From: Stieleria magnilauensis
GTDB lineage: Bacteria; Planctomycetota; Planctomycetia; Pirellulales; Pirellulaceae
Direction: 5' to 3'
Length of the DNA stretch: 64,000 nt
Assembly (NCBI GenBank): GCA_007753675.1
Contig: CP036432.1
Coordinates: forward strand, 8,434,233 to 8,498,232
Position numbers and translations under genes: made by a program. Positions 1 to 64,000 of this stretch are shown in pieces (the first letter of the stretch is position 1; the number at the start of each line of letters is the position of its first letter). The notes under the pieces are model-generated. The model was not told where the DNA came from and ran no database searches. It worked only from the letters and a program-made list of their open reading frames with translations.

Positions 1-137
1 TACCAGCGTCTCGCCCGGCAAAGCAAAAGCAGGCGGGCTGTTTCCTACTCGCGCAAAACCAAATAGTCAGTCTTCCGTCGGCCCGAACTGCACTCAATCC
101 CATCACGACCACTTCGTCTCAACCGGCAGGCCCACGC

Positions 138-587
138 ATGCATTCTCCAAACACAGAATCCCAAAACCATCTTGCGGCGATAACCGACGCCGTTGTTGTC
201 GTCGAGAAGTCGCTCGCGGCGATGCCGGGGAGCCGTCACAGCAGCTGCGTGTACGAACTGGGGGAACACGCCGCCTATTTTCGCGACGATCCCTCGGACC
301 GCGTGTGCCTGAGGTTTGGCAGGATAAGAAACCACGCTGGCGAATGCCTGCACGTCGAGGTCTCCGACGAGCATGGTGAGCCGTTCTATACCGTCTGGAT
401 CGGCGACGAGGCTCTCCCCGCTGGCATACGGGTTGCTTTGGCCGGCAGGGCCCCCACGCTGATCAGGCTGGCCACTAATGACGGGGACGACGTGAACGCC
501 GAATTACTCAAGAAGACTGCCAGAGCGGTCATGCAAGCGTCTAAGGACGTATCCGGGTCAGCTCACAAACGTCACTTCCTATGGTAA
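138..587 (+). CDS. Hypothetical protein, 149 aa
   Basis: This is an open frame of 149 codons starting with ATG at 138, with a weak purine stretch about 11 bases upstream. The product is soluble, with no signal peptide or membrane segment. It has an acidic middle and a basic C-terminus (KRHFLW at the end). I recognise no domain. It stands alone, with non-coding DNA after it. The reverse-strand frame over the same bases looks like a shadow. It is probably a real lineage-specific gene, but its function is unknown. Confidence 0.5.
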   Translation: MHSPNTESQNHLAAITDAVVVVEKSLAAMPGSRHSSCVYELGEHAAYFRDDPSDRVCLRFGRIRNHAGECLHVEVSDEHGEPFYTVWIGDEALPAGIRVALAGRAPTLIRLATNDGDDVNAELLKKTARAVMQASKDVSGSAHKRHFLW

Positions 588-1553
588 TGACCGAGTAGAT
601 CTCACTGGTTCAGTACGCCGGCTTCAATGACACCGATCGAGCGAACACTTACAGTAGCTCAGCGTGCCGGGCGTTTCGAAATCGCTCGACAAGAGACTCC
701 CTGGCCAACATGATGGCCGATACGACCGCCACGCAAATTGACGCACCCCAGTTGTCGAGCACTTCGGCGAGCCAGGATCACCACGACGTTCAACTCGGCG
801 TCTCACTCGTGCGGCGGCGCCTTGATCGCTGTTGTGTCTATAAAGAACGCCCGCGACCGGCCGACCCGACGCCTGGGGCAAAGGCGTCAGGAAGGTGAGC
901 CCAGTCGCGAGCGTTGGGCTGCATCATAGCGTAAACGGTTGAGTGCTCCAAAGTTTTGATTCACTGAAGTCGGATCCTTTGAAGCCTGGCTCACCCAAAA
1001 AACACAGGCGACACACCAATCGCCGAGTACTTGAGGTCAAGGTCGCCGAGCCGAGATCTCGCTGCGCAGCCGTCATCTTAGCGCGGCGTAAAGGCCACAA
1101 CGCGGAAAACGCCAACTCTAACTGATCTCTGAATCGCTCGGATATCGTCGTGCTTGTTCCGTCACCAGATGCCGAATTTGGTGCTGTCAACGGGATCCTG
1201 TCAACTTGAGATGCAGCAGATGCATTAGGCGACAGGGTAACGGCCAGTCGTTTCGATATTGACCGTCCGGGCACGCCTGAGACTAACGTCTTCAGCACAA
1301 CGAACAAACGATTTCAGCAAGCTTTCGACGGAGGGCATTGATCTTCGCACGGGATCCTCAAGGCAGCGGCCGCTGGTATTTGACGCGGGTGGATCAAGAT
1401 CAGCGTCCGCGTTGAGCGGGCGGGGCCAGTCGCGACCGCTTTCCCAAGCATCAACGGGCCGACGGACGTGCCGATTTTTTGGTGATTTGGACGTTGCGAT
1501 GTCAATTGGATTTGACGTTTTTTGACATCCAGAACTTCGAATCAGGACCTAGC
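588..1553. other. Intergenic region without a convincing gene
   Basis: Only short overlapping frames on both strands are present, none with a recognisable domain or a good start. A small GC-rich hairpin (GACGCC...GGCGTC) lies near 870-890. I see nothing else I can name. Confidence 0.5.
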
Positions 1554-1994
1554 ATGTTTTTCCTCAATCAGCTCGTCGACCACAAACGCTACGTCGACCA
1601 CGAACGCTACCTCGACAACGATTCCCATGACGACGACGAGCACTACGTCGTGAGCAAGTCCCATATCGTAGGCCAGTTCTACGGGTATATCAGCGGAGAG
1701 GACTATTGCCTCAGCGATGGAACCATCTGGCAGATCACAACGCCGATCTACAGAATTCGGAAGAAGCAGTCGCCGCGTGCCACCGTTTTCCGCAAGGGAG
1801 AGCAATACTACATGTCCGTCCGTGGAATGGGGCACGAAGTTGAGGTCGAAGCAGTTTATCTGCCCCCCTGTGTACTTGAGACGCCGATCGGACACTTCGA
1901 AAACCATGAACTGCAGGAGCAGTTATCGATCCCTACGCTGACCAAGAGAGCCCTGGCAAAGTGGAAGTGGTACACGGCGGTTAGGGATAGTTAG
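1554..1994 (+). CDS. Hypothetical protein, His/Asp-rich N-terminus
   Basis: The open frame extends upstream to 1479, but the ATG at 1554 is preferred because AGGA lies shortly before it. The 146-aa product begins with a short imperfect repeat of the type VDHxRYVDHERY, followed by an Asp/His-rich run at about residues 20-30 that could bind metal. The rest has no recognisable domain. There is no signal peptide or membrane segment. It stands alone between two non-coding stretches. The function is unknown. Confidence 0.5.
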   Translation: MFFLNQLVDHKRYVDHERYLDNDSHDDDEHYVVSKSHIVGQFYGYISGEDYCLSDGTIWQITTPIYRIRKKQSPRATVFRKGEQYYMSVRGMGHEVEVEAVYLPPCVLETPIGHFENHELQEQLSIPTLTKRALAKWKWYTAVRDS

Positions 1995-2459
1995 CGTCTG
2001 ATGTCGTTCCGGAGAGCGCTTCGCGGATCGAAACAAGACTTATCACCGCAGACGAATCGGCGGACCGCAAAGACGGACTCACTGACGTTGAAAGAACTGT
2101 GCTTTCTTGCGTTCAACCAATGGGTTGGACTGATCGTCCGTACGAGGGCCATTCGCCTTGGATACGTCTGACACGCGTCACTGCGGGTTCGCAATTGCAG
2201 CCCAGTATTTCCGGAATCAGGTGTGCAGTTTGGCGAAATTGTAGCGAATTGGCTTACGAACGCGCGGGCGATGCAACTGCCCGCGCGGACCAGTACCGAG
2301 TGGTGACCGTATCAGGAGCTGGTGCGATGCCCCTGGATTTCGCCAATCACGACTCGGGAACGCGCTGTCAAGAATCCGCCCAAGCAGGTCCCGGATCGGA
2401 CTCGGTCGATCGTCGAACTCTGAACCAAGCACGCTATTTGCCGCTGCCGCTGCGTTCCA
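1995..2459. other. Intergenic region, nothing recognised
   Basis: This is the gap between the small plus-strand gene and the convergent sulfatase gene. Short frames occur here, but none has a domain or plausible start. No clear terminator hairpin was found by eye. Confidence 0.45.
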
Positions 2460-4055
2460 TTATTCAACTACCAATTTTTTCTTGATCGGCCACGGCTGAA
2501 CCCCTACGCGCTCGGCCCAAGCTTTCCACTTCGTTTTCAGTTCCAAAGTCTGGTCGGGATGCTGTTCGGAGACGTCAGCGAGTTCTGTTCGATCCGCTTC
2601 CAGGTTGTATAGCGTCCACGGCTGGCGATGTGCGCGGACGAGCTTCCAATTACCTAGACGTACGGCAGAGTTGCCTTGATGCTCAAAGTACAAACCTTCT
2701 GGACGCTCCAGGCTGTTGCCGTTGAACGCTGGCTTCAGACTCCGACCTGCAACTGGCGTTACAGCTCTGCCTTCAAAGACCTGCGGATAGATCGCTCCGG
2801 CAACATCCGCACAGGTTGGCAGCAAGTCGATGACGTGCCCCACTTCGTGTGAAAAGCGTCCATTGAGTTTGGCGGGGATTCCGTTCGGCCAATGCGCGAT
2901 CAGTGGCGTGGCGATGCCGCCTTCATGCACGAACATTTTGTACTTGCGAAACGGGGTATCACACATGTTCGCGCCGGCTATTCCGAAACTGTTGTACGAA
3001 TTCGGCGTGCCAGTGCGGGCCTTGGGATCCCCTCCCCGGGCGCCGGTAAAACCGGTTGGGCCGGACTCGGCGCTGGCACCATTGTCGGATAGAAACAGGA
3101 TCAATGTATTGTCTAGCTGCTCTAACTCGTTCAGCTTCGAGACGATGCGTCCAACACCGCGGTCAACCAAATGGACCATTGCGGCGTGCGTCGCCATTCG
3201 CAAGTCCATCTCTTCGGGGTTTTCGACTTCGTGCCAGGCAGGGACGTTTGGATCCTGATCGGATAGCCTTGTGTGGCTGGGAAACATCCCCATTTTCAAC
3301 TGACGCTCGAAGCGGGCTTCCCGCACCGGTTGCCAGCCTTTAGTGTAGCGTCCACGGAACTTAGCGATCTCTTCGTCGGGGGCGTGCAACGCCCAGTGCG
3401 GCGCGGTGTACGCGACATACAGAAATACGGGGCGGTTCGATTTCACGCCTTCGTCGATGAATTGCACCGCATGATCAGTGAATGCCGTGGTGGAATACCA
3501 TTCCTTAGGCATGGGAATGATCTTGTCGTCCAGCACCAGGTCACGCCCGGGCAAGTTGCGGTAGTGGTGTCCGCCACCTTGAGGTGTCCCGTAGAAGCGG
3601 TCGAATCCACGCCTGAGCGGCCAATGCTCCGGGGCGGAACCGACGTGCCATTTGCCACAGATTGCAGAAAAATAATCCGATGTGCCGAGAACTTCGGCGA
3701 TCGTGACACATCGAGCGTTTAAGAAACCACGGTACGAGGGGTGTCCGTCGTCACCAGTCATGTGGCCGACGCCAGCCTGATGTTGGTACAACCCGGTCAG
3801 CAACGCGGCGCGCGTCGGACAGCATCTCCCTGCATTGTAAAACTGCGTGAAACGAAGTCCGTTCTTCGCTAACTGGTCCAGGTGGGGCGTCTCAGTCTCA
3901 GCACCATAGCATCCGATGTCGCTGAAGCCCATGTCATCGACCATGATCAGCACGATGTTGGGCCGCGATTGCGAAGCAGCAACCAACGTCGTGCCGCCGG
4001 CCGCCAACAACACAACAGCGAACGAAAACGGCCAAAGACGGGGATTTGGATTCAT
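2460..4055 (-). CDS. Secreted arylsulfatase
   Basis: This is a sulfatase of the alkaline-phosphatase superfamily, 531 aa. Residues 1-27 form a signal peptide, so it is exported. The metal-binding start PNIVLIMVDDMG carries Asp40/Asp41. The FGly signature C-x-P-x-R is C78-C-P-T-R82; Cys78 would be oxidised to formylglycine by a maturase encoded elsewhere. The later CGKWHVG and LSDNGA segments are typical of arylsulfatase A-like enzymes. It hydrolyses sulfate esters, and in planctomycetes such enzymes act on sulfated algal polysaccharides; the substrate here is not known. It lies 85 bp downstream of a second sulfatase gene on the same strand, so the two are probably cotranscribed. Confidence 0.92.
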   Translation of the reverse strand: MNPNPRLWPFSFAVVLLAAGGTTLVAASQSRPNIVLIMVDDMGFSDIGCYGAETETPHLDQLAKNGLRFTQFYNAGRCCPTRAALLTGLYQHQAGVGHMTGDDGHPSYRGFLNARCVTIAEVLGTSDYFSAICGKWHVGSAPEHWPLRRGFDRFYGTPQGGGHHYRNLPGRDLVLDDKIIPMPKEWYSTTAFTDHAVQFIDEGVKSNRPVFLYVAYTAPHWALHAPDEEIAKFRGRYTKGWQPVREARFERQLKMGMFPSHTRLSDQDPNVPAWHEVENPEEMDLRMATHAAMVHLVDRGVGRIVSKLNELEQLDNTLILFLSDNGASAESGPTGFTGARGGDPKARTGTPNSYNSFGIAGANMCDTPFRKYKMFVHEGGIATPLIAHWPNGIPAKLNGRFSHEVGHVIDLLPTCADVAGAIYPQVFEGRAVTPVAGRSLKPAFNGNSLERPEGLYFEHQGNSAVRLGNWKLVRAHRQPWTLYNLEADRTELADVSEQHPDQTLELKTKWKAWAERVGVQPWPIKKKLVVE

Positions 4056-4140
4056 GTCAGTTTTCGCGATCTGTTTTGAGAGCGTCGGATATAGTCTGGA
4101 CTTTCAGCAATCGTGAAGCCCGTCAGCCCCGTATTCTCGT

Positions 4141-5565
4141 CTACCTTGATTTCCTGTCGGCTTTCTTGCGTTTGCCACCAGCTGCCCTGGCTGGCTCCGC
4201 ATTGGTATCGGGAAAGAACTCTGCCAGTTCAGCCTTCAGGTTGGCGAGCGATTCGTCACCGGCAAGATTATTCCACTCGTTGGGATCGATTCGCAGGTCG
4301 TAGAGTTCCTCGCTGCCGTCGCTGTATCGGATGTATCGATGGGTTTCACTGCGGACAGCGTGGTTGTTTTTGCCGAAGGTCGTCAATGCCACGTTCGGCC
4401 ACGGTGCGGAGGGGTTTTTCAGCAACGGCGTCAAGCTGACTCCTTCCAGTCCCTCCCGGGGCGGCAAGCCACACAACTCGATCAGAGTCGGATAAATCGA
4501 CAACAATTCAACGGGGCGCTTGCACGGTTTGCCCTGATCCATTCCCGGGACACTGATCATGAAAGGAACGCGAGTCGCTTGTTCCCAAAGCGATTGCTTC
4601 GCCCAGCGTTCCTTCTCACCAAGAAAAAAGCCATGGTCCGAGTACAGCACGACGATCGTGTCGTTTGCGTGCGCACTCGTTGCAAGGGCATCGAGGACTC
4701 GACCAACCTGTTCATCGGTCCAACGGATGCAGGCCAGGTACGACTGCACGGCCTCTTTCCAGCGTCCGCTTTCGACAAACCACGAGTGAGCTGGCGCGGC
4801 GGGAGCCTTTGTCAGAGTCGTGGCAATGCCTGGCAGGTCGTCACGGTCACCGACTTTCACCTCTGGCAGTTCGATCGTGTCTGCCGGAATCTCATCGAAT
4901 ACGCGGGTCGGAGAATAGAACGGAACATGGGGCCGATAGAACCCAACCGCAAGAAAAAATGGTTGCTCGGATCGTTTGCTGATGACATCGATCGCCCACG
5001 AAGCATCGACATAATCCTGGAACAATTGTTCGTCATAGGACTGGCCGCCAAAATCCCACAGCCCTTTTGCCCCGTCGGGCGTCTCAGGGATCAGACGTTG
5101 ATCGATTCTCTGTCGCTGCCCAGGTCGCGGTCCGACTTCGTCAATGTCACCAGGAGGCAATCCAGAACCGTGGTAGATCTTGCCCGTGGTGTAGGTCCTG
5201 TATCCGCTCGCCGCGAAATGGCGAGGTAGCGTGACACGGGACTTCAGGGCGTCAACGGTCCAGGGCTTGGGCGAATTCATGTAAACGCCGCTGCTCGATG
5301 GCCGCATTCCATACATAATGCTGGTTCGGGACGGATTGCAGATCGGTGCCTGGCAATGAGCATTGCTGAACAACGTCTCTTGCTCAGCAAGCCGATCGAT
5401 GTTGGGCGAACGAGCTTGCGGATGCCCACCCAAACAGCCAACCCAGTTGTTCAAATCGTCAATCGCAATCAGTAACACGTTCGGCGGTTCCGCCTGTACG
5501 GCCACAGATGGCCAGGACAAGATCAACAGCGCGAGTAAGAACAGTATCGATTGAGCACGAGTCAC
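4141..5565 (-). CDS. Secreted sulfatase, iduronate-2-sulfatase-like
   Basis: This 474-aa sulfatase has a signal peptide (about residues 1-25), the metal site NVLLIAIDDLNNW (Asp36/Asp37) and the FGly motif C76-N-P-S-R80. The sequence just after the first metal site (GCLGGHP) and the segments YTTGKIYHG and SDHGFFLGEKERWAKQ resemble planctomycete proteins annotated as iduronate-2-sulfatase. The C-terminal tail is Lys/Arg-rich. It is the first gene of a two-gene minus-strand cluster with the arylsulfatase downstream. The exact sugar substrate cannot be deduced. Its closest relative in this window is the sulfatase at 7843-9228. Confidence 0.9.
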   Translation of the reverse strand: MTRAQSILFLLALLILSWPSVAVQAEPPNVLLIAIDDLNNWVGCLGGHPQARSPNIDRLAEQETLFSNAHCQAPICNPSRTSIMYGMRPSSSGVYMNSPKPWTVDALKSRVTLPRHFAASGYRTYTTGKIYHGSGLPPGDIDEVGPRPGQRQRIDQRLIPETPDGAKGLWDFGGQSYDEQLFQDYVDASWAIDVISKRSEQPFFLAVGFYRPHVPFYSPTRVFDEIPADTIELPEVKVGDRDDLPGIATTLTKAPAAPAHSWFVESGRWKEAVQSYLACIRWTDEQVGRVLDALATSAHANDTIVVLYSDHGFFLGEKERWAKQSLWEQATRVPFMISVPGMDQGKPCKRPVELLSIYPTLIELCGLPPREGLEGVSLTPLLKNPSAPWPNVALTTFGKNNHAVRSETHRYIRYSDGSEELYDLRIDPNEWNNLAGDESLANLKAELAEFFPDTNAEPARAAGGKRKKADRKSR

Positions 5566-5820
5566 GTGAATTCGCCTCAGCGGGATCGAGGTTGTGGAGA
5601 ATACGAGAGTGTAGCCAAAAATGCGGACGAGCAGGCTTTGACCGACGTAATCGCAGGTAGCCAGCAGTAGAAATCTCGGCGTGATAAAGTACGCTCACGC
5701 AACCGATACAGGCCGTAACAGCTTTAGGCCTGGTTCGATCGGCGGCTCAAAGCATGACACGAATGGATTGGCTACATTCACTCATGTCGAATTTGAACTC
5801 CGCCTCACGGAACGAACGAA

Positions 5821-6750
5821 ATGGTGTCAAGTGAAACAAACGGACGTCCCGTTACAGAGACTGTTCCGCGGGCATTGTGCCTCCTGATCGTCGCATCTTG
5901 TTTGACCCTCGGTCGTCCCGTGTCGGCGAAAGACCGGTTGATATGCTGCGGTGGCGCGGAGGTCTTTATTCTTGAGATCGATCCAGACCAAACCAAGGCT
6001 CCGGAGCTCGTTTGGTCGTGGAAGGCAGAAGATTCTCCCGAAATTCCGGAGGCGGGTAAAAGATCGTTCGCGACGACCGACGAGTGCAAACCGATTGGAG
6101 GGTCTCTTCTGATCACATCGTCCAGCGGCGGTGTCGCATTGATTCGAAGGAGTGACAAACGTTGCCAATTCTACACGGAGGCGAAGAACGCCCACAGCGC
6201 CTGTCTACTGCCGGGTGATCGGGTTGCAGTGGCGTCAAGCTTTGGTGGCGACGAACTTCTCGTTTACAAGCTGGCCAGACCCAGCGGCAGCCCGGCAAAA
6301 CCGGTCGCCAGAATTCTCCTTCGAGGTGCTCATGGAGCGATTTGGGACGAGGAGTCGAAACGACTGTGGGCCCTGGGATCCGATGAACTCCTGTTGGTCG
6401 ATCTTGGAGACGAACCGACGGGTTCGACACTCAGCGTTGACCAACGAATCGAGCTTCCGACGCCCGGCGGCCACGACCTCTCGCAATCACGCGAAACGTT
6501 TGTTTTCTTCGTGACGACGAACGAGCACGTCTACCGTTTCGATGCCAGAGACGCCCGCTTTACGCCACACCCGATTCTTGCCGACCGGCCCAAGGGGAAA
6601 TCGGTCAGCGAACATCCTCAGACCAGTGAGATCGTTTATCACCAGGGAACGCCAGAAAATTGGTGGAGCGACAGAATTCGATTTCTCGGCGACCGAGAGG
6701 ACATCCAGATACCAGGGCGACGACTATACAAGGTTCGGTGGGACAGGTAG
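5821..6750 (+). CDS. DUF6528-like secreted beta-propeller protein
   Basis: This 309-aa protein has an N-terminal export signal: the basic stretch RPVTETVPR is followed by a hydrophobic segment ending near residue 36. The mature part begins DRLICCGGAEVFILEID and has repeated blade-like segments, including GGVALIRRSDK, SSFGGDELLVYKL, AHGAIWDEESKRLWALG and the closing YHQGTPENWWSDRIRFL. This pattern matches my memory of the DUF6528 family, a propeller found beside sulfatases and glycoside hydrolases in polysaccharide-degrading bacteria. It lies between divergent sulfatase genes, which fits a periplasmic role in the same process. The catalytic role is unknown. Confidence 0.65.
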   Translation: MVSSETNGRPVTETVPRALCLLIVASCLTLGRPVSAKDRLICCGGAEVFILEIDPDQTKAPELVWSWKAEDSPEIPEAGKRSFATTDECKPIGGSLLITSSSGGVALIRRSDKRCQFYTEAKNAHSACLLPGDRVAVASSFGGDELLVYKLARPSGSPAKPVARILLRGAHGAIWDEESKRLWALGSDELLLVDLGDEPTGSTLSVDQRIELPTPGGHDLSQSRETFVFFVTTNEHVYRFDARDARFTPHPILADRPKGKSVSEHPQTSEIVYHQGTPENWWSDRIRFLGDREDIQIPGRRLYKVRWDR

Positions 6751-7028
6751 GTGAATGACTCTCGTCCCACTCATGTTGGGTGGACCAACCTCTGCTTCAA
6801 TTCAGCTTTTTTCTGGCGAGCGTCTGTGTCTTAGGCTATAGCGGCGACGGCAGAAGAAGGTGCCCGTCTGTTGGGTTCGCCTGAAAGCTCGCGCTGATCG
6901 CCAACCTCGCACGAAGATTCGCGAACGAAAACGGAATTTGACGCCACCACTTCCAGGTCCAAGGCGACACCGACAACGCGGGTCACTTTTAGGCCCACAT
7001 AGCTGCCAACCAGACTGTGACCCTATCG

Positions 7029-7048
7029 CGTGCCGACCGGTCGGCACG
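7029..7048. repeat. Perfect 20-bp palindrome, copy 1
   Basis: CGTGCCGACCGGTCGGCACG reads the same on both strands. Its 16-bp core recurs at 7226-7241. It could be a protein-binding site or a repetitive extragenic element. Confidence 0.8.
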
Positions 7049-7100
7049 GGCAATGACCGGGCCTCATTCGAATTGGCCTCGCCACCTAATCCCTGGCTCC

Positions 7101-7170
7101 CACTTCGGTATCCAGGAGTGCCTTAAACAAATGGTGCCATTTGTTTTGCACCTCCAGGAATACCGAGGTG
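7101..7170. repeat. Long imperfect inverted repeat (about 33-bp arms)
   Basis: The left arm starts CACTTCGGTATCCAGGAGTG and the right arm ends CTCCAGGAATACCGAGGTG. The arms run inward to an ACAAATGG/CCATTTGT core with almost no loop. Transcribed RNA would fold into a long hairpin. No coding frame depends on it. It may be a small non-autonomous mobile repeat (MITE-like) or a regulatory RNA structure. Confidence 0.75.
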
Positions 7171-7225
7171 CGAGGTCTGGATTGGGCGGTGTGGCTTGCT
7201 TGAAGAATGCCCAGTTTGTCGTGTG

Positions 7226-7241
7226 TGCCGACCGGTCGGCA
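7226..7241. repeat. 16-bp palindrome, copy 2
   Basis: TGCCGACCGGTCGGCA is identical to the core of the palindrome at 7029-7048, 195 bp downstream, on the other side of the large hairpin. Confidence 0.8.
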
Positions 7242-7842
7242 AATCAAATTTTGTCGGCCTGGCTTCCGATTGCGGCGCCCAACCCATACCGATCGAGCAC
7301 CTTCGCTCTGTATCCGGATTCCATGGAGCCCACCCCTTTTTCGTCCGCGACTTTCCCAGCCAGGCCGCCAAACGGTGGATCTTTTGTCTTCCCTGGCGCC
7401 AGCGTTCGCAACGTCGTCACACCCGGGTAAATACGTTGGGGTTTGCAGGGTCACGGGAACGTTCACCATGCCCGGCTTAAACGGGACAGAGAGAGCGAGC
7501 GTGGTATTGGCTGGGTGCGTTGGGCGACAGCGTTCCCGCCGATTACATACAATCTCCCGGCGAGTTCTTGATTCTGGAACTGCGGTGAGACCAGAGGGGC
7601 GTACGAGCGCGTCGTCGGTCATGTTCGCATTCTGTGCGGCAAGAGCTTCGGACCGTCAATCCACTGTCATCGGCTGGCTTCGTCAATTCCAATGCTGCCC
7701 CCGATTCTGACGAGTTGGGGTGATCGTCGACCATGTGGAAATCCGCGTGCGAGTGGAGTAACCTCGCCTTCGTCTGATTAAATGCACAAAATCGAGATTG
7801 CTGGAGACTGTTTGGCTGATGAATACTTGCGGGAGAGGATCG

Positions 7843-9228
7843 ATGAGATGGCTGCTTGCCGTTGGGCTGATGACGGCCGCCGTGACCATGCGGGCCGCCG
7901 AACCGCGACCGAACTTTCTGGTAATTGCCATCGATGATCTGAATGACTACGTCGGCTGTCTCGGCGGGCACCCGAATGCGATCACGCCGAACATCGACCG
8001 ATTGGCTGCCCGCGGTGTGCTCTTCACGCGGGCGTATTGCAACTCGCCGGTTTGCCAGCCGTCACGGACGAGCCTCTGGACCGGGTTGCGCCCCACGACG
8101 ATCGGTATCACCGCGAACCGGTCCAAATGGTTCCGCGAGCAGTCGCGGCGGCCTGACGCTGTCTCGCTGCCGCAGGCTCTGGGGTCGGCCGGGTACAGCA
8201 CGTTTGGGTTCGGCAAACTGTTCCATGTCGGCCGGCCCGACGAATCGGCCGTCGAGTGGCAGCGATCCAACGTCTTCAGCTACGGTCCCCGCCAGAAGCC
8301 GATGCTGAACTATGACCAGGGCGATGCAATCACCGATTGGGGTGTTCCGCCAAAGGACAGCGACCACGCCGCCAGCTTCGACCCGATTATCGCCGATCGC
8401 ACGATCGCGGCGCTAAGTGATCGCCACAGCCGGCCGCTGCTGCTGGGGGGCGGATTCTACCGACCCCATACGCCGCTCTATGCGGCTGGCGAGTGGTTCG
8501 ACATGCATCCAAAGGCGACGATCGCACTGCCCGAGACGCCGCCGAACGACAATGACGACTTGGTGTACTTCGGCCGACGCCCCCGGCGGCCGCAGGACGT
8601 CGAAGCACCTGGGCTCTTCACACAGGACTGGGCCGAGAAGACTGGCAAGTGGAAGGACGTGCTGCAAGCCTACTTGGCATGCACCAAGGCGATGGATTTC
8701 CAGCTGGGTCGCGTATTGGAGGCGTTAGATCGCGGGCCGCATGCCGACAACACGTACGTGATTCTCTTTTCCGACCACGGTTGGCACCTGGGCGAGAAAC
8801 GGCACTGGGGCAAAGCCGCGTTGTGGGAGCAGACGACGCGGGTGCCGATGATTGTGGCCGGGCCGGGAATCCCCAGCGGCGTCCGTTACGATCAACCGGT
8901 TGATCTGCTAACGATCGCCCCAACCATCCTCGATTACGCGGGCGTCCAGCCGCCGGGCAAGTTGGACGGGAATTCTCTGCGGCCGGTGCTGGAAAACCCA
9001 AAACACGACTGGCCGCACCCGGTGCTGACGACGTTCGTCGATCACCACGCTTTGCGTACGCCCCGCTGGCGATACATCCGTTATGCGTCCGGCGAGGAGG
9101 AACTCTACGACCACTCCCGTGACTCGGATGAGCTGGAGAACCTGGCCGTCACTCAGCGTGACTCCGACGAGGTCCAGTCCGTCCTGGCCGACCTACGCAA
9201 ACAAATGTCGGCGTTGTTGCCGCGCTGA
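7843..9228 (+). CDS. Secreted sulfatase, iduronate-2-sulfatase-like
   Basis: The frame is open from 7798 (TTG), but the ATG at 7843 is preferred: GGGAGAGG sits just upstream and the next residues, MRWLLAVGLMTAAVTMRA, form a signal peptide. The 461-aa enzyme has the metal site NFLVIAIDDLNDY (Asp31/Asp32), the FGly motif C71-Q-P-S-R75 and the segment SDHGWHLGEKRHWGK. It shares the GCLGGHP segment and overall layout with the sulfatase at 4141-5565, so the two are paralogues. It should hydrolyse sulfate esters of polysaccharides outside the cytoplasm; the substrate is unknown. Confidence 0.9.
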   Translation: MRWLLAVGLMTAAVTMRAAEPRPNFLVIAIDDLNDYVGCLGGHPNAITPNIDRLAARGVLFTRAYCNSPVCQPSRTSLWTGLRPTTIGITANRSKWFREQSRRPDAVSLPQALGSAGYSTFGFGKLFHVGRPDESAVEWQRSNVFSYGPRQKPMLNYDQGDAITDWGVPPKDSDHAASFDPIIADRTIAALSDRHSRPLLLGGGFYRPHTPLYAAGEWFDMHPKATIALPETPPNDNDDLVYFGRRPRRPQDVEAPGLFTQDWAEKTGKWKDVLQAYLACTKAMDFQLGRVLEALDRGPHADNTYVILFSDHGWHLGEKRHWGKAALWEQTTRVPMIVAGPGIPSGVRYDQPVDLLTIAPTILDYAGVQPPGKLDGNSLRPVLENPKHDWPHPVLTTFVDHHALRTPRWRYIRYASGEEELYDHSRDSDELENLAVTQRDSDEVQSVLADLRKQMSALLPR

Positions 9229-9743
9229 AACGAGTTGCCCATCGCGACCAGGCTTCGGTACACGACAGCTGCCCATTTGACGCGTTTCTACTGATTTTGC
9301 GTCGATTTTTCGGTGCCAAGACGAGAGGAAATGTTTCCCCATAGACATGCATCGCAGTTTTTTGCCTACCTCGCGGCGGTCCGAATTGCCTCGGCGCGAC
9401 CGAGGAAATCCGCCAGCGCGTCGGTCGGAGTCATGTCCGCTTCATTGCCGTAGCGCGCGGCGGTGTCCGCCACCGCCGCGGCGAAACGGAACCGATTCGT
9501 GCGTTCGGTTTGTCCAACCGATGCAGTTTCAAGCCGGTTGGTAGCAATCGCCAAGGGTAAGTTCGTCGCCATTGCGAATGGTGAACATTCCACGGCAAGA
9601 TCGAAGTTGAACCACGAAATGACATCTCCATTCGAACGCACCAGACGCTGGTCCACGCGGCATTGAGCTCGATGTGTCGGGTGATCGAGTGGTCAAACCG
9701 ATCGCTACTTCAGGGTTGTCGTTGTGAACAAGCATTCTAAATG
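9229..9743. other. Intergenic region with a partial REP-like motif
   Basis: No gene is recognised. CACCGCCGCGGCGAAACGGA at about 9471-9490 matches one arm of the REP-like repeats found at 20158-20195 and elsewhere in the window. Confidence 0.4.
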
Positions 9744-10451
9744 CTAGCCCCGTATCTGTCTTGGTGACACGTCGCGTGCCATACCTCTTCTTCTTGCCAG
9801 GGCTACCCCGACCAATCCGATCAATGCGATCACCGCCGTGGAGGGTTCGGGCACGACCGTAGACGCCGCCGATGAGATGCGGGTCGGGTCTGCGGCAAGC
9901 GTCTCGTTTACGATGGAATCGTACTCTGTTACGGACGACAAACTGAAATCTGACAGGTTGAGTGTGTCCAAGAACAGCCCATTGAGATCGACGGATATTT
10001 CCAACTCGCCCGCGAAATTTGCGGCCGTCATGATCTGGACGTTCGCGATCTGGCCGTTGACGCCGGAAACAATATCAGTCCCCAAGACGTCGTCAATGTC
10101 GGAAATCGTCATCCGAGAAAGCGATGGCGAATCGATGACGGTGGTGTCCGCAAAATTGGTGGTGGCTGCGAACAAGTAGTTGGACGATGCGGGACTGGCA
10201 TCTGCGAAGTAGTAATCGACTCCCGCCGTACCGACGTTGCTGGTGAGATGAAGACTAATTTCGTATGCAAATAGACTGATGATGTCGGGCATCTCGACCG
10301 TAAAGTCAAACGCTTGGCCCGCGGTGTACTCTGTCTCGAGAGTATTGATCGTAATCAGACCAGCTTCGGCCGGCGTGGATTGAATCGCTGAAGCGATCAA
10401 GATCAGCGATACGACAATCGTCGCGGGACTGCACATTATTGGGAATCTCAA
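9744..10451 (-). CDS. PEP-CTERM sorting domain protein
   Basis: This 235-aa secreted protein has an N-terminal signal peptide (about residues 1-30) and a C-terminal sorting signal: VVPEPST, then a hydrophobic helix (AVIALIGLVGVALA), then RRR. That is the classic PEP-CTERM arrangement recognised by exosortase. The body (about 31-205) is acidic, beta-rich and low in Cys, with segments like those of cohesin-type or planctomycete autotransporter-like surface proteins. It lies 87 bp downstream of the LEPR-XLL/dockerin gene on the same strand. A role at the cell surface or in the extracellular matrix is likely; the exact function is unknown. Confidence 0.8.
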   Translation of the reverse strand: MRFPIMCSPATIVVSLILIASAIQSTPAEAGLITINTLETEYTAGQAFDFTVEMPDIISLFAYEISLHLTSNVGTAGVDYYFADASPASSNYLFAATTNFADTTVIDSPSLSRMTISDIDDVLGTDIVSGVNGQIANVQIMTAANFAGELEISVDLNGLFLDTLNLSDFSLSSVTEYDSIVNETLAADPTRISSAASTVVPEPSTAVIALIGLVGVALARRRGMARDVSPRQIRG

Positions 10452-10538
10452 ACGACTCTCCTTTCAAATTGAAAAAATTGCAAATCGAAGTACGAATAGG
10501 TCTCAACGTGGACTGCTCGGTTCATCAACCATGCAGGA

Positions 10539-13250
10539 CTAAAACAGTCCTTGAAGTCGCCCACTTGCCAAGACCTCCAGTGTTTCATCGGTGATTGTTC
10601 CGTCGCGTTCATCCGAGAGCAGATCCACCTGCCCGATCGCCACATCGATGTCTGCGTTCTCTCCCTCGGCGAATGCGGAGCTCGAATTCAGGCTCTGAAC
10701 ATAGGCCAAGTGATTGATGATATGGAGCGCATCCAACGGGCTTGTCTTGCCATCGCGGTTGACGTCGTAAGGATCGGGCGTGGTATCAAGGACCGACTCA
10801 CCCTCGCCAGATAACGATGCAAGACGATTGATGACACGGAGTGCGTCAAGCGGACTGACTTCGCCATTGTTGCTGGTGTCGAATCGATTCACGACACCAC
10901 CGCCTTGAGCGACCGTTAGCAATTCGTTCCCGAGACCGCGTAGCACCATGAAGCGATCGCGAACGCTGACACGCCCATCACCATCGACATCGGCGTTGGG
11001 ATCCCAGTTGCCAGACGACGGCGTCGATCCCTGAGCAGCGATCACGATACTCATGTCCTCGGACGTTACTTGTCGGTCGCCGTTGGCATCACCGGCGAGC
11101 CGATGGAAGGCAAACTGGTACGGCCCTCCAGCCCCGTCGCCATCAAGCGGGGCACCACCAGCGGCGACGAGGCTTGAATCGATGGTCAACTGATAGTTGC
11201 CATCGACGAGGACCCCGCGCGAATCGACCCTGGCGCCGGGAAGGAACGTGACGTCAATGTTGGTCGCGTCATTGGCCTGCCGGATGTCAAACGCCGCATC
11301 CACCACCTGCCCGGAAACCAGATGCACGATCTGAACGACATCGGACGGCGAGGCATCAAACTGAACGATTTGGTCAAACTGGATTGTCAGTTGATCGACA
11401 GCGGACCGCTGGTCCAATTCGCCAAGTACCAATGACTCCACGACCGTTGGTGCGTTACCGGTAACCTCCACCGCATGATTTGCCTTGGCACCCACTGCAC
11501 CGTCCTTGTCCGTTGCAGTCACAGCAATGGTATAGATGCCGTGTAAATCGAATACGTGTTCGACCTCCGTGGTGCTGAGGCCAGTAGTCGATTCGTCGTC
11601 GACCCCGTCCCCATCCCAGTCGATCGCATAGGTGAATTCGCCGGCCTGATCGACTGATGACGGATCGCTTGCGGAAAGTGTCAAGACAAGTTGCTGACCT
11701 TGCACTGCGGTCGACGGACCCGCAAGTGACACGCCTGGCGCCAGGTTGTCGACCGCCAGCGTCGTTGTGGTCAGATCGCTGAGCCCTTGACTATCACTGA
11801 CACGAAGTGCGATGACGCGTGTTGCAAAATCGTCGGTAAAGGTATCGGTTGGACTTAGGCCGATGGCGTCCACGTCGAAATTCGATCCGTCGTAGTCAAG
11901 ATCCCATTGGAACAACAAACTTTCGGTCAATTGATCTGCGTCACTAGATCCAGAAGCGTCTAAGCTAACCAAAGAGCCTTCGGTGGCTACGTAAGGTCCA
12001 CCAGCATCGGCAATTGGTGGCGTGTTAGAGCGTTCGACCACGGTCAGCACCGTGCTAGCAGTGTAGGAATTGTGTCCATTGTCGATTAGTAATGCGATCG
12101 GATACGTTCCTGGTGAAGTCAATCCCAGCAGCTGCATGTGTTGCCATCGAAGCGTGAAGGTTTCCCCATGCAAATCATCAAAATCACCATCATTCGTCAG
12201 ATCCCACTTCACACTTTCTACATAGTCTGGCGTCTCAGAACCGGTCGCGTTCAACACAACATCATCTCCTTGAATGACGGTGTAGGGTCCGCCTGCATCT
12301 GCGACGACGGGCAGATTCGGATATCCATCGCCGATACAATACAGTCGAGCAAGTTCGTTCGATGGTATAGCGTTGCTAGCTAGCCATCTTCCATCAGTCG
12401 CTCGCGGGTCACCGATCGTTCCGTAACTTCTGTATGACGTCCAATTTTCGGCAGTGGATCCGATGTCCCCCAGGCTCGTTGTGCCTGTCCAGGCACGGAA
12501 ACCGAATGTTATGGCTTCACCGAACTCATTGTAGAGAATTGGATTATCCAGAGTCTCATACAAATCAGATTCCGAGAGGGCAACAAGTTCACCTCGCGTA
12601 TTGATGATCTGTGAACGCAAGCCGCCGATTCTTGCCACAGCACGCTCTGTATCGCTGGATAGAAACGCTTTGTAGTGAATTTCTAATCCATCCCAGTCGG
12701 AGTAAGGATCGTAAACCAACCCTCCTTGTACTGCATGTTGCGTACAGTGCCAATCGGCGTCTTCCGGGCCTTCAAACGCACTTGGTGGCGGAGGGTAAAA
12801 AACATCTTTTGTGGGCGTTATTCCGCCAGATGTGACAAACATAACCTGAGGCCGAATAGCAAAATATGCGTTGAATCGGAAAGGGCTATTTTCTGCGATC
12901 GTCGCATTGCCTTCCGCGTCGTACGCCGTGACGATGACAGCAAAAGTCCCGTTGCTCAGTCCACCCACTTCGTACTCGCTGTCCGTTAAACCTGTTTTTG
13001 TGACAAAGCGACCTGAGCCGTCTTCATTTCCGCCAACTGTCAAGTCGTACGACACCGCTCCTTCGGCGTCGGTCCAGTCGACAATCGTATTAGTCGTATC
13101 AACCGAAATCGGCCCGGTTATAGAAAATGACCCTGGTCCCGCGAGGGGGCGGCGCGGTTCAAGCGATTCAATTCCCAACCGTCGACGTGCGGTCCTTGAC
13201 GGACTGCCATGGGTTTTGTTCTTCGAGACGATACTTTGTGGTGACATCAA
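10539..13250 (-). CDS. LEPR-XLL secreted protein with PKD and dockerin-type domains
   Basis: This is a 903-aa extracellular protein. The N-terminus has the planctomycete export motif as LEPRRPLA (residues 30-37), a variant of LEPRxLLA. A fibronectin-like domain follows at about 40-130. Further on are PKD-like domains marked by two ADAGGPY motifs and by the segment WDGDGVDD. The C-terminus carries dockerin type I-like calcium repeats: DANGDRQVTSEDM, DVDGDGRVSVRD, NNGEVSPLDALRVINRLA and DVNRDGKTSPLDALHIINHLA. It is probably a large surface or secreted adhesin-like protein. It is followed on the same strand by the PEP-CTERM gene. Confidence 0.85.
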   Translation of the reverse strand: MMSPQSIVSKNKTHGSPSRTARRRLGIESLEPRRPLAGPGSFSITGPISVDTTNTIVDWTDAEGAVSYDLTVGGNEDGSGRFVTKTGLTDSEYEVGGLSNGTFAVIVTAYDAEGNATIAENSPFRFNAYFAIRPQVMFVTSGGITPTKDVFYPPPPSAFEGPEDADWHCTQHAVQGGLVYDPYSDWDGLEIHYKAFLSSDTERAVARIGGLRSQIINTRGELVALSESDLYETLDNPILYNEFGEAITFGFRAWTGTTSLGDIGSTAENWTSYRSYGTIGDPRATDGRWLASNAIPSNELARLYCIGDGYPNLPVVADAGGPYTVIQGDDVVLNATGSETPDYVESVKWDLTNDGDFDDLHGETFTLRWQHMQLLGLTSPGTYPIALLIDNGHNSYTASTVLTVVERSNTPPIADAGGPYVATEGSLVSLDASGSSDADQLTESLLFQWDLDYDGSNFDVDAIGLSPTDTFTDDFATRVIALRVSDSQGLSDLTTTTLAVDNLAPGVSLAGPSTAVQGQQLVLTLSASDPSSVDQAGEFTYAIDWDGDGVDDESTTGLSTTEVEHVFDLHGIYTIAVTATDKDGAVGAKANHAVEVTGNAPTVVESLVLGELDQRSAVDQLTIQFDQIVQFDASPSDVVQIVHLVSGQVVDAAFDIRQANDATNIDVTFLPGARVDSRGVLVDGNYQLTIDSSLVAAGGAPLDGDGAGGPYQFAFHRLAGDANGDRQVTSEDMSIVIAAQGSTPSSGNWDPNADVDGDGRVSVRDRFMVLRGLGNELLTVAQGGGVVNRFDTSNNGEVSPLDALRVINRLASLSGEGESVLDTTPDPYDVNRDGKTSPLDALHIINHLAYVQSLNSSSAFAEGENADIDVAIGQVDLLSDERDGTITDETLEVLASGRLQGLF

Positions 13251-13610
13251 TAACTTCCGTAAGTATATGGAAATGGGCAGGTGTGGCTACAGGTTCTGCC
13301 AACTGCTAGGATTTGCGTTTCCGTCCAGCGACTAAATCTTGGCGGCTACGGCGACCGAATCGCTTGGACTAACCAAACCACGTCGTCGCCGGATCTCGTT
13401 TGCGTGGTCGGACTTCCCCCGTTCCCTCGGTCTAGTAAAACTGTCGCCACGGCATTTGTCCTATACCAGCGTTCTCAGTAAAGGCTTTCTCTGGCCTTGT
13501 ATCGCCCGTGCGGAAGTAATCGCGAGGCGAGGGTTCTGTTTGCGGATGAATGCCGCTGACAGTACTTTTGTCCGAGAGCATATTGTTCCCAATGCTTAAT
13601 GAACTATCGT
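13251..13610. other. Gap between two minus-strand LEPR-type genes
   Basis: No domain is recognised. Short frames on both strands look like chance. It may include decayed sequence belonging to the short LEPR-like frame at 13611-14012. Confidence 0.35.
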
Positions 13611-14012
13611 TCAATACGCTGTTGCCACGGTCCGTGCTGCCCACGGAAAAAGACCGAGATGGTTCGCCTTAGTGCTGGAAATCGTACGATCGTTGATACT
13701 TGGCAGTCGACCGTTTAAGCAGCCCCCGCCGTTCTCAGAACCACGGGTACAACCTTCGTCAATCGTGAGGTCCTGTGCGGCAAGCGTCGCTTCGGGATAA
13801 ACAGGGTCAACGCGGATCAGCGTTGCTGACAGCAGTTCCAGACGCTCGAGAGTCTGGAGACGCAGCTTTCTGGGGTTTTCGCGTTGGCCTGTCGATGAAT
13901 TACTAAAAAGAGTTCGCCTTGGGCGACGCGCGGGCTTGGTGACCATGGAAACCGATTTGACGTTGTCGAATTCGAATCGAAGGCGGAGGTTCATCCTTCC
14001 GCACAGCATCAA
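13611..14012 (-). pseudogene. Short LEPR-XLL-like secreted protein, possibly truncated
   Basis: This 133-codon frame carries a basic N-terminus and then RKLRLQTLERLELLSATLI, which resembles the LExRELLS export motif of large planctomycete extracellular proteins. Only about 65 residues follow the motif before a stop. Proteins with this motif are normally hundreds of residues long, so this is either a rare small secreted protein or the start of a gene that has lost its body. It lies upstream of the 903-aa LEPR-XLL gene on the same strand. Confidence that it is expressed is low. Confidence 0.4.
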
Positions 14013-14218
14013 TGCGTGGTTTTGCCGTTCCTTTTTTCACAAGTTTTCGATTTCTAAATGAATTTCTGTTGTCGACCTTGCCAGCGATCAGAGATCAGCC
14101 GCAGGGCGGATCTGCCACGGCCGGCGAATACGCTTTCCATCGCGCAACAAACGTTCGCTTCGTTTACAATGATGCAGGCGGATTTGCTACTTTTACTCCC
14201 GGTGTTCGTGGATCGATC

Positions 14219-14827
14219 ATGTCCGAAGCCCCACCTCCCCTCCCATCCAAAGACGGAGAACCGGCGTGGGAAGCGGCCTACTTGCATCCTCCGCAAGGCA
14301 GTTGGTCCGAAGAAGATTTCCTGAAATTTCACACCAACCGAATGGCTGAACTCGCCGACGGAAGGCTGGAGATCCTGCCACTGCCGAACCTGAAACATCA
14401 GCGGATGCTGCGGTTGTTGCTGGGGTTGCTCGAAGACGCGATGCCCAAAGGCGGTACCGCCCTGTTCGCTCCGCTGCCGATTCGATTGTTCCCCGGCACG
14501 ATTCGTGAACCGGACCTGCTGTACATCGCCCCTGAAAATCGTCCAGCCGCCGATGTCGACTATCCCGATCATCTTGATCTGGTGATGGAGATCGTCAGCC
14601 CCGGTAGTGAAGCGAGGCAGCGCGATTACACTGACAAACGCCGTGACTATGCCAAGGCGGGGGTAGCCGAATACTGGATCGTCGATCCAGTCGAGCAGCT
14701 GGTTACCGTGCTATCGTTGAACTCGGACCGATATACGGAAATCGGCACCTTCGCGCTCGGACAAGTCGCCTCGGGGGAGTTGCTGACGGGACTGCGGGTC
14801 GACGTTTCGGCACTTATGAAGGCATGA
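14219..14827 (+). CDS. Uma2 family (DUF820) restriction endonuclease-fold protein
   Basis: The open frame begins at 14012, but the family-like part starts at the ATG at 14219, giving 202 aa. Typical Uma2 features are visible: ELADGRLEILPLPNLKHQ near residue 45, REPDLLYIAPENR near 98, VMEIVSPGSEARQRDYTDK near 125 and YAKAGVAEYWIVDP near 145. The E/D-E-K pattern (EPD...EIVS...DKRRDY) matches the PD-(D/E)XK nuclease fold. The family is abundant in cyanobacteria and planctomycetes; its biological role is not established. It stands alone, divergent from the LEPR-like fragment. Confidence 0.85.
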   Translation: MSEAPPPLPSKDGEPAWEAAYLHPPQGSWSEEDFLKFHTNRMAELADGRLEILPLPNLKHQRMLRLLLGLLEDAMPKGGTALFAPLPIRLFPGTIREPDLLYIAPENRPAADVDYPDHLDLVMEIVSPGSEARQRDYTDKRRDYAKAGVAEYWIVDPVEQLVTVLSLNSDRYTEIGTFALGQVASGELLTGLRVDVSALMKA

Positions 14828-14888
14828 TCGGTATCAATCGAAACTCATGACGAGTTCCGCTAACCGAAAAGTGAGCTGACATAGACTA

Positions 14889-15326
14889 CTAGATAATGCA
14901 CGCGACTTCACCGGAATTGTTGATTTCGCCAATGTCAACTTGATAGACACCGACCAGGTTTTCCCGGTCAAACTCACCGATCCGACCCTCGTCGATCAGC
15001 TGCTGCTGAAAACCCAACATTTGGCCCGCATCGAGTCCGGTTGACCAGCTGATAAAGGGGCGGCTGGTGAACGCCGGCTCGCTGACTCCGCTTGGCACGG
15101 TACTTCGCCCCCACATGTCGCCACTTTCGTTGATACCGGAGGTTGAGGTGAAAGGTCCACCGAGAGAACCTAACCAAGTAAAGGTAAAGGTGGGTTGTGA
15201 ATCGCCCTTTCCACCGCTGCCTCCCTTACCGCCTTTGCCACCTTTCTGAGCGAAGGCCATCGGGGTCAAGGCGACTGAGAGGGTCAACGTAAGCATCAGG
15301 ATTGAGCTGACGCGTCTTCGAAGCAT
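14889..15326 (-). CDS. HAF-repeat-like secreted protein
   Basis: This 145-aa protein has a clear signal peptide (residues 1-26, ending AFA) followed by a Gly/Lys-rich linker. The mature part contains FTWLGSLGG, SGINESGDMWGRS, AFTSRPFISW and EINNSGEVACII, which match the repeating pattern of the HAF family of extracellular proteins (usually LGxLGG...INxxGxVVG...AFLW). Only about two repeats are present, while relatives usually have more, so it may be short or truncated. Its location is outside the cytoplasm; the function is unknown. Confidence 0.65.
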   Translation of the reverse strand: MLRRRVSSILMLTLTLSVALTPMAFAQKGGKGGKGGSGGKGDSQPTFTFTWLGSLGGPFTSTSGINESGDMWGRSTVPSGVSEPAFTSRPFISWSTGLDAGQMLGFQQQLIDEGRIGEFDRENLVGVYQVDIGEINNSGEVACII

Positions 15327-15584
15327 TTCTTCTCAGTGCTTTGGTTCGTAATAGAAATCAATTCAAATAGACCCATGGTTGCTAAGCCCGCGATCACTTT
15401 TGGTTGCGAAAAAAAGAGACCCAGACACTCAGCCAACGCCGATATACTCGAAGTTTTAAACAAGAATTCAGTCTGAACCCTTTTGACGTGCCCTTCTTGC
15501 TCAGGGACTAGGACGCGAATATGGCACCCACATTAATGCGTTTTATGGCGATCCATTCTTCAGAGATTAAGGTCTTTCACCAAC

Positions 15585-18500
15585 TTAATTTTTCAGACGC
15601 ATTCGGATCCATTTGGTCTGAAACTCGCGATCCAGTCCGATCAGGGTCGAATCGTCGGCTGACAAATAGGTCCGGAAATACCCTTCCGCCGAAGGCATGA
15701 CCGGAAACAGCTTCTGCATCGCCCCGGTGTGCCACAACCAAACCTGCGGGCCACGTCCGCTGGAGAATAATGTCTCGCCATCGCGGCTGATTGACAGAAA
15801 CTTCGGCAGGTCGCTGGGTTGGACGCCAACCAACTCGGGAATCTCTGCACTTCGATAGTCCCAACGCTTGATGCGGCGGTCATTGCTGACACTGTAAAGC
15901 CACCGTTCATCGGGACTGAACCGCAGGTCGTTGGTGGTTTCGCTGTGGTGCTTAGAGGACGAGGCCAGCAGTCGACCGCCGTCGACCTCGTTGACAAACA
16001 ATTCGCCGATATGACTGGTTGCGAGATATCGGCCGCTCGACGAGAGGTCGGCCGTGTACGCGTTAGGGACTTCCTTGCGGAACAGCAGTTCGAATCGTGG
16101 AAGGGCGACGACAATGACCACGGAATCTTTCCGCGAAAAAAGCATCATCCGATCACCGCCGTGAGAAAAACGCAGTTCGGCGTAATCCGCCGTGACGGGT
16201 GCGTCAAAGACCCGCACCGCTGCGGCAATGGAGCGGACCGTCTCATCGACGTTGTCATCCACTTCGGAATCCGGAAGGGTCAACTGTGCAATCCGGCCGT
16301 CTTTGGCTGCGAGGAACAAATCGCCCTGCGGTGAGAAGTTCAGTCCCGCGTATTCGGCTCTCGGCAACTCCGCGTCCAACGCATAGGATCTTCCGGTCGC
16401 CGTTTCGACCAACTCGACTCGGACGTAATCGTGTGCCGCAATCCAGTCGCCGTCCGGTGAAACCGCGATGCGATCGTTTTTCGATTTCAAATCGGTTGTC
16501 TCGACGGTATTCGATCGAAAACTTGACTCGACCAATCGACCGTCTCTTCCGACGGAGAAAACCGATTCGGGTGTCAGGCAAAGACAAGATTCGACACGAG
16601 TATCATGTGACTGGTGTTGTGACTTCCCAATCAGCGTCGACGCATACTCCTTGTCATTCGCGGACCGCTTAAAGTCTTCTCGGGTCAGGCAATAGACCAT
16701 TCCCGTTCGACATCCTGCGACGACCGTCTTTCCATCCGCTGAGATGTCGACCGAAGAAACCGCACTGGGCACCCGAATCGTCATGGAGGACTTTCCAGTT
16801 TCGACGTCGACCAGGCGGACTTCTCCATCAACAGAACCGTCGACGAGCGTCTTGCCGGCTGAATCCAAGGCGATATCGACCAGACGGTAATCCGAACGTG
16901 AAGTTTGGTTTAGGATCTCGCCCTCAGGCCACTGCCAAACCACGGACGTTTGGTCCTTCGACGCCGTTGCGATTCGAGAGCCGTCATCCGAAATGGAAAT
17001 TCCATAAATGCCTTCTTCGTGTTGCCGCAATTGTCGAACCACCTGACCAGATTCGACCTCTACGACGCTGACATCAGCGCTGCCGTCACAAACAAATAGA
17101 TAGTCACCATTCCGACTCACACAGAAGTCGAGCGGTGCTGATTGGAATTCGCAAATCTTTCGCCAACTCGCTCTTTGGACCACGCTCATTGCTTTGATGG
17201 ACCCGTCGCTTCCTCCGGCAAACAAATCTCCCGTGACGGTCGAAAACGTCAGTGAGCCAATGGAAGGCTGTCCGCTTGGTGGAAGTTCATGGATGCCATC
17301 TCCCTCCAGATCTAACACGCGGACAACACCTTCTTCACCGCCAAACATGATCGTTCGTCGCTTCGGATCGTAAGCCATCGTATGAAGCGAAAGAGGCGCC
17401 TGGTACCGAGAGCGTCCGAATTCTTCGAGCTTTTTTTGCAGGTACGTGTGCGCCAAGCTGTTCTTCGTCGTTCGATTCATTAGCGCAGCAGAATTCACTT
17501 CGTTTTGCCGATCCAGCATCTCCGCAGCTTCCAAAAAATCGCCATCGGAGATGGCTTTGGCGGCCAGTCGCAAATCAGCTGCTTCGACGATCTGTTGGGT
17601 CTGTTTCTGTGCAGCGACCATGCCCAACCTGAGTTGCTCGGAACGACGATGGGCTTCTCTCGTGATGCCGACCTGGTAGAGGCTGATGCCAAAACCCAGC
17701 AAAACGGAACTGATTGTCGACAAAGTCAGCAGTGAAGTCACTTTGTGACGAAGCAGGAATTTCTTCACCAAATACATCGGCGTTTGACGTCTTGCCTGCA
17801 CCGGCAATCCGGCGGTCAGATTCGACAGATCATTCGCCAATGCTTCGACCGACCCGTACCGCTCTGCCGGCGTTTTTCCAATCGCCTTCATCAAGATCCA
17901 ATCCAAATCGCCCGTGACGAGTTGCTGCAGGACGGGAACTGTCGTTTGGCGATCGTCAGCAATTCGCGAGCGTGCTGGGTCATCTAAAGAACAAAAAAAC
18001 TTGCTCGGACGCGTGATCAAATCCGAATGGGACTCTGCCGAGCCAGCTGAGCAATAGACATGGTCAAGATCGGGCGCGGCACCGACGATTAGCTCGTGCA
18101 AGACGACTCCCAGTGAAAACACGTCCGATCGGGTATCAATTCTTGATTGGTCTCCCGAAACCTGCTCCGGACTAACGTACGGCCGCGTACCAAGCACGCG
18201 TAGCACTCGAGTCAAACGCTCGCCGCCATCGTCCATGAGTCTGGCGATTCCGAAATCAATGACTTTGGCCGCAGTTTGCTTTCCGTCATCGGTCACCAAC
18301 AAATTCCCGGGTTTCAAATCCCTGTGCAAGACTCCGTGTTGGTGCGCAAAGCGGATTGCCGAACAAACGGTTCCGAAGAGCAGAAACCGCTCTTGGATGG
18401 TCAATCGCTTCCGGTTGCAATACTCGATCAAAGGTTCTCCTTTGACGAACTCCATCACAAAGTACGGCCTTCCATCATCGGCCTGCCCTGCGTCCAGCAG

Positions 18501-18944
18501 TCTGGCAATGTTTGGATGTTCTAGACGAGCGAGTACGGCCTGCTCCCATTGGAATCGGCGGAGCATTTCCCGGCTATCCATTCCGGGCTTGACCATCTTG
18601 ATTGCCACGGTTCGCTCGATCGGATCGCGCTGCCGTGCCCGGTAGACGACCCCCATTCCACCTTCTCCGAGAAGCGTTTCGATCTGGTAAGAACCGAGCC
18701 ATTGGCCGGCCGCTAAGTTCACCCGATCGCTTTCACCAAGCCTCGGTTGGTCGACTAAATCGCAGAGTGGATCTTCCACTGTGGATGCCCGCAACAAGGC
18801 TTCGACGCCGGCTCGAAGCGCGACGTCTGACCCACATCGCTCGCTTAGCCGGTCAGCCAGTCGCTGTCCGACGAGTCCGGATTCGATTGCTTCCAGAAAA
18901 ATGCGTTTGGTCAGATGGTGCCGAGATTCGGGTATTTCGTTCAT
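15585..18944 (-). CDS. Membrane Ser/Thr protein kinase with WD40-type propeller
   Basis: The frame is open from 19091, but the start is taken as the ATG at 18944 (MNEIPES), which leaves 32 bp after the upstream sigma factor gene. The product is 1119 aa. The kinase domain has the Gly loop GEGGMGVVYRA, Lys116, HRD 207-209, DFG 230-232 and YVSPEQ. A transmembrane helix lies at about 401-424. The outer part (about 500-1119) is a WD40/quinoprotein-like propeller, with blades such as GISISDDGSRIATASKDQTSVVW. All catalytic residues are present. Kinase plus ECF sigma in one operon is a common planctomycete signalling unit. Confidence 0.9.
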   Translation of the reverse strand: MNEIPESRHHLTKRIFLEAIESGLVGQRLADRLSERCGSDVALRAGVEALLRASTVEDPLCDLVDQPRLGESDRVNLAAGQWLGSYQIETLLGEGGMGVVYRARQRDPIERTVAIKMVKPGMDSREMLRRFQWEQAVLARLEHPNIARLLDAGQADDGRPYFVMEFVKGEPLIEYCNRKRLTIQERFLLFGTVCSAIRFAHQHGVLHRDLKPGNLLVTDDGKQTAAKVIDFGIARLMDDGGERLTRVLRVLGTRPYVSPEQVSGDQSRIDTRSDVFSLGVVLHELIVGAAPDLDHVYCSAGSAESHSDLITRPSKFFCSLDDPARSRIADDRQTTVPVLQQLVTGDLDWILMKAIGKTPAERYGSVEALANDLSNLTAGLPVQARRQTPMYLVKKFLLRHKVTSLLTLSTISSVLLGFGISLYQVGITREAHRRSEQLRLGMVAAQKQTQQIVEAADLRLAAKAISDGDFLEAAEMLDRQNEVNSAALMNRTTKNSLAHTYLQKKLEEFGRSRYQAPLSLHTMAYDPKRRTIMFGGEEGVVRVLDLEGDGIHELPPSGQPSIGSLTFSTVTGDLFAGGSDGSIKAMSVVQRASWRKICEFQSAPLDFCVSRNGDYLFVCDGSADVSVVEVESGQVVRQLRQHEEGIYGISISDDGSRIATASKDQTSVVWQWPEGEILNQTSRSDYRLVDIALDSAGKTLVDGSVDGEVRLVDVETGKSSMTIRVPSAVSSVDISADGKTVVAGCRTGMVYCLTREDFKRSANDKEYASTLIGKSQHQSHDTRVESCLCLTPESVFSVGRDGRLVESSFRSNTVETTDLKSKNDRIAVSPDGDWIAAHDYVRVELVETATGRSYALDAELPRAEYAGLNFSPQGDLFLAAKDGRIAQLTLPDSEVDDNVDETVRSIAAAVRVFDAPVTADYAELRFSHGGDRMMLFSRKDSVVIVVALPRFELLFRKEVPNAYTADLSSSGRYLATSHIGELFVNEVDGGRLLASSSKHHSETTNDLRFSPDERWLYSVSNDRRIKRWDYRSAEIPELVGVQPSDLPKFLSISRDGETLFSSGRGPQVWLWHTGAMQKLFPVMPSAEGYFRTYLSADDSTLIGLDREFQTKWIRMRLKN

Positions 18945-18976
18945 GCATACAATGCGAGATTTCCATCGCGTTCTTC

Positions 18977-19540
18977 TCACGATTCGTGAAGATTTGCCAC
19001 CAAATAGGCGCGGGCAAACTTCCATTCTCGGTGCATGGTGGCGACGGAACTGTCCAATACCTCCGCACATTCCACCAACGTTAGGCCGCAAAACAAACGC
19101 AATTCACCGACCTTCGCCGCCATCGCGTCTTGCACGGCGAGCACCTCCAGGCAATCGCTCAACTCGATCAAACGCTCGTGATCGGAAATCCGGCCGACGG
19201 CAAACTCGTGCAAGGGAACAATGTTGACTTGACCTCCGCGCTTCTGGGTTCGCTTTTCACGAGCATATTCGACGATAATCCTTCGGATCGAAGTTGCTGC
19301 AGCTACGAAGAAATGACCTTCATTATCCCAGCGGGAGTCGCATTTCTGCAGACGAAGGTAGGCCTCATGAACGAGCGCGGTGGCCTGTAAAGTCTCGCGG
19401 GAGCCCTCCTCTCCCAAATAGTGCGCAGCAAGTTTCCGCAATTCCTGATACACACTGACCAGCATCGATTCGGTCGACTCACGCGGTGGCGGGCCGGGCA
19501 TCTGAGATTCTTCGTGGAGGAGAGCGGACATGCACACCAT
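18977..19540 (-). CDS. ECF sigma factor (planctomycete Sig-70_X6 type)
   Basis: This RNA polymerase sigma factor of about 184-187 aa belongs to the ECF group TIGR02999. Region 2 includes LRKLAAHYLG, LVHEAYLRLQ, FFVAAATSIRRIIVEYAREK; region 4 includes LFCGLTLVECAEVLDSSVATMHREWKFARAYL, a helix-turn-helix for the -35 element. Starts at 19540, 19531 and 19501 are all possible. It is immediately upstream of the kinase/WD40 gene, and in planctomycetes such kinases are thought to control the linked sigma factor in place of an anti-sigma factor; that link is an inference here. Confidence 0.9.
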   Translation of the reverse strand: MVCMSALLHEESQMPGPPPRESTESMLVSVYQELRKLAAHYLGEEGSRETLQATALVHEAYLRLQKCDSRWDNEGHFFVAAATSIRRIIVEYAREKRTQKRGGQVNIVPLHEFAVGRISDHERLIELSDCLEVLAVQDAMAAKVGELRLFCGLTLVECAEVLDSSVATMHREWKFARAYLVANLHES

Positions 19541-20539
19541 ATTAGCTGGTTTCAGGCCCGGATGGGGGCCCCACGGTCAAACAAACTCGACCGAGTTTCG
19601 GTCGAGGATTTGCGTTTGGTGTGAAAGCACGGGAGTTATTCACGCACCCTGTCACGGCTTCAAGACAGAGTTAATGACCCACCTCTGCCAAGGGAATGTT
19701 TGACGGGTTTTAGCCGTATCACCATATCGGACGGCGATTTGGCTCGAACTTACGGTACAAGCTAGGCCTTTAGCAATCTCCCTATTTACCTACTTTCCAC
19801 GCGGAAGCTTCATCGACCGATCGGAGTTCGGTCGGAGTAAAACTCGCGCGGGTGTCTTCAGAATCCGGGCACCGACTCGCCGAAACGGCCCTCACCGAAA
19901 GTGCTCCGGTTTCATCGACCAGTGCAGCGAATTGGCAAGCTCGCTTTGCCAATCTTGGACAAGCTGCCAAGTCATCAAGATTCTGGTTCCGATCGGATTT
20001 TCTCCGGCGTGATGGTGACGGGCACTGGTCATTCGGACTTCTGGCACAACGGTCGACGCTGAAGCAATAGTGGTGGGCGAATTCCCATTGGCATCCAGCA
20101 CATTTCATTGCCCAACTCGTTTCGGTCTACATGGTCTCTGCATCCAATCAAATCTGTTTCGGCGCTGCGGTCAGATTCACCGCCGCGGCGAAACGAACGA
20201 CTGAAAATGGATCCCTCGCGCCAGAAGTTCCCTTTCAGTGCCGCTTTCACCGGTGCCCAACACGCCAAGCACCTGGCCTCCGTAAACCAACAGAGGTGAG
20301 CGGGATTTACTGATCGGGCGCGTGGCAAGAATGACGACATTTCGTTTCTTGCGCAACGGATTTTCGTGGTTTCCGAAATATCGTGCCGTCGGCCGCCACC
20401 GTGGAAATGGCCGTAACTCCTTTTGCACAAGTCACTTAAGAAAGACTGCCTCAACTGGCATTGAACGTGCCTTTTGGAATGTCAACGATCGGCGAACGTC
20501 GCTGACCAACCGAACCACTTTCAGAAGTCGAGTTGAACG
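19541..20539. other. Long intergenic region with one REP-like repeat
   Basis: About 1 kb holds no recognised gene; the overlapping short frames have no domains. It contains a REP-like imperfect palindrome at 20158-20195, listed separately. Confidence 0.5.
20158..20195. repeat. REP-like imperfect palindrome, copy A
   Basis: TTTCGGCGCTGCGGT, a short spacer and ACCGCCGCGGCGAAA form a GC-rich stem-loop. The GATTCACCGCCGCG(G/C)CGAA arm is shared with copies at 33317-33357 and (less well) 36230-36264, and a half copy lies near 9471-9490. Confidence 0.6.
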
Positions 20540-21718
20540 ATGTCCAGAATCCCAACCATCGATCTCAAACAAGCAACGGGCAACATGTTGAGTCTATCAA
20601 GACCAGTTCTTTCCCCTGTCGAAATGTTCGGGCACAGGATACGCAACCGGTTGGCAGTCGCTCCGATGACCCGCGTAAGTGCCAGCGGCGATGGGTTCGC
20701 GACGGATCGCATGAAAGATTACTACCGCGAGTATGCTCGCGGTGGTTTTGCGATCGTCATCACGGAGGGGGTCTACACGGACGAGGATGCCAGCCAGGGC
20801 TACGACCGTCAGCCTGGTATTGCGAATCGGCGGCAAGCCAACTCCTGGGCGCCGATCGCCACTGCGATCTCCGATCACGGGAGCTTGGCCATCATGCAAC
20901 TGATGCACGCTGGCGCATTGTCGCAAAGGCAAGAAGCAGCTCGCATCATCGCACCGTCCGCTGTTCCGCCGCTCGGCGAAATGATGCCAGCATACGGAGG
21001 CAGCGATCCCTATCGCTTGCCTTCGGCCATGACGAAGACGGACCTCGCTCAGGTTCGCAAGGGTTTTGTCACAGCGGCAAGACGCGCACGAGACGCCGGA
21101 TTCCACGGCGTCGAAATCCACGCCGCGAACGGTTACCTGCTTGACCAGTTCATCACCGAATACACGAATCGCCGCGACGACGAGTACGGCGGGCCGGTGT
21201 CGGCGCGAATTCGGTATCCGGCAGAGATCGTTGCCGCTGTTCGCGATTCATCACCCGATGACTTCGTGGTCGGAGTCCGTGTTTCTGAGGCCAAGGTCAA
21301 TGACTTCGACCACCGCTGGGGCGGAAAGTCCGAAGCCGAGACGACGTTCGCAGCACTCGCTGAGGCTGGAGCAAGCTATATCCACGTGGCCGGCGAAGGC
21401 CGCGGTTTCCGCGAGTCGAGTACGGACAAGCGAGAGCCGCTTACGACGATGGCTCGCCGCATGACCGGACTGCCAGTGATCGCCAACGGCGGATTGCATG
21501 ATCCGGATCTCGCCGACGACGTGATCCGAGACGAACATGCTGACTTGATTGCGATTGGACGCGCTGCACTGGCGACACCAGATTGGCCTCGAAGGATTGC
21601 CAATGGTGAACGGATCGTCCCATTCGAAAATGGGATGATTTCGCCAAGTGCATCGATCCAAAACACCGACGCGTGGTTCGCTCGGCAACGCGCACACGGC
21701 GTGCATGGCGATCGGTAG
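20540..21718 (+). CDS. NADH:flavin oxidoreductase (old yellow enzyme family)
   Basis: This 392-aa TIM-barrel flavoenzyme shows RNRLAVAPMTR near residue 34, AIMQLMHAGALS near 118, the active-site and FMN region GVEIHAANGYLLDQFITEY near 190 and the late FMN-phosphate motif DLIAIGRAALATPDWPRR near 335. It should transfer hydride from NAD(P)H via FMN to activated C=C bonds of enones or other electrophiles. It is the first of three plus-strand genes with a DUF1772 membrane protein and an NAD(P)-binding oxidoreductase, perhaps a small electrophile-handling cluster. The gap of about 230 bp to the next gene leaves the operon uncertain. Confidence 0.9.
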   Translation: MSRIPTIDLKQATGNMLSLSRPVLSPVEMFGHRIRNRLAVAPMTRVSASGDGFATDRMKDYYREYARGGFAIVITEGVYTDEDASQGYDRQPGIANRRQANSWAPIATAISDHGSLAIMQLMHAGALSQRQEAARIIAPSAVPPLGEMMPAYGGSDPYRLPSAMTKTDLAQVRKGFVTAARRARDAGFHGVEIHAANGYLLDQFITEYTNRRDDEYGGPVSARIRYPAEIVAAVRDSSPDDFVVGVRVSEAKVNDFDHRWGGKSEAETTFAALAEAGASYIHVAGEGRGFRESSTDKREPLTTMARRMTGLPVIANGGLHDPDLADDVIRDEHADLIAIGRAALATPDWPRRIANGERIVPFENGMISPSASIQNTDAWFARQRAHGVHGDR

Positions 21719-21947
21719 ACTCAGCTGAAAGCGAACGGTGACGTCCGACGATGTGCGTGGATGTGTACTGTCCGCAAAATGCGAAGCTCGAGATTGTTCG
21801 TATCGCAAAAGATCTCTTCTTCTCTGGCATTCGAGACCAGCGACACCCCGATTCCGAAGCCCCCGATGGAATCACCAATGTAGCCACTGTATTATCTTGC
21901 TGAGTGCTAGCCCTTGAGACTAAAACACGGGGAGACAACGGCGAGTG

Positions 21948-22421
21948 ATGACCACGATCCTGATGCTACTCACAGTGATTGCGATTGCCGGCAGTGGGCT
22001 GATGGCTGGCTTATTCTTTGTCTTCTCCGTTTCGGTGATGAATGCTCTGGCACAGATGCCTGCACGGGAAGGCATGAAAGCGATGCAGCTGATCAATCGC
22101 ACAATCCTAAACCCGATGTTCCTCAGCGCGTTCTTTGGATCGGCGCTGGCCTGCTTGCTCCTCGCAGCCATCTCCGCATGGCAGCGGCAGCCCGACTTTG
22201 GCTGGGCGATCGCTGGAGCATGCCTGTATTTGCTGGGCGGTTTCATGGTCACTGCATTCTTCAATGTCCCGCTCAACAATTCCCTCGACAAACTGCCAGC
22301 GGACGATCCGGCGAGCCACGAAGAGTGGACGCGTTACCTTGCGATATGGACGCGTTGGAATCATTTTCGCGCAGCGGCATGCATTTTGGCGTGCGTTCTT
22401 CTCGCGATTGGGCTGCCGTAG
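21948..22421 (+). CDS. DUF1772 (anthrone-oxygenase-like) membrane protein
   Basis: The product is 157-158 aa; GTG at 21945 or ATG at 21948 could start it, with GGGGAGA about 10 bases upstream. Four hydrophobic helices are visible: about 4-27, 52-75, 82-105 and 135-155. The pattern SGLMAGLFFVFSVSVMNAL, NRTILNPMF and FFNVPLNNSLD is typical of the DUF1772 family, which includes fungal anthrone oxygenases. In bacteria its activity is not established. It lies 38 bp before the NAD(P)-binding oxidoreductase gene. Confidence 0.85.
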   Translation: MTTILMLLTVIAIAGSGLMAGLFFVFSVSVMNALAQMPAREGMKAMQLINRTILNPMFLSAFFGSALACLLLAAISAWQRQPDFGWAIAGACLYLLGGFMVTAFFNVPLNNSLDKLPADDPASHEEWTRYLAIWTRWNHFRAAACILACVLLAIGLP

Positions 22422-22459
22422 CAGCGTCTGAAAGCAAGTCTAAACCTCAACGAAACGAA

Positions 22460-23197
22460 ATGGAAAAGACGAAAACGGTGCTCGTGCTTGGTGCCACAGG
22501 CGCAACCGGACGACTGCTGACGAAGCAACTGCTTGACCAAGACCTGAGGGTCAAAGCAATTGTCCGATCCCCCGGGGGATTGCCGGAGTCGCTCAGGCGA
22601 CACGAGAACCTGTCGGTCATTCATGCGAGCGTTCTTGATCTAAGCGATTTCGAAATGGCGGAGCACACGGCAGGCTGCGATGCGGTTGCTTCTTGCTTGG
22701 GCCACAATCTCACATTCAAGGGTATCTTTGGTCAGCCACGCAGACTCGTGACGGGTGCTGTCAAGCGTTTCTGCCAAGCCATTGGGGCGAACGGCTCCGA
22801 CAAGCCAAGCAAGTTCGTACTCATGAATACGGCCGGAAACAGCAATCGCGATCTGAACGAGCCGATTTCGCGCGCCCAGAGCTGCGTGGTCGGACTTCTT
22901 CGTCTGCTAGTGCCGCCACATCGGGATAACGAGAATGCCGCGGACTACCTGCGAACGGAGGTTGGTCACACTGACACCGGACTCAAGTGGGCGGTCGTAC
23001 GTCCCGACAGTCTGTTCGACGAGGACGACGTGAGCGACTACGAATTATATCCGTCGCCAACCAGGAGCGCGATCTTCAATCCGGGGCGAACCAGTCGCAT
23101 CAACGTCGCACATTTCATGGCTGACCTGATCACGAACGATGATGCCTGGAAGAAATGGAACGGTCAGATGCCGGTGATCTACAACAAGGAATCCTGA
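22460..23197 (+). CDS. NAD(P)H-binding oxidoreductase (NmrA/SDR-like)
   Basis: The same frame is open from 21914, but the protein starts at the ATG at 22460; the upstream part overlaps the DUF1772 gene. The 245-aa product begins with a Rossmann motif, TVLVLGATGATGRLLTKQLL (G-x-x-G-x-x-G), followed by VKAIVRSP, a likely NADP-binding segment, and DAVASCLGHN. Later come FVLMNTAGNSN and WAVVRPDSL, where the atypical SDRs keep their fold. It probably reduces or isomerises a small metabolite, or acts as a cofactor-sensing protein. It ends just before the group II intron. Confidence 0.85.
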   Translation: MEKTKTVLVLGATGATGRLLTKQLLDQDLRVKAIVRSPGGLPESLRRHENLSVIHASVLDLSDFEMAEHTAGCDAVASCLGHNLTFKGIFGQPRRLVTGAVKRFCQAIGANGSDKPSKFVLMNTAGNSNRDLNEPISRAQSCVVGLLRLLVPPHRDNENAADYLRTEVGHTDTGLKWAVVRPDSLFDEDDVSDYELYPSPTRSAIFNPGRTSRINVAHFMADLITNDDAWKKWNGQMPVIYNKES

Positions 23198-23966
23198 GCA
23201 CAGAGTGCTGGATATCCGCATTGGGTCGTAAGGTGTGAGGACGCAATCCCGATTGCACCGATGGGCCCCCACCATCTGCAAGCGGACCTTGCAGCAAGGG
23301 TGTCTCCCAGGCCCATAGTGAATTATTGATTGGTCACCGTTCGAAACAGAGGTTGCGTCGATTGCGCCAAGCAAGCTTGGGAAAGGGGGATAAGAAGATG
23401 TGAGACTTAACTTTGAAACCTTTCATCGGAGCCTTGCGGGTGAAAACCCCGTCCAGCAGAGCTTGACCAACAGTTGGAAGCGAGTCTTGCGTGGTGTCGG
23501 GTGACCGGCCCTGCGAAGCGTAGACAGCAAGTCCGAAAGCCATGCTATTGAGCGTCGAAAGACCCAATCGCGGGAGCCTCTGCCTTTCGATGACCAGGGG
23601 CCACGCTGCTGCACTTGATGGTCTGGTGCAAGCAGTCCTGCCGGCGTCGGTTTGGAACATGGCAAACGGATCATCGAGGTTCCCCAGGAACTTGGGAGAT
23701 CCTGTTGTTTCCTCAGCGAGATCCCGGCCGGAGATACCGGGTCAACAACTCCAGGCCTTGGCGGTTCACTCGTCCGCCGGGGAGCGAAAACAACGAGTGA
23801 ACGCCTGAGGTATCGCCAAGCGAAGGAAACGAAGTGCGGCGAGATGGGCAACAGGAAGTCATAGCGTCTTGATAGTACCGATGAAGCTGGCGAACTTCAC
23901 CCTGTCGGAGCCAGTGGAGGGAAGCGAGGCGTCGAATCATGGAACCGTTACTGAGAAACACGACGA

Positions 23967-25315
23967 ATGCATCGAAATTCGACAACCGTGTCCACGAAAC
24001 AGGAACGGATAGCAACGTTGGCGAAACAGTCACCTCAGATGGCTTTCACGTCGCTCGCTTATCTGATGGACATCGACTGGTTGAAGGAAGCGTATCGACG
24101 CACCCGCAAGGACGGAGCTGTCGGCGTGGACGGAATGACCGCGGAACAATATGAACAGGACTTGGAGGGCAACCTTCAAAGCCTGCTCGACCGTGTCAAG
24201 TCCGGCACGTACAAGGCACCTCCTGTGCGGCGTGTGCATATTCCCAAAGGCGGCTCCACCACGGAGACCCGTCCGCTCGGAATTCCCACTCTGGAGGATA
24301 AACTCCTTCAGCGTGCGGTGGTCATGCTGTTGGAATCAATTTACGAGCAGGACTTCTTGGACTGCTCCTACGGTTTCCGACCCGGCCGCTCGGCACACCT
24401 GCGCTGAAGTCCTTCCGCGATCAGACGATGAACAGTCGGCCAAGAGGCGGCACCGTGCTCGAGGTTGATATTCGAAAATTCTTCGACAATCTAGATCACT
24501 CCCATCTGCGACAGTTTCTCCGATTGAGGGTGCGTGACGGCGTGTTGCTACGCCTGATCGACAAGTGGCTCAAAGCGGGCGTGATGGAGGATGGTAACGT
24601 CAGTTACCCTGATTCCGGGTCGCCCCAGGGTGGCGTGATTTCACCCCTGATTTCGAACGTGTTCTTGCACTACGTGCTCGACCTGTGGTTCGAACAGGAC
24701 GTGAAACCACGACTCAAAGGGAATGCCTTCCTCATCCGCTATGCGGATGATTTCGTGATCGGGTTTCGCCATCATGGCGATGCCGATCGCGTGATGGAAG
24801 TCCTCCCGAAACGCTTTGGCAAGTATGGACTGACCGTCCACCCGACCAAGACGAAACTGGTTCGTTTTCGTCCTCCCTCGTCGCGGACGAAGGCTGACGA
24901 TCGTTCCGGTGATCGTCCTGGGACGTTCGACCTTCTTGGTTTCACCCATTACTGGGGCGTCTCCTTGAAGGGTTACTGGGTGGTTAAGCTCAAGACCGCT
25001 GCCGATCGCTTCACCCGTGCCGTGCGCAGCATTGACCATTGGTGCCACGACAATCGTCACTTGTCGCTGCCGGAACAGCAACACAAGCTCAATCAGAAGC
25101 TGCGTGGACACTACGCGTACTATGGGGTCACGGGCAACTCAGAGGCAATGAACAGGTTCCGTCAGGAAGTCGAAAATCGATGGCGTAAGTGGCTCAATCG
25201 CCGCAACAACATCCGCTCGATGCACTGGGCGAAATTCTGCGCACTGCTCCGCCGTTACCCGCTCGCTCCTGCTCGCGCGGTGCGTTCCACGCTCCGTCAA
25301 GCAGCGAACCCGTGA
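23967..25315 (+). pseudogene. ltrA: Group II intron reverse transcriptase/maturase, frameshifted
   Basis: The first part (23967-24407) runs in one frame through [48 protein letters not shown] and [10 protein letters not shown], then meets a stop. The second part (24428-25315) is in another frame with EVDIRKFFDNLDH, GSPQGGVISPLISNVFLHY, the catalytic YADD in FLIRYADDFVIGF, and the maturase segment YAYYGVTGN. Around 24398 the sequence between RSAH and ALKSFRDQT lacks one base, giving a net -1 shift. The C-terminus has no HNH endonuclease domain. Either the gene is inactivated or a base was missed in sequencing. Confidence 0.85.
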
Positions 25316-25321
25316 TTTGAG

Positions 25322-25355
25322 GAGCCGGATGCGGTAATGTCCGCACGTCCGGATC
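25322..25355 (+). ncRNA. Group II intron domain V
   Basis: The stretch starts GAGCCGGATGCGG and ends CCGCACGTCCGGATC, forming the short stem-loop with an internal bulge typical of the catalytic domain V. A domain VI-like stem follows directly. Confidence 0.85.
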
Positions 25356-25595
25356 TGTGGGAGCCGTGGGTGAGCAATCACCCACGGCCACCCGGTTCTA
25401 CGCGTCTTAGCCAGATCGCTTCGCCGCAGTTTGCCACAAATTCCCGACTATTCTGGACCAAATGTGCAGCGAATCAGCTGCGGTAACCATTCCCAAACAT
25501 GACCGGAGGTCCAGCAGGAAGCCAATTCCCCGGCCATCGGCTGGCGAAGGAGCGGAACAATGATGTGGCTGGTCGACGGCCTTGGAGTCGTCACC

Positions 25596-26027
25596 ATGTC
25601 CAACAGCGTTGAAGCAATCGCGGCCAAGTACCTGACTGCGAAAAAACTTTCCGGCGGGACCCGCAAGGAATACAAATCGACCGTCACCAAGTGGACCACC
25701 TGGGGCAACGGCGTCGATGTCGAACAAATCAACCGATCCCACATTCGCGATTTCCTGGATTGGGTTCACCACCAAGCTGAAGCCAATGGCGGGTCCAATC
25801 CCGGTCGGACGGCAAACAAGGCTCGTGAAAACCTTCGGGCGATCTTGGCATGGGCTTGGGAACAGGAATTTCTCGCCAAGTTACCTCCGTTCCCGAAGTC
25901 GAAGCCACAGCGGGATGTCGCCGGTCGTCACTACCTGACGAAACCGGATCTCAACGGTCTCTACTTCGCCACTTACCAGCTTCCGCGGCTGCGAGGTTGG
26001 CGGCAGCCATATACGGTGGGGTACTAA
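25596..26027 (+). pseudogene. Tyrosine recombinase N-terminal remnant, copy 1
   Basis: The ATG at 25596 opens a frame with a SAM-like core-binding domain: AAKYLTAKKLSGGTRKEYKS, KWTTWGNGVDVEQINRSHIR, FLDWVHHQA and LRAILAWAWEQEFL. The frame stops at about residue 143, before the catalytic domain with the R-H-R-Y residues. The sequence runs directly into an antisense kinase fragment near 26020, so the gene was cut by a rearrangement. A diverged second copy of the first third lies at 36445-36588, and their upstream regions are also similar. Confidence 0.75.
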
Positions 26028-26029
26028 TC

Positions 26030-26559
26030 GGAGTTGAGCCTGTCAGCAACTCGTAAAAAACCACTCCGAGCGAATAGACATCGGTTCGAGTGTCGATATC
26101 CAACGTGTTCATCTCGGCTTGCTCGGGGCTCATGTAGGCGAGCGTGCCGACGACTTGACCGTACTGCGTGAACAGCGTGCGATCGTTCAACTGATTGGTC
26201 TCGTGCAACGCCTTGGCTAAGCCGAAATCGATCACCTTGACGGTCGGCGTTCCGTCGTTCAGCGTGACTAGGATGTTCGAGGGCTTGATGTCTCGATGGA
26301 CGATACCTTTCGTGTGGGCGTGTTGAATGGCGCGGCACGTCTGTACAAATAGTTCCAGCCGCTCATCAGGCGATAGTTTTTTCGTGTCGCAGTAGTTCGT
26401 GATCGGGACGCCCCTGACGAGTTCCATCACAAAGTAGGGACGGCCAGTGTCGGTGACTCCGGCATCAAACACTTTGGCGATGTTGTGATGGTCCATCATC
26501 GCCAGGGCTTGCCGCTCCGCCTCGAATCTGGCGAGGATCATCATTCCACGACGCCTCAA
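26030..26559 (-). pseudogene. Ser/Thr protein kinase fragment
   Basis: This is a piece of a kinase domain truncated at both ends. It begins within the alphaC region ([20 protein letters not shown]) and contains [49 protein letters not shown] and [19 protein letters not shown]. The Gly loop and ATP-binding Lys are missing, and downstream it fuses at about 26020 with antisense integrase sequence (open to 25951). It is closest in style to the kinase at 15585-18944 and to the first domain of the 766-aa protein. It is not expected to be functional. Confidence 0.8.
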
Positions 26560-26686
26560 AACGATCGCAGAGGTGTTCTAGTCTTGAATCATTCACTTTG
26601 CAAATTCAGGATTTCCGAGGCCTACGAGACTGCCGACAAAAAGGTATGAATGGTGATCGTTCCCTGGGCGGAGTCTGGTGAACTGC

Positions 26687-29600
26687 TTACTTGCTTTGGG
26701 GCAGAGGATTTAAGAGCCACATCCCCGGTTCCGTTCCACAAACGGCGATCGCTTCGTCGTCAGGACTAATGGCGAGATCTGTGATTCCGCCAACAGGGCT
26801 GTCGATGGCCATCAGTTCGGCTCCCGAATCGGAATCGATGATCTTGAGTTGTTCATCGCCGCCAACCGCGATTCGATTGGAAAAGGGAAAGAATTTAATC
26901 GCCTGAACCGGCCCATTGAAGAGCTCTGTCGCACCGCCAGGTAGCCTGATGATCTGAATCGCGGAATCCTGTTTCTCAATTCGATAGATTTCGACGAATC
27001 CGTCGATCGTGCCAGCGACAAGTCGAGTTTGAGTCGCATCGGTTTCCAGCACAGCACCAGTGAGCGGTACCCAAGATTCGAGCTCACCCGAATCGATGTT
27101 CCAGATCGGGCACTGAGCTTGGCCTCCGTCGTCTGTTTTTCGAAACGCTGTCGTGCTCACGATGCGTCGGTCGTCGATCCATACGGCGTCACCATTAGGA
27201 TGAAATGCTACGGCGTCATGAGACAACGCAATGGGACGAAAAGCTCCAGCCTTGAATCTCCAAGCGACCAACTTACCCTCTTCATCCAAGGTCAGGAAAT
27301 CATTTGCTTTAGGGCGAAATCGCAGCGCACGTACCGGTGTTCTGGAATGACCGCTTTGTTCCGTTAGCAGGATTTTCTCGAGTTTGGATGTGCTTTCTGG
27401 ACTGAAAAAAGCCGCCGTCTTACCACGAGTGATCATCAACTCGCCGTCGTCAGAGATGATGACCTCGGTCAGCAGACCATTCTTTTTCTCTGAGGTAAGT
27501 GGCTGCAGTTGGTATTTACCGCTTTGCTTCTTCAGCCAATTGCGCAGGTATCCATCCTGGTCCAGTGCTGTTAGAGATTGGGTGGAGAACGCAGCAGAAC
27601 GAAAACGTCGCTTTGGTTGGAGATCCTCTTCGTTGGAAGGGAGAGCAAATAACTCGGCACGATTGTTGTTGATGAGAAGCACTGTCGCGTCTTCGCCTTC
27701 TCCTCCAAGAAAGGAAATCTCCTCCGCAGGTCCGATCGTTGCGAGACGATCTCCCGAAGACGCGTCAAACACACAGGCGTTGCCGGACAGGATCGCGGCA
27801 ACATATTTTCCGTCGTAACTCAGACAGAATTTACCCGCGGGATCTGGTTCTCCCACATTGACTTTCACATCAAAATTGGTGGTCGTCGCTTCGCGATTTC
27901 TCGAAGCGACAACTAACTGTAGCCGGGAATCTTTTTCAACCATCGCCAGCACAGATTGACGGTCACCGGAAAGTTCGACGTACTTGCAGACAAGAATCTT
28001 TCGCGACTTTTCCGTAGCGCGTCTCGCCTTGCAGAATTCCTCCCCTAGTTGTACGCGTTCTCTATCTCTCGCCTGATCGACGGGGGGAAATTCGACATGC
28101 CCAGGCAGATTGTAGCGGAGCGAGAAATGACGAATTTGCTCCACCGGTCCTGGGAAAGGTTTGATGAAAAGCGGCGCGAGCCTCCAAGTAGCGGTGTTAA
28201 AAGCCTCGAATGCTCCATTCGCCGCAATCCCCACCAAACGATCTGCGCCGGTGAAAACGATCTCTTGGAAACTATCATTGGTGGGAATCTGCTCACGTGT
28301 CTCCAAGTCCCAAGTTATTACGCGATGCCCACCATTTTGCTCCTGAGTGGTCAGTGAGAGGAACTTGTTTTCCGGGTCCGTTTTGAGAGGGTTCCAGCGA
28401 ACACTCGGCGGTGTCAGCAGGAAGTCGGGCTGCGCTACGCCAAGGATTGGCAATTGAGTAGAAAGCAGCGTTCCGTCCTGGACGGTCACTCCCGTTGTAC
28501 CGTCCATGATTTCAACACCGTTCTCGGTCAATAAGGCAACTTGCGACACCTGATTCCCTTTCCTCCGATTAAGACAAAGGTGGCCCAGCACGTCACCATC
28601 GAATTGGCGTGTCCAGATCCGTGGGGAACTCTTAGACTTCAGATATCGCCACTCCCAACGCCTCAGTTCCTCATCGCACTGTTCCAACGCCTTTTGTGCC
28701 AACGGATAGTTTTTCGTCTTGATATTTTTCGATGCCAGTTGTAAGCGGCTTTGATATTGAACCAAGCCGAGTTCCCTCTTCGCCAATTTGAGCTTCGATG
28801 TTTCTGCTGTCAGTTCTTGCGACAATGCGTCAAGTGACGACTGAACTGCATTGAGTTCGTTGGCCGATTTGATCTTTTCTTTCTCAGCGCCAATCTTGAG
28901 TTGCTCAGCTTCTGTTTTTTCCCGGGCAAGCTTCAGACTTTCTTGTACGAGCCCTTCGTTCTTTCGCTCAAGATTATCTCTGTCTTTAGACAATTGGCTA
29001 TTTTCATTTCTCTTTTGCTCGATGTCTTGCTCTAGGTCTTGCTTTGTTCCGACCAGGACTTCGTATTGCCTGACCAATTGAGCGTTCTTCAGATAGAAGC
29101 CGACGCTGATCGCAAAGGCGATGGCGAGTGATGCCGTCAAGGTGCTGACGGCCGGGTTGCGTCGGCAAAATCGATAGGTACGTTCGAGCACCGTGGACCT
29201 GCGGGCGGTGATCGGGAGATCATTTCTCCATCGTCGTAAATCATCTGCCAAGGCCTCGCAGTTCTGATACCGATCGCCCACTTGGTTGGCCATCGCTTTG
29301 AGACAAATGACCTCCAGATCTTGGGGCACCGATGACCGCCGGCTTCTCGGTGGAGTTGGTTCCGTTTGTGGATCCGCCACCTTTGTCAGAATGACATGCG
29401 ACGCACCGTCATAAGGTTTCGCTTGGCACAACATTTCGTACAGGATGGCGCCCAGGCTGTACTGGTCGCTCGTCGCGGTAACCTGAACATCGTCTCCTCG
29501 TGCTTGCTCCGGAGACATATAGTAAATGGTGCCCACGATCGCGCCGTCCTGCGTCACACCCTTCCGACCTTCCTGTTTCGCAAGACCGAAATCCATAATC

Positions 29601-30220
29601 TGGGGATCGCCTGACGAGTCGATCAGAATGTTGTCTGGTTTGATATCGCGGTGAACGATTCCATGCTCATGCGCGTAGTGCAGGGCCCGAGCAATGGATT
29701 CCACCCAAATGGAAGTTTGGATAAAGCCTGGCTCCCCCTTCGCCAGGTGCTCCGTAAGCGGGGCTCCCTCTATGAACTGCGAGACGATGTAAAGGGTGCC
29801 TTGGGACTCTCCGGATTCAAAGGTTTGGACGATGTTCGGATGTCGAAGCATCGCGGCCGTCCTAGCTTCGGAGCGGAATCGGGTCACGCGCCGGCGATCT
29901 TTGCTGGAGAATGTCGGAACTTTGATCGCAACTTCTCGTTCCAATCGGGGGTCATAGGCGAGAAAGACTTTTCCGAAACCACCTTGGCCGATCATCCGCT
30001 TGAGCTCAAACCGGTCTAACGTCCTCCCCGACGTCACTCTGGTATTCTCGCCAACTTTTGTCTCGTTCTTGCTAGGTGCGGTCCGTTTCTCCGTTGACCT
30101 CGAAGTCATTCGATACGAGACGCTGCAAGCCGTGCAATGCAGATGTGTCTTCGATTTGCCGTCTCTCGTGGACAATCGCTCTCCGCATTTGGGACACTTC
30201 TTTATTTTCCTTGCGTTCAT
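26687..30220 (-). CDS. Membrane Ser/Thr kinase with zinc ribbon, coiled coil and propeller
   Basis: This 1177-aa protein starts with a zinc ribbon (Cys9, Cys12, Cys29, Cys32). The kinase domain follows with GQGGFGKVFLAYD, Lys100, HRD 190-192, DFG starting at Asp210, and YMSPEQARG; all catalytic residues are intact. A transmembrane helix lies at about 357-377. A long charged coiled coil spans about 381-480 (EQDIEQKRNENSQLSKD), and the remainder is a beta-propeller of WD40/quinoprotein type. It should sense something through the propeller and phosphorylate cytoplasmic targets. It lies 156 bp downstream of the pseudokinase-kinase gene on the same strand, so the two may work together. Confidence 0.88.
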   Translation of the reverse strand: MNARKIKKCPKCGERLSTRDGKSKTHLHCTACSVSYRMTSRSTEKRTAPSKNETKVGENTRVTSGRTLDRFELKRMIGQGGFGKVFLAYDPRLEREVAIKVPTFSSKDRRRVTRFRSEARTAAMLRHPNIVQTFESGESQGTLYIVSQFIEGAPLTEHLAKGEPGFIQTSIWVESIARALHYAHEHGIVHRDIKPDNILIDSSGDPQIMDFGLAKQEGRKGVTQDGAIVGTIYYMSPEQARGDDVQVTATSDQYSLGAILYEMLCQAKPYDGASHVILTKVADPQTEPTPPRSRRSSVPQDLEVICLKAMANQVGDRYQNCEALADDLRRWRNDLPITARRSTVLERTYRFCRRNPAVSTLTASLAIAFAISVGFYLKNAQLVRQYEVLVGTKQDLEQDIEQKRNENSQLSKDRDNLERKNEGLVQESLKLAREKTEAEQLKIGAEKEKIKSANELNAVQSSLDALSQELTAETSKLKLAKRELGLVQYQSRLQLASKNIKTKNYPLAQKALEQCDEELRRWEWRYLKSKSSPRIWTRQFDGDVLGHLCLNRRKGNQVSQVALLTENGVEIMDGTTGVTVQDGTLLSTQLPILGVAQPDFLLTPPSVRWNPLKTDPENKFLSLTTQEQNGGHRVITWDLETREQIPTNDSFQEIVFTGADRLVGIAANGAFEAFNTATWRLAPLFIKPFPGPVEQIRHFSLRYNLPGHVEFPPVDQARDRERVQLGEEFCKARRATEKSRKILVCKYVELSGDRQSVLAMVEKDSRLQLVVASRNREATTTNFDVKVNVGEPDPAGKFCLSYDGKYVAAILSGNACVFDASSGDRLATIGPAEEISFLGGEGEDATVLLINNNRAELFALPSNEEDLQPKRRFRSAAFSTQSLTALDQDGYLRNWLKKQSGKYQLQPLTSEKKNGLLTEVIISDDGELMITRGKTAAFFSPESTSKLEKILLTEQSGHSRTPVRALRFRPKANDFLTLDEEGKLVAWRFKAGAFRPIALSHDAVAFHPNGDAVWIDDRRIVSTTAFRKTDDGGQAQCPIWNIDSGELESWVPLTGAVLETDATQTRLVAGTIDGFVEIYRIEKQDSAIQIIRLPGGATELFNGPVQAIKFFPFSNRIAVGGDEQLKIIDSDSGAELMAIDSPVGGITDLAISPDDEAIAVCGTEPGMWLLNPLPQSK

Positions 30221-30376
30221 ATTTCATTCAGCGATTGGCTGGTGGCTTCTAAGGTCGCTGCAACTTCCGTCACGATGGACGTTTGGTGTTTCTGTTCTGT
30301 TGCCAAATGGACGAGCTTATTCCGAGTACCCACTTTCGAGTTTTGCAGGTTTGAAATGGTCCTGTCATCCTTCAGA

Positions 30377-32677
30377 TCACTTCTGCGGGGCTCTGGGACT
30401 CTTGCTACTGGGGCTGACGACCGGAGGGGGCGCCGTTAGCTGATTTTCAAGTTGGAGGAGCAAATGATAGACGTTTGATGCGGATTGGGGTCGGTCCCGC
30501 GGATCTTTCATCAGCAGCCTGTGGATCAAATTTGCGAAATCAACGTGGAACTCAGGGCAAACTTTTGAAATCGGTACGGGATCATCCTTGGCAATGGAAA
30601 GCAACGTTGAGGTCACATTCTTCTCATCAAATGCATGCTTGCCGGTCGCAAGACGGTAGAGGATGCTTCCCATGCTAAAAAGGTCGCTCGGAGCACCAAC
30701 CTTCTCTCCTCGCACTTGTTCCGGTGACATGTACTTTGGCGAGCCTACCACAACTCCGGTATCAGTTAGCGAGACATGATCAAGGGATACATCACGGACG
30801 AGACCGAAATCAAGAATCTTGATGGAACCAGGGGGCGAGACAATCCATAGATTGCTGGGCTTGATATCTCGATGGACCAAGTCGCGTGAATGAGCGAACG
30901 CAAGTCCGGATGCGATCTCTTTTGCAAACTGAATGATCTTGGTCTGAGCGAATGTTTTATATTGACGCATCGCCGATTGAAGTGATTGACCCCGCAGGTA
31001 TTCCATGGTGATGTAGGGAGTACCATTGATATCGCCCGACTGCATAAGTTTCACAATGTTCGGGTGCCGCAATTGTTTCGCTGCTTGGCCTTCTCTGAGA
31101 AAACGGCGCACGGCATTGGGCTGTTGTGCGATAGCCGGGTTCATGACCTTCAGGGCAATCGGATCCTTGGATTCAGGTGTCGTCGCAAGAAAGACAAACC
31201 CCATACCGCCAGCGCCCAAGACTTGTTCAATTCGGAAGTTGCCCAGTCGTCCGATTTCGTCGGGCTCCTGAGGCGGAGAGAGGATGCCATGCAAGGATTC
31301 AGGGTCACAGCTGAGATCTGCATGCCTTTCCAAGGCATCATCCGCCTGCGTGATCGTAGCGGCGCCGCATTCCTCTGTATCAGAATTCCTAAGTTGAGAT
31401 GACCGGCGAGCGCGTCTAGATCGAACGGGCTCGGCGGCCAGAAATCGTCTGATATCGTCGGCAAGTTCGCCGGCGTCGCCGTATCTGCGTTCGGGCTTTT
31501 TCTGCAACGCCTTGATTGCAATCCTATCCAGGTCGCCTCGCAGCAATCGGATGAGTTTTTTCAATTCGCATCTGCGATTATCAGCGACCTCTGCCGCTGA
31601 GTTTCCAAGGTTTTTTAGGCGAAGGCTTGGCCGCGGAGTTTCCTCGTGCTGGATAGCAGTCAAGTATTTGCCAAGGGTCTTCTCGTTTGGAGTTACCTTG
31701 TGGATCGGTGTTGTTCCAGTGATCAATTCGTAAAGCAAGGCGCCCAGAGAGTACACATCGCTTCGCGAGTCGATGGCCGATGCGTTCATTCTCAAGTGTT
31801 CAGGACTTACATACTGAAATTCGACGAATGCTTGATCGAATCGGGTGAAGCGAGTTTCTTCGGTAAACAGTTGACTCCGCCGCAGCGCTCTCGCCAGACC
31901 GAAATTAATGACCCTTGCCGTTGGAAGCCGGCCGTGTTGTTCAATCAATACGTTGTCTGGTCGTAGATCACGATGGAGGACTCCTTTTTGATTGCCGTGC
32001 TGAACAGCGTCGCAAGACTGGATGAAGAGCTGCAGGCGTTTCTTCATATTCAATCTGAACTGGTCACAGAATCGGGTGATCGGATCCCCGTCAATGAATT
32101 CGGTGACGAAATACGAGCGACCGGAATCGGTTGTATCCGCATCCAGCACCTTGGCAATGTGGGGATGAACCAACATGGAAAGTAATTGTCTTTCCTCATT
32201 AAACCGGCTCACCACTTCGGCGTGGTCCAGGTCTGCTTGAACGATATTGAGAGCGATCGTTCGCAGCATTGGTTTTTGCTGTTCGGCCATATACACCGTG
32301 ACCAGCTCGTCTTCACCGATCTTTTTCAGCAGCTTGAACGGCCCGATTCGTCGTCCAGGCAACCCTAGTGCTTCCTGCGTGGCATCGGTTTGTTTCGAAG
32401 GAGTGAGATCGCTTACAGTTGATTTGATGCGGCGACGAGTTTCGGCGAAAGCGAGCGCGACGATGGCGTCTAGCCCGGGGAACGGATAGTCCTTGGGCGT
32501 TGGCTGCTCCTCCGCTTGAAACCGATATTCCAGCTCGATTTCAAGCAGTGCCTTCAGCAGATGCGTTCGCTGGCTTGATGGAATCTTTTTGAGCAACCGG
32601 CGAATGGACAGCGGCTGTCCAGCTTGCCACGACGCCTCAAACTGATCACAAAGGTCTTCAAAGGTTGAATCACTCAC
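30377..32677 (-). CDS. Tandem pseudokinase-kinase protein
   Basis: This 766-aa protein has two kinase-like domains and no membrane helix. Domain 1 (about 111-415) lacks key residues: the Gly loop reads KKIGEDELVTVYMAEQ, the ATP Lys is Asn144 (IALNIV), the loop is HRDLRPDN, and DFG is NFG (258-260). Domain 2 (about 480-750) is intact: GAGGMGFVFLA, Lys510, HRDIKPSN from 602, DFG from 623 and YMSPEQVRG. Domain 1 therefore looks like a pseudokinase that could regulate domain 2. The N-terminal 100 residues resemble the leader found on planctomycete kinases. It precedes the 1177-aa kinase gene. Confidence 0.88.
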   Translation of the reverse strand: MSDSTFEDLCDQFEASWQAGQPLSIRRLLKKIPSSQRTHLLKALLEIELEYRFQAEEQPTPKDYPFPGLDAIVALAFAETRRRIKSTVSDLTPSKQTDATQEALGLPGRRIGPFKLLKKIGEDELVTVYMAEQQKPMLRTIALNIVQADLDHAEVVSRFNEERQLLSMLVHPHIAKVLDADTTDSGRSYFVTEFIDGDPITRFCDQFRLNMKKRLQLFIQSCDAVQHGNQKGVLHRDLRPDNVLIEQHGRLPTARVINFGLARALRRSQLFTEETRFTRFDQAFVEFQYVSPEHLRMNASAIDSRSDVYSLGALLYELITGTTPIHKVTPNEKTLGKYLTAIQHEETPRPSLRLKNLGNSAAEVADNRRCELKKLIRLLRGDLDRIAIKALQKKPERRYGDAGELADDIRRFLAAEPVRSRRARRSSQLRNSDTEECGAATITQADDALERHADLSCDPESLHGILSPPQEPDEIGRLGNFRIEQVLGAGGMGFVFLATTPESKDPIALKVMNPAIAQQPNAVRRFLREGQAAKQLRHPNIVKLMQSGDINGTPYITMEYLRGQSLQSAMRQYKTFAQTKIIQFAKEIASGLAFAHSRDLVHRDIKPSNLWIVSPPGSIKILDFGLVRDVSLDHVSLTDTGVVVGSPKYMSPEQVRGEKVGAPSDLFSMGSILYRLATGKHAFDEKNVTSTLLSIAKDDPVPISKVCPEFHVDFANLIHRLLMKDPRDRPQSASNVYHLLLQLENQLTAPPPVVSPSSKSPRAPQK

Positions 32678-33781
32678 TGTTGAACCTTGGGAGTCGCTCC
32701 CACCGCTACACGCGTTCTGTTGACAGCCTTAGAAAACAGTCACCAATCCAAATTCGGGTGTTGCATGGTCTGACGATGGGATGCCTGCCGGGAAACCGCT
32801 TCAGTTCATCTTTCCTGCGTTGATACGTGCCGCCGAATGCTGCAGATGTATCGGTTTGTAACTTTCGCGGTCCATGCGGCAAAGTTGGGCAGCATTCGAC
32901 CTCAGTCAATTACCGCAATCCTGATTGCCGGAGCTCGGCTGCTCCATCGATTGGTCGAAATCGGCAATAAAATTATAGTTAGGTTTTGTACAGCTGGAAT
33001 GCGATTTTCTTGGCCTCCCCGCCTCATAGTCAAATTTCCTTCCGCTGCCTGGGCCTGGCGGTTTCGAGATTCAAAATAGGTTGTTGTTTTTGGACGATTC
33101 AGGGGTGTTCATTGCGAGTCCACGTGCTCAGCAACTCATTGCCACTGTCGCCCATGTGAAGTGGCTCCGGTCTGCCGGTGTTTGGCGTCGCCTATAAGGC
33201 ATCGGCACACTGGCCGACGCGGAGACGGTACGGGGAGATTACTCTCCATTGTCGCAAGACCAAATTTGCAGTCCAATTCGCGTCGGTCTGTTCACCGCTG
33301 CGATTTGCCCATAAACCTCCGCCGCGGCGGTGGGATTCACCGCCGCGCCGAATCGAATGACTGGACATGCGTGGACCAAATCAGCCGTGCGCTGTTCTGC
33401 CGGACGCGAATTCGCCTTATCGCGGTCAGAACGCAGGCAAATCGCCAACGACGAAATCACGATGCGGCGGGCGACCGTAGATGGCATCAGAACAGGACTT
33501 CGCACTGAATCTCGGTTGCGTTCATGGGAGCGTGATCTTTCGCGAGCCGAAGTCGGGCTCCCCCGCGCCCGTCTGATCAGTCGGACGACCGTGCTTGATG
33601 ACTCGATCATTCGCGCCCCGGTTTGGTTCGCTCTCGTCGACTGGTCTGACGGCAACCTCCCCCATTTCTGCAACACTCATGTCGGTGATGGGGCGCTACA
33701 GACGGTCTACTGTTTCGCTTGGCGGTTCGGATTTGCGGTATCATGTGTCGATTCTTTCCGTAAGCTCACAGAGACTGTCGT
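32678..33781. other. Long intergenic region with a REP-like repeat
   Basis: About 1.1 kb between divergent genes. The longest frame (33330-33806) shows no domain and looks like chance. A REP-like palindrome lies at 33317-33357. Nothing else is recognised. Confidence 0.5.
33317..33357. repeat. REP-like imperfect palindrome, copy B
   Basis: CTCCGCCGCGGCGGTG, then GGATT, then CACCGCCGCGCCGAATCG forms a strong stem-loop. The right arm matches copy A at 20158-20195. Confidence 0.6.
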
Positions 33782-35041
33782 ATGCGTTTGCTATTTGGTG
33801 CGTTGATTGTCGTCGCGGGCTTGTCGTCTAATTCCGACTCGCTACGCGGTGAAGATTGGACTCGCTTCCGGGGTCCAAACGGTCAGGGAATATCGGCTGA
33901 ACGAGGCCTGCCGCTCAAGTGGTCCGAAGAAAGCAACGTCGCTTGGAAAACGACGATACCGGGCCAAGGCTGGTCGTCTCCGATTGTGTCTGGTGAACAC
34001 ATCTTCGTGACGACCGCGACGGAAGAGGGGGCTTCGTGTCGAGTGATCGGAATCGATCGCACCAGTGGCGACCTACTTTGGAACACTGAAGTCCACCGAC
34101 AAATTCCTGGCCCCAAGCGAGCCCAGAATTCCTACGCCACGCCTACGCCGGTGTCCGATGGCGCACGAGTGTACGCCGCGTTTTACGATGGAACGATCGT
34201 TGCCGTCGACTTCGATGGCAAATTGGTCTGGAAGAACGAAGACGTGGACTTTCACAGCTTGCATGGACTCGGTGCATCGCCGATTCTTGCCGGCGGACTG
34301 ATCGTCATGCCGTTTGACGGCAGCAGTCGGGTGGATCAGCGTGTCGGTTGGAAAGAGCCGTGGGACCAAGCCGTCCTGCTGGCCGTGGACAAGGAAACCG
34401 GCAACACAAAGTGGCGGGGAAAACGCGGACTGTCTCGGGTTGGACACGTGACCGCCATCGCAATCGAAAATGGGCGGACGGTGGTCAGTGCTGGTGGCGA
34501 CCGAGTCCAAGCGCACGACGTCGAAACGGGCAAGCGAATCTGGTCGGTCTACAGCCAAGGTGAGGGCGTGACACCCTCGCCCGTGCTTGGTGAAGGTCTG
34601 ATCTTCACTTCATCCGGTTTCGAGGAACCGACGATTCGAGCAATTCGTCCAGGTGGTCACGGGGATGTGACCGAATCGCACATCGTTTGGGAACAGAAAC
34701 GCGGTGTCCCTGCCTTACCATCGCCGCTGTATGTCGAGCCGTTCCTCTACACGGTCACTCGCGACAACATCCTGCACTGCATCGAAGCGAAAACTGGCGA
34801 AGTCGTCTGGCTGGAGCGACTCAAGGGCAACTACTCCGCGTCGCCGTTGCTGGCCGACGGCCGGATCTATATCACTTCGGAAGACGGTATCACCACGGTG
34901 CTGGAGCCAGGGACGCGATACAAGGTGATCGCCCAAAATAGGCTCGACGGTAAGACGATGGCATCGATCGCAGTTTCCCGAGGCAACTTCTTCATTCGAA
35001 CTGGCGACAGCCTCTATTGCATCGGCAATCAATCGCGCTGA
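33782..35041 (+). CDS. PQQ-repeat (BamB-like) propeller protein
   Basis: This 419-aa exported protein has a signal peptide (about residues 1-23), then WTRFRGPNGQG, the start typical of planctomycete PQQ-like repeat proteins. Repeats of the form GLIxVxxDGSxxAxDxxTGxxxW are visible: IGIDRTSGDLLWNTEV, IVAVDFDGKLVWKNED, LLAVDKETGNTKWRG, QAHDVETGKRIWSV and HCIEAKTGEVVWLERL. It forms an eight-bladed propeller in the periplasm. Such proteins are abundant in planctomycetes; the specific function is unknown. It is not the bamB gene of an assembled BAM operon, since no partner genes are nearby. Confidence 0.85.
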   Translation: MRLLFGALIVVAGLSSNSDSLRGEDWTRFRGPNGQGISAERGLPLKWSEESNVAWKTTIPGQGWSSPIVSGEHIFVTTATEEGASCRVIGIDRTSGDLLWNTEVHRQIPGPKRAQNSYATPTPVSDGARVYAAFYDGTIVAVDFDGKLVWKNEDVDFHSLHGLGASPILAGGLIVMPFDGSSRVDQRVGWKEPWDQAVLLAVDKETGNTKWRGKRGLSRVGHVTAIAIENGRTVVSAGGDRVQAHDVETGKRIWSVYSQGEGVTPSPVLGEGLIFTSSGFEEPTIRAIRPGGHGDVTESHIVWEQKRGVPALPSPLYVEPFLYTVTRDNILHCIEAKTGEVVWLERLKGNYSASPLLADGRIYITSEDGITTVLEPGTRYKVIAQNRLDGKTMASIAVSRGNFFIRTGDSLYCIGNQSR

Positions 35042-35091
35042 TCAAACCTCCACGATGGCACGGGGATCGTCACCAACGCGGTACGAACTGA

Positions 35092-36009
35092 TCATCGAAT
35101 CGCGTAAAGCATTTTGGGCAGACTGATGGTCGTTCGTGCCCCTTGACCGCGCTCGCCGAAATCACGTGCGTGACCGTCCATTGCCGCGACAACGACATGT
35201 TCAAAACCGCGTGTGCGCAGGCTCTCTGCCAGTGGAGCGACGTGTGACAGATTTGCCGGAGCAATCTCCATCACCAGCTGTTTGACGCGGGCCCAATCGG
35301 ATTCAATCAAACCACCCAGCACGTCAAGCTCCGCACCTTCGACATCGATCTTAAGCAAGTCAACCCGATCCACTCTTTCTTCCGCCAAGACGTCACTTAA
35401 ACGGCGCAGGTGAGTGCGGCAACGCTGCCCACTTTGGAACCGATGTTTCAGAACGATTTTCAGCAATTGTCGTCGAAGGGGGAACAGCAAGAGCATTGCA
35501 GCAAACGCCAACTTATCAAGCCTCCAGACCTCTTCCATCCGAAACGCCTTTGCGATTGCCGCCGCCTCTTTCGCCTTTTCCGCAGGATGAAGTGTCGAAT
35601 TACCCGGCATGTTCGGATAGAACGTCATTTCAGGCGTCTGTTCGATACTCGACAACCCAGCGTTAATGAGCGTCAACGTGTGACCTCGCCTACGGCAGTC
35701 GACCTCGATGGCGTTCACGTTCGCTTGAAGGGCTTCAAAGATGGGCCGGAGTGGTTCGAAGGCGACAATCCGCAGGTTGCAAGCTTGGTCGAGCGCAAAG
35801 AGTGAAAAGAGACCGACGTTTGCTCCGACATCCACAATGCAATCGCCATCACGGATCGTGACTCCGTGACTTGTGTAAGTATTGTCGATGAAAATCTCGC
35901 GATGGATAAAACGCAGCTCCGGCAGCGACCCGGGCAAGCCGACAAGCACCATTCCGTCAGGCATCGAGTATCGCGTTAGCTTCGGATGTCTCATGTGGAC
36001 GTCGGTCAC
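35092..36009 (-). CDS. FkbM family methyltransferase
   Basis: This 305-aa SAM-dependent methyltransferase starts at GTG 36009 (an ATG at 35994 is also possible). Motif I is DCIVDVGANVGLFSLFA, with Asp60 at the start of the glycine loop; the acidic strand-2 end is RIVAFEPLRPIF; the FkbM hallmark DLLKIDVEGAELDVLGGL lies near 218-235. A central insertion of about 60 residues rich in hydrophobic and basic residues (FAAMLLLFPLRRQ) is unusual. FkbM enzymes methylate hydroxyls of polyketides or sugars. No biosynthetic cluster is adjacent, so the substrate is unknown. Confidence 0.85.
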   Translation of the reverse strand: MTDVHMRHPKLTRYSMPDGMVLVGLPGSLPELRFIHREIFIDNTYTSHGVTIRDGDCIVDVGANVGLFSLFALDQACNLRIVAFEPLRPIFEALQANVNAIEVDCRRRGHTLTLINAGLSSIEQTPEMTFYPNMPGNSTLHPAEKAKEAAAIAKAFRMEEVWRLDKLAFAAMLLLFPLRRQLLKIVLKHRFQSGQRCRTHLRRLSDVLAEERVDRVDLLKIDVEGAELDVLGGLIESDWARVKQLVMEIAPANLSHVAPLAESLRTRGFEHVVVAAMDGHARDFGERGQGARTTISLPKMLYAIR

Positions 36010-36444
36010 ATATCAATCGAAACGAAACAACACACTCTCGACAATCTATGTGCCTGCTGGAAATGAGGCTTGGACTTTCGTAATCGGGCACCCCACACAG
36101 TTTAGCCAATGGATCACTCAGGCCGCCGATAAAGGACCTGGGGATGGTTCTGAGGCGGCCGTCATGATTTGTCCAGGTCGATTATTCCTGCGTTTCAAAT
36201 CGATTCCGTGTGGGGGTCCTCGCGACGTTCGTCGGCGCAGCGATCAATTTCACCGACGCGCCGAAACGCACCATGCCAATTGCCGGCAGGATTCGGACTA
36301 TTCTGAGACGGTAGTGCAGCGAAACAGCTGCTTCCACAATCCCATCCGCGACGGGAGGTCCTGCATGGAGCGAACTCGATGGCTATCGGCGGGCAATGGA
36401 AATCGGCAATGAAGGGACACGTCGATGGCCTTGGAAGTATCACC
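36010..36444. other. Gap holding a REP-like repeat and integrase upstream sequence
   Basis: 36230-36264 is a REP-like palindrome. From about 36293 (GACTATTCTG) to 36444 the sequence resembles the region upstream of integrase copy 1 (from about 25447). No intact gene is present. Confidence 0.5.
36230..36264. repeat. REP-like imperfect palindrome, copy C
   Basis: TCGTCGGCGCAGCGATCA and TTTCACCGACGCGCCGAAA pair to form a stem-loop. It resembles copies A and B with several substitutions. Confidence 0.5.
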
Positions 36445-36588
36445 ATGTCAATCAGCTTAGAAACCGTTTCAGTGAAATATCTGGCCGCCAAGAAGCTCTC
36501 AGCGGGAAGCCGAAAGGAATATCGATCTACTGTTTCCAAGTGGACTACCTGGGGCAATGGTGTCGATAATTGTCGCTGGCAGAAATGA
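36445..36588 (+). pseudogene. Tyrosine recombinase N-terminal remnant, copy 2
   Basis: The ATG at 36445 opens SLETVSVKYLAAKKLSAG, RKEYRSTVSKWTTWGNGVD, then diverges and stops. It matches residues 1-42 of copy 1 at 25596. Faint similarity resumes at about 36592 (GAAGCCAACG against GAAGCCAATG), showing that an internal piece was deleted. It cannot be functional. The two copies differ at roughly one base in five by eye, so they are old duplicates or separate insertions of one family. Confidence 0.7.
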
Positions 36589-36720
36589 AGCCAACGCGAG
36601 ATCGTCTCAACCCAGGAATGCTAATTGTCGATGTCCGGGAAAACCAATCGTCGCTAGACAGTTGTTGCCCAACAAACCCCTTCGCCAAAAACGAATGCAG
36701 TCGAGGCCGCCCCCGATTTG

Positions 36721-37435
36721 GTGAAGGTCGCCGCTGTGCAGATCAGTGGCTATGACAAGGGCGAACTTCCACGCGATGAATTCGACCCGTCGGGCAAGTT
36801 GGTGCCCTGTATCGATCGCGCCGGTCGCGATGGAGCTCAGTTGGTCGTTTTCCCTGAGTATGTGCTTGGACACATCGAAGTGCCTGGGCCGGCGACCAAG
36901 CCGATCTCTGAGGCAGCTCGCGCCAATTCCATCTATGTGATCGTCGGTTGCTGGGAGGAGTCTGGCGACGGCACGTTTGCCAATGTGGCCTTGGTCTTCG
37001 GTCGAAATGGAGAGATCATTGGCCGCTATCGAAAGACACATCCGGCCATCGACCACTTCGAAGGCCACGATCCGTGGAAGCGACCGCCCCTTGGCAAGAG
37101 CCGCCGGTGGATGCTTGAGCACGATCCAGAATGGACCATGCAAGCGGGGGACGACTTGCCGGTATTCGAGCTGGACTTCGGCCGAGTCGGAATCATGACC
37201 TGTTACGACGGCTGGTTTCCCGAACTGCCGCGTGTACTCTCACTGCGTGGTGCCGAGTTGATCGTTTGGATCAACGGCCGACGTGGTACCGTGGAGGACT
37301 TCAACCGCTGTCCAATGCGTCACTTCACCTGGGCAGTCGTCGCTCTACCACTTGATTTGTCATCGCCGATTTTCCTCAATCGCGCCGCAGCGGCTTCCAG
37401 GGAACATGAAAGCTCCACTCTTCCGGGTCTGCTAG
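36721..37435 (+). pseudogene. Nitrilase-superfamily amidohydrolase, 3' end lost to IS insertion
   Basis: This is a carbon-nitrogen hydrolase of the nitrilase superfamily, starting at GTG 36721 (TTG at 36718 also possible). The catalytic triad is visible: Glu in VVFPEYVLG, Lys in YRKTHPAI and Cys in MTCYDGWFPE. Normal homologues run to about 270-300 aa with a conserved Arg/Asn-rich end. Here recognisable similarity fades near residue 200 (NRCPMRHFTW), and the frame enters the IS element at 37436, ending at 37473 with 11 IS-encoded residues. The protein is probably inactive or altered, but all three catalytic residues remain. Confidence 0.75.
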
Positions 37436-37455
37436 GCCTCAATCAAGCGAACGCT
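37436..37455. repeat. IS left terminal inverted repeat
   Basis: This 20-bp end matches the reverse complement of 39264-39283 except at the outermost base. The element is flanked by CTAG direct repeats. Confidence 0.85.
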
Positions 37456-37628
37456 AGCGTGGATTTTGCGTGACGCTTTCGGATTTTTGAGGCGCAGCAG
37501 CACGCTTGGGAGCACTGCTCCTTATTGGAAATTCGCATGGTATCGTGCTCATAAATTCGCTTCTCTCGGGTTAGGCGTTAGCGGCGGTACCGAAGCATCC
37601 GGACTTCGGCTTCGTTGGTTTCGACGTG

Positions 37629-39212
37629 TCACGTTCGAAGCGGCATCGCAATATGGTCACTGAGTGTGAACAAGTTTTCGACGCCGAGACGGTATGTCAA
37701 AATCCGCAGCTTCAGTTGACGCGATGAGCGGATGACTTGGGCCGGAATCTGGATCAACGAAGTCAAGAACGTCGAGAACTCCATTTTGATCACACGATCA
37801 CGAAGGCGTTTTCGCGTCTTTCTCTGCCCGGGATTCCCTTTGACGCGGACCATCATTCCACTCCAAAGCTTCAGCGTCCAGGCAAGAGAAGCAATCAACA
37901 TGTACGCCCAGTTGCTTTCCAGCGAATCCAGCGGCGCGGTCAATGCGTGACTCGCCTTGAGCTGGCTAATCGTGTTTTCCTGATCACAGCGATTGTTGCC
38001 GTCTCCGATCAGTTCACGCGACTGTTTTTCTTCCTTTGGTTCGTTGCTGATGTAGAAGAAGTACTTTTCGGTGCTGAACAAGAATTGCTGCCCACTCGTG
38101 ACGTCGATGTCTTTGCGAACGGCAACCATCCGGTAGGGACGCTTGCAATTGCCAGGCTGATACGGGAACTCTGCATAGCTTTCAGCACGCAGCTTCTTGT
38201 TCTCGTAGCCGTTTTCTACGACGATTTCCTCTTTGTAGTTGGGTCGTTTTGCACGCGGATTCTCAGAAGTCTTTTTCTGCCGCAGAAGCGGTTTCCATGC
38301 TGATTCGTCGAGGGAGTCGGCAATTGCGGTCAGTGTTTTGTTGGCGTCATAGCCAAACACGAAACGGACATCCTGCGCGTCCCATCGATCGAGATGTTGG
38401 GTTGACGAAAAGTCCGTGTCGCCACGCAACAGGATCTTTCGAAACCCAGCATTGCGACATAGTTCGATCGCCCTGTCAAAGTAGAACGATGAGCCTTCAC
38501 CGCTCGGGCGATTGCCGCTGCGGTTGGCCAGGTACAGTAACTCGTTGGTTTCCGCGAGCGTAACGACCAGTGGATGGTAGCCCCATTGTCCTTTGTAGTT
38601 GATTCCGATGCCCTCTTTCTTTTCACCGCAAGTCTCGACCATCGTGCCATCGGCTTCAATGGTGGCCTGCTCGAAGAACGCATCGGATTGTTGTTTCCAA
38701 ACCTTCTTGCGTGCCACGTTGATTCCCTGCATCAATAGCAGTAGCTTGAAGCCATCAAAACGACGGCAAAAGTCACCAGCAGTTGTCGGATCGGGAATCC
38801 GTTCAGCGCCCAGTGCGTCCAGATACGCCTCGTCGGTGCGGCGATGCTCCAAATGTTCGAGGCAGGTCCCACCGGCCAATAGATTCAGGGCAATGTTGAG
38901 CACGTGATCGGCTTCGTCGTACGGCGCGTGAAGCTTGAACACCGGTGCGGACTGGTTGATGTGCTTTCGCAATCCGAGTTGCTCGACAAGCTGCATGACC
39001 ATGCCGATACCGCCACAGGAAACCGCCTCAACTTTCTCGGCCAGTTCGTACTTTGCCCGCAAGGGGCGAATCATGGGCGTATGTGTCTTACCCTTCTTCT
39101 TGTCGATACGTTGTAGAAGAACTCGCTTGCGGCGCAGCAACCGACGGCGTAAGTTGTCGTTCACTCGAAATCCTCCGTTGAGTGAGTGCGTTGAAGTTGT
39201 CGTTATCTCCAA
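37629..39212 (-). CDS. IS1380 family transposase
   Basis: This 527-aa DDE transposase starts at the ATG at 39212, 71 bp inside the right terminal repeat. The DDE residues are likely the Asp in TIEADGTMVET, the Asp in ILLRGDTDFSSTQHLDRWD and the Glu in DGNNRCDQENTISQLK. The segment GNRPSGEGSSFYFDRAIEL is typical of IS1380 relatives in planctomycetes. The N-terminus is rich in Arg/Lys and should bind the ends. No frameshift or stop was seen, so the element could be active. A different DDE family is possible, but the 4-bp CTAG duplication favours IS1380. Confidence 0.85.
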   Translation of the reverse strand: MEITTTSTHSLNGGFRVNDNLRRRLLRRKRVLLQRIDKKKGKTHTPMIRPLRAKYELAEKVEAVSCGGIGMVMQLVEQLGLRKHINQSAPVFKLHAPYDEADHVLNIALNLLAGGTCLEHLEHRRTDEAYLDALGAERIPDPTTAGDFCRRFDGFKLLLLMQGINVARKKVWKQQSDAFFEQATIEADGTMVETCGEKKEGIGINYKGQWGYHPLVVTLAETNELLYLANRSGNRPSGEGSSFYFDRAIELCRNAGFRKILLRGDTDFSSTQHLDRWDAQDVRFVFGYDANKTLTAIADSLDESAWKPLLRQKKTSENPRAKRPNYKEEIVVENGYENKKLRAESYAEFPYQPGNCKRPYRMVAVRKDIDVTSGQQFLFSTEKYFFYISNEPKEEKQSRELIGDGNNRCDQENTISQLKASHALTAPLDSLESNWAYMLIASLAWTLKLWSGMMVRVKGNPGQRKTRKRLRDRVIKMEFSTFLTSLIQIPAQVIRSSRQLKLRILTYRLGVENLFTLSDHIAMPLRT

Positions 39213-39283
39213 TACACCCGCAAAACGCCGAGGGTTTCGAGTTTTTTCAATTTTTCACCATCAAGCGTTCGCTTGATTGAGGG

Positions 39284-40576
39284 CTAGTTCTGACTTTTCC
39301 CGTCATTACGGAGATATCGCACTGGCCGATTCATCTTCACGACCCGCGATTCCGAAACGGCTCGGCTCAGCCAATCCTGAACCTGATTCTGTTTCGCTTG
39401 TATACGTTCGGCCACTTCAGCGAGGGTCAAAGGTTCCGCGAGGGAGTGCAGCAGCAATTCAAGCACAGCGTCATACGCCGTCTTTGGAACCGCAACTGAT
39501 TCGTCAGCATGTGACGTTTCGGTCCTTACTTCGTCTTTTCCGTTCGCATTGGCTTCGCTTGTTTTGTCGTCAGCGCATGTGTCGTCGATCGGGAACAGCG
39601 GCGTCTTCTGAGCTAGCGAGTGAGACCGGGCTTTGTCAATGATCTCGTGGAGGGATGATGGATCAAGGTCTTTCCAGTGGTCAGGAAATGCAACAGCGCC
39701 CAACTCTTGTAGCCTTGCGTTCCCCACTGGCGAGCCGGGACCGTTTCGCACGAATACGGGCTGCGGCGTCTTGCGCTTCAATTCCTCTTCGGCACCAGCC
39801 CACGTGCCACCTTTCTTGTATTCGGAACTGACGACGAGCCCCGCATCTGCCATGGCGTAGATCAGTTTGTTACGCCCCATCGCTGTGCCGACTGTGAACC
39901 GAGCCTTGGGATGACAATGTGAGATCAACAGCAATTGGTTTTCCGCAATCGCTTCTCGTGCATTGCGACTTACGCTGGTTTTCAGCAAGCTGTCGGCAAG
40001 CACACCAATGACGGTCCCTCCCGCTCGCAATGCGCCTTCCATCGCAGTCTTGTCTACCCCCCTCGCTCCGCCTGAAACAACGGGATAGCTTCCTCTGGCA
40101 CACCATGCTGCTACTTCTCGTGCGAATTCTTCACCCGCAGCATCAACGTTCCGAGAGCCAACAATCGCCACACCGCCTCCTGCCAATAGAGACTTGTCGC
40201 CGATTCCGTAGAGAATTGGTGGTGCCAGCGACTTTAGTCTCTTTCGATAGCGAGTTGGGTAGTCATCGTCGCTACGGCACACGATCCAAATCCCATTTCG
40301 GTTCCATTCTTCGACCGCAAAACCAAGCTGCACTCCGCGACTGAGTAGCCTCTCGAATCTTTGCTTGTCGACACCTGCTGCGTTCGCTGCGTCATGCAAG
40401 TCATCTAGTTCAAGTACGTCCGCCGGACGCATTTGATTCTTGACCAACCAACTCACAAGTGAGCTGTACGCAGTCTGACTTAACGGATCACAGCCAGCGT
40501 TCTTCTCTCCGAACCAACCTGCAAGCAGCATGATTGCCTTTGCGTCTTCGCTAAGCGGTTGAGCGGTAGTGCTCAT
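39284..40576 (-). CDS. dprA: DprA-like Rossmann protein (ShosA-like partner)
   Basis: This 430-aa protein starts at the ATG at 40576 with GAGGG upstream, 12 bp after the phosphoribosyltransferase gene. It has the DprA/Smf Rossmann fold: LAPPILYGIGDKSLL, GVAIVGSRNVDAAGEEFA, VVSGGARGVDKTAMEGALR, GTVIGVLADSLL, MGRNKLIYAMADAGLVV and GTWAGAEEEL, plus a winged-helix-like C-terminus. Housekeeping DprA loads RecA on incoming ssDNA. Here the partner is a phosphoribosyltransferase, the pairing of the ShosTA toxin-antitoxin/defence system (ShosT phosphoribosyltransferase toxin, ShosA DprA-like antitoxin), so a defence role is more likely. That is inferred from gene order. Confidence 0.85.
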   Translation of the reverse strand: MSTTAQPLSEDAKAIMLLAGWFGEKNAGCDPLSQTAYSSLVSWLVKNQMRPADVLELDDLHDAANAAGVDKQRFERLLSRGVQLGFAVEEWNRNGIWIVCRSDDDYPTRYRKRLKSLAPPILYGIGDKSLLAGGGVAIVGSRNVDAAGEEFAREVAAWCARGSYPVVSGGARGVDKTAMEGALRAGGTVIGVLADSLLKTSVSRNAREAIAENQLLLISHCHPKARFTVGTAMGRNKLIYAMADAGLVVSSEYKKGGTWAGAEEELKRKTPQPVFVRNGPGSPVGNARLQELGAVAFPDHWKDLDPSSLHEIIDKARSHSLAQKTPLFPIDDTCADDKTSEANANGKDEVRTETSHADESVAVPKTAYDAVLELLLHSLAEPLTLAEVAERIQAKQNQVQDWLSRAVSESRVVKMNRPVRYLRNDGKSQN

Positions 40577-40587
40577 TTCAAATTCCC

Positions 40588-41520
40588 TCAATCCATTCGC
40601 GGCGAGCTGAGCGCCAACGCCATCGGAAACACGGCTTCACACCCACGCTGCCGAAGCAACGCAGCGATAATGGTGAAAGTCCACTTTGAATCAACAATGT
40701 CATCCACCAAGAGGCATGCTCCGGTTGGCATCTTTTGATGCGAAATCTGAAACGCACCGTCCAAATTGCTTGCTTGTTTGAAACTGTTTCGCATTTCTTT
40801 TTGCGGCGGCGTAGAACGAATCTTCTGAACGCAGTGAACGAATGGTACTCCTAGTTTAGCAGCTAATCGCTCCGCGAAATCCGGAACAATTGTCGGATTG
40901 TTTAGAGAGGGCACGCATGCAACCCACGTGGGGTATGGCTCGGGACTCCATTGTTCGATCATTGACGCACACGCATCAACCAACGAATCGTCAAAGCGCT
41001 TCGTTTCATATTTGTCGTGAGCGACCTGCTCCCCCCAACCGGCATCCCTCCACAGACAGAGCGCCCTTCCTTCCGATGCTCGCAAATCATCAGTGATTTT
41101 CCCAGAAAATCCGTAGGCCGGAAGCGGATTGTGAGCTGGCCACGACTTTCTTGGTTCGAGTTCTTGAAAGCTACGGCGCAGGAAATGGACGGCTTTCATC
41201 GCGAGAGTTTTATCGTAGTTAACAGCGACGAGAGGCCGGCCAACGCAATTCGCACACTGACCGCACTTGGCTGCATTTGGGTCGTCGAGCGAATTGCTCA
41301 AAAAGTGCATCAGACATTCGACGCTGTCCACATACCGCTGCATCTCCGCTTGTTCGTCCTGTCGTATCTTTGTGATTGCGGCGATCATCTCAGAATCGAC
41401 CCTGTAGGTTGCTGCGAATGCTGTCACGTTCCAGCTTGAACCAATTTTCGCGATCGGTGAGGGCGACTCGACAGAGAGGTACTTGATCGCGCTGGTTATC
41501 TGGCCGTTCGTGAGATTCAA
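40588..41520 (-). CDS. RecQ C-terminus fused to phosphoribosyltransferase (ShosT-like)
   Basis: This frame of about 310 aa starts at TTG 41520. The N-terminal part has the RecQ zinc-binding pattern (ECLMHFL...AKCGQCANC), then a PRTase domain (about 170-310) with the PRPP loop in TGACLLVDDIVDSKWTFTI. The same frame stays open upstream to about 41737 and encodes the helicase motif VI as YHYYQQVGRAGRA, without a start codon. So this is the end of a RecQ-like helicase whose ATPase core was deleted. The PRTase looks intact and sits directly before the DprA gene, as in ShosTA-like pairs. It may still work from an internal start, or be a relic. Confidence 0.75.
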   Translation of the reverse strand: MNLTNGQITSAIKYLSVESPSPIAKIGSSWNVTAFAATYRVDSEMIAAITKIRQDEQAEMQRYVDSVECLMHFLSNSLDDPNAAKCGQCANCVGRPLVAVNYDKTLAMKAVHFLRRSFQELEPRKSWPAHNPLPAYGFSGKITDDLRASEGRALCLWRDAGWGEQVAHDKYETKRFDDSLVDACASMIEQWSPEPYPTWVACVPSLNNPTIVPDFAERLAAKLGVPFVHCVQKIRSTPPQKEMRNSFKQASNLDGAFQISHQKMPTGACLLVDDIVDSKWTFTIIAALLRQRGCEAVFPMALALSSPRMD

Positions 41521-41738
41521 CGAGGACTGGAGCCTTGGAACCGAGAGTCCATCGGGGCTTTCGTCAAGTGCCTGAATAATCTTGTCAACGTGTGCCTGCG
41601 GTGGAAATGCATTGCGTATAAAGAAGTCTGCGATATCATCATCTTCCGAACCGTGGAGTAGGACGCCCAGAGCATTCTCGACTGCACGACCAGCACGTCC
41701 GACTTGCTGGTAGTAGTGATAGCTTTCGCAAGGTAATC

Positions 41739-41971
41739 AATGAAAAAAAGTTCTCAGGTCCAAAAACTTCGTCAAGGACTGCGCGTATTCGATGTAAGTT
41801 TTCGTCTCCAATCTGTACGAAGATCGAGCCAGTTTCATGCAACAACTCTCTTGATACCTCAAGCCTGTCCTTTAAGTATGTGAGGTAGGAGTTGATGCCG
41901 TCTTTCCATGTGTCGCGAAACGCTTTTACCTGTTCCGGTTCACGGGTGATCTGGTCGCGCTTGCCAGGCAA
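41739..41971 (-). pseudogene. Type III-like adenine methyltransferase fragment
   Basis: About 75 residues from the N-terminal part of a site-specific adenine methyltransferase (type III Mod-like) are recognisable: KRDQITREPEQVKAFRDTW, SYLTYLKDRLEVSRELL, GSIFVQIGDENLHRIRAVLD and EVFGPENFF. The catalytic and target-recognition domains are missing. At the 5' end it fuses to a restriction-helicase fragment and at the 3' end (about 41740) to RecQ sequence in another frame. This is a deletion scar, not a working gene. Confidence 0.8.
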
Positions 41972-42527
41972 TTAGCATCGCCATCACGGTCGTCTTTCCG
42001 GCACCGGTGGCAAGCTTCAGCGCCAACCGCATGATTTCCGGGTTGGCTTCGGCGTTCGCGTTGGCAAGGTGCGCGAGAAACTTTTTTCCAGTCACTGACT
42101 TTGGGGCGACTTCTGTTAACCAGATGGCGACTTCAACAGCTTCGACTTGGCAAAAGAAAGGCCGGATACCCTGGAAATCATGGTGCCGCCAATGCTGGAG
42201 GAGTCTCGCAGTCTCAGGAGTGACTTGCCACTCACTCGAGTTGGGCCATTTTCGCCACTCGTCTACATGGCTTCGCAATTCATTGATGATGGGAATCTCA
42301 TCGTATCTTTGATTCTCGGTCGACAGGCCGTCATCGTGACCAAGACTGAGTTCTTGCTGCCGTTTGGACTGTTTTTGCTTTTTCGTCTTGGGGATTGGTG
42401 TAATAAATTCAGCACGACGACGATTCCCGATGATTTTCTCGGTCGGTTGGCCATTCACTAGTTCCCAATGCATATCGGGATAGTCGTAGGGCGAATTGAG
42501 TATCGGATCGTCAAAGAACTTGGACAT
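41962..42527 (-). pseudogene. Restriction endonuclease/helicase N-terminal fragment (BPTD_3080-like)
   Basis: The gene starts at the ATG at 42527 (MSKFFDDPILNSPYDYP) and encodes about 189 residues of a large restriction helicase: WELVNGQPTEKIIGNRRRAE, ITPIPK, FFCQVEAVEVAIWLTEV and the Walker A region LALKLATGAGKTTVMAMLIAWQ. The sequence then breaks and joins the methyltransferase fragment. Full members of the family run to about 1000 residues with DEAD helicase motifs, so more than 80 percent of the gene is gone. The divergent XRE gene probably once regulated this locus. Confidence 0.8.
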
Positions 42528-42616
42528 TGGGAATTCAGAGCGAGCATTTCTTGACCGTATAGTGACGGAAGCATACACTCTGCAGGGGGCCCCCACAATC
42601 AGCGGAGTGCCGAGAA

Positions 42617-42940
42617 ATGCAGTTCAGCGAAAAGGTGCGAGTACTACGCGTTTCGCGTCACCTAACCCAACAACAGTTGGCGGAGCAAATGGGCGTAAGC
42701 GTTTCGTACATTTGCAAAGTCGAAAACGACGGTTTGCAGTTCGGTGACTATCCGTCGGAGACCTTTATCCAAAGGTTGGCAGCAACACTCAATGCGGACG
42801 AATATGATTTGATGATGCTTGCTGACAAGATCCCCGAATCAATCAGGATCAGGATTCGTGAGCGCCCAACCCTCTTCAAAGCGATCGCCAAACTCGATGA
42901 CCAGGGCTTGGATCGATTGACGCTGCAACTCACCAATTAG
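42617..42940 (+). CDS. XRE-type helix-turn-helix regulator
   Basis: This 107-aa protein has a Cro/CI-type HTH at about residues 5-60: RVLRVSRHLTQQQLAEQMG, VSVSYICKVENDG and AATLNADEYDLMMLADKIP. The C-terminal 40 residues are short and helical. It is divergent from the restriction-helicase remnant with 89 bp between the starts, the usual place for an R-M controller gene. It is the only visible regulator in the island. With its partner genes truncated it may be an orphan. Confidence 0.88.
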   Translation: MQFSEKVRVLRVSRHLTQQQLAEQMGVSVSYICKVENDGLQFGDYPSETFIQRLAATLNADEYDLMMLADKIPESIRIRIRERPTLFKAIAKLDDQGLDRLTLQLTN

Positions 42941-43368
42941 ACTTTGAATTCAACCGTGATGAACGCGGCCATTTTGCTCGAATGCATGTGGCTAAGCTAA
43001 TTCGGTCTCCAGGCCATGGACACATGGTTCGTCACGAATGGATACCTGCCTCTCAGCAAACCGTTCCTCAAATGCGTTATCAGAGAGAAATCTCAACGTT
43101 GTTTTATGACCTCGCTAAATTTCTTCGACCTTCGTCAGATCGTCCCTGATTCATGGTTTTTCGACCACGACTTCTGTGAGTGCCTTCGCACTCGTTGCCC
43201 CTCCTAATTACTGCTTCGTAGATCTCTTGGCAGAGCAGGTTTTAACAGCCTAGTGCCGTCGTGGCATCAAGTGGTTCAGCCGCTGGACTCCCCGGAGGAC
43301 ATAAAAACGCATTACAATTCTGACTCACAGCGAGTTGACATCTATGAGAATATTTCGACAGGGCACAG
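42941..43368. other. Upstream region of the GHKL operon
   Basis: No convincing gene; a 63-codon frame at 43016-43207 has no domain. It should contain the promoter of the following operon, but no -35/-10 pair stood out. Confidence 0.45.
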
Positions 43369-45351
43369 ATGACTCAGTGGATTTTCGCACAATTGTCCGG
43401 CGCGGCGGTGCGCCGCGATCCGAACGAAACGGAACTCTTCAAAACCGAACAGGCGGGCGAAGACGAATACGCCGGGACTGATGCGTTGGTCCGTGAAGTG
43501 CTGCAAAACTCGATCGACGCGGGGAGCGACGATGGGCCGGTTCGTGTCTGTTTTGCCCTGCATCCGCATTCTTCCCTTCCCGACGACGACCGTCTTGCGA
43601 CCTACTTTGCGCGACTGAAACCAGGCTTGGTGTATCGCGACGTGGAGTTCAACGGATCGGGGGTTCCTCAGCTGAATCATGGCTACCTGGTTTGCGAAGA
43701 CTTTGGGACACGGGGACTGGACGGTGATCCGCTGCTGGCAACTGATCCGCAGGAAGGCAGCCATGACTGCCAGGATTTTTTTTGGTTCTGGCGAAACATC
43801 GGACGCAGTGGCAAGACTGGTGATGATCTTGGGCGATGGGGACTGGGGAAAACGGTCTATCGCGCCGCGAGTCGCGTCGGATGCATGCTCGGTTTAACGG
43901 TCCGCAAGTCGGACGGTGCACGTCTGCTGATGGGGCAAGCTGTGCTGCGCATTCACAAATACAACGGAACGGAATTTGCGCCGGAGGGTTTCTGGTGCAG
44001 CGGAAACAACCAAGCGGAAACACCGTTGCCCATCAGTCACGAAAAGGACTTGGTGCAATTCGCAAGCGAATGGAATTTGACGCGTACCGACGAGCCCGGT
44101 TTGTCGGTCGTTGTTCCCTATGTCGCCGATGAGCTGAAGGCGGAAAGCATCTTGCGACTGGTTGCGGTCAACTTCTTCGTACCGATTCTGAAACAAGAGC
44201 TGATCGTCGATGTCGCTGGGCCCGGACTTCCTGGCCGGAACTCCGAATTCCGGCTCGATCATACCTCCATCGATCACGTTTGCAGCAAGCTTAGCTGGAC
44301 TGGCAAATCGAGACAAAAACTAAGCAATCCGCCACCGCTTGATTTCGCGCGCGACTGCTTGGCGAACGCCGGTCAAGCGGTGCCAACAAATGTGCTGGGC
44401 GAGTCACGCGTGCCGGTCATGGATGAGAATGCATTCTCGGCCGCGACACTGGCGGAGCTTCGCAAGCGATTTGCTCTTGAGCAGTTGGTCGCGATCCGAG
44501 TTCGTGCTGCCTTGCCCAAAAAGGTGGGTAAAGCTGACATCGGGGAGCTAACGGTTTTTCTGCAACGCACGCCTGTGGCCGACCGTTACGAGAGCTACTA
44601 CGTCCGCGAAGGGATGACGATCACTCGGCTCAATTCCAAGCCATCCATGCGCGGCACAAAGGGGCTGGTTGTTGTCGATCCTGGGCCGCTCGCGTCTCTG
44701 CTGGGTGACACTGAAGGTCCGTCGCACGTCAGTTGGGATACCTCGAATGATGAACGTCCCAATCGGGTTTGGAAGACGTGGAAAGGACGAGTGAAGTTTT
44801 TCGTCAAGATCATCGATGGATTGGCTGAGTTGCTTACACCACCTCCAGACAAAGTAGACTTTGACTTACTCAGTGACTTCTTTTCGATTGAGCAGGTTAC
44901 GGCACCCCAGCCGAAACGAAAGCCAAAGGAGGGCGGTGAAAGGACGAGGGATTTTGACCCGCCTGATCCAACGCCTCACTGGTACCGAATGCAGGGAAAA
45001 ACGGGCGGCTTTACGATTTGCGACTCATCTAGTCTGCCAACTCCCGAGGGAGCGATTCTGCGGGTCACGGTCGCATACGATCTGCCAAGCGGAAATCCAA
45101 TGAAGCACTGGAGCAAATTCGACTTTGATTTTCGAAAGCCAAAAGCTTCAAGCCTGAATTTTAAGCTCACGAACGTGAAAGCTACCGCGAAGGCAGGGAA
45201 TGTCATCGAAATGGAAATCACGGATCCGGACTTCAGCCTGACCGTGTCAGGGTTCGATATCCATCGCGATTTGTTTGTGCGAATCGACGAAGTCGAACTG
45301 GAGGAATCGCAATTGGATGAATATGCAAACTCAGGAGAGGTCGCCACATGA
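43369..45351 (+). CDS. GHKL (Hsp90/MORC-like) ATPase, first gene of a three-gene operon
   Basis: This 660-aa protein carries a Bergerat-fold ATPase in its N-terminal part. The N box is DALVREVLQNSIDAG (Glu43, Asn47), the G1 box is VCEDFGTRGL (Asp111), and the G2 box is LGRWGLGKTVYRAAS (158-161). An S5-like transducer region may follow (about 230-400), and the C-terminal 200 residues look beta-rich. It lacks the MutL and HATPase sensor-kinase signatures. GHKL ATPases are common in anti-phage loci, and this one sits in a defence-like island. The stop overlaps the next start in ATGA, so translation is coupled. The function is unproven. Confidence 0.82.
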   Translation: MTQWIFAQLSGAAVRRDPNETELFKTEQAGEDEYAGTDALVREVLQNSIDAGSDDGPVRVCFALHPHSSLPDDDRLATYFARLKPGLVYRDVEFNGSGVPQLNHGYLVCEDFGTRGLDGDPLLATDPQEGSHDCQDFFWFWRNIGRSGKTGDDLGRWGLGKTVYRAASRVGCMLGLTVRKSDGARLLMGQAVLRIHKYNGTEFAPEGFWCSGNNQAETPLPISHEKDLVQFASEWNLTRTDEPGLSVVVPYVADELKAESILRLVAVNFFVPILKQELIVDVAGPGLPGRNSEFRLDHTSIDHVCSKLSWTGKSRQKLSNPPPLDFARDCLANAGQAVPTNVLGESRVPVMDENAFSAATLAELRKRFALEQLVAIRVRAALPKKVGKADIGELTVFLQRTPVADRYESYYVREGMTITRLNSKPSMRGTKGLVVVDPGPLASLLGDTEGPSHVSWDTSNDERPNRVWKTWKGRVKFFVKIIDGLAELLTPPPDKVDFDLLSDFFSIEQVTAPQPKRKPKEGGERTRDFDPPDPTPHWYRMQGKTGGFTICDSSSLPTPEGAILRVTVAYDLPSGNPMKHWSKFDFDFRKPKASSLNFKLTNVKATAKAGNVIEMEITDPDFSLTVSGFDIHRDLFVRIDEVELEESQLDEYANSGEVAT

Positions 45352-46124
45352 TCAAGCGAGTCAATTCTCTTGGCAGAAAACGTGTTTCACGAGACTGCGT
45401 CGCGATCGCGGTTGATGACGGTGACCCTAGATCATTTAGCGCGAACATCGATTTCGGCGAACACGCATGGGATCCAAATGCTTCAGTCGTCATGGAGGTA
45501 ACTTGCGCTGGATCTTCGCTGGTTCGCAGATATCCCTGCGGCACCGTTGGACAATTGAAGCAACCAAAGCAATTACCGCTCAGCGATCTTCATGGCCAAA
45601 ATGTCTTTTTCTCACTGAAAATCATCGACAGAAGCGAGCACATCGGCCGCCTACTTGGTGTCGCGGAGAATATCAAACCGCTCACAACCGGCAAGCAAAC
45701 CGTTAGCGGCCGCAAGGGGATCCTGCCTGTCGAGAGAGCGCCGCTGGGTCAGGAATTATGGAAGCTGGAATTCCGCGACCACGATGTTTACCTGCTTGTA
45801 AACGAGAATGTGCCCGGACTGTCCGAGAGTATCCGATCCGATCCGGTATTCTTTTCGCTGATCTATCCACAAGTCATGCGTCAAGTTCTGACTCGAGCGA
45901 TCAATGAGGGAGCCGAACCGGACGAAAACGACGACCGTTGGCCGGTACTCTGGCTGGCGTTCGGACGCAAGCTTCACCCCGACCACGAAGATCCGCCACC
46001 GCCCGATGACACGGAAGCCGCCGAGGAATGGACCGAAATTGTTGTGCAATCATTTTGCGAATTGCACGAATTGCGATCAAAGTTTGTGAGCTCAGGGTAC
46101 GCGTCGGGATACGGAGACGAGTGA
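45348..46124 (+). CDS. Unknown protein, second gene of the GHKL operon
   Basis: This 258-aa protein starts at ATG 45348, inside the stop of the ATPase gene (ATGA overlap). It has no signal peptide, membrane segment or motif that I recognise. The N-terminal third is beta-rich (FGEHAWDPNASVVMEVTC), the middle includes APLGQELWKLEFRDHDVYLLVNENVPG, and a Pro/Asp/Glu-rich linker (DHEDPPPPDDTEAAEE) precedes a short C-terminal helix. The tight coupling implies that it forms a complex with the ATPase or acts in the same process. The next gene follows 3 bp after its stop. Confidence 0.78.
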   Translation: MIKRVNSLGRKRVSRDCVAIAVDDGDPRSFSANIDFGEHAWDPNASVVMEVTCAGSSLVRRYPCGTVGQLKQPKQLPLSDLHGQNVFFSLKIIDRSEHIGRLLGVAENIKPLTTGKQTVSGRKGILPVERAPLGQELWKLEFRDHDVYLLVNENVPGLSESIRSDPVFFSLIYPQVMRQVLTRAINEGAEPDENDDRWPVLWLAFGRKLHPDHEDPPPPDDTEAAEEWTEIVVQSFCELHELRSKFVSSGYASGYGDE

Positions 46125-46127
46125 GCG

Positions 46128-46841
46128 ATGCATGTACGGAGATTCAACCCATCTGGAATTGAAGCATTTCGCAAGTTCCTCAGGACATGTCGAGACGCAC
46201 CGTCAACGCCAACGCCGTGGGAAGTGCTTGAAAGTGATGAATTCACGTCGCTGACAACGGAGACCATTGAGATCGAATCGAGATCGTTTGATTCGAGGCG
46301 AGAAGCAGCTGAATACCTTCACGCAAAACTTGACTGCATTTCAGCGGAGACATTGCGAAAAGACGATGGTTTATGGACTTGGCTTTCGCTTTTTTTCTTC
46401 GACCAAATTTGCCCTGCAGTTGCTGGAAATCGCAAAGTCAGAAACGACTACACGTACGTCTACATGCCTCACGAGTCACGCTACTTCTATCGGCACCTGC
46501 TGTTCGTCGCGTGGTACGTACAACACATCGCTCCCAGCCACAATCGTCTATTTTTAGATACGAGCGTCCACAATCTGGACAAATATACAAGTGACGTATT
46601 TAAGCGTTTGTACATTACTCGTATACCGTGCGTCTTTGAGGTTCTTGATCGACTCTACTGGGACGATTCTACAGGCCGTCCAAGGAAGGGTCTTACGAAC
46701 CCAGGAAAAGTAGTAGCCGGCAATCTGATGCATCGATTTCCGATTAGAATTCGACAACTCGAAAAGACATACGATCTTCAAAGCCTTACAGCCGATCAGC
46801 TAATCGAATTGCTTGGTAGTGAGTTTCAGCAGTTTCGCTAA
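46128..46841 (+). CDS. Unknown protein, third gene of the GHKL operon
   Basis: This 237-aa, basic and aromatic-rich protein contains GLWTWLSLFFFDQICP near residue 85, NDYTYVYMPHESRYFYRHLLF near 105-125, and a C-terminal part with NPGKVVAGNLMHRFPIR and LEKTYDLQSLTADQLIELL. There is no signal peptide. The arrangement recalls uncharacterised proteins found next to methyltransferases and ATPases in defence islands, but I cannot name the family. It completes a block of three genes with overlap or a 3-bp gap between them, which points to obligate co-function. Confidence 0.78.
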   Translation: MHVRRFNPSGIEAFRKFLRTCRDAPSTPTPWEVLESDEFTSLTTETIEIESRSFDSRREAAEYLHAKLDCISAETLRKDDGLWTWLSLFFFDQICPAVAGNRKVRNDYTYVYMPHESRYFYRHLLFVAWYVQHIAPSHNRLFLDTSVHNLDKYTSDVFKRLYITRIPCVFEVLDRLYWDDSTGRPRKGLTNPGKVVAGNLMHRFPIRIRQLEKTYDLQSLTADQLIELLGSEFQQFR

Positions 46842-46999
46842 TCCGTGTAAACGGTAGCGGCCAAGGTGCCTGGCTACGCCACTCTGAGAGTTCGTGTATT
46901 GGCAACATTGGGATGGTAAGCAGCGTAATTGCTTGAGTCCAAACGTCTGCATCTTGCGATTCAGCCCATCACAAATGCGTTATCGCATTCGAATTCAAC

Positions 47000-47650
47000 A
47001 TGACCACGCCGATCAAGAAAGCGCGCAAACCTGAAATCATCACCGTCAGTGACCACATCGCATGGTCGTACGCGAATCTTGCCCGCGCCGACGCGGCACT
47101 TCAGGGCGGGTGCAGGAGCTACCAACGAACCCATCACATCATTCGAAGCAGGCTTTTTAACGGACTGAAAAATGGCACCATGGCAATTCGATCGTTGTAC
47201 GATGACGAACGCCTCAAAATGACTATGCCACAAGCTTGCTGCTACTGCGGTGCGACGGACAACTTATCGATTGACCACCTAATCCCTCGGGTCCGCGGTG
47301 GCGCTGACGATGCAGACAATCTTGTTTGGACGTGCCGCAAATGCAACAGTTCGAAACAGGGTCGCGACATGCTCGAATGGATGGCGAAAAAGAACGGGTT
47401 TCCCGCGATTCTACTTCTTCGGAGATACCTCAAACTGGTTGCGCGTTACTGCGACGAGAATGGTTTTCTGACAACGCCATTAGCGGAAGCACTTCAGCTT
47501 GACCTGCCCTTCGATTTATCCCTCATCCCCCATTCGTTTCCGCCGCTATCGGAGATTACGCTCTGGATCTATCCGGAATCATCGGCTGACGTCAGAGGAA
47601 TCCCTAACGAGACGACTGGAGTCGAACTCCCAACGGATCAGGGTGACTGA
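47000..47650 (+). CDS. HNH endonuclease
   Basis: This 216-aa protein has a classical HNH module at about residues 78-115: CCYCGATDNLSIDHLIPR, then GGADDADNLVWTCRKCNSSKQGRD. Two CxxC knuckles bind zinc, and the DH..P..GG..D.NL...C..CN pattern supplies the metal-ion active site. The N-terminus (about 1-70) is helical and the C-terminus ends in a Pro-rich, acidic tail. It starts at ATG 47000, 158 bp after the GHKL operon on the same strand, so it could be its nuclease component or an independent defence gene. The upstream ribosome site is weak. Confidence 0.85.
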   Translation: MTTPIKKARKPEIITVSDHIAWSYANLARADAALQGGCRSYQRTHHIIRSRLFNGLKNGTMAIRSLYDDERLKMTMPQACCYCGATDNLSIDHLIPRVRGGADDADNLVWTCRKCNSSKQGRDMLEWMAKKNGFPAILLLRRYLKLVARYCDENGFLTTPLAEALQLDLPFDLSLIPHSFPPLSEITLWIYPESSADVRGIPNETTGVELPTDQGD

Positions 47651-47737
47651 CTTCAAGACTTTTAACGTTCGGAATTCACAGAGGAATACGGAACCGCAGC
47701 TTGCTTTCAACAAAAAGTGCCGTGTCCTCAACCCGTT

Positions 47738-48013
47738 ATGTCACGGATGAAGAATAGCACGCCAGCATACGACATTATCGGTGACGTCTACGGCCACGCG
47801 GACGAACTGAAATCTCTGCTGAAGGTTCTTGGGTATCGCCGCTATGGTGCTGCCAATCGCCATAAGGACCGGCGACTAGTTTTGGTCGGTGACTTCTTCA
47901 ATCGGGGGGCGGCGATTGCCGAGGTGATTGAAATCGTTCGCGCGACGGTCGACGTCGGAGATTGCTTCGCGGTGATGGGGATGCGAACATTTGATTTGGA
48001 TTCAGGGCGATGA
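47738..48013 (+). pseudogene. Metallophosphoesterase N-terminal relic
   Basis: This is the start of a calcineurin-like Ser/Thr phosphatase: YDIIGDVYGHADELKSLLKVLGYR, then RLVLVGDFFNRGAAIAEVIEIV. Three metal-binding motifs are damaged: GDVHGH reads GDVYGH, GDFIDRG reads GDFFNRG, and GNHE reads GMRT. The frame then stops at about 92 residues, where normal enzymes have 220-330. It is a decayed gene. A frameshift near the GNHE box is likely. Confidence 0.75.
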
Positions 48014-48087
48014 ATGAGACGCAATCACAAGCTCGTTCTTGCTGAATCGCTGCGTGATCGCCTGCCAATCTGCCGTACAATTTCGAT

Positions 48088-48342
48088 ATGAGTTCAACAA
48101 ATCCGTATCGGACACCAAATCAACTCCCGGCGGACCACGTCGGCGAATTGTCGGTAGAGCCGCTGCCATTTCTCGCGTCAGTCTCGCAGTGCGCCGTTCT
48201 TTGCGGCGGTCTGGGGCTCGCCTGTGCTTACTTCGTCGATAAGGAAGACCTGCCCCTTTGGGTCCGTCTCAGTATCGCCTCGATTGGCATGCTGACGATC
48301 GGTTTGGGTGTCTACCGAGTGCGGCGTAGCAAGACCGGATAA
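48088..48342 (+). CDS. Small two-helix membrane protein
   Basis: This 84-aa protein has the N-terminus SSTNPYRTPNQLP, a style common in planctomycete membrane proteins, followed by two hydrophobic helices (about 29-49 and 58-76) and a short basic tail RVRRSKTG. It is probably an inner-membrane protein with both ends in the cytoplasm. The function is unknown. It stands alone between a phosphatase relic and a convergent gene. Confidence 0.6.
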   Translation: MSSTNPYRTPNQLPADHVGELSVEPLPFLASVSQCAVLCGGLGLACAYFVDKEDLPLWVRLSIASIGMLTIGLGVYRVRRSKTG

Positions 48343-48448
48343 ATGTTCTTGGAACCGATCGCGTGTTTTCTGTTTCCAAAGGCAATGCTGATCTGTTGGT
48401 CTTGTCAGGCATCGGTGAAGTGAAACGCGAGAACTGCGCGGAAGACGG

Positions 48449-49717
48449 CTACCGTGGACGATTCGGTCCAATCCCCGAGGTGTTGAGATCTTCGTCGAGC
48501 ACTGAATGGGGTGACTCGCAGAGCGGATCCAAGCGATCTGCTTGTTGGTGCGCCCATCGCAAGTACTGTGCGGTGTCGCCGTCGATTGCGATTGTCCCCT
48601 CCTCGGTCGCCAAGGAACAGGAAAGTGCGTGCAGATAGGTTCTGATGGCGCGGGCCATTTTAAAGCAGGTGGCATCGCTGACGAGTGCGTCAATCCGCTC
48701 CTGCTCCTTTTTCTTTTGCTGGCGAAGCTCCTTCTTGCGTTTTTTGATCAGCTTTTTTCGTTCTCTGTCGATCTCTTGCTGCCTCTCCAATCGGGCGGTT
48801 CGTTCAGCATCCACTCGTTTCTGAATGCGGATTTCCCCTGCTTTCTTGATCAGGCGAATGATCAGATCGTTTAATCCATCCTCGAGTTTTCTATTCGTCT
48901 CATCGATTAGCAGTTCTCTCCCAAAGCTACCTGGCCCGAGATCAAAAAGAAGAATGCCAGTTGGTACCAGCTCGATTCGGTTTCCGCCCCAGCGATCCCA
49001 AAACTCGTCCTTCTTCGTCGATGGAACCTTCTTGCGTTTCTCTCGAAGTCGGAGCGTGGTGACGTCTACGCCGGCGATTACAACGGTCGTTGCTCGCTCG
49101 CGTCGATCGTAACCGCAACGCCTGATTTCAACTTTGCCTCCCAATTGGACAATCCGCTTGATGAATGCATCCATGATGCGAAGCGCTCGTCCGGTCATTC
49201 CTGGGCTTACTTCGACGGCGAGCATGTCCCGCGATCTTGAGTAGCGGCCGTAGTCCTTTTCGGGCAAACGACGCTTTTTGCAGTCTGTCGTGTTTTCAGC
49301 AATCTGAGCTTGGGTTTTGGACACCAAACTGTGGGGGCTCCTGAGAGCCTTACCGACACGCAGGGGACCAAGCTGCGCGACCAAATCTAGTTTTTGAAGG
49401 ATCTCGTCATCATATTGCGGCTCTCGCTTCGGCTCCTCGTCAGAACAAGCCTCCGCTGCGCGGTTGATCACGGTGATCATTCGGCTTGCTTCCCCGTCGC
49501 TGATCGGTAGGGGCGGGCGCTCGGGGGCTTTGCCGTGGACCAGCATCATCCAGTAGCCCGCAAAAGGCTTTGGGATGTCGTGCGATTTGCAAAGTATGCC
49601 GATCTCCGAGTCGCTGCAGCCGAGTTCTTTGGCAAGATGAGTCGCCGGCTTTGACCAAACCAACTCATAGAACTCAGCACGGGTGAACTTGGATTCTGTG
49701 CACTTGGTCCTTTGCAT
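48449..49717 (-). CDS. Unknown protein with HTH-like N-terminus and coiled coil
   Basis: The frame is open from 49822, but the ATG at 49717 (with GAGG upstream) gives the family-like start. The 422-aa product begins FTRAEFYELVWSKPATHLAKELG, SDSEIGILCKSHDIPKPFAGYW, a conserved start seen in uncharacterised bacterial proteins and resembling a small helix-turn-helix. The middle is an unknown domain (about 150-290). A highly charged coiled coil at about 300-345 (ERKKLIKKRKKELRQQKKK) precedes a helical end. The function is unknown; DNA binding is plausible. It lies beside the phage element but on its outer flank. Confidence 0.7.
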   Translation of the reverse strand: MQRTKCTESKFTRAEFYELVWSKPATHLAKELGCSDSEIGILCKSHDIPKPFAGYWMMLVHGKAPERPPLPISDGEASRMITVINRAAEACSDEEPKREPQYDDEILQKLDLVAQLGPLRVGKALRSPHSLVSKTQAQIAENTTDCKKRRLPEKDYGRYSRSRDMLAVEVSPGMTGRALRIMDAFIKRIVQLGGKVEIRRCGYDRRERATTVVIAGVDVTTLRLREKRKKVPSTKKDEFWDRWGGNRIELVPTGILLFDLGPGSFGRELLIDETNRKLEDGLNDLIIRLIKKAGEIRIQKRVDAERTARLERQQEIDRERKKLIKKRKKELRQQKKKEQERIDALVSDATCFKMARAIRTYLHALSCSLATEEGTIAIDGDTAQYLRWAHQQADRLDPLCESPHSVLDEDLNTSGIGPNRPR

Positions 49718-50132
49718 TGGATTGGCCTCGGTCGGGAGTCTGTTTGGTGCAGCGTGTTTGAATTTTACTGACCATTGAGGCTGGTGATTTTTGCTGTTGA
49801 GATGGCAAAACGATGGGGGCAAAACGATGGAGAAGCGTCGTGGCGGCGAGGGATTTTTTGGCCTTCATCGCTCTGCGTGTCCTCCGGAGATGCATCGATT
49901 TGAAATGACGCTCGAGTGGTAATTAACGCCCAATTTTTGGTCCATCGATTGCCTCAAATTGGTCGCGTGGGGAACAAGTCGGTGGGGAGTTCCATACCGT
50001 TTTGGCATTCGGGGGGTGCTCGGAAGTACCGCTTTTTGCCGTGTTTTAATGCGATTCTGTGTACCGGTTTGCGTCACCTCTAAAACATTGGTATTTTGCT
50101 ACTTTTCGAGAGGAAACGCCGAGAAAACACGG

Positions 50133-50150
50133 TTTCTCTTATAAGAGAAA
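50133..50150. repeat. 18-bp perfect palindrome
   Basis: TTTCTCTTATAAGAGAAA is perfectly self-complementary and lies just upstream of the tRNA-like segment and the integrase gene. It could be an operator, a recombinase arm site or part of a terminator. Confidence 0.75.
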
Positions 50151-50160
50151 ATACCTTTTT

Positions 50161-50200
50161 GGGACCAGAAGGTCGCACGTTCGAATCGTGTCGCCCCGAC
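50161..50200 (+). other. tRNA 3'-end-like segment, candidate attachment site
   Basis: GCACG-TTCGAAT-CGTGT (50175-50191) folds as a T arm with the GTTCGAATC loop, followed by CGCCCCG and A at the acceptor/discriminator positions. The 5' half of a tRNA is absent, and the CCA end is not encoded. Elements that integrate into tRNA genes carry such 3' pieces at one end, and the integrase gene starts 110 bp downstream. I found no second copy in the window. Confidence 0.45.
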
Positions 50201-50310
50201 TGCAAAGCACCGTAAATCGCGGTGTCAAAAGCACCCGCTGACAAAAATTTTGTACAATTCCTTGGCAGTTTATTTGTCAAAGTTTTTGTCAACGAGATTC
50301 AGGGTGCAAG

Positions 50311-51771
50311 ATGGGCAGGCGAAAAGCAGACCGATACAAGCTGTATTGGAACAAGCCCCGAAAGCCCGGCCAGTCTGGCCGTTGGTCAATCAAGTTTCGT
50401 GGCAAGTGGTATTACCCCGGCGGTGCTGCTGCTGAGGGCAAGGTCGCGAGTTACCAGCGATGCTGGCGCGATTGGCTCAGAATGAAGGCAGAGATCGAGG
50501 CAGCCGACGAAGGGGCTCGCCTGGAGCAAGTGAAAGCCAGTTGGGCCCCCGTTCTGAATGCCGTGCGTGAAGTACAGCAGGAAGTGGTCACCACTTACGA
50601 CGACACGCCGGAAACCAGAAAGATTTGGCAGGCACTAGAAAGCAAGTTCGTCAAGGAGATCATCGAGCCCGCTGTTAACAATCTCGAAGTCGCAGGACGC
50701 AGTGATGCTGAATTTCTGCGGGACCAAGTCGCCGAATCCGCCGAGACACTGGAATCGGTTCACTTTCAGTTTCCAGTTGAGTTTCACGAAAACACCGGGA
50801 GCAGCCCGAAACACGCCGTGGGCATTCCACCGTGGGAACAGGAACCCGAAAAAGCAAGCGGTATTCACCAGCTTGCGAAAGCGTTTGTTGCGAGTGTCAA
50901 AGCAGAATCAAGCCTGAAGCGAGCAGACAACGTCCGGCGTGATCTCGATTCGTTTCTCGCAACACTGCCGACCAATACCGGGCTGGGGGAAGCGCTCTCA
51001 TCAGCAACCCTCGACACCTACCTGCGTGACGTGAAGTCTCAGGACCTTGTGTCATCGACCAAGCGGGACAAGATTGCATCGGTCAAGCAGTTCGCAACGT
51101 GGGCATTCGAGCGCGAGCACCTGGAATCCCTGCCAAGACTCATCCAGGCCAACAAGTTCAAGGTCGAAGTGACGAAGAGACCTGTCGAGGTTTACGAGGA
51201 TGCCGAAATCGCGGAAATCCTCGGCGCGGCTTCTGGACGCCCAAGGCTTTATATCCTGTTGGGGCTCAACTGCGGGTTTACCCAAGCCGATATCGCGGAC
51301 CTGCGTCATTCTGAAGTTGACCTGTCGACCGGCGTGATCACACGCAAGAGGTCAAAGACGGACAACATGGAGAGCGTGCCCGAGGTTGCACGTACGCTTT
51401 GGCCAGAGACTCTCAGCCTGCTCAAGGCGAACGCATCAGAAGATGGCGACCGAGTTTTGCTGAACGCACAGGGCAAGCCGCTGGTCGAGGTCAGGGAGGC
51501 TGGCGGCGAAGTCAAACGCACCGACGCGGTGGCCAAAGCGATGTCTCGATTGCGAGACAGTATGGATCGGGCGAAGCCGATCGGGTTCAAACGCTTCCGC
51601 TCGACCGCTGCCAGCAAGCTTGGCGAACACGGCGAATACCGCGCCTATGCCCAGCATTTTCTTGGGCACGCGCCGTCCAATGTTGCAGATAGCCACTACG
51701 TGCGACCAAGCCAACAGCAGTTTGAGAGGGCGATGGCATGGCTACGCAGCAAGTACTTCGCAGTATCATAG
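50311..51771 (+). CDS. int: Tyrosine recombinase (integrase) of the phage element
   Basis: This 486-aa protein has an unusually long N-terminal region (about 1-180), a core-binding domain (SLKRADNVRRDLDSFLATL and TYLRDVKSQDLVSSTKRDK) and a catalytic domain (about 300-480). The boxes seen are PRLYILLGLNCGFTQADIADL, FKRFRSTAAS, HFLGHA and the Tyr in DSHYV. The first catalytic Arg is not obvious: where TGLR is expected, the sequence reads NCGFTQAD. The H of HxxR is also replaced. Relatives in planctomycetes share the CGFTQ/CGMTQ form from memory, so it may be an active variant family. It should insert and excise the element. Confidence 0.82.
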   Translation: MGRRKADRYKLYWNKPRKPGQSGRWSIKFRGKWYYPGGAAAEGKVASYQRCWRDWLRMKAEIEAADEGARLEQVKASWAPVLNAVREVQQEVVTTYDDTPETRKIWQALESKFVKEIIEPAVNNLEVAGRSDAEFLRDQVAESAETLESVHFQFPVEFHENTGSSPKHAVGIPPWEQEPEKASGIHQLAKAFVASVKAESSLKRADNVRRDLDSFLATLPTNTGLGEALSSATLDTYLRDVKSQDLVSSTKRDKIASVKQFATWAFEREHLESLPRLIQANKFKVEVTKRPVEVYEDAEIAEILGAASGRPRLYILLGLNCGFTQADIADLRHSEVDLSTGVITRKRSKTDNMESVPEVARTLWPETLSLLKANASEDGDRVLLNAQGKPLVEVREAGGEVKRTDAVAKAMSRLRDSMDRAKPIGFKRFRSTAASKLGEHGEYRAYAQHFLGHAPSNVADSHYVRPSQQQFERAMAWLRSKYFAVS

Positions 51772-51820
51772 GACACTACACATCTTAGTTTTTTGCCCCA
51801 CGTTCGTGAAATAGTCAGGT

Positions 51821-52072
51821 ATGCAAACCAACAAAGAACCATCTGGCGAGATCAATCTTGTAGACTCCCATCATGAATCCGCGAGCGGGCAATCCGACAT
51901 GTTTGTTTCTTCGCGTCTATGGTGTGAAGGCAGCTACGTGATCCTAACAACCAAGACTTGCAAGAGCAGCTTTTGGAAAAGCGAAAGTCAACCAAGCACT
52001 GAAAGCTACAGGATCAGTGCGGCGAAGCTGAAGTGGCTAATCGAATCCGAGGGCGAACCCTGGGTCAGCTAG
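51821..52072 (+). CDS. Hypothetical protein, 83 aa
   Basis: This small plus-strand frame starts at ATG 51821, 49 bp after the integrase stop, and runs convergent with the tape-measure gene, ending 20 bp before it. The product is polar, Ser/Glu-rich, with the end KLKWLIESEGEPWVS, and has no membrane segment or known motif. It is possibly an accessory protein of the element. Real expression is uncertain. Confidence 0.45.
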   Translation: MQTNKEPSGEINLVDSHHESASGQSDMFVSSRLWCEGSYVILTTKTCKSSFWKSESQPSTESYRISAAKLKWLIESEGEPWVS

Positions 52073-52092
52073 GTCAGCGTTCGTGGATTGAT

Positions 52093-54825
52093 TCACCGCA
52101 CCGCGTTGGCCGCGCGCTGCGCCCCGTTGGGATCGAACTCGTCGCGTGGCGCCGTGTTGCCTGCGGTCACAGCGGTAGCGTCTGCGGTCGCCTCAGCAGC
52201 GTCGGCGTTCCGGTTGAGCACTGATAGCATCTGCTCAAGCAACGCATTGTTCTTCGCGAGTATCTCATTTTCGATCGGAGACAGATTGCCATCGCGGTTA
52301 AACGTCGCCTCTTGGTCTCTTCGAATCGCCTTGAATTCCCGAATCGCGCTCTCGATTTCGCTTCTAGGGAACACGCTCAGGTCAGCAAGAAGTTTCTCGT
52401 TAGCGGCTGCTGCCTGGCGAAAGGCGTTCGCTTCACGTAGATCATTTTGGGGGATCTCGGAAACATCGCGGTCGACAATCTGCGTAGATCGAACTCCAAG
52501 TGTTTCCGCCCCGTCAGTCGTTTCTACCTTCTTCGTGTAGTAGCTTCGTTCCTGACCTTGCAGAAAGTCCTGTGCGCGGACAACGCTTTTCAGGTCTCCG
52601 CCTCCAAAACCGTCTCGCTCGATCGATCCGCCGAAACCCATCCACTCCATCACCGGATTCGGACGGTAGCCAGTTGCCAGCAGATTGACGGATTCGCCTA
52701 CTGTGTCCTCGGTCGCCCTGACCGCCTGCTTCACGATGTCCAGGGATGCTTGCGATACTGCCTTCCCTGTAGCGTCCAGGGTTGCCAACTCGCCCGCAGA
52801 TTCGCCTGCGGCAGATGCCTTTTTGATGTTCATGGGTGTGGTCGGCTGCAAACTCTCCTGCTGGACAATGAGATTTGCGGCGTAGCTGCCAGCCGATGCG
52901 CCCTTCAATTGCCCCGTGATGTCCTGACGGGTCCGCATCACGTCTTGGAAGACACTCCCACCCCGAAGTAGATCGTCGATGACACCTTTGAAAGTGGCGT
53001 CCCCGAACGCCCCCGCAGACGCCTTGAAGTCATCTTGCAGTTGATACCGGTGGATCGCCTGCAAGCGTGCCAGCGGTGTCCCAGGGGCCTTCGTGAAGTT
53101 GATGCGATTTTTGGCCCGCAAATCCGCAATGTCGGCTTTCAGTCTCGTCACTTCTTCGCTGTCGCCAGCGGCCTGGGCAGTCTTCAAATCCGTCTGTTTC
53201 GACTTGATCAGATTGGGCCGCGCGTTCTGCTCGATCACTTTGCTATCGAAATACTCGTCAAGCTTACCCACAATCTGGGAAGCGAAAGTGCTGGACCGAT
53301 CGCCCTTGTCGTCGCCGGTCTTTTGCGAGGCAGCGCCCGCGATAGCCAGCGCATCGAATGCCCCGATTGCTTCTGCCATTGATCCGCCATCAGACGCGAG
53401 AGCGCCAGAGGCAAGAGCCCTCGGAGCAGTCGCGGAAAACTGCCCCAAGTCTGTAACACCGCTTCCCTTCATCCCCGCGATAACACCCGAAGCGACATTG
53501 CGAACTGCGTTTGCGTCGTCTTGCTGTCCGCTGGCTTTCATGGCACCCGCAACCGCTTTCGCGAATTCGCTGATCGATTCTGGCGATAGCTGCATGATGT
53601 CGGCAGATGCTGACATTACCTCCTTAATCACTTCAGGGCGGCTCACGCCTGACGACATCACGACGCCCGCTGCTTCCGCTAGCTCCTTGGCGCCAACTAT
53701 CCCCGTTCCCGTGTCGTTCGCAATCCGACGCGGCGCGGTGTCGATTAAATCCTTCTGAACCTCGGGAGATAGCCCGGTCAGGTTCTGCAACGCAGTCGCC
53801 TGGACTGTTGCAAGGTCTGTGTTAGCATCTTTGGCAGCGGCGCGAAGTGCCGCTTGCCGCTCTAGGGCTTTGTTCACTTCATCGACTGCAATACGCACCG
53901 TCCCAGTGACAGCGGCAACGCCACCCAATGTGGCGGTCATCTTCGCGGCGAACGCCCCCCAAGCCTTCGTAGATTTGCTGGCGGCTGTCGTGAAGCTCGC
54001 TTGGGCCTTCGCAGCGGTTGCCGCTACTTTACTGCCGAGTCCAGTCAATGGCTTCATGATGCGAGACATAGCCTGTTCGCTAACGTGGCCAGCGGTCACA
54101 AGTTCCCGCTTGATCTCATCTGCTGCTTTGTTGCCAGCGGGACCAAGTTTGCGGATATCATCCAGCGGGCCTTTGAATTCGGTCTCGACTTTGTCGAGCG
54201 ATACCTTGAAGCTTCGCTCCAGCGCTTCGGCTTGTCGCTTGCCTTCTGGTCCAATGCGGCGCATCTTGCGAAGCATATCGTCAAGCGACTGTGCCCCCGC
54301 TCCAAGCTTCGCAAGATCAGCATTCGCGGCGCTGACAGCTTTTTGGGCTTCGGGGCCAAGCTGACCGATATTGCGCACCATCGCGCTGACGCTTCGTTTG
54401 TTCTCCTTGGCAGCTTTCGACATCGAGGCAGCATCAGCAGCCTTCTTCAGCTTCTGACGCATACGTTCTAGCTGCGCTTCGGTCAGGTCCGTGGTCTGAC
54501 GTAGCTGATCGATAGTCGCGTCGATCTTTTCAAATTCTGACTTCGCAAGCCCCGTGTCTTTGACAAGCCCTTTGAAGGCGTCCCGAACAGATTTTGGCAT
54601 GCCCGCAAGATTCTTGCCAGCAACCGCAACTGCCTTGTCCAAGTTGACGACTTCACCTTGCACTTCGCCGACCGCACCGACAGCCTGCGCCGCGGCGCGT
54701 TTCGCATCGGCACCGAATGCGCCTATCGATTTTGTCAGCTTCTGTTGTGCCTGTTCTGACTTGTTGAAAGCCTGGACAAGTCCCTTTTCGTCGCCGTCCA
54801 GTTTTACGATTGTGTTTTCTGACAT
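52093..54825 (-). CDS. Phage tail tape-measure protein
   Basis: This 910-aa protein is Ala-rich and strongly helical. The N-terminal 300 residues are heptad-like with regular GPEAQKAVSAA/GPEGKRQAEAL/GPAGNKAADEI repeats, a short hydrophobic stretch follows (about 290-310, AAKMTATLGGVAAVTGTVRIAV), and the rest is helical with a low-complexity end (ADAAEATADATAVTAGNT). This fits a tape-measure protein, which sets tail length and passes DNA during infection. It is the last gene of the packed minus-strand operon. Lack of other tail genes makes its role here unclear. Confidence 0.7.
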   Translation of the reverse strand: MSENTIVKLDGDEKGLVQAFNKSEQAQQKLTKSIGAFGADAKRAAAQAVGAVGEVQGEVVNLDKAVAVAGKNLAGMPKSVRDAFKGLVKDTGLAKSEFEKIDATIDQLRQTTDLTEAQLERMRQKLKKAADAASMSKAAKENKRSVSAMVRNIGQLGPEAQKAVSAANADLAKLGAGAQSLDDMLRKMRRIGPEGKRQAEALERSFKVSLDKVETEFKGPLDDIRKLGPAGNKAADEIKRELVTAGHVSEQAMSRIMKPLTGLGSKVAATAAKAQASFTTAASKSTKAWGAFAAKMTATLGGVAAVTGTVRIAVDEVNKALERQAALRAAAKDANTDLATVQATALQNLTGLSPEVQKDLIDTAPRRIANDTGTGIVGAKELAEAAGVVMSSGVSRPEVIKEVMSASADIMQLSPESISEFAKAVAGAMKASGQQDDANAVRNVASGVIAGMKGSGVTDLGQFSATAPRALASGALASDGGSMAEAIGAFDALAIAGAASQKTGDDKGDRSSTFASQIVGKLDEYFDSKVIEQNARPNLIKSKQTDLKTAQAAGDSEEVTRLKADIADLRAKNRINFTKAPGTPLARLQAIHRYQLQDDFKASAGAFGDATFKGVIDDLLRGGSVFQDVMRTRQDITGQLKGASAGSYAANLIVQQESLQPTTPMNIKKASAAGESAGELATLDATGKAVSQASLDIVKQAVRATEDTVGESVNLLATGYRPNPVMEWMGFGGSIERDGFGGGDLKSVVRAQDFLQGQERSYYTKKVETTDGAETLGVRSTQIVDRDVSEIPQNDLREANAFRQAAAANEKLLADLSVFPRSEIESAIREFKAIRRDQEATFNRDGNLSPIENEILAKNNALLEQMLSVLNRNADAAEATADATAVTAGNTAPRDEFDPNGAQRAANAVR

Positions 54826-54832
54826 TGCTCGT

Positions 54833-55342
54833 CTATTGCGTTTTGAGGTTGTCGGCGAGAGACTTCTTGAAGACCTTGCCTAATTGTTGTTGCTCTGCTG
54901 CCGTGACGCGCTGGAACTCATCACGCATATCGATATCAGTGTGTCGGCTCTTGCGATTAAAGCCCTTGGCCTGCGGGTAACTGACTTGCACTTCTCCCTT
55001 GCCATCGCCGTCGGTCAGGATCGATGACACCGCGTCAATGCGATGGGATTCTGTCGACCGCCTGGTTTTGCCGGTGAATTCCAAGGGGCGCGTATGCCCC
55101 TTCAGCCGAAGCTTGCGACCGGTGTAGCTCTTGCGAAAGTCTTTTGACAATCGATCGAGGGCGGAGCCGCTGCGGGGCAGAAAGCCCGCTTTCTTCGCAT
55201 GCGTTTCCGTGAAACGGTCATCTTTATGGTCGCGGTGGAAGACATCGCCCGTTTCTTGGTATGCTTTGGTCGCGGCAAGCCCAACGCGGTCTCGCAGTGC
55301 CTTTACGGGGTTGCCTTGGAATCGGATCTTTGCCGTAGTCAT
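54833..55342 (-). CDS. Putative head-tail or tail protein
   Basis: This 169-aa basic protein lies between the tape-measure gene (7 bp) and the 178-aa gene (6 bp). It contains GNPVKALRDRVGLAATKAYQ and GFLPRSGSALDRLSKDFRKSYTGRKLRLKG, followed by a more acidic middle and the C-terminal EFQRVTAAEQQQLGKVFKK. The position and general composition resemble head-tail joining or tail-completion proteins (HK97 gp10 type), but there is no definite motif. A structural role is likely. Confidence 0.5.
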   Translation of the reverse strand: MTTAKIRFQGNPVKALRDRVGLAATKAYQETGDVFHRDHKDDRFTETHAKKAGFLPRSGSALDRLSKDFRKSYTGRKLRLKGHTRPLEFTGKTRRSTESHRIDAVSSILTDGDGKGEVQVSYPQAKGFNRKSRHTDIDMRDEFQRVTAAEQQQLGKVFKKSLADNLKTQ

Positions 55343-55348
55343 CGATCC

Positions 55349-55885
55349 TCACTCGCCAATCTTCTTGAGTTCGTTTTCCTTGGCTACAATTTCGGCCTTT
55401 GTCGTTTCGATCTGCGTCTTGATCAGGTTGACTTTCACAGTCTGCTCGTCAGGATTCCGAGAAGGCATTGCTTCTTGCTTGAGAAGCTTGCCTTCAAGGC
55501 TTTGGAGCCGGGTTTTCAATCGCTTGATCTCGGCAAGCTTGCTGCGAACTGCATCCATTTCGTGGTCATCGCTTAACCCGTCGGTCAACGTCGCTTCGAG
55601 GTAGCTGTCTTGGTCGCCCCAAAGTTTCGACAAGAACGCCTCATTTGCGTCCCATTCGTCGAATGCGTTTTGCGGCAATGGTACTCCCTGCGGTTTGCAG
55701 CCAATTGGATACGCTCGCTCGCCTTTTTCACAAGAAAGGGCTTCGGATTCGACGTAGTCGGCGAGTGTCGGCCAAACGTCTTTGACGGCTTGGCTGCTCA
55801 GTCCTTCCAGTGCAAGCGACTTCCGCAGTGGATCGGTGAACTGACCGAAGCTGCCAGCCCATTTCTTCGTTGATAATTGATTCAT
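55349..55885 (-). CDS. Phage protein with C-terminal coiled coil
   Basis: The frame is open from 55972, but the ATG at 55885 (MNQLSTKKWAG) is a better start, leaving 44 bp after the upstream gene. The 178-aa product has a globular N-terminal half (FGQFTDPLRKSLALEGLSSQ) and a coiled coil from about 105 (KLAEIKRLKTRLQSLEGKLL) to the end. No family is recognised. It may be a scaffold, tail-assembly or chaperone-like protein, given its place between terminase and tape-measure genes. Confidence 0.55.
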   Translation of the reverse strand: MNQLSTKKWAGSFGQFTDPLRKSLALEGLSSQAVKDVWPTLADYVESEALSCEKGERAYPIGCKPQGVPLPQNAFDEWDANEAFLSKLWGDQDSYLEATLTDGLSDDHEMDAVRSKLAEIKRLKTRLQSLEGKLLKQEAMPSRNPDEQTVKVNLIKTQIETTKAEIVAKENELKKIGE

Positions 55886-55929
55886 GTTTTCGGTTCCTTG
55901 GGTAGAGTTGGTTGAAGTGGGGTTTGGTC

Positions 55930-56283
55930 TTAGCGGAAAGCGGGGCCAGTCTTGGAGGATCTGCCAATCCACAACCGACGCGAGGGATTGTATTCGTCAA
56001 ATGGCATCGGTGGCGGTTTGGGTTCGAACTCTGGGCGCAGGTCACGCCCTGACGCTCGCTCGGTTGCGGCAAAATCGATCTCTGCGGAGCCGATGCCCAA
56101 ATGGTTTAGTTTCGCGATGACGAGCGCACCGCCGATGTCATGGCGGACGGCCTCCAAGTCGTCACCTGTTAGTCGCACGACTTCGCCAGGCGCGAATTCC
56201 ATCGTGCGAAGGATGTTTCCCTCGGCATCACGCACCGAACGCCTGAAAGGGGATCGCTTCTGAGGGTGTCGCATTACGATCAT
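55930..56283 (-). CDS. Hypothetical phage-operon protein, 117 aa
   Basis: This small protein begins in the stop of the large terminase gene (ATGA overlap at 56280-56283). It contains FAPGEVVRLTGDDLEAVRHDIG, a segment seen in small phage structural proteins, then AKLNHLGIGSAEIDFAA and a Pro-rich tail ending PPMPFDEYNPSRRLW. The translational coupling to terminase suggests a DNA-packaging or head-completion role, but I cannot assign a family. Confidence 0.55.
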   Translation of the reverse strand: MIVMRHPQKRSPFRRSVRDAEGNILRTMEFAPGEVVRLTGDDLEAVRHDIGGALVIAKLNHLGIGSAEIDFAATERASGRDLRPEFEPKPPPMPFDEYNPSRRLWIGRSSKTGPAFR

Positions 56284-58253
56284 TGGTTGTTGACCACATA
56301 TCGAGGCTTGCGGATGAATGAAGAGCCAGCAGGGCGGGAAGCTTCAGTGATTCGCTTTACTGTTGCACCAACGCCTTCATGAACTGGCTTTCGCTTCGTA
56401 GGGGCGGGCGTGCGCCGTCGAGTAGCGTTCATTGCCCAATCGCCGCCAACGTAGGTCTCGATACCGACGCGGGCGTATCGAACAGCGTCACGGAAGTCGA
56501 CCGGCGTTGTTCGGTCGCTCTGCGTCCAAAGCCCCGTTTTGGCGTCCCAGCATTCGTTCAAGAGTTGTTCATGAAGCGAACGAGACTCAGCCGCCCACGC
56601 CGGGAAAATGATTGAGTTGCGTTCACCAGGCTTGCGATTGAAGAGGCAGTTATTGAGCCAATCTTGGCTGATCGCGGTGCCCACCTTGACCAGTTGCAAA
56701 CCATCGATCTGACGCGAACCCTTTTTGACAACGTGGTTCTGACTGTCGACGTTGACCCGCTGGAAAAACGATCCGTTGAACGACTTTGGATTTTGGCCCA
56801 TCGATGGCCATACAAACGGCCCGCGATCGTTGTTCATGTCTCGGCAAGCATCAACGATTTCGTCCTTTCGGTTTCCGTCCTTCGCATCGATCAGCGTCAA
56901 CATTGGCGAGACGGTCCCGCCGTCTTCGCAGTCGTAAACTTGCACTGTCCATTCCTTGACGCCCTGCCAGTCAGTAACTCTGCCGAAGTCGATCAGATAC
57001 CCTACCTTGTTCGGGCAGAATCCAAGCGTGACACAAACGAAGTGATCAATCTGGACATCGATCGCAACAGTCAGCGCAAAGCACTGCTCGGGTACGGTCC
57101 CCCTGTTCCAACCGCCAACACACAGACGCTTTGCCAAGTCTTCCCATTCGAGCTGTCGGCGGATGGGAGCATACGGCAGCCCAAGCCAGCCGTTGAACAG
57201 GTCTTGAGCGTGCTCAGTCCCGATTTTGGTGACATACTCCTTTGCAACATCGCCGAACGTGAATGTCGGCGCGTACAACCGATTCAGATTGAACGATTCA
57301 TCTGGCCCGTCATTGTGAGGCGTACCTGTGACTGTGCCAGTGCGGTCGATCACTTCACCTGGAGCAACCCAGACGCCTTTGCGGATCTGCGCCAGCCGGT
57401 GTTCGTCACCCCAGTTGTTCGTGCAGTGCGGGCAAACGTAGGTTGCCGTCCTGTATGCTCGCGCCGGCGTTGTGCGCCCGTCCTTGTCTTTTTCCCACCA
57501 AAGACCACCCGCGCGGCGGTCGTTTGTCTGATTCACTTCAAGAGGGCTGAAGTCGCCACAATGTGGGCAGGGCACGAAATAGTGCCGATTGGTCCCAGCT
57601 TCGACGTAGCGGCTGATTGCGCAGGTGCCCACAAGTGTGGGCGTCGATTCCATGAACACTTTCCGATCGACAATTTCAGAACCACGTTGCAACGTCAATT
57701 CAACCGTGTCCGCTTCGTCGCTGTCGTCGCGGCTAAATTTAGAAACTTCAAGGAGGTGCAAATACTTGGGGTCCAGGTCTCCAAGCGTCACCGGCGAACC
57801 CGACCAAGCGCCGTGGGTGATGAATGTCGATGTCCGGCACTTCGTCGCCGCACGTAAATGCTTTGGCGGCAAGCTCGACCGAATTTCGCTGTTAAGTTCG
57901 AGCGATGGCCAGAGCCGATCTTTGATTGTCTTCTGCAACAGCCGCTCTGTCGGCGTTACAATCATCCCGGTGTCGGGGTCATGATGCTGGGCGCAGGCAT
58001 GGAGAGCCAAATTGATCTCTGTTTTGCCAACGCGCGAGCACGCGCGAAACGCGATGCGCCGAACCCTGGGATCGTCCCAAGCGTCGGCAATGCCTTTGAG
58101 GTAGGGAAAACTTGCCCCGTCAAATGGGTCGCCCTTGTGGGTAACCGCGTGCTGGTTGATCCAATCCCAACTCGATAGACGCTTCGGCGAATCCAGTGAC
58201 GATGTCACGTATTTGCTCAGCGGAAGGATCGGCTCGGATACGCAGGTCAGCAC
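56280..58253 (-). CDS. Phage terminase large subunit, GpA family
   Basis: This 657-aa DNA-packaging motor has a Walker A motif RACSRVGKTE (Gly76-Lys77-Thr78) and a Walker B-like region near LLEVSKFSRDDSD; a CPHCG...CPHC zinc ribbon lies at about 233-280, as in GpA-type terminases. The nuclease part follows, with FALTVAIDVQIDHFVC starting a new domain and a catalytic Asp pattern. It should translocate and cut DNA into proheads with the small subunit. It overlaps the small terminase stop by 7 bp and the next gene in ATGA. No capsid or portal gene is nearby. Confidence 0.85.
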   Translation of the reverse strand: MLTCVSEPILPLSKYVTSSLDSPKRLSSWDWINQHAVTHKGDPFDGASFPYLKGIADAWDDPRVRRIAFRACSRVGKTEINLALHACAQHHDPDTGMIVTPTERLLQKTIKDRLWPSLELNSEIRSSLPPKHLRAATKCRTSTFITHGAWSGSPVTLGDLDPKYLHLLEVSKFSRDDSDEADTVELTLQRGSEIVDRKVFMESTPTLVGTCAISRYVEAGTNRHYFVPCPHCGDFSPLEVNQTNDRRAGGLWWEKDKDGRTTPARAYRTATYVCPHCTNNWGDEHRLAQIRKGVWVAPGEVIDRTGTVTGTPHNDGPDESFNLNRLYAPTFTFGDVAKEYVTKIGTEHAQDLFNGWLGLPYAPIRRQLEWEDLAKRLCVGGWNRGTVPEQCFALTVAIDVQIDHFVCVTLGFCPNKVGYLIDFGRVTDWQGVKEWTVQVYDCEDGGTVSPMLTLIDAKDGNRKDEIVDACRDMNNDRGPFVWPSMGQNPKSFNGSFFQRVNVDSQNHVVKKGSRQIDGLQLVKVGTAISQDWLNNCLFNRKPGERNSIIFPAWAAESRSLHEQLLNECWDAKTGLWTQSDRTTPVDFRDAVRYARVGIETYVGGDWAMNATRRRTPAPTKRKPVHEGVGATVKRITEASRPAGSSFIRKPRYVVNNQ

Positions 58254-58837
58254 GATGCAACCTCTTGCCCGTCCAATCGCAAAACGATCTCGTATCCGGT
58301 GGCTTCGCCGATTGTCACGCCAAAAGTTTGTTCAATGTCGCTCTGCTCGATCGCCTGTCCGGCAAGAACCGAAGCTTTGGTCTTCAGTCCTTTAATTGCC
58401 GTTTCCATTTGAATATCGATCTCGTTTTTGACTTGGTCTAAAAACTCGGAAGGGGCGAAGCCTGCCCCGACCTTCTTGCTGATTGACCGCATCGACCGTG
58501 ATGCTTCGCGGAACCACAAGCTGCAAAAGAGACTGACTTGTTCCTCGCTGATCAAATTTCCGACAACTCGGTCCCTCTGATGCGATTTAATGTCCGCTTC
58601 GGCGCGTCGCTTTCGCACGTCTTCACGCAAGAGTGCCTCTTGCAGATCCGACGCCTCGATCTGGTCGGTACGTTTCGGCTGAACTGCGTACCAGGTCGCA
58701 ATCGCTTCAATGTCGTAATGGCCTTTGATTTCGAAGCCAGGACAGCCCTTTGCCTTCCACTCGGTAACCGTTCGCGCTGACACTCCGAAGTGCTCTGCGA
58801 TTTCTTGGTAAGTCGATGCGATTCGGCAGTCGTCCAT
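58247..58837 (-). CDS. Phage terminase small subunit (Nu1-like)
   Basis: This 196-aa protein begins with a winged-helix/MerR-like HTH, TYQEIAEHFGVSARTVTEWKAKGCPGFEIKGHYDIEAIATWYAV, as in Nu1-type small terminase subunits that bind the packaging site. The following helices (LQEALLREDVRKRRAEADIKS) should mediate oligomerisation. It overlaps the large subunit start by 7 bp. It defines a packaging site (cos/pac) probably inside the element. Confidence 0.75.
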   Translation of the reverse strand: MDDCRIASTYQEIAEHFGVSARTVTEWKAKGCPGFEIKGHYDIEAIATWYAVQPKRTDQIEASDLQEALLREDVRKRRAEADIKSHQRDRVVGNLISEEQVSLFCSLWFREASRSMRSISKKVGAGFAPSEFLDQVKNEIDIQMETAIKGLKTKASVLAGQAIEQSDIEQTFGVTIGEATGYEIVLRLDGQEVASC

Positions 58838-58925
58838 GTTTCAAAATGACCACCGCGCAGCCCGGCCAATCGTCTGCCCAAAGTTCTACCAACCAGACGA
58901 CGAACCAGTGCCGAGCGCGCGACGG

Positions 58926-59138
58926 TCAATCTCCCAGTGGCCCGATCAGGGATTCGATCGCATCGCGTCGGAATCGGATCGAGCCCCCGATTTCGATCGA
59001 TGGCAGTTTTTCAGATGCAGCCAACTTTCGAATCGTCGGCTCTGCCAGTCGACAAATCCCAGCGACTTCGCGCACGGTCAATAGGACCGGCGCATTACCG
59101 CTCGATATGGCAGATTGGGTCTCTTGTGGCTCGTTCAT
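58926..59138 (-). CDS. Excisionase-like helix-turn-helix protein
   Basis: This 70-aa protein has the helix-turn-helix excisionase/AlpA form: VLLTVREVAGICRLAEPTIRKLAASEKLPSIEIGGSIRFRRDAIES. It probably acts as recombination directionality factor for the integrase or as the regulator of the packaging operon, which it heads. The 88 bp gap before the small terminase gene may hold a promoter. Confidence 0.8.
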   Translation of the reverse strand: MNEPQETQSAISSGNAPVLLTVREVAGICRLAEPTIRKLAASEKLPSIEIGGSIRFRRDAIESLIGPLGD

Positions 59139-59540
59139 TGGTCACTCGGTAATCGATTGCCTGAATTCGCGACTCCCGAGAACCTTGATCGTTACTCGAA
59201 TAATACGCGTGAAACGCGCTTCGTCAGGCTTATCGGTTCTACTGCCAGTGAGATTTCGCGAGGCTTTTCAAATCAGGACGACACCGAACGACAGCAGGCG
59301 ACAAATAGCCGAAGTGGAAGAAGAAGAAGTGCCGGAAACCGGCAGTGTCGGCGAGTGTTCTGCGGAAACGTGCCCGCGCGGCAGTTTCTGAGGCCAGGAG
59401 GGACCCGTCGATGACCTGGCGGGATGAGTTCGGGCAAAAAATCGGCGTGTAAACCGCAGCTTTCGCACTGTGTCGTTCCGAGCACGCGTCTACGGCGTTT
59501 GGGCACGCAAGCATTCTACCATTGCTATCGCAGCTAAACT
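59139..59540. other. Right flank of the phage element, no gene recognised
   Basis: Several short frames overlap, none with a domain. A small hairpin (GCGTGAAACGC) lies near 59208-59218. I searched for a copy of the tRNA-like segment of 50161-50200 and found none. Confidence 0.45.
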
Positions 59541-60209
59541 TTACGCAAACGCCTCTCTTACGTACTGATTGACAGCCAGTTGGATCAAGTAATTCACACC
59601 CCACGCTCGTTGGCTATCGTTGAACCATGAAAGCATTCTCTCTTTGTCGTTCTCCCAATACCATTTTGCGCCGTCAAGCTGATTAAAGTCGCTCATTGAA
59701 ATGTCTTCGATAAACCAAATGGTCATTTGCGACGCTTGATCAGCCCACCTTATCGAAACTTCCGTGTGCTCGGCAACCTTACTCAGAAGATGAACATGGA
59801 GATTGCGTATCTGCTTTAAGATATGCAGCAGGGGGCTCTGGCATTTTAGTATTTTTGAGTATTGAAGTGATGGTTTATCGTATTTGATCATTTCCTCCAT
59901 CGCGACGAACTCCCCAAGGGCAGCGCGAAAGAATGCCTCCCGCATCTTGACGGATGATCCGTCGATTTCCTGCTCGGTATTAGACATGGATGCCGCAAAC
60001 TTCAACGCAGCACTAGCTCGATCAAGTGTCGCGGGAAGGGGATGTAACACCGATTCAACATCGGAATCTAAACCAGCGAAGGTCGAGCCGACTTCCAACG
60101 ACGGAAGAGTTGAAAAGTCGAGACACTCAATCATCTCTCTTGGCATTTGATCAGTCCCAGAAAAATAGCCTTCGGTTTTCCACTTTTCACACACAGTCGT
60201 ACAGGGCAT
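59541..60209 (-). CDS. Hypothetical protein downstream of the SEC-C gene
   Basis: The frame is open from 60332, overlapping the SEC-C gene; starts at 60209 (MPCTTVCEKW) or 60146 (MPREMIECLD, with GGGA upstream) are both plausible. The protein of 200-222 aa is helical (KMREAFFRAALGEFVAMEEMIKYDK, HILKQIRNLHVHLLSKVAEH), and soluble. The HILKQIRNLHVHL segment recalls HEPN-like or AbiV-type helical proteins that often pair with defence genes, but the match is loose. It overlaps or closely follows the SEC-C gene, so the pair is probably cotranscribed. Confidence 0.5.
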   Translation of the reverse strand: MPCTTVCEKWKTEGYFSGTDQMPREMIECLDFSTLPSLEVGSTFAGLDSDVESVLHPLPATLDRASAALKFAASMSNTEQEIDGSSVKMREAFFRAALGEFVAMEEMIKYDKPSLQYSKILKCQSPLLHILKQIRNLHVHLLSKVAEHTEVSIRWADQASQMTIWFIEDISMSDFNQLDGAKWYWENDKERMLSWFNDSQRAWGVNYLIQLAVNQYVREAFA

Positions 60210-61311
60210 TGCGAATGAGATAATTTGGCAGTCTCTTACCCGGTGTGCTGTCCAAAAACCTCGCCGAAATCTTCGACGCCTTCCCTTCCGGAATGCTTTG
60301 CCACCATTCCGGTGAAAGGTATGTGTGCTCACAAATCTCTATACAGGCTTGCGCAAATGCTGCTCTTTGGTGATCACGGCGTATGTTGCAAAAACTATCG
60401 CAAAATCTCGAAATCTCTGCGCAATCAGCAAACCATGTGAACACACCCACTACGTCGCCGCTAGTAGTGTGGGTCGCCATGCTGATATTTTGCACAGGCG
60501 TTTCGTAGTCACTGAGGTCAAAGCACTGACGCCCCTGAAAGTCAAAGTCAGGGGCAAGACATCCGCCCACGCGAATCGGAAAGTCACGACCAAGCGAAAC
60601 CGCAATAAATCGCTTCTTGTATGAGTTATTCAACAACTGGTCGTCCGCAATGCGTTTCGTGTCCCGCAGTTGCTTCAGGGCTAAGTTAGTGCCTTCTTGA
60701 AATCCTCGCCAATAATCCTGCTGGAAGCTTGGCGCGAGAGACATGACAGCCGGAAGGAACGCCTCGGACTGGTAAAGCTTCGCGAACAATTCACTGCAAA
60801 TTGCCCGATAACCGAGCAGAAACGCCTGCTCTCGGCTTCCCGACCAGTCTTCGTCGTCGATAGGCTTGAAGAGAGTAAGGTCATGGTGGCTGCAAAAGCC
60901 TGGAAATGCCGATGCCTCCTTCAAAGGTATTTTTCCAAACGGGTTTCTGCTCTCAGAAAGAACTGAAGTTGCCTTTTTGTTTGTTGATAGCACAAAACCA
61001 TTCTCAGCTATCGAACCAAGCTCCCGGCTTTTCGAGACAGTGTGCGACTTGATCGACTTTCTGCCGCAAAGACTTCCAGAAAGCACCGGAGCGAGGCAGC
61101 CGATCTTTGGCTCCGCTGCAATTGTCGATCGCGCAATCTTCCCCAGCAGCTTTTTTTGCTCATTGTCAAGTTGAAAACCTGACTCAAGAATCTCGCTGTA
61201 GCTAGGAATTGATGCATCTTGATGACGGCTCTCATCGCGGAAAGAGTTTTTGCAACAATACTTGAATTTCTTACCCGACCCACATGGGCAGGGTGAGTTA
61301 CGCTCGGGCAT
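60187..61311 (-). CDS. SEC-C motif protein with HNH-like core
   Basis: This 374-aa protein starts with a SEC-C zinc motif, PERNSPCPCGSGKKFKYCC (residues 2-20). Further on, KSHTVSKSRELGSIAENGFVL and AFPGFCSHHDLTLFKPID resemble the HNH-like core of uncharacterised SEC-C proteins in mobile islands, with His/Cys residues that could bind metal. The C-terminal half (about 200-370) is of unknown fold. It is divergent from the HNH nuclease gene at 61686. A nuclease or nucleic-acid-binding defence function is possible but unproven. Confidence 0.7.
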   Translation of the reverse strand: MPERNSPCPCGSGKKFKYCCKNSFRDESRHQDASIPSYSEILESGFQLDNEQKKLLGKIARSTIAAEPKIGCLAPVLSGSLCGRKSIKSHTVSKSRELGSIAENGFVLSTNKKATSVLSESRNPFGKIPLKEASAFPGFCSHHDLTLFKPIDDEDWSGSREQAFLLGYRAICSELFAKLYQSEAFLPAVMSLAPSFQQDYWRGFQEGTNLALKQLRDTKRIADDQLLNNSYKKRFIAVSLGRDFPIRVGGCLAPDFDFQGRQCFDLSDYETPVQNISMATHTTSGDVVGVFTWFADCAEISRFCDSFCNIRRDHQRAAFAQACIEICEHTYLSPEWWQSIPEGKASKISARFLDSTPGKRLPNYLIRNALYDCV

Positions 61312-61685
61312 GGTTCTGAGAAAAATTGGCTAGGTGAAATCGATCAAGGTATGACAGGATACCATTTCACCAGGTTCACGGCTTTTTGTGACGAGAGACG
61401 CAGTCTCAGCGATGGATTGGCTGTTACTGCGGCAGCGGCTTCAACACCGGGGTAATCGATTGGCGGAACTGCATCAGGAAATTTGACCTCAAATCACTTG
61501 ATGCCGGCAATGTTGAAAGCCGTCCGGCGATTCGTCAATGAGCGACGCGCAATACTGCGAACTTCAATTGGTAGATCCCTGGACTGCGAAATCGGCATTC
61601 GCCACAATTGGCGGTGGAGGTCGTCCTTTACGCCTTGGGATTTTCTACGAAAAAAAACAACAGAATTTGCAGCACACACGCAATC
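61312..61685. other. Divergent intergenic region with an operator-like inverted repeat
   Basis: Between the SEC-C and HNH genes. It contains an inverted repeat at 61333-61371, close to the SEC-C start. No small gene is convincing here. Confidence 0.5.
61333..61371. repeat. Inverted repeat upstream of the SEC-C gene
   Basis: GGTGAAAT...GGTAT and ATACCATTTCACC pair, with a 7-base interruption and a 6-base loop. It lies 22 bp upstream of the SEC-C start and may be an operator. Confidence 0.55.
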
Positions 61686-62300
61686 ATGAGCAAAAATCGC
61701 ATCGCAATTCCGAAGAAGATCCGCGAAACGATATTGAAGGAATTCAATCATCGCTGTGCTATATGCGGAACTCACAAGCCGACGATTCATCATGTGGACG
61801 ATGACCCATCGAACAACGATCCGCTGAATCTACTTCCACTCTGCCCGAACTGTCACTACCTAGACCAACATGATCCGACTTCACCTATCGATCCGCGCAA
61901 GCTGGCTATTTTTCGAAAACATAAAGACCCGTTGATTCTGTCGCCGCAATTTGAGCCCTTGTTTCGGCGACTCACCTTTCTTCTTGAACTGGAAGATTCG
62001 ACTTTTCACACACAGCGTTCATCGGCGTCAGCACAAGATCTTGTCGACTTTGTCGCTGAATTGAAAATGGGAAGTTTCTACTCGAAAAGGATCAAGAAGT
62101 TACTGTACGCGCGAAAGCCGTCGAGGTCGCTAGAAGACATCAAGGTCAACGAGTTGCGGACCCAATGGGAGGATGAACACCGCAGCGAATTGCTAAAGCA
62201 CCTGACCCTCGTCACCGATCGGGTGTTTGACAATGTTGTGGAGCTCTTGCGATACCAAGGCTGGGAATGGAAACCGAAAGCGTACAACGAACCAAGGTAG
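61686..62300 (+). CDS. HNH endonuclease
   Basis: The frame is open from 61608, but the ATG at 61686 gives the natural start (MSKNRIAIPKKIRETILKEF). The 204-aa protein has the HNH module early: NHRCAICGTHKPTIHHVDDD, then NNDPLNLLPLCPNCHYLD, with two zinc-binding Cys pairs and the HH...N...H active-site pattern. The remaining 130 residues are helical and unknown (LVDFVAELKMGSFYSKRIKK). It is divergent from the SEC-C gene. This is probably a DNA- or RNA-cutting accessory protein of the island. Confidence 0.82.
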   Translation: MSKNRIAIPKKIRETILKEFNHRCAICGTHKPTIHHVDDDPSNNDPLNLLPLCPNCHYLDQHDPTSPIDPRKLAIFRKHKDPLILSPQFEPLFRRLTFLLELEDSTFHTQRSSASAQDLVDFVAELKMGSFYSKRIKKLLYARKPSRSLEDIKVNELRTQWEDEHRSELLKHLTLVTDRVFDNVVELLRYQGWEWKPKAYNEPR

Positions 62301-62457
62301 CTTCAGCCAGCGGCCATTTAAAAAACCGCGAGCAGCAAACGCCGCGTGCGGTCTATCGAATGCATGCTCCCGACGCCTCAGGTTGTTTTGGTCCGATCAA
62401 TCAGGTCAATCCAATGGGAAAGACCATTGCGACGGGACTTTCAATTCGTTCCGCCCC

Positions 62458-63204
62458 TCAAACCTGAATTGGGGTCTCACAGACTTTCGTGAACCTTCTG
62501 AGAACTAATTCACTTTCATCTCGCCCACCCTTGAAGGCGATAACATCAGACCGGCTTGCGGTTGCTTCGATCAGTAACGGTTGGCCATCTTTCCTGTATC
62601 GGTTCAATGTAGGGAACTTTATGGCAATCTCTCGGTCTGTCGTCCAAGAAAGGCCGTTTTCATTTTGTCGGTAACACCCCCGGAAGACGCAGATGGGGAA
62701 GTGAAGTGAATCAAGGATGGCCAATTCTTCATCGTTCATCATTTCTTTGACAGGGGAATCCCCTTTACCGAGCGGGGTTCTGCCTAGCAATTCATCCCGA
62801 TACGTTCCGACGTTATCTATGCAGGGCCATTCTTCACCCAAGGCTTTCAGCCATTCGGATTCTTCCACCTTGCCCACTAAACAAAGCAATGCGGGCAAAC
62901 GGCTATAGCTGTCACACATTCGAAGCAGGGCTTCTATACGCGAACACGGCTCTCGGGACGCATTGACTACTTGCATTTTTAAGGCTTCGCCGCCTGCATT
63001 CAATTTTGAACCGTCAAGCAAAGATTGCATCACTTCAGCAGCGAACGAACCATCGATAACTGGCCCCCTCGTATACGGCATCCCAGCCATATAGGGATTG
63101 AGAACGCCCGGCCAGTCGCCTCTGGCAACAATCTTAAGGAACTCAAACTCGCATCTTGAAATCTTGCTTGAAGCCGCACTCGGAGTATTCATAGGTTCTA
63201 CCAT
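62458..63204 (-). CDS. Putative ADP-ribosyltransferase-fold protein
   Basis: This 248-aa protein (start 63204, or 63192 at the second Met) has in its C-terminal third a pattern like the R-S-E class of ADP-ribosyltransferases: Arg175 in ICVFRGCYR, Ser186 in NGLSWTTDREIAIKF, and Glu230/Glu232 in AFKGGRDESELVL. The N-terminal 150 residues are helical and unknown. Similar small ART-like proteins occur in phages and mobile elements as toxins or modifiers. It should use NAD+, if active; the target is unknown. It stands convergent with the HNH gene. Confidence 0.55.
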   Translation of the reverse strand: MVEPMNTPSAASSKISRCEFEFLKIVARGDWPGVLNPYMAGMPYTRGPVIDGSFAAEVMQSLLDGSKLNAGGEALKMQVVNASREPCSRIEALLRMCDSYSRLPALLCLVGKVEESEWLKALGEEWPCIDNVGTYRDELLGRTPLGKGDSPVKEMMNDEELAILDSLHFPICVFRGCYRQNENGLSWTTDREIAIKFPTLNRYRKDGQPLLIEATASRSDVIAFKGGRDESELVLRRFTKVCETPIQV

Positions 63205-63313
63205 TCGTCTGGACTATCGGGTGCCACCCGCAAATTGAATAAGCCCAGCGTGGCTACCGCTGAGTAAGTTAAATGGCCTAGCCGTAGATGGCCTGCTTGC
63301 TTTCGCGGTATGA

Positions 63314-63790
63314 TCACCGACCGTGCCGAACTTCCATGTACCGCGACAAGAAACGCTGCCGCGATTCGTCGCGACTCGCTCGTCCGACAGCCCGGTCTGA
63401 TCGCTTCACGTATTCGCAGATTTCGGTGGTCACGGATTCGTACAGATCCAAGTTGACTCCGAACCGGATCGAAACCGCCGTTCGCATCACGGTTGCGCTG
63501 CCAAGGAGCCCCAAGTAGACGCTAGCGGCGTCCTGAAGCAAACAGGCAATCTGGGTCTTGGTGTCGAGCCCGCATGCCTCAGCGGCCTCCGAGCAAGCTA
63601 CCGCGAAGTCGGCGGCGGTTGCGCCCTCGTCATCGCGTAGGCTCAATTCCGTTGCGATGTGGGCGATGTCGACGACAGGGTTCGCGGGGCTGCGCAGCGT
63701 GGTCTGGGTGCTAGAGGTCTTGAGTGTTGTTTGTGGTGTCACCAGGGGCTTCCATGTGGGAGTTTGATTTGCGTTTTCCGAAGTTGGCAA
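63314..63790 (-). CDS. Hypothetical protein, 158 aa
   Basis: This protein has a Thr-rich, low-complexity N-terminus (about 1-35) and a helical core (about 40-150) with VVDIAHIATELSLRDDE, DFAVACSEAAEACGLDTK and an Arg-rich end (SRQRFLSRYMEVRHGR). There is no signal peptide or known motif. It stands alone at the right end of the window. The function is unknown. Confidence 0.5.
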   Translation of the reverse strand: MPTSENANQTPTWKPLVTPQTTLKTSSTQTTLRSPANPVVDIAHIATELSLRDDEGATAADFAVACSEAAEACGLDTKTQIACLLQDAASVYLGLLGSATVMRTAVSIRFGVNLDLYESVTTEICEYVKRSDRAVGRASRDESRQRFLSRYMEVRHGR

Positions 63791-64000
63791 AACGCGATGG
63801 GGCCGAACTATCCAGACCGATCGATCCGCGTCAACTCAAGTCGGTGGCTGATCAAGACTGCTTGGGACTAAGCCAGACACGGAGTCTGCAACGGCGATGA
63901 ACGTGCCCTACGTTGTGCGATTGCGGCTGCCGAGCGTCCGTTGTGCGACGGAAAGTATTTCCGACATTTCAGAGCCTTTTCAGCCACAGCGTTTGTTCTT

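Follow-up and report, generated by a model that had tools for sequence, protein, structure and literature searches.

A conserved three-gene GHKL ATPase unit in Stieleria magnilauensis, distantly related to the predicted defence candidate PDC-M33

The window analysed here, a 64,000-nucleotide stretch of the Stieleria magnilauensis genome (contig CP036432.1), contains a GHKL ATPase gene followed closely on the same strand by two smaller genes. We refer to the three genes as P1, P2 and P3, or together as the triad. The triad and its immediate neighbours are as follows.

42617..42940, + strand: HTH gene, 5' of P1 on the same strand (Pfam HTH_31/HTH_3)
43369..45351, + strand: P1, GHKL (Bergerat-fold) ATPase, 660 aa (open reading frame, ATP-site motifs, PDC-M33A similarity)
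45348..46124, + strand: P2, 258-aa partner (open reading frame, alignment A4 of 75 sequences)
46128..46841, + strand: P3, 237-aa partner (open reading frame, alignment A5 of 69 sequences)
47000..47650, + strand: neighbouring HNH endonuclease gene, 216 aa (Pfam PF01844, PF14279)

P1 and P2 share a 4-bp ATGA overlap (CACATGATC), a gap of 3 bp separates P2 from P3, and the HNH gene begins 158 bp after P3, just as an initial annotation of this DNA had described. Relatives of P1, P2 and P3 occur in many phyla at 21-75% identity and, judged by sequence comparison, all three are real genes. The HTH gene is a possible regulator of the triad; phmmer found no counterpart of it in the other loci. Promoter and terminator scans gave signals not above those of shuffled sequences, and an Rfam scan found no match. 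The R-M remnants and DprA/PRTase pair that had been noted in this island are also present, the former as fragments of a type III-like R-M system and the latter as a match to PsyrTA, though its PsyrT lacks the N-terminal half. Except for a methylase fragment, no modification gene adjoins the window triad.

P1 did not reach the Pfam HATPase models, and it was assigned to the GHKL superfamily by its Bergerat-fold motifs, which we take to be characteristic of that superfamily, together with its similarity to PDC-M33A. The ExxxN..D, DxGxG-like and GxxGxG motifs are all intact. In alignment A6, a selection of 60 P1 relatives, residues E43, N47, D50, D111, T114, G116, G155, G158 and G160 are invariant in every row, so the GHKL ATP site of P1 is intact, bearing out the initial description of a 660-aa protein with Bergerat boxes. 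Conservation extends to the C-terminal region, where E449 and H453 form an ExxxH motif that is invariant in 60/60 rows and would lie within a putative S5 domain. The longer pattern ExxxHxxW is present in 59 of the 60 rows and in all five PDC-M33A rows. Sequence searches with the P1, P2 and P3 profiles against solved structures returned nothing notable (best E 0.18 across the three), and none of the proteins matched a Pfam family at E<=1 or contained a recognisable nuclease motif or fold.

In a search of 392 planctomycete genomes, using P1 as a single sequence and P2 and P3 as alignments, strong P1 matches were found in 12 genomes, P2 in the same 12, and P3 in those 12 plus one genome (G198) in which a fragment covering residues about 87-238 lies without P1 or P2 and is read as a relic. 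A second P3 piece in genome G344 sits at a contig end, and two further, weak P1 matches correspond to PDC-M33. Beyond these genomes, we compared the best 80 genome-contig loci of at least 307 relatives, a set that favours closer relatives and includes the near-duplicate pairs L065/L066 and L109/L116; a viral locus, L120, was counted apart. The order P1-P2-P3 is kept in 76 of these 80 loci. Three of the exceptions (L053, L072 and L113) are contigs too short to include P3, and the fourth (L045) is decayed, lacking P2 and having P3 in pieces; in L058, L082 and L086 one gene is split in two. Gaps of 20 bp or less, measured in L040-L120 from the same best-matching set with gene starts chosen by script, were found at 76/79 P1-P2 and 69/77 P2-P3 junctions. 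The distances of P1, P2 and P3 correlate across 56 loci (r 0.76-0.84), with none of 2000 permutations exceeding 0.16. The three genes are thus inherited as one tightly coupled unit and diverge in step, and the coupling first read from this single locus holds across genomes.

The triad occurs in some archaea and in nine or more bacterial phyla, for the most part Planctomycetota, Pseudomonadota and others, with copies, for example, in Rhodopirellula maiorica, Marinobacter lipolyticus and Rhizobium leguminosarum. Searches with P1 recovered one Rhizobium plasmid, which carries the whole triad, and one putative phage contig, which bears a PDC-M33-like set. Within the family of the window genome, the triad is present in one of the eight other members (G274). 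Since this distribution is patchy, with strong P1 matches limited to 12/392 planctomycete genomes, we rejected a housekeeping role for the triad.

The initial annotation knew of no named system with this composition. This was nearly right, but sequence comparison places the triad as a distant relative of PDC-M33, a predicted three-gene candidate of PADLOC with the same layout, in which a GHKL ATPase (component A, 627 aa), a B component of ~280 aa and a C component of ~250-270 aa (DUF6339) form one operon. P1 is clearly homologous to PDC-M33A by sequence; the window P1 matches the PADLOC profile with an E-value of 5.4e-15, mainly over the ATPase domain (best stretch 38-283 of 660), the same profile matches 60/60 P1 sequences at E<=0.01, and hhalign between P1 and PDC-M33A relatives gives E 1e-34. 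In a tree, the 60 P1 rows and five PDC-M33A rows, the latter chosen as outgroup, are separated by a fully supported split with long branches. The PADLOC comparison that matched P1 missed P3 and the P2 sequences tested, and the resemblance of these partners is fainter. The PDC-M33C (DUF6339) profiles matched 0/69 P3 sequences at E<=0.01, and the PDC-M33C profile found nothing in the window's genome. With PDC-M33 alignments of 5-6 sequences, hhalign gave P 0.0011 for P3 against PDC-M33C (160 columns, probability 19.8). The P3 profile reached PDC-M33C of L028 at E 6e-4 and those of L029, L121, L132, L125 and L122 at 0.0065-0.76 by hmmsearch, leaving L124, L133 and L134 unmatched at E 1. Taken one by one these links are weak, and P3 and PDC-M33C appear weakly alike. 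For P2, the PDC-M33B profile had no match at E<=1 in the six sequences tested of 75 (the window P2 and five others), hhalign gave P 0.02 with swapped pairs at 0.46 and 0.079, and the P2 profile, run on open reading frames of the PDC-M33 loci, matched one PDC-M33B (E 0.079) and no other; the likeness of P2 to PDC-M33B is suggestive only. Other shared features are the ExxxH of component A (5/5), a C5 methylase and Vsr nearby in several cases, and a 77-aa gene before the ATPase, found in 3/8 PDC-M33 loci searched (L121, L122 and L125) and in 14 of the 81 triad loci L040-L120 taken from the best of at least 307 relatives. The layout and, in some loci, this shared small gene tie the triad to a predicted defence candidate. 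The literature searched, which did not include bioRxiv preprints, held no paper on PDC-M33 or DUF6339. The triad would extend defence-finding profiles, which currently see part of P1 only.

Neither P2 nor P3 belongs to a Pfam, NCBIfam or PADLOC family. The predicted model of P2 (pLDDT 89.9) combines an N-terminal beta-sandwich with C-terminal helices. Its Foldseek matches are weak, many of them fibronectin-III or C2-like (best E 0.015, TM 0.13-0.15), and we rejected them as a true relationship, reading them as a generic beta-sandwich. The P3 model is mostly helical and confidently predicted (pLDDT 96.0, pTM 0.91), and Foldseek found no match to it in the PDB (best E 6.8) or BFVD (best E 5.3). 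Provisionally, on comparison with these two collections rather than with cellular predicted structures, P3 may have a novel fold. Its polar residues H123, Y177, R203, Q210, D216 and E232 are nearly invariant.

The HNH gene, which had been proposed as the nuclease part of the system, encodes a true HNH domain. It was absent from all 89 other loci, many with short flanks, both by similarity and by a pattern scan of our own that is blind to divergent HNH sequences, and what can be recognised of it is a generic domain, matched in 100/124 planctomycete genomes. We therefore rejected HNH as a fourth component. Of the proposal that this island holds a defence system, the co-occurring triad and its relatives in restriction and defence contexts stand, without the HNH gene.

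Among the best 80 of at least 307 relatives, a C5 methylase is nearby in 29 loci, Vsr in 26, both in 24 and EcoRII in nine; these counts come from single-sequence phmmer searches that divergent genes may escape. The 51 loci of this set in which no C5 methylase was seen are partly short contigs, and only 38/80 have 3 kb on both sides. For comparison, 35/99 planctomycete genomes have any C5 methylase match. Pairs of C5 methylase and Vsr are also known where there is no GHKL gene, and the association may therefore reflect in part the clustering of defence genes. Searches of the window genome found neither C5 methylase nor Vsr, and triads of the window's clade and of one proteobacterial clade had no C5 methylase in view beside them. 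In representative loci chosen for a scan of neighbour families, some members of the window's clade have a type IIG methylase or SNF2 or DruE-like helicases, and others nothing recognised; one locus of this clade (L057) reads NACHT, type IIG methylase, P1-P2-P3, PLD/SNF2 helicase, GmrSD. The neighbours thus vary between clades while the triad stays.

These features recall the paraMORC2 family of GHKL ATPases described by Iyer, Abhiman and Aravind in 2008, in which the GHKL domain precedes an S5 domain whose C-terminal part bears an ExxxH signature (PMC2292703). That work placed paraMORCs in R-M operons, predicted that GHKL ATPases drive restriction systems, and proposed eukaryotic MORC silencing factors as descendants of such prokaryotic ATPases (PMC2292703). 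The triad shares with paraMORC2 the ExxxH, an R-M setting that includes cytosine methylase and Vsr, and a patchy, mobile distribution, but no two-partner arrangement is mentioned in the text consulted, the domains X1-X3 of figure 2 aside, and the main paraMORC2 hosts are cyanobacteria and Gram-positives (PMC2292703) rather than the Planctomycetota and Pseudomonadota that predominate here. A methylase, Vsr or helicase neighbour is found for the triad family, though not for the window copy. Anti-phage activity has been reported for the paraMORC3 Shedu protein VcSduA, likewise a GHKL ATPase, in which the nuclease (DUF4263) is fused in one protein (PMC12137116); DUF4263 had no Pfam match in P1, P2 or P3. 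Apart from this Shedu-type fusion, our literature search found no experimentally tested member of the GHKL restriction drivers predicted in 2008.

On balance, the sequence evidence inclines us to regard the triad as a DNA-defence module of the paraMORC2 kind that is powered by ATP and moves laterally. In such a module P1 would dimerise and close on DNA upon ATP binding, like MutL. P2 and P3 would serve it as dedicated subunits, the former as a bridge and the latter, with its nearly invariant polar residues, acting on nucleic acid. MutL with MutH or Vsr likewise joins a GHKL motor to separate partners on DNA, as a working model; P1 had no match to a MutL family model, nor P2 or P3 to one of MutH or Vsr. 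Where a methylase is present, host DNA methylation would spare the cell's own DNA, so that restriction would fall to the triad. Since neither C5 methylase nor Vsr was found in the window genome, restriction gated simply by C5 methylation does not fit there, and some other mark, or structural features of incoming DNA, would have to separate self from non-self. As P1-P3 showed no recognisable nuclease motif or fold, DNA cutting by the module is conjecture. A bolder version, which we advance tentatively and consider rather doubtful, is a free-standing ATP-driven restriction machine with P3 as an effector whose fold is unseen among solved structures, pluggable into C5/Vsr, type IIG or helicase modules and methylase-free in some lineages, including that of the window. 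With its three co-travelling genes, the family is a compact test case for GHKL-driven restriction, and natural copies with and without a nearby C5 methylase make methylation as a self mark directly testable.

We think it unlikely that the triad acts instead by abortive infection, with P1 sensing a phage DNA structure or protein and freeing a toxic P3 on host or shared targets independently of methylation. A complete triad in a genome where neither C5 methylase nor Vsr was found, the unmatched fold and conserved polar residues of P3, and the NACHT and GmrSD genes adjoining the triad in L057 would suit this reading, but no toxin family was matched, and repeated association with methylase and Vsr across many phyla is a pattern expected of restriction systems more than of suicide systems. 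Improbable, too, is that the triad regulates or chaperones the R-M genes around it, in the manner of Hsp90 or histidine kinases, without being an effector itself. GHKL proteins include both kinds, and such a role has been proposed for the related HEF_HK/Response_reg_2 pairs, likewise near C5 methylases and Vsr (PMC8011034); against it, P1-P3 match no HEF_HK, Response_reg_2 (PF19192) or other Pfam model at E<=1, and neighbours switch from clade to clade around a constant triad. Similarly improbable is a repair accessory, in which the triad would adjoin C5 methylase and Vsr because it is a MutL-like helper of Vsr that mends T:G mismatches from deaminated 5-methylcytosine: the Vsr co-occurrence above and the MutL-Vsr interaction in E. 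coli (cited in PMC2292703) favour it, but the triad is intact in the window genome, where neither gene was found, C5 methylase is unseen beside it in two clades, and some members of the window's clade pair with a type IIG methylase or helicases instead.

Three window ORFs make up the triad, a GHKL ATPase (P1, 660 aa) and two partners (P2, 258 aa; P3, 237 aa):

43369-45351, + strand, P1
45348-46124, + strand, P2, overlapping P1 by 4 bp (ATGA)
46128-46841, + strand, P3, after a 3-bp gap from P2

An HNH gene begins 158 bp after P3, and the coordinates agree with the initial annotation on the ATGA overlap, the P2-P3 gap and this distance. Searches against Pfam and NCBIfam returned no family for P1, P2 or P3 at E 1. 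PADLOC recognised part of P1 (E 5.4e-15) as M33A, component A of the predicted three-gene defence candidate PDC-M33; an AbiEi hit (E 0.037) was taken as chance.

Among 392 planctomycete genomes, the P1 search matched 14, 12 strongly and two weakly, and P2 and P3 relatives lay directly 3' of P1 in 13/13 strong loci (one genome carries two). An independent P2 search returned the identical 12 genomes, and an independent P3 search the same 12 plus one (G198), where P3 is reduced to a truncated fragment and both P1 and P2 are absent. The chance of two random 12-genome sets coinciding is ~4e-23, a figure that assumes independent genomes, which is not quite true. A scan of genome contigs confirmed at least 307 P1 relatives, the best 80 of which were kept as loci. 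The order P1, P2, P3 was present in 76/80 of these best loci; the exceptions were three loci too short to show it (L053, L072, L113) and a decayed one (L045). With script-chosen start codons, P1 and P2 overlapped at 62/79 junctions and P2 and P3 at 54/77 (L040-L120), and the pairwise distances of the three proteins were correlated (r 0.84, 0.82 and 0.76; 56 loci). Hosts among the relatives listed include Planctomycetota, Pseudomonadota, Verrucomicrobiota, Acidobacteriota, Bacteroidota, Chloroflexota, Nitrospirota, Myxococcota, Thermodesulfobacteriota and archaea. The integrity of P1-P2-P3 as a unit, its patchy spread and its context are established. A contig classed as viral (L120, IMGVR_UViG_3300011814_000013) carries a complete triad together with the 77-aa gene described below.

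The HNH gene, proposed initially as a further nuclease part, does not belong to the triad system. Phmmer and motif searches of the 89 other loci, two of them PDC-M33 loci and their flanks varying in length, found no relative of it, and the recognisable part of the protein is an HNH domain of generic type, with matches in 100/124 genomes.

The two weak P1 matches proved to be PDC-M33 loci with components A, B and C (DUF6339). By profile comparison, P1 and M33A are homologous (hhalign E 1e-34 across 413 columns). P3 showed a weak likeness to M33C across 160 colinear columns; its profile, run on the ORFs of M33 loci, ranked six third-position genes right behind true P3 (best 6e-4) and missed three others. 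The likeness of P2 to M33B is no more than suggestive. PADLOC component A matched 60/60 P1 proteins, component B 0/6 P2 proteins tested and component C 0/69 P3 proteins; the triad family would probably escape these profiles. Plasmid relatives of the PDC-M33 ATPase have the same layout, with a C5 cytosine methylase and Vsr repair endonuclease nearby in Deinococcus and Arthrobacter, a C5 methylase in Priestia, and other methylases in Ligilactobacillus and Lactococcus; these proteins were aligned and profile-searched, the PADLOC scan covering only the Priestia 77-aa protein. Two further loci (L132 in G158, L133 in G191) hold GHKL genes that the P1 profile and the M33A profile both match; the genes after them show weak matches to M33C, and these loci are perhaps further branches between the triad family and PDC-M33. 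Genes matching the PDC-M33 A, B and C profiles built in this analysis also occur in an unverified 6.2-kb 'Bacteriophage sp.' record (L142, MT837792.1).

A 77-aa gene lies 5' of the ATPase gene in 14/81 loci (L040-L120) and in 3/8 M33-type loci, and may encode a regulator common to both groups or a fourth subunit; the window has no copy. The gene (for example L101:4206-4427, and 16 other loci) stands directly before the ATPase and has a conserved 'FxxLAExRVNRxIKxIRLIGNLSNR'-like stretch. Its profile was built from 9 of the 17 copies; Pfam gave no match in L101, nor PADLOC in L101 or L122.

Among the best 80 of the at least 307 relatives, a C5 methylase lay near the triad in 29 loci, Vsr in 26, and an EcoRII-like nuclease in nine, invariably alongside C5 methylase or Vsr; in the 27 of these with at least 6 kb on each side, the counts were 14 for C5 and 12 for Vsr. 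Since a C5 methylase match of any sort occurs in only 35/99 planctomycete genomes, and the combined flanks of the 80 loci total 0.75 Mb, at most a few C5 neighbours would be expected by chance. On a quickly built P1 tree of 60 family rows, C5 state changed at least nine times, with short-flanked loci entered as 'no'. The window groups with other planctomycetes in a 15-row clade that has no C5 throughout, and the sister pair of this clade (L054/L055) has both C5 and Vsr. A recurrent ~210-aa gene directly adjoins P1 upstream in L027, L054, L055 and L111, the L111 copy having no Pfam or PADLOC match. Neighbours within the window clade include type IIG methylases (L042, L057), a PLD/SNF2 helicase (L057), a DruE-like helicase (L056) and a type IV-like restriction helicase (L040, with a relative in L041); some loci have no recognised neighbour. 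The clearest case, L057, reads NACHT gene, type IIG methylase, P1-P2-P3, PLD/SNF2 helicase, small gene, GmrSD.

P1 shares the ExxxH signature of the paraMORC2 ATPases, as given by Iyer and colleagues (PMC2292703). The kind of system is known as a prediction, because that account already placed such ATPases in restriction operons that include C5 methylase and Vsr, and PDC-M33 is also predicted. In the literature covered, mainly listings and abstracts together with passages of PMC12137116, PMC8011034 and PMC12458937, we found no description of the triad family, its two partners or the form without C5 methylase.

On the best reading, we infer that P1 would act as an ATP-gated clamp in complex with two fixed subunits, P2 and P3, with P3 presumably acting on nucleic acid, and that the triad would serve as the restricting half within modular defence systems. 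The window genome, a single contig with completeness rated at 100% and contamination at 4%, shows neither C5 methylase nor Vsr, which argues against both a pure 5mC-repair role and obligatory C5 gating; N6/N4-type methylase genes are present elsewhere in it. The P2 model (pLDDT 89.9, pTM 0.73) has an N-terminal beta-sandwich and C-terminal helices, and the P3 model (pLDDT 96.0, pTM 0.91) is mostly helical, its best structural matches being at E 6.8 in the PDB and E 5.3 among viral models. P3 residues H123, Y177, R203, Q210, D216 and E232 are kept in at least 96% of 69 rows; we know of no nuclease motif that they match.

Other features surround the triad in the window:

39284-41520, - strand, PsyrTA pair (PADLOC)
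41639-42596, - strand, type III-like R-M fragments (a methylase piece and a restriction-enzyme piece)
50311-58837, integrase, then opposite-strand genes including large and small terminase

PsyrA is complete (PADLOC E 2.5e-126), and the PsyrT match spans only profile positions 389-685 of 689, the helicase half being missing. In the R-M fragments, about 185 residues align with the beginning of the profile for the BPTD_3080-family restriction enzyme. The integrase and terminase genes mark a prophage or phage-derived element ~3 kb from the triad.
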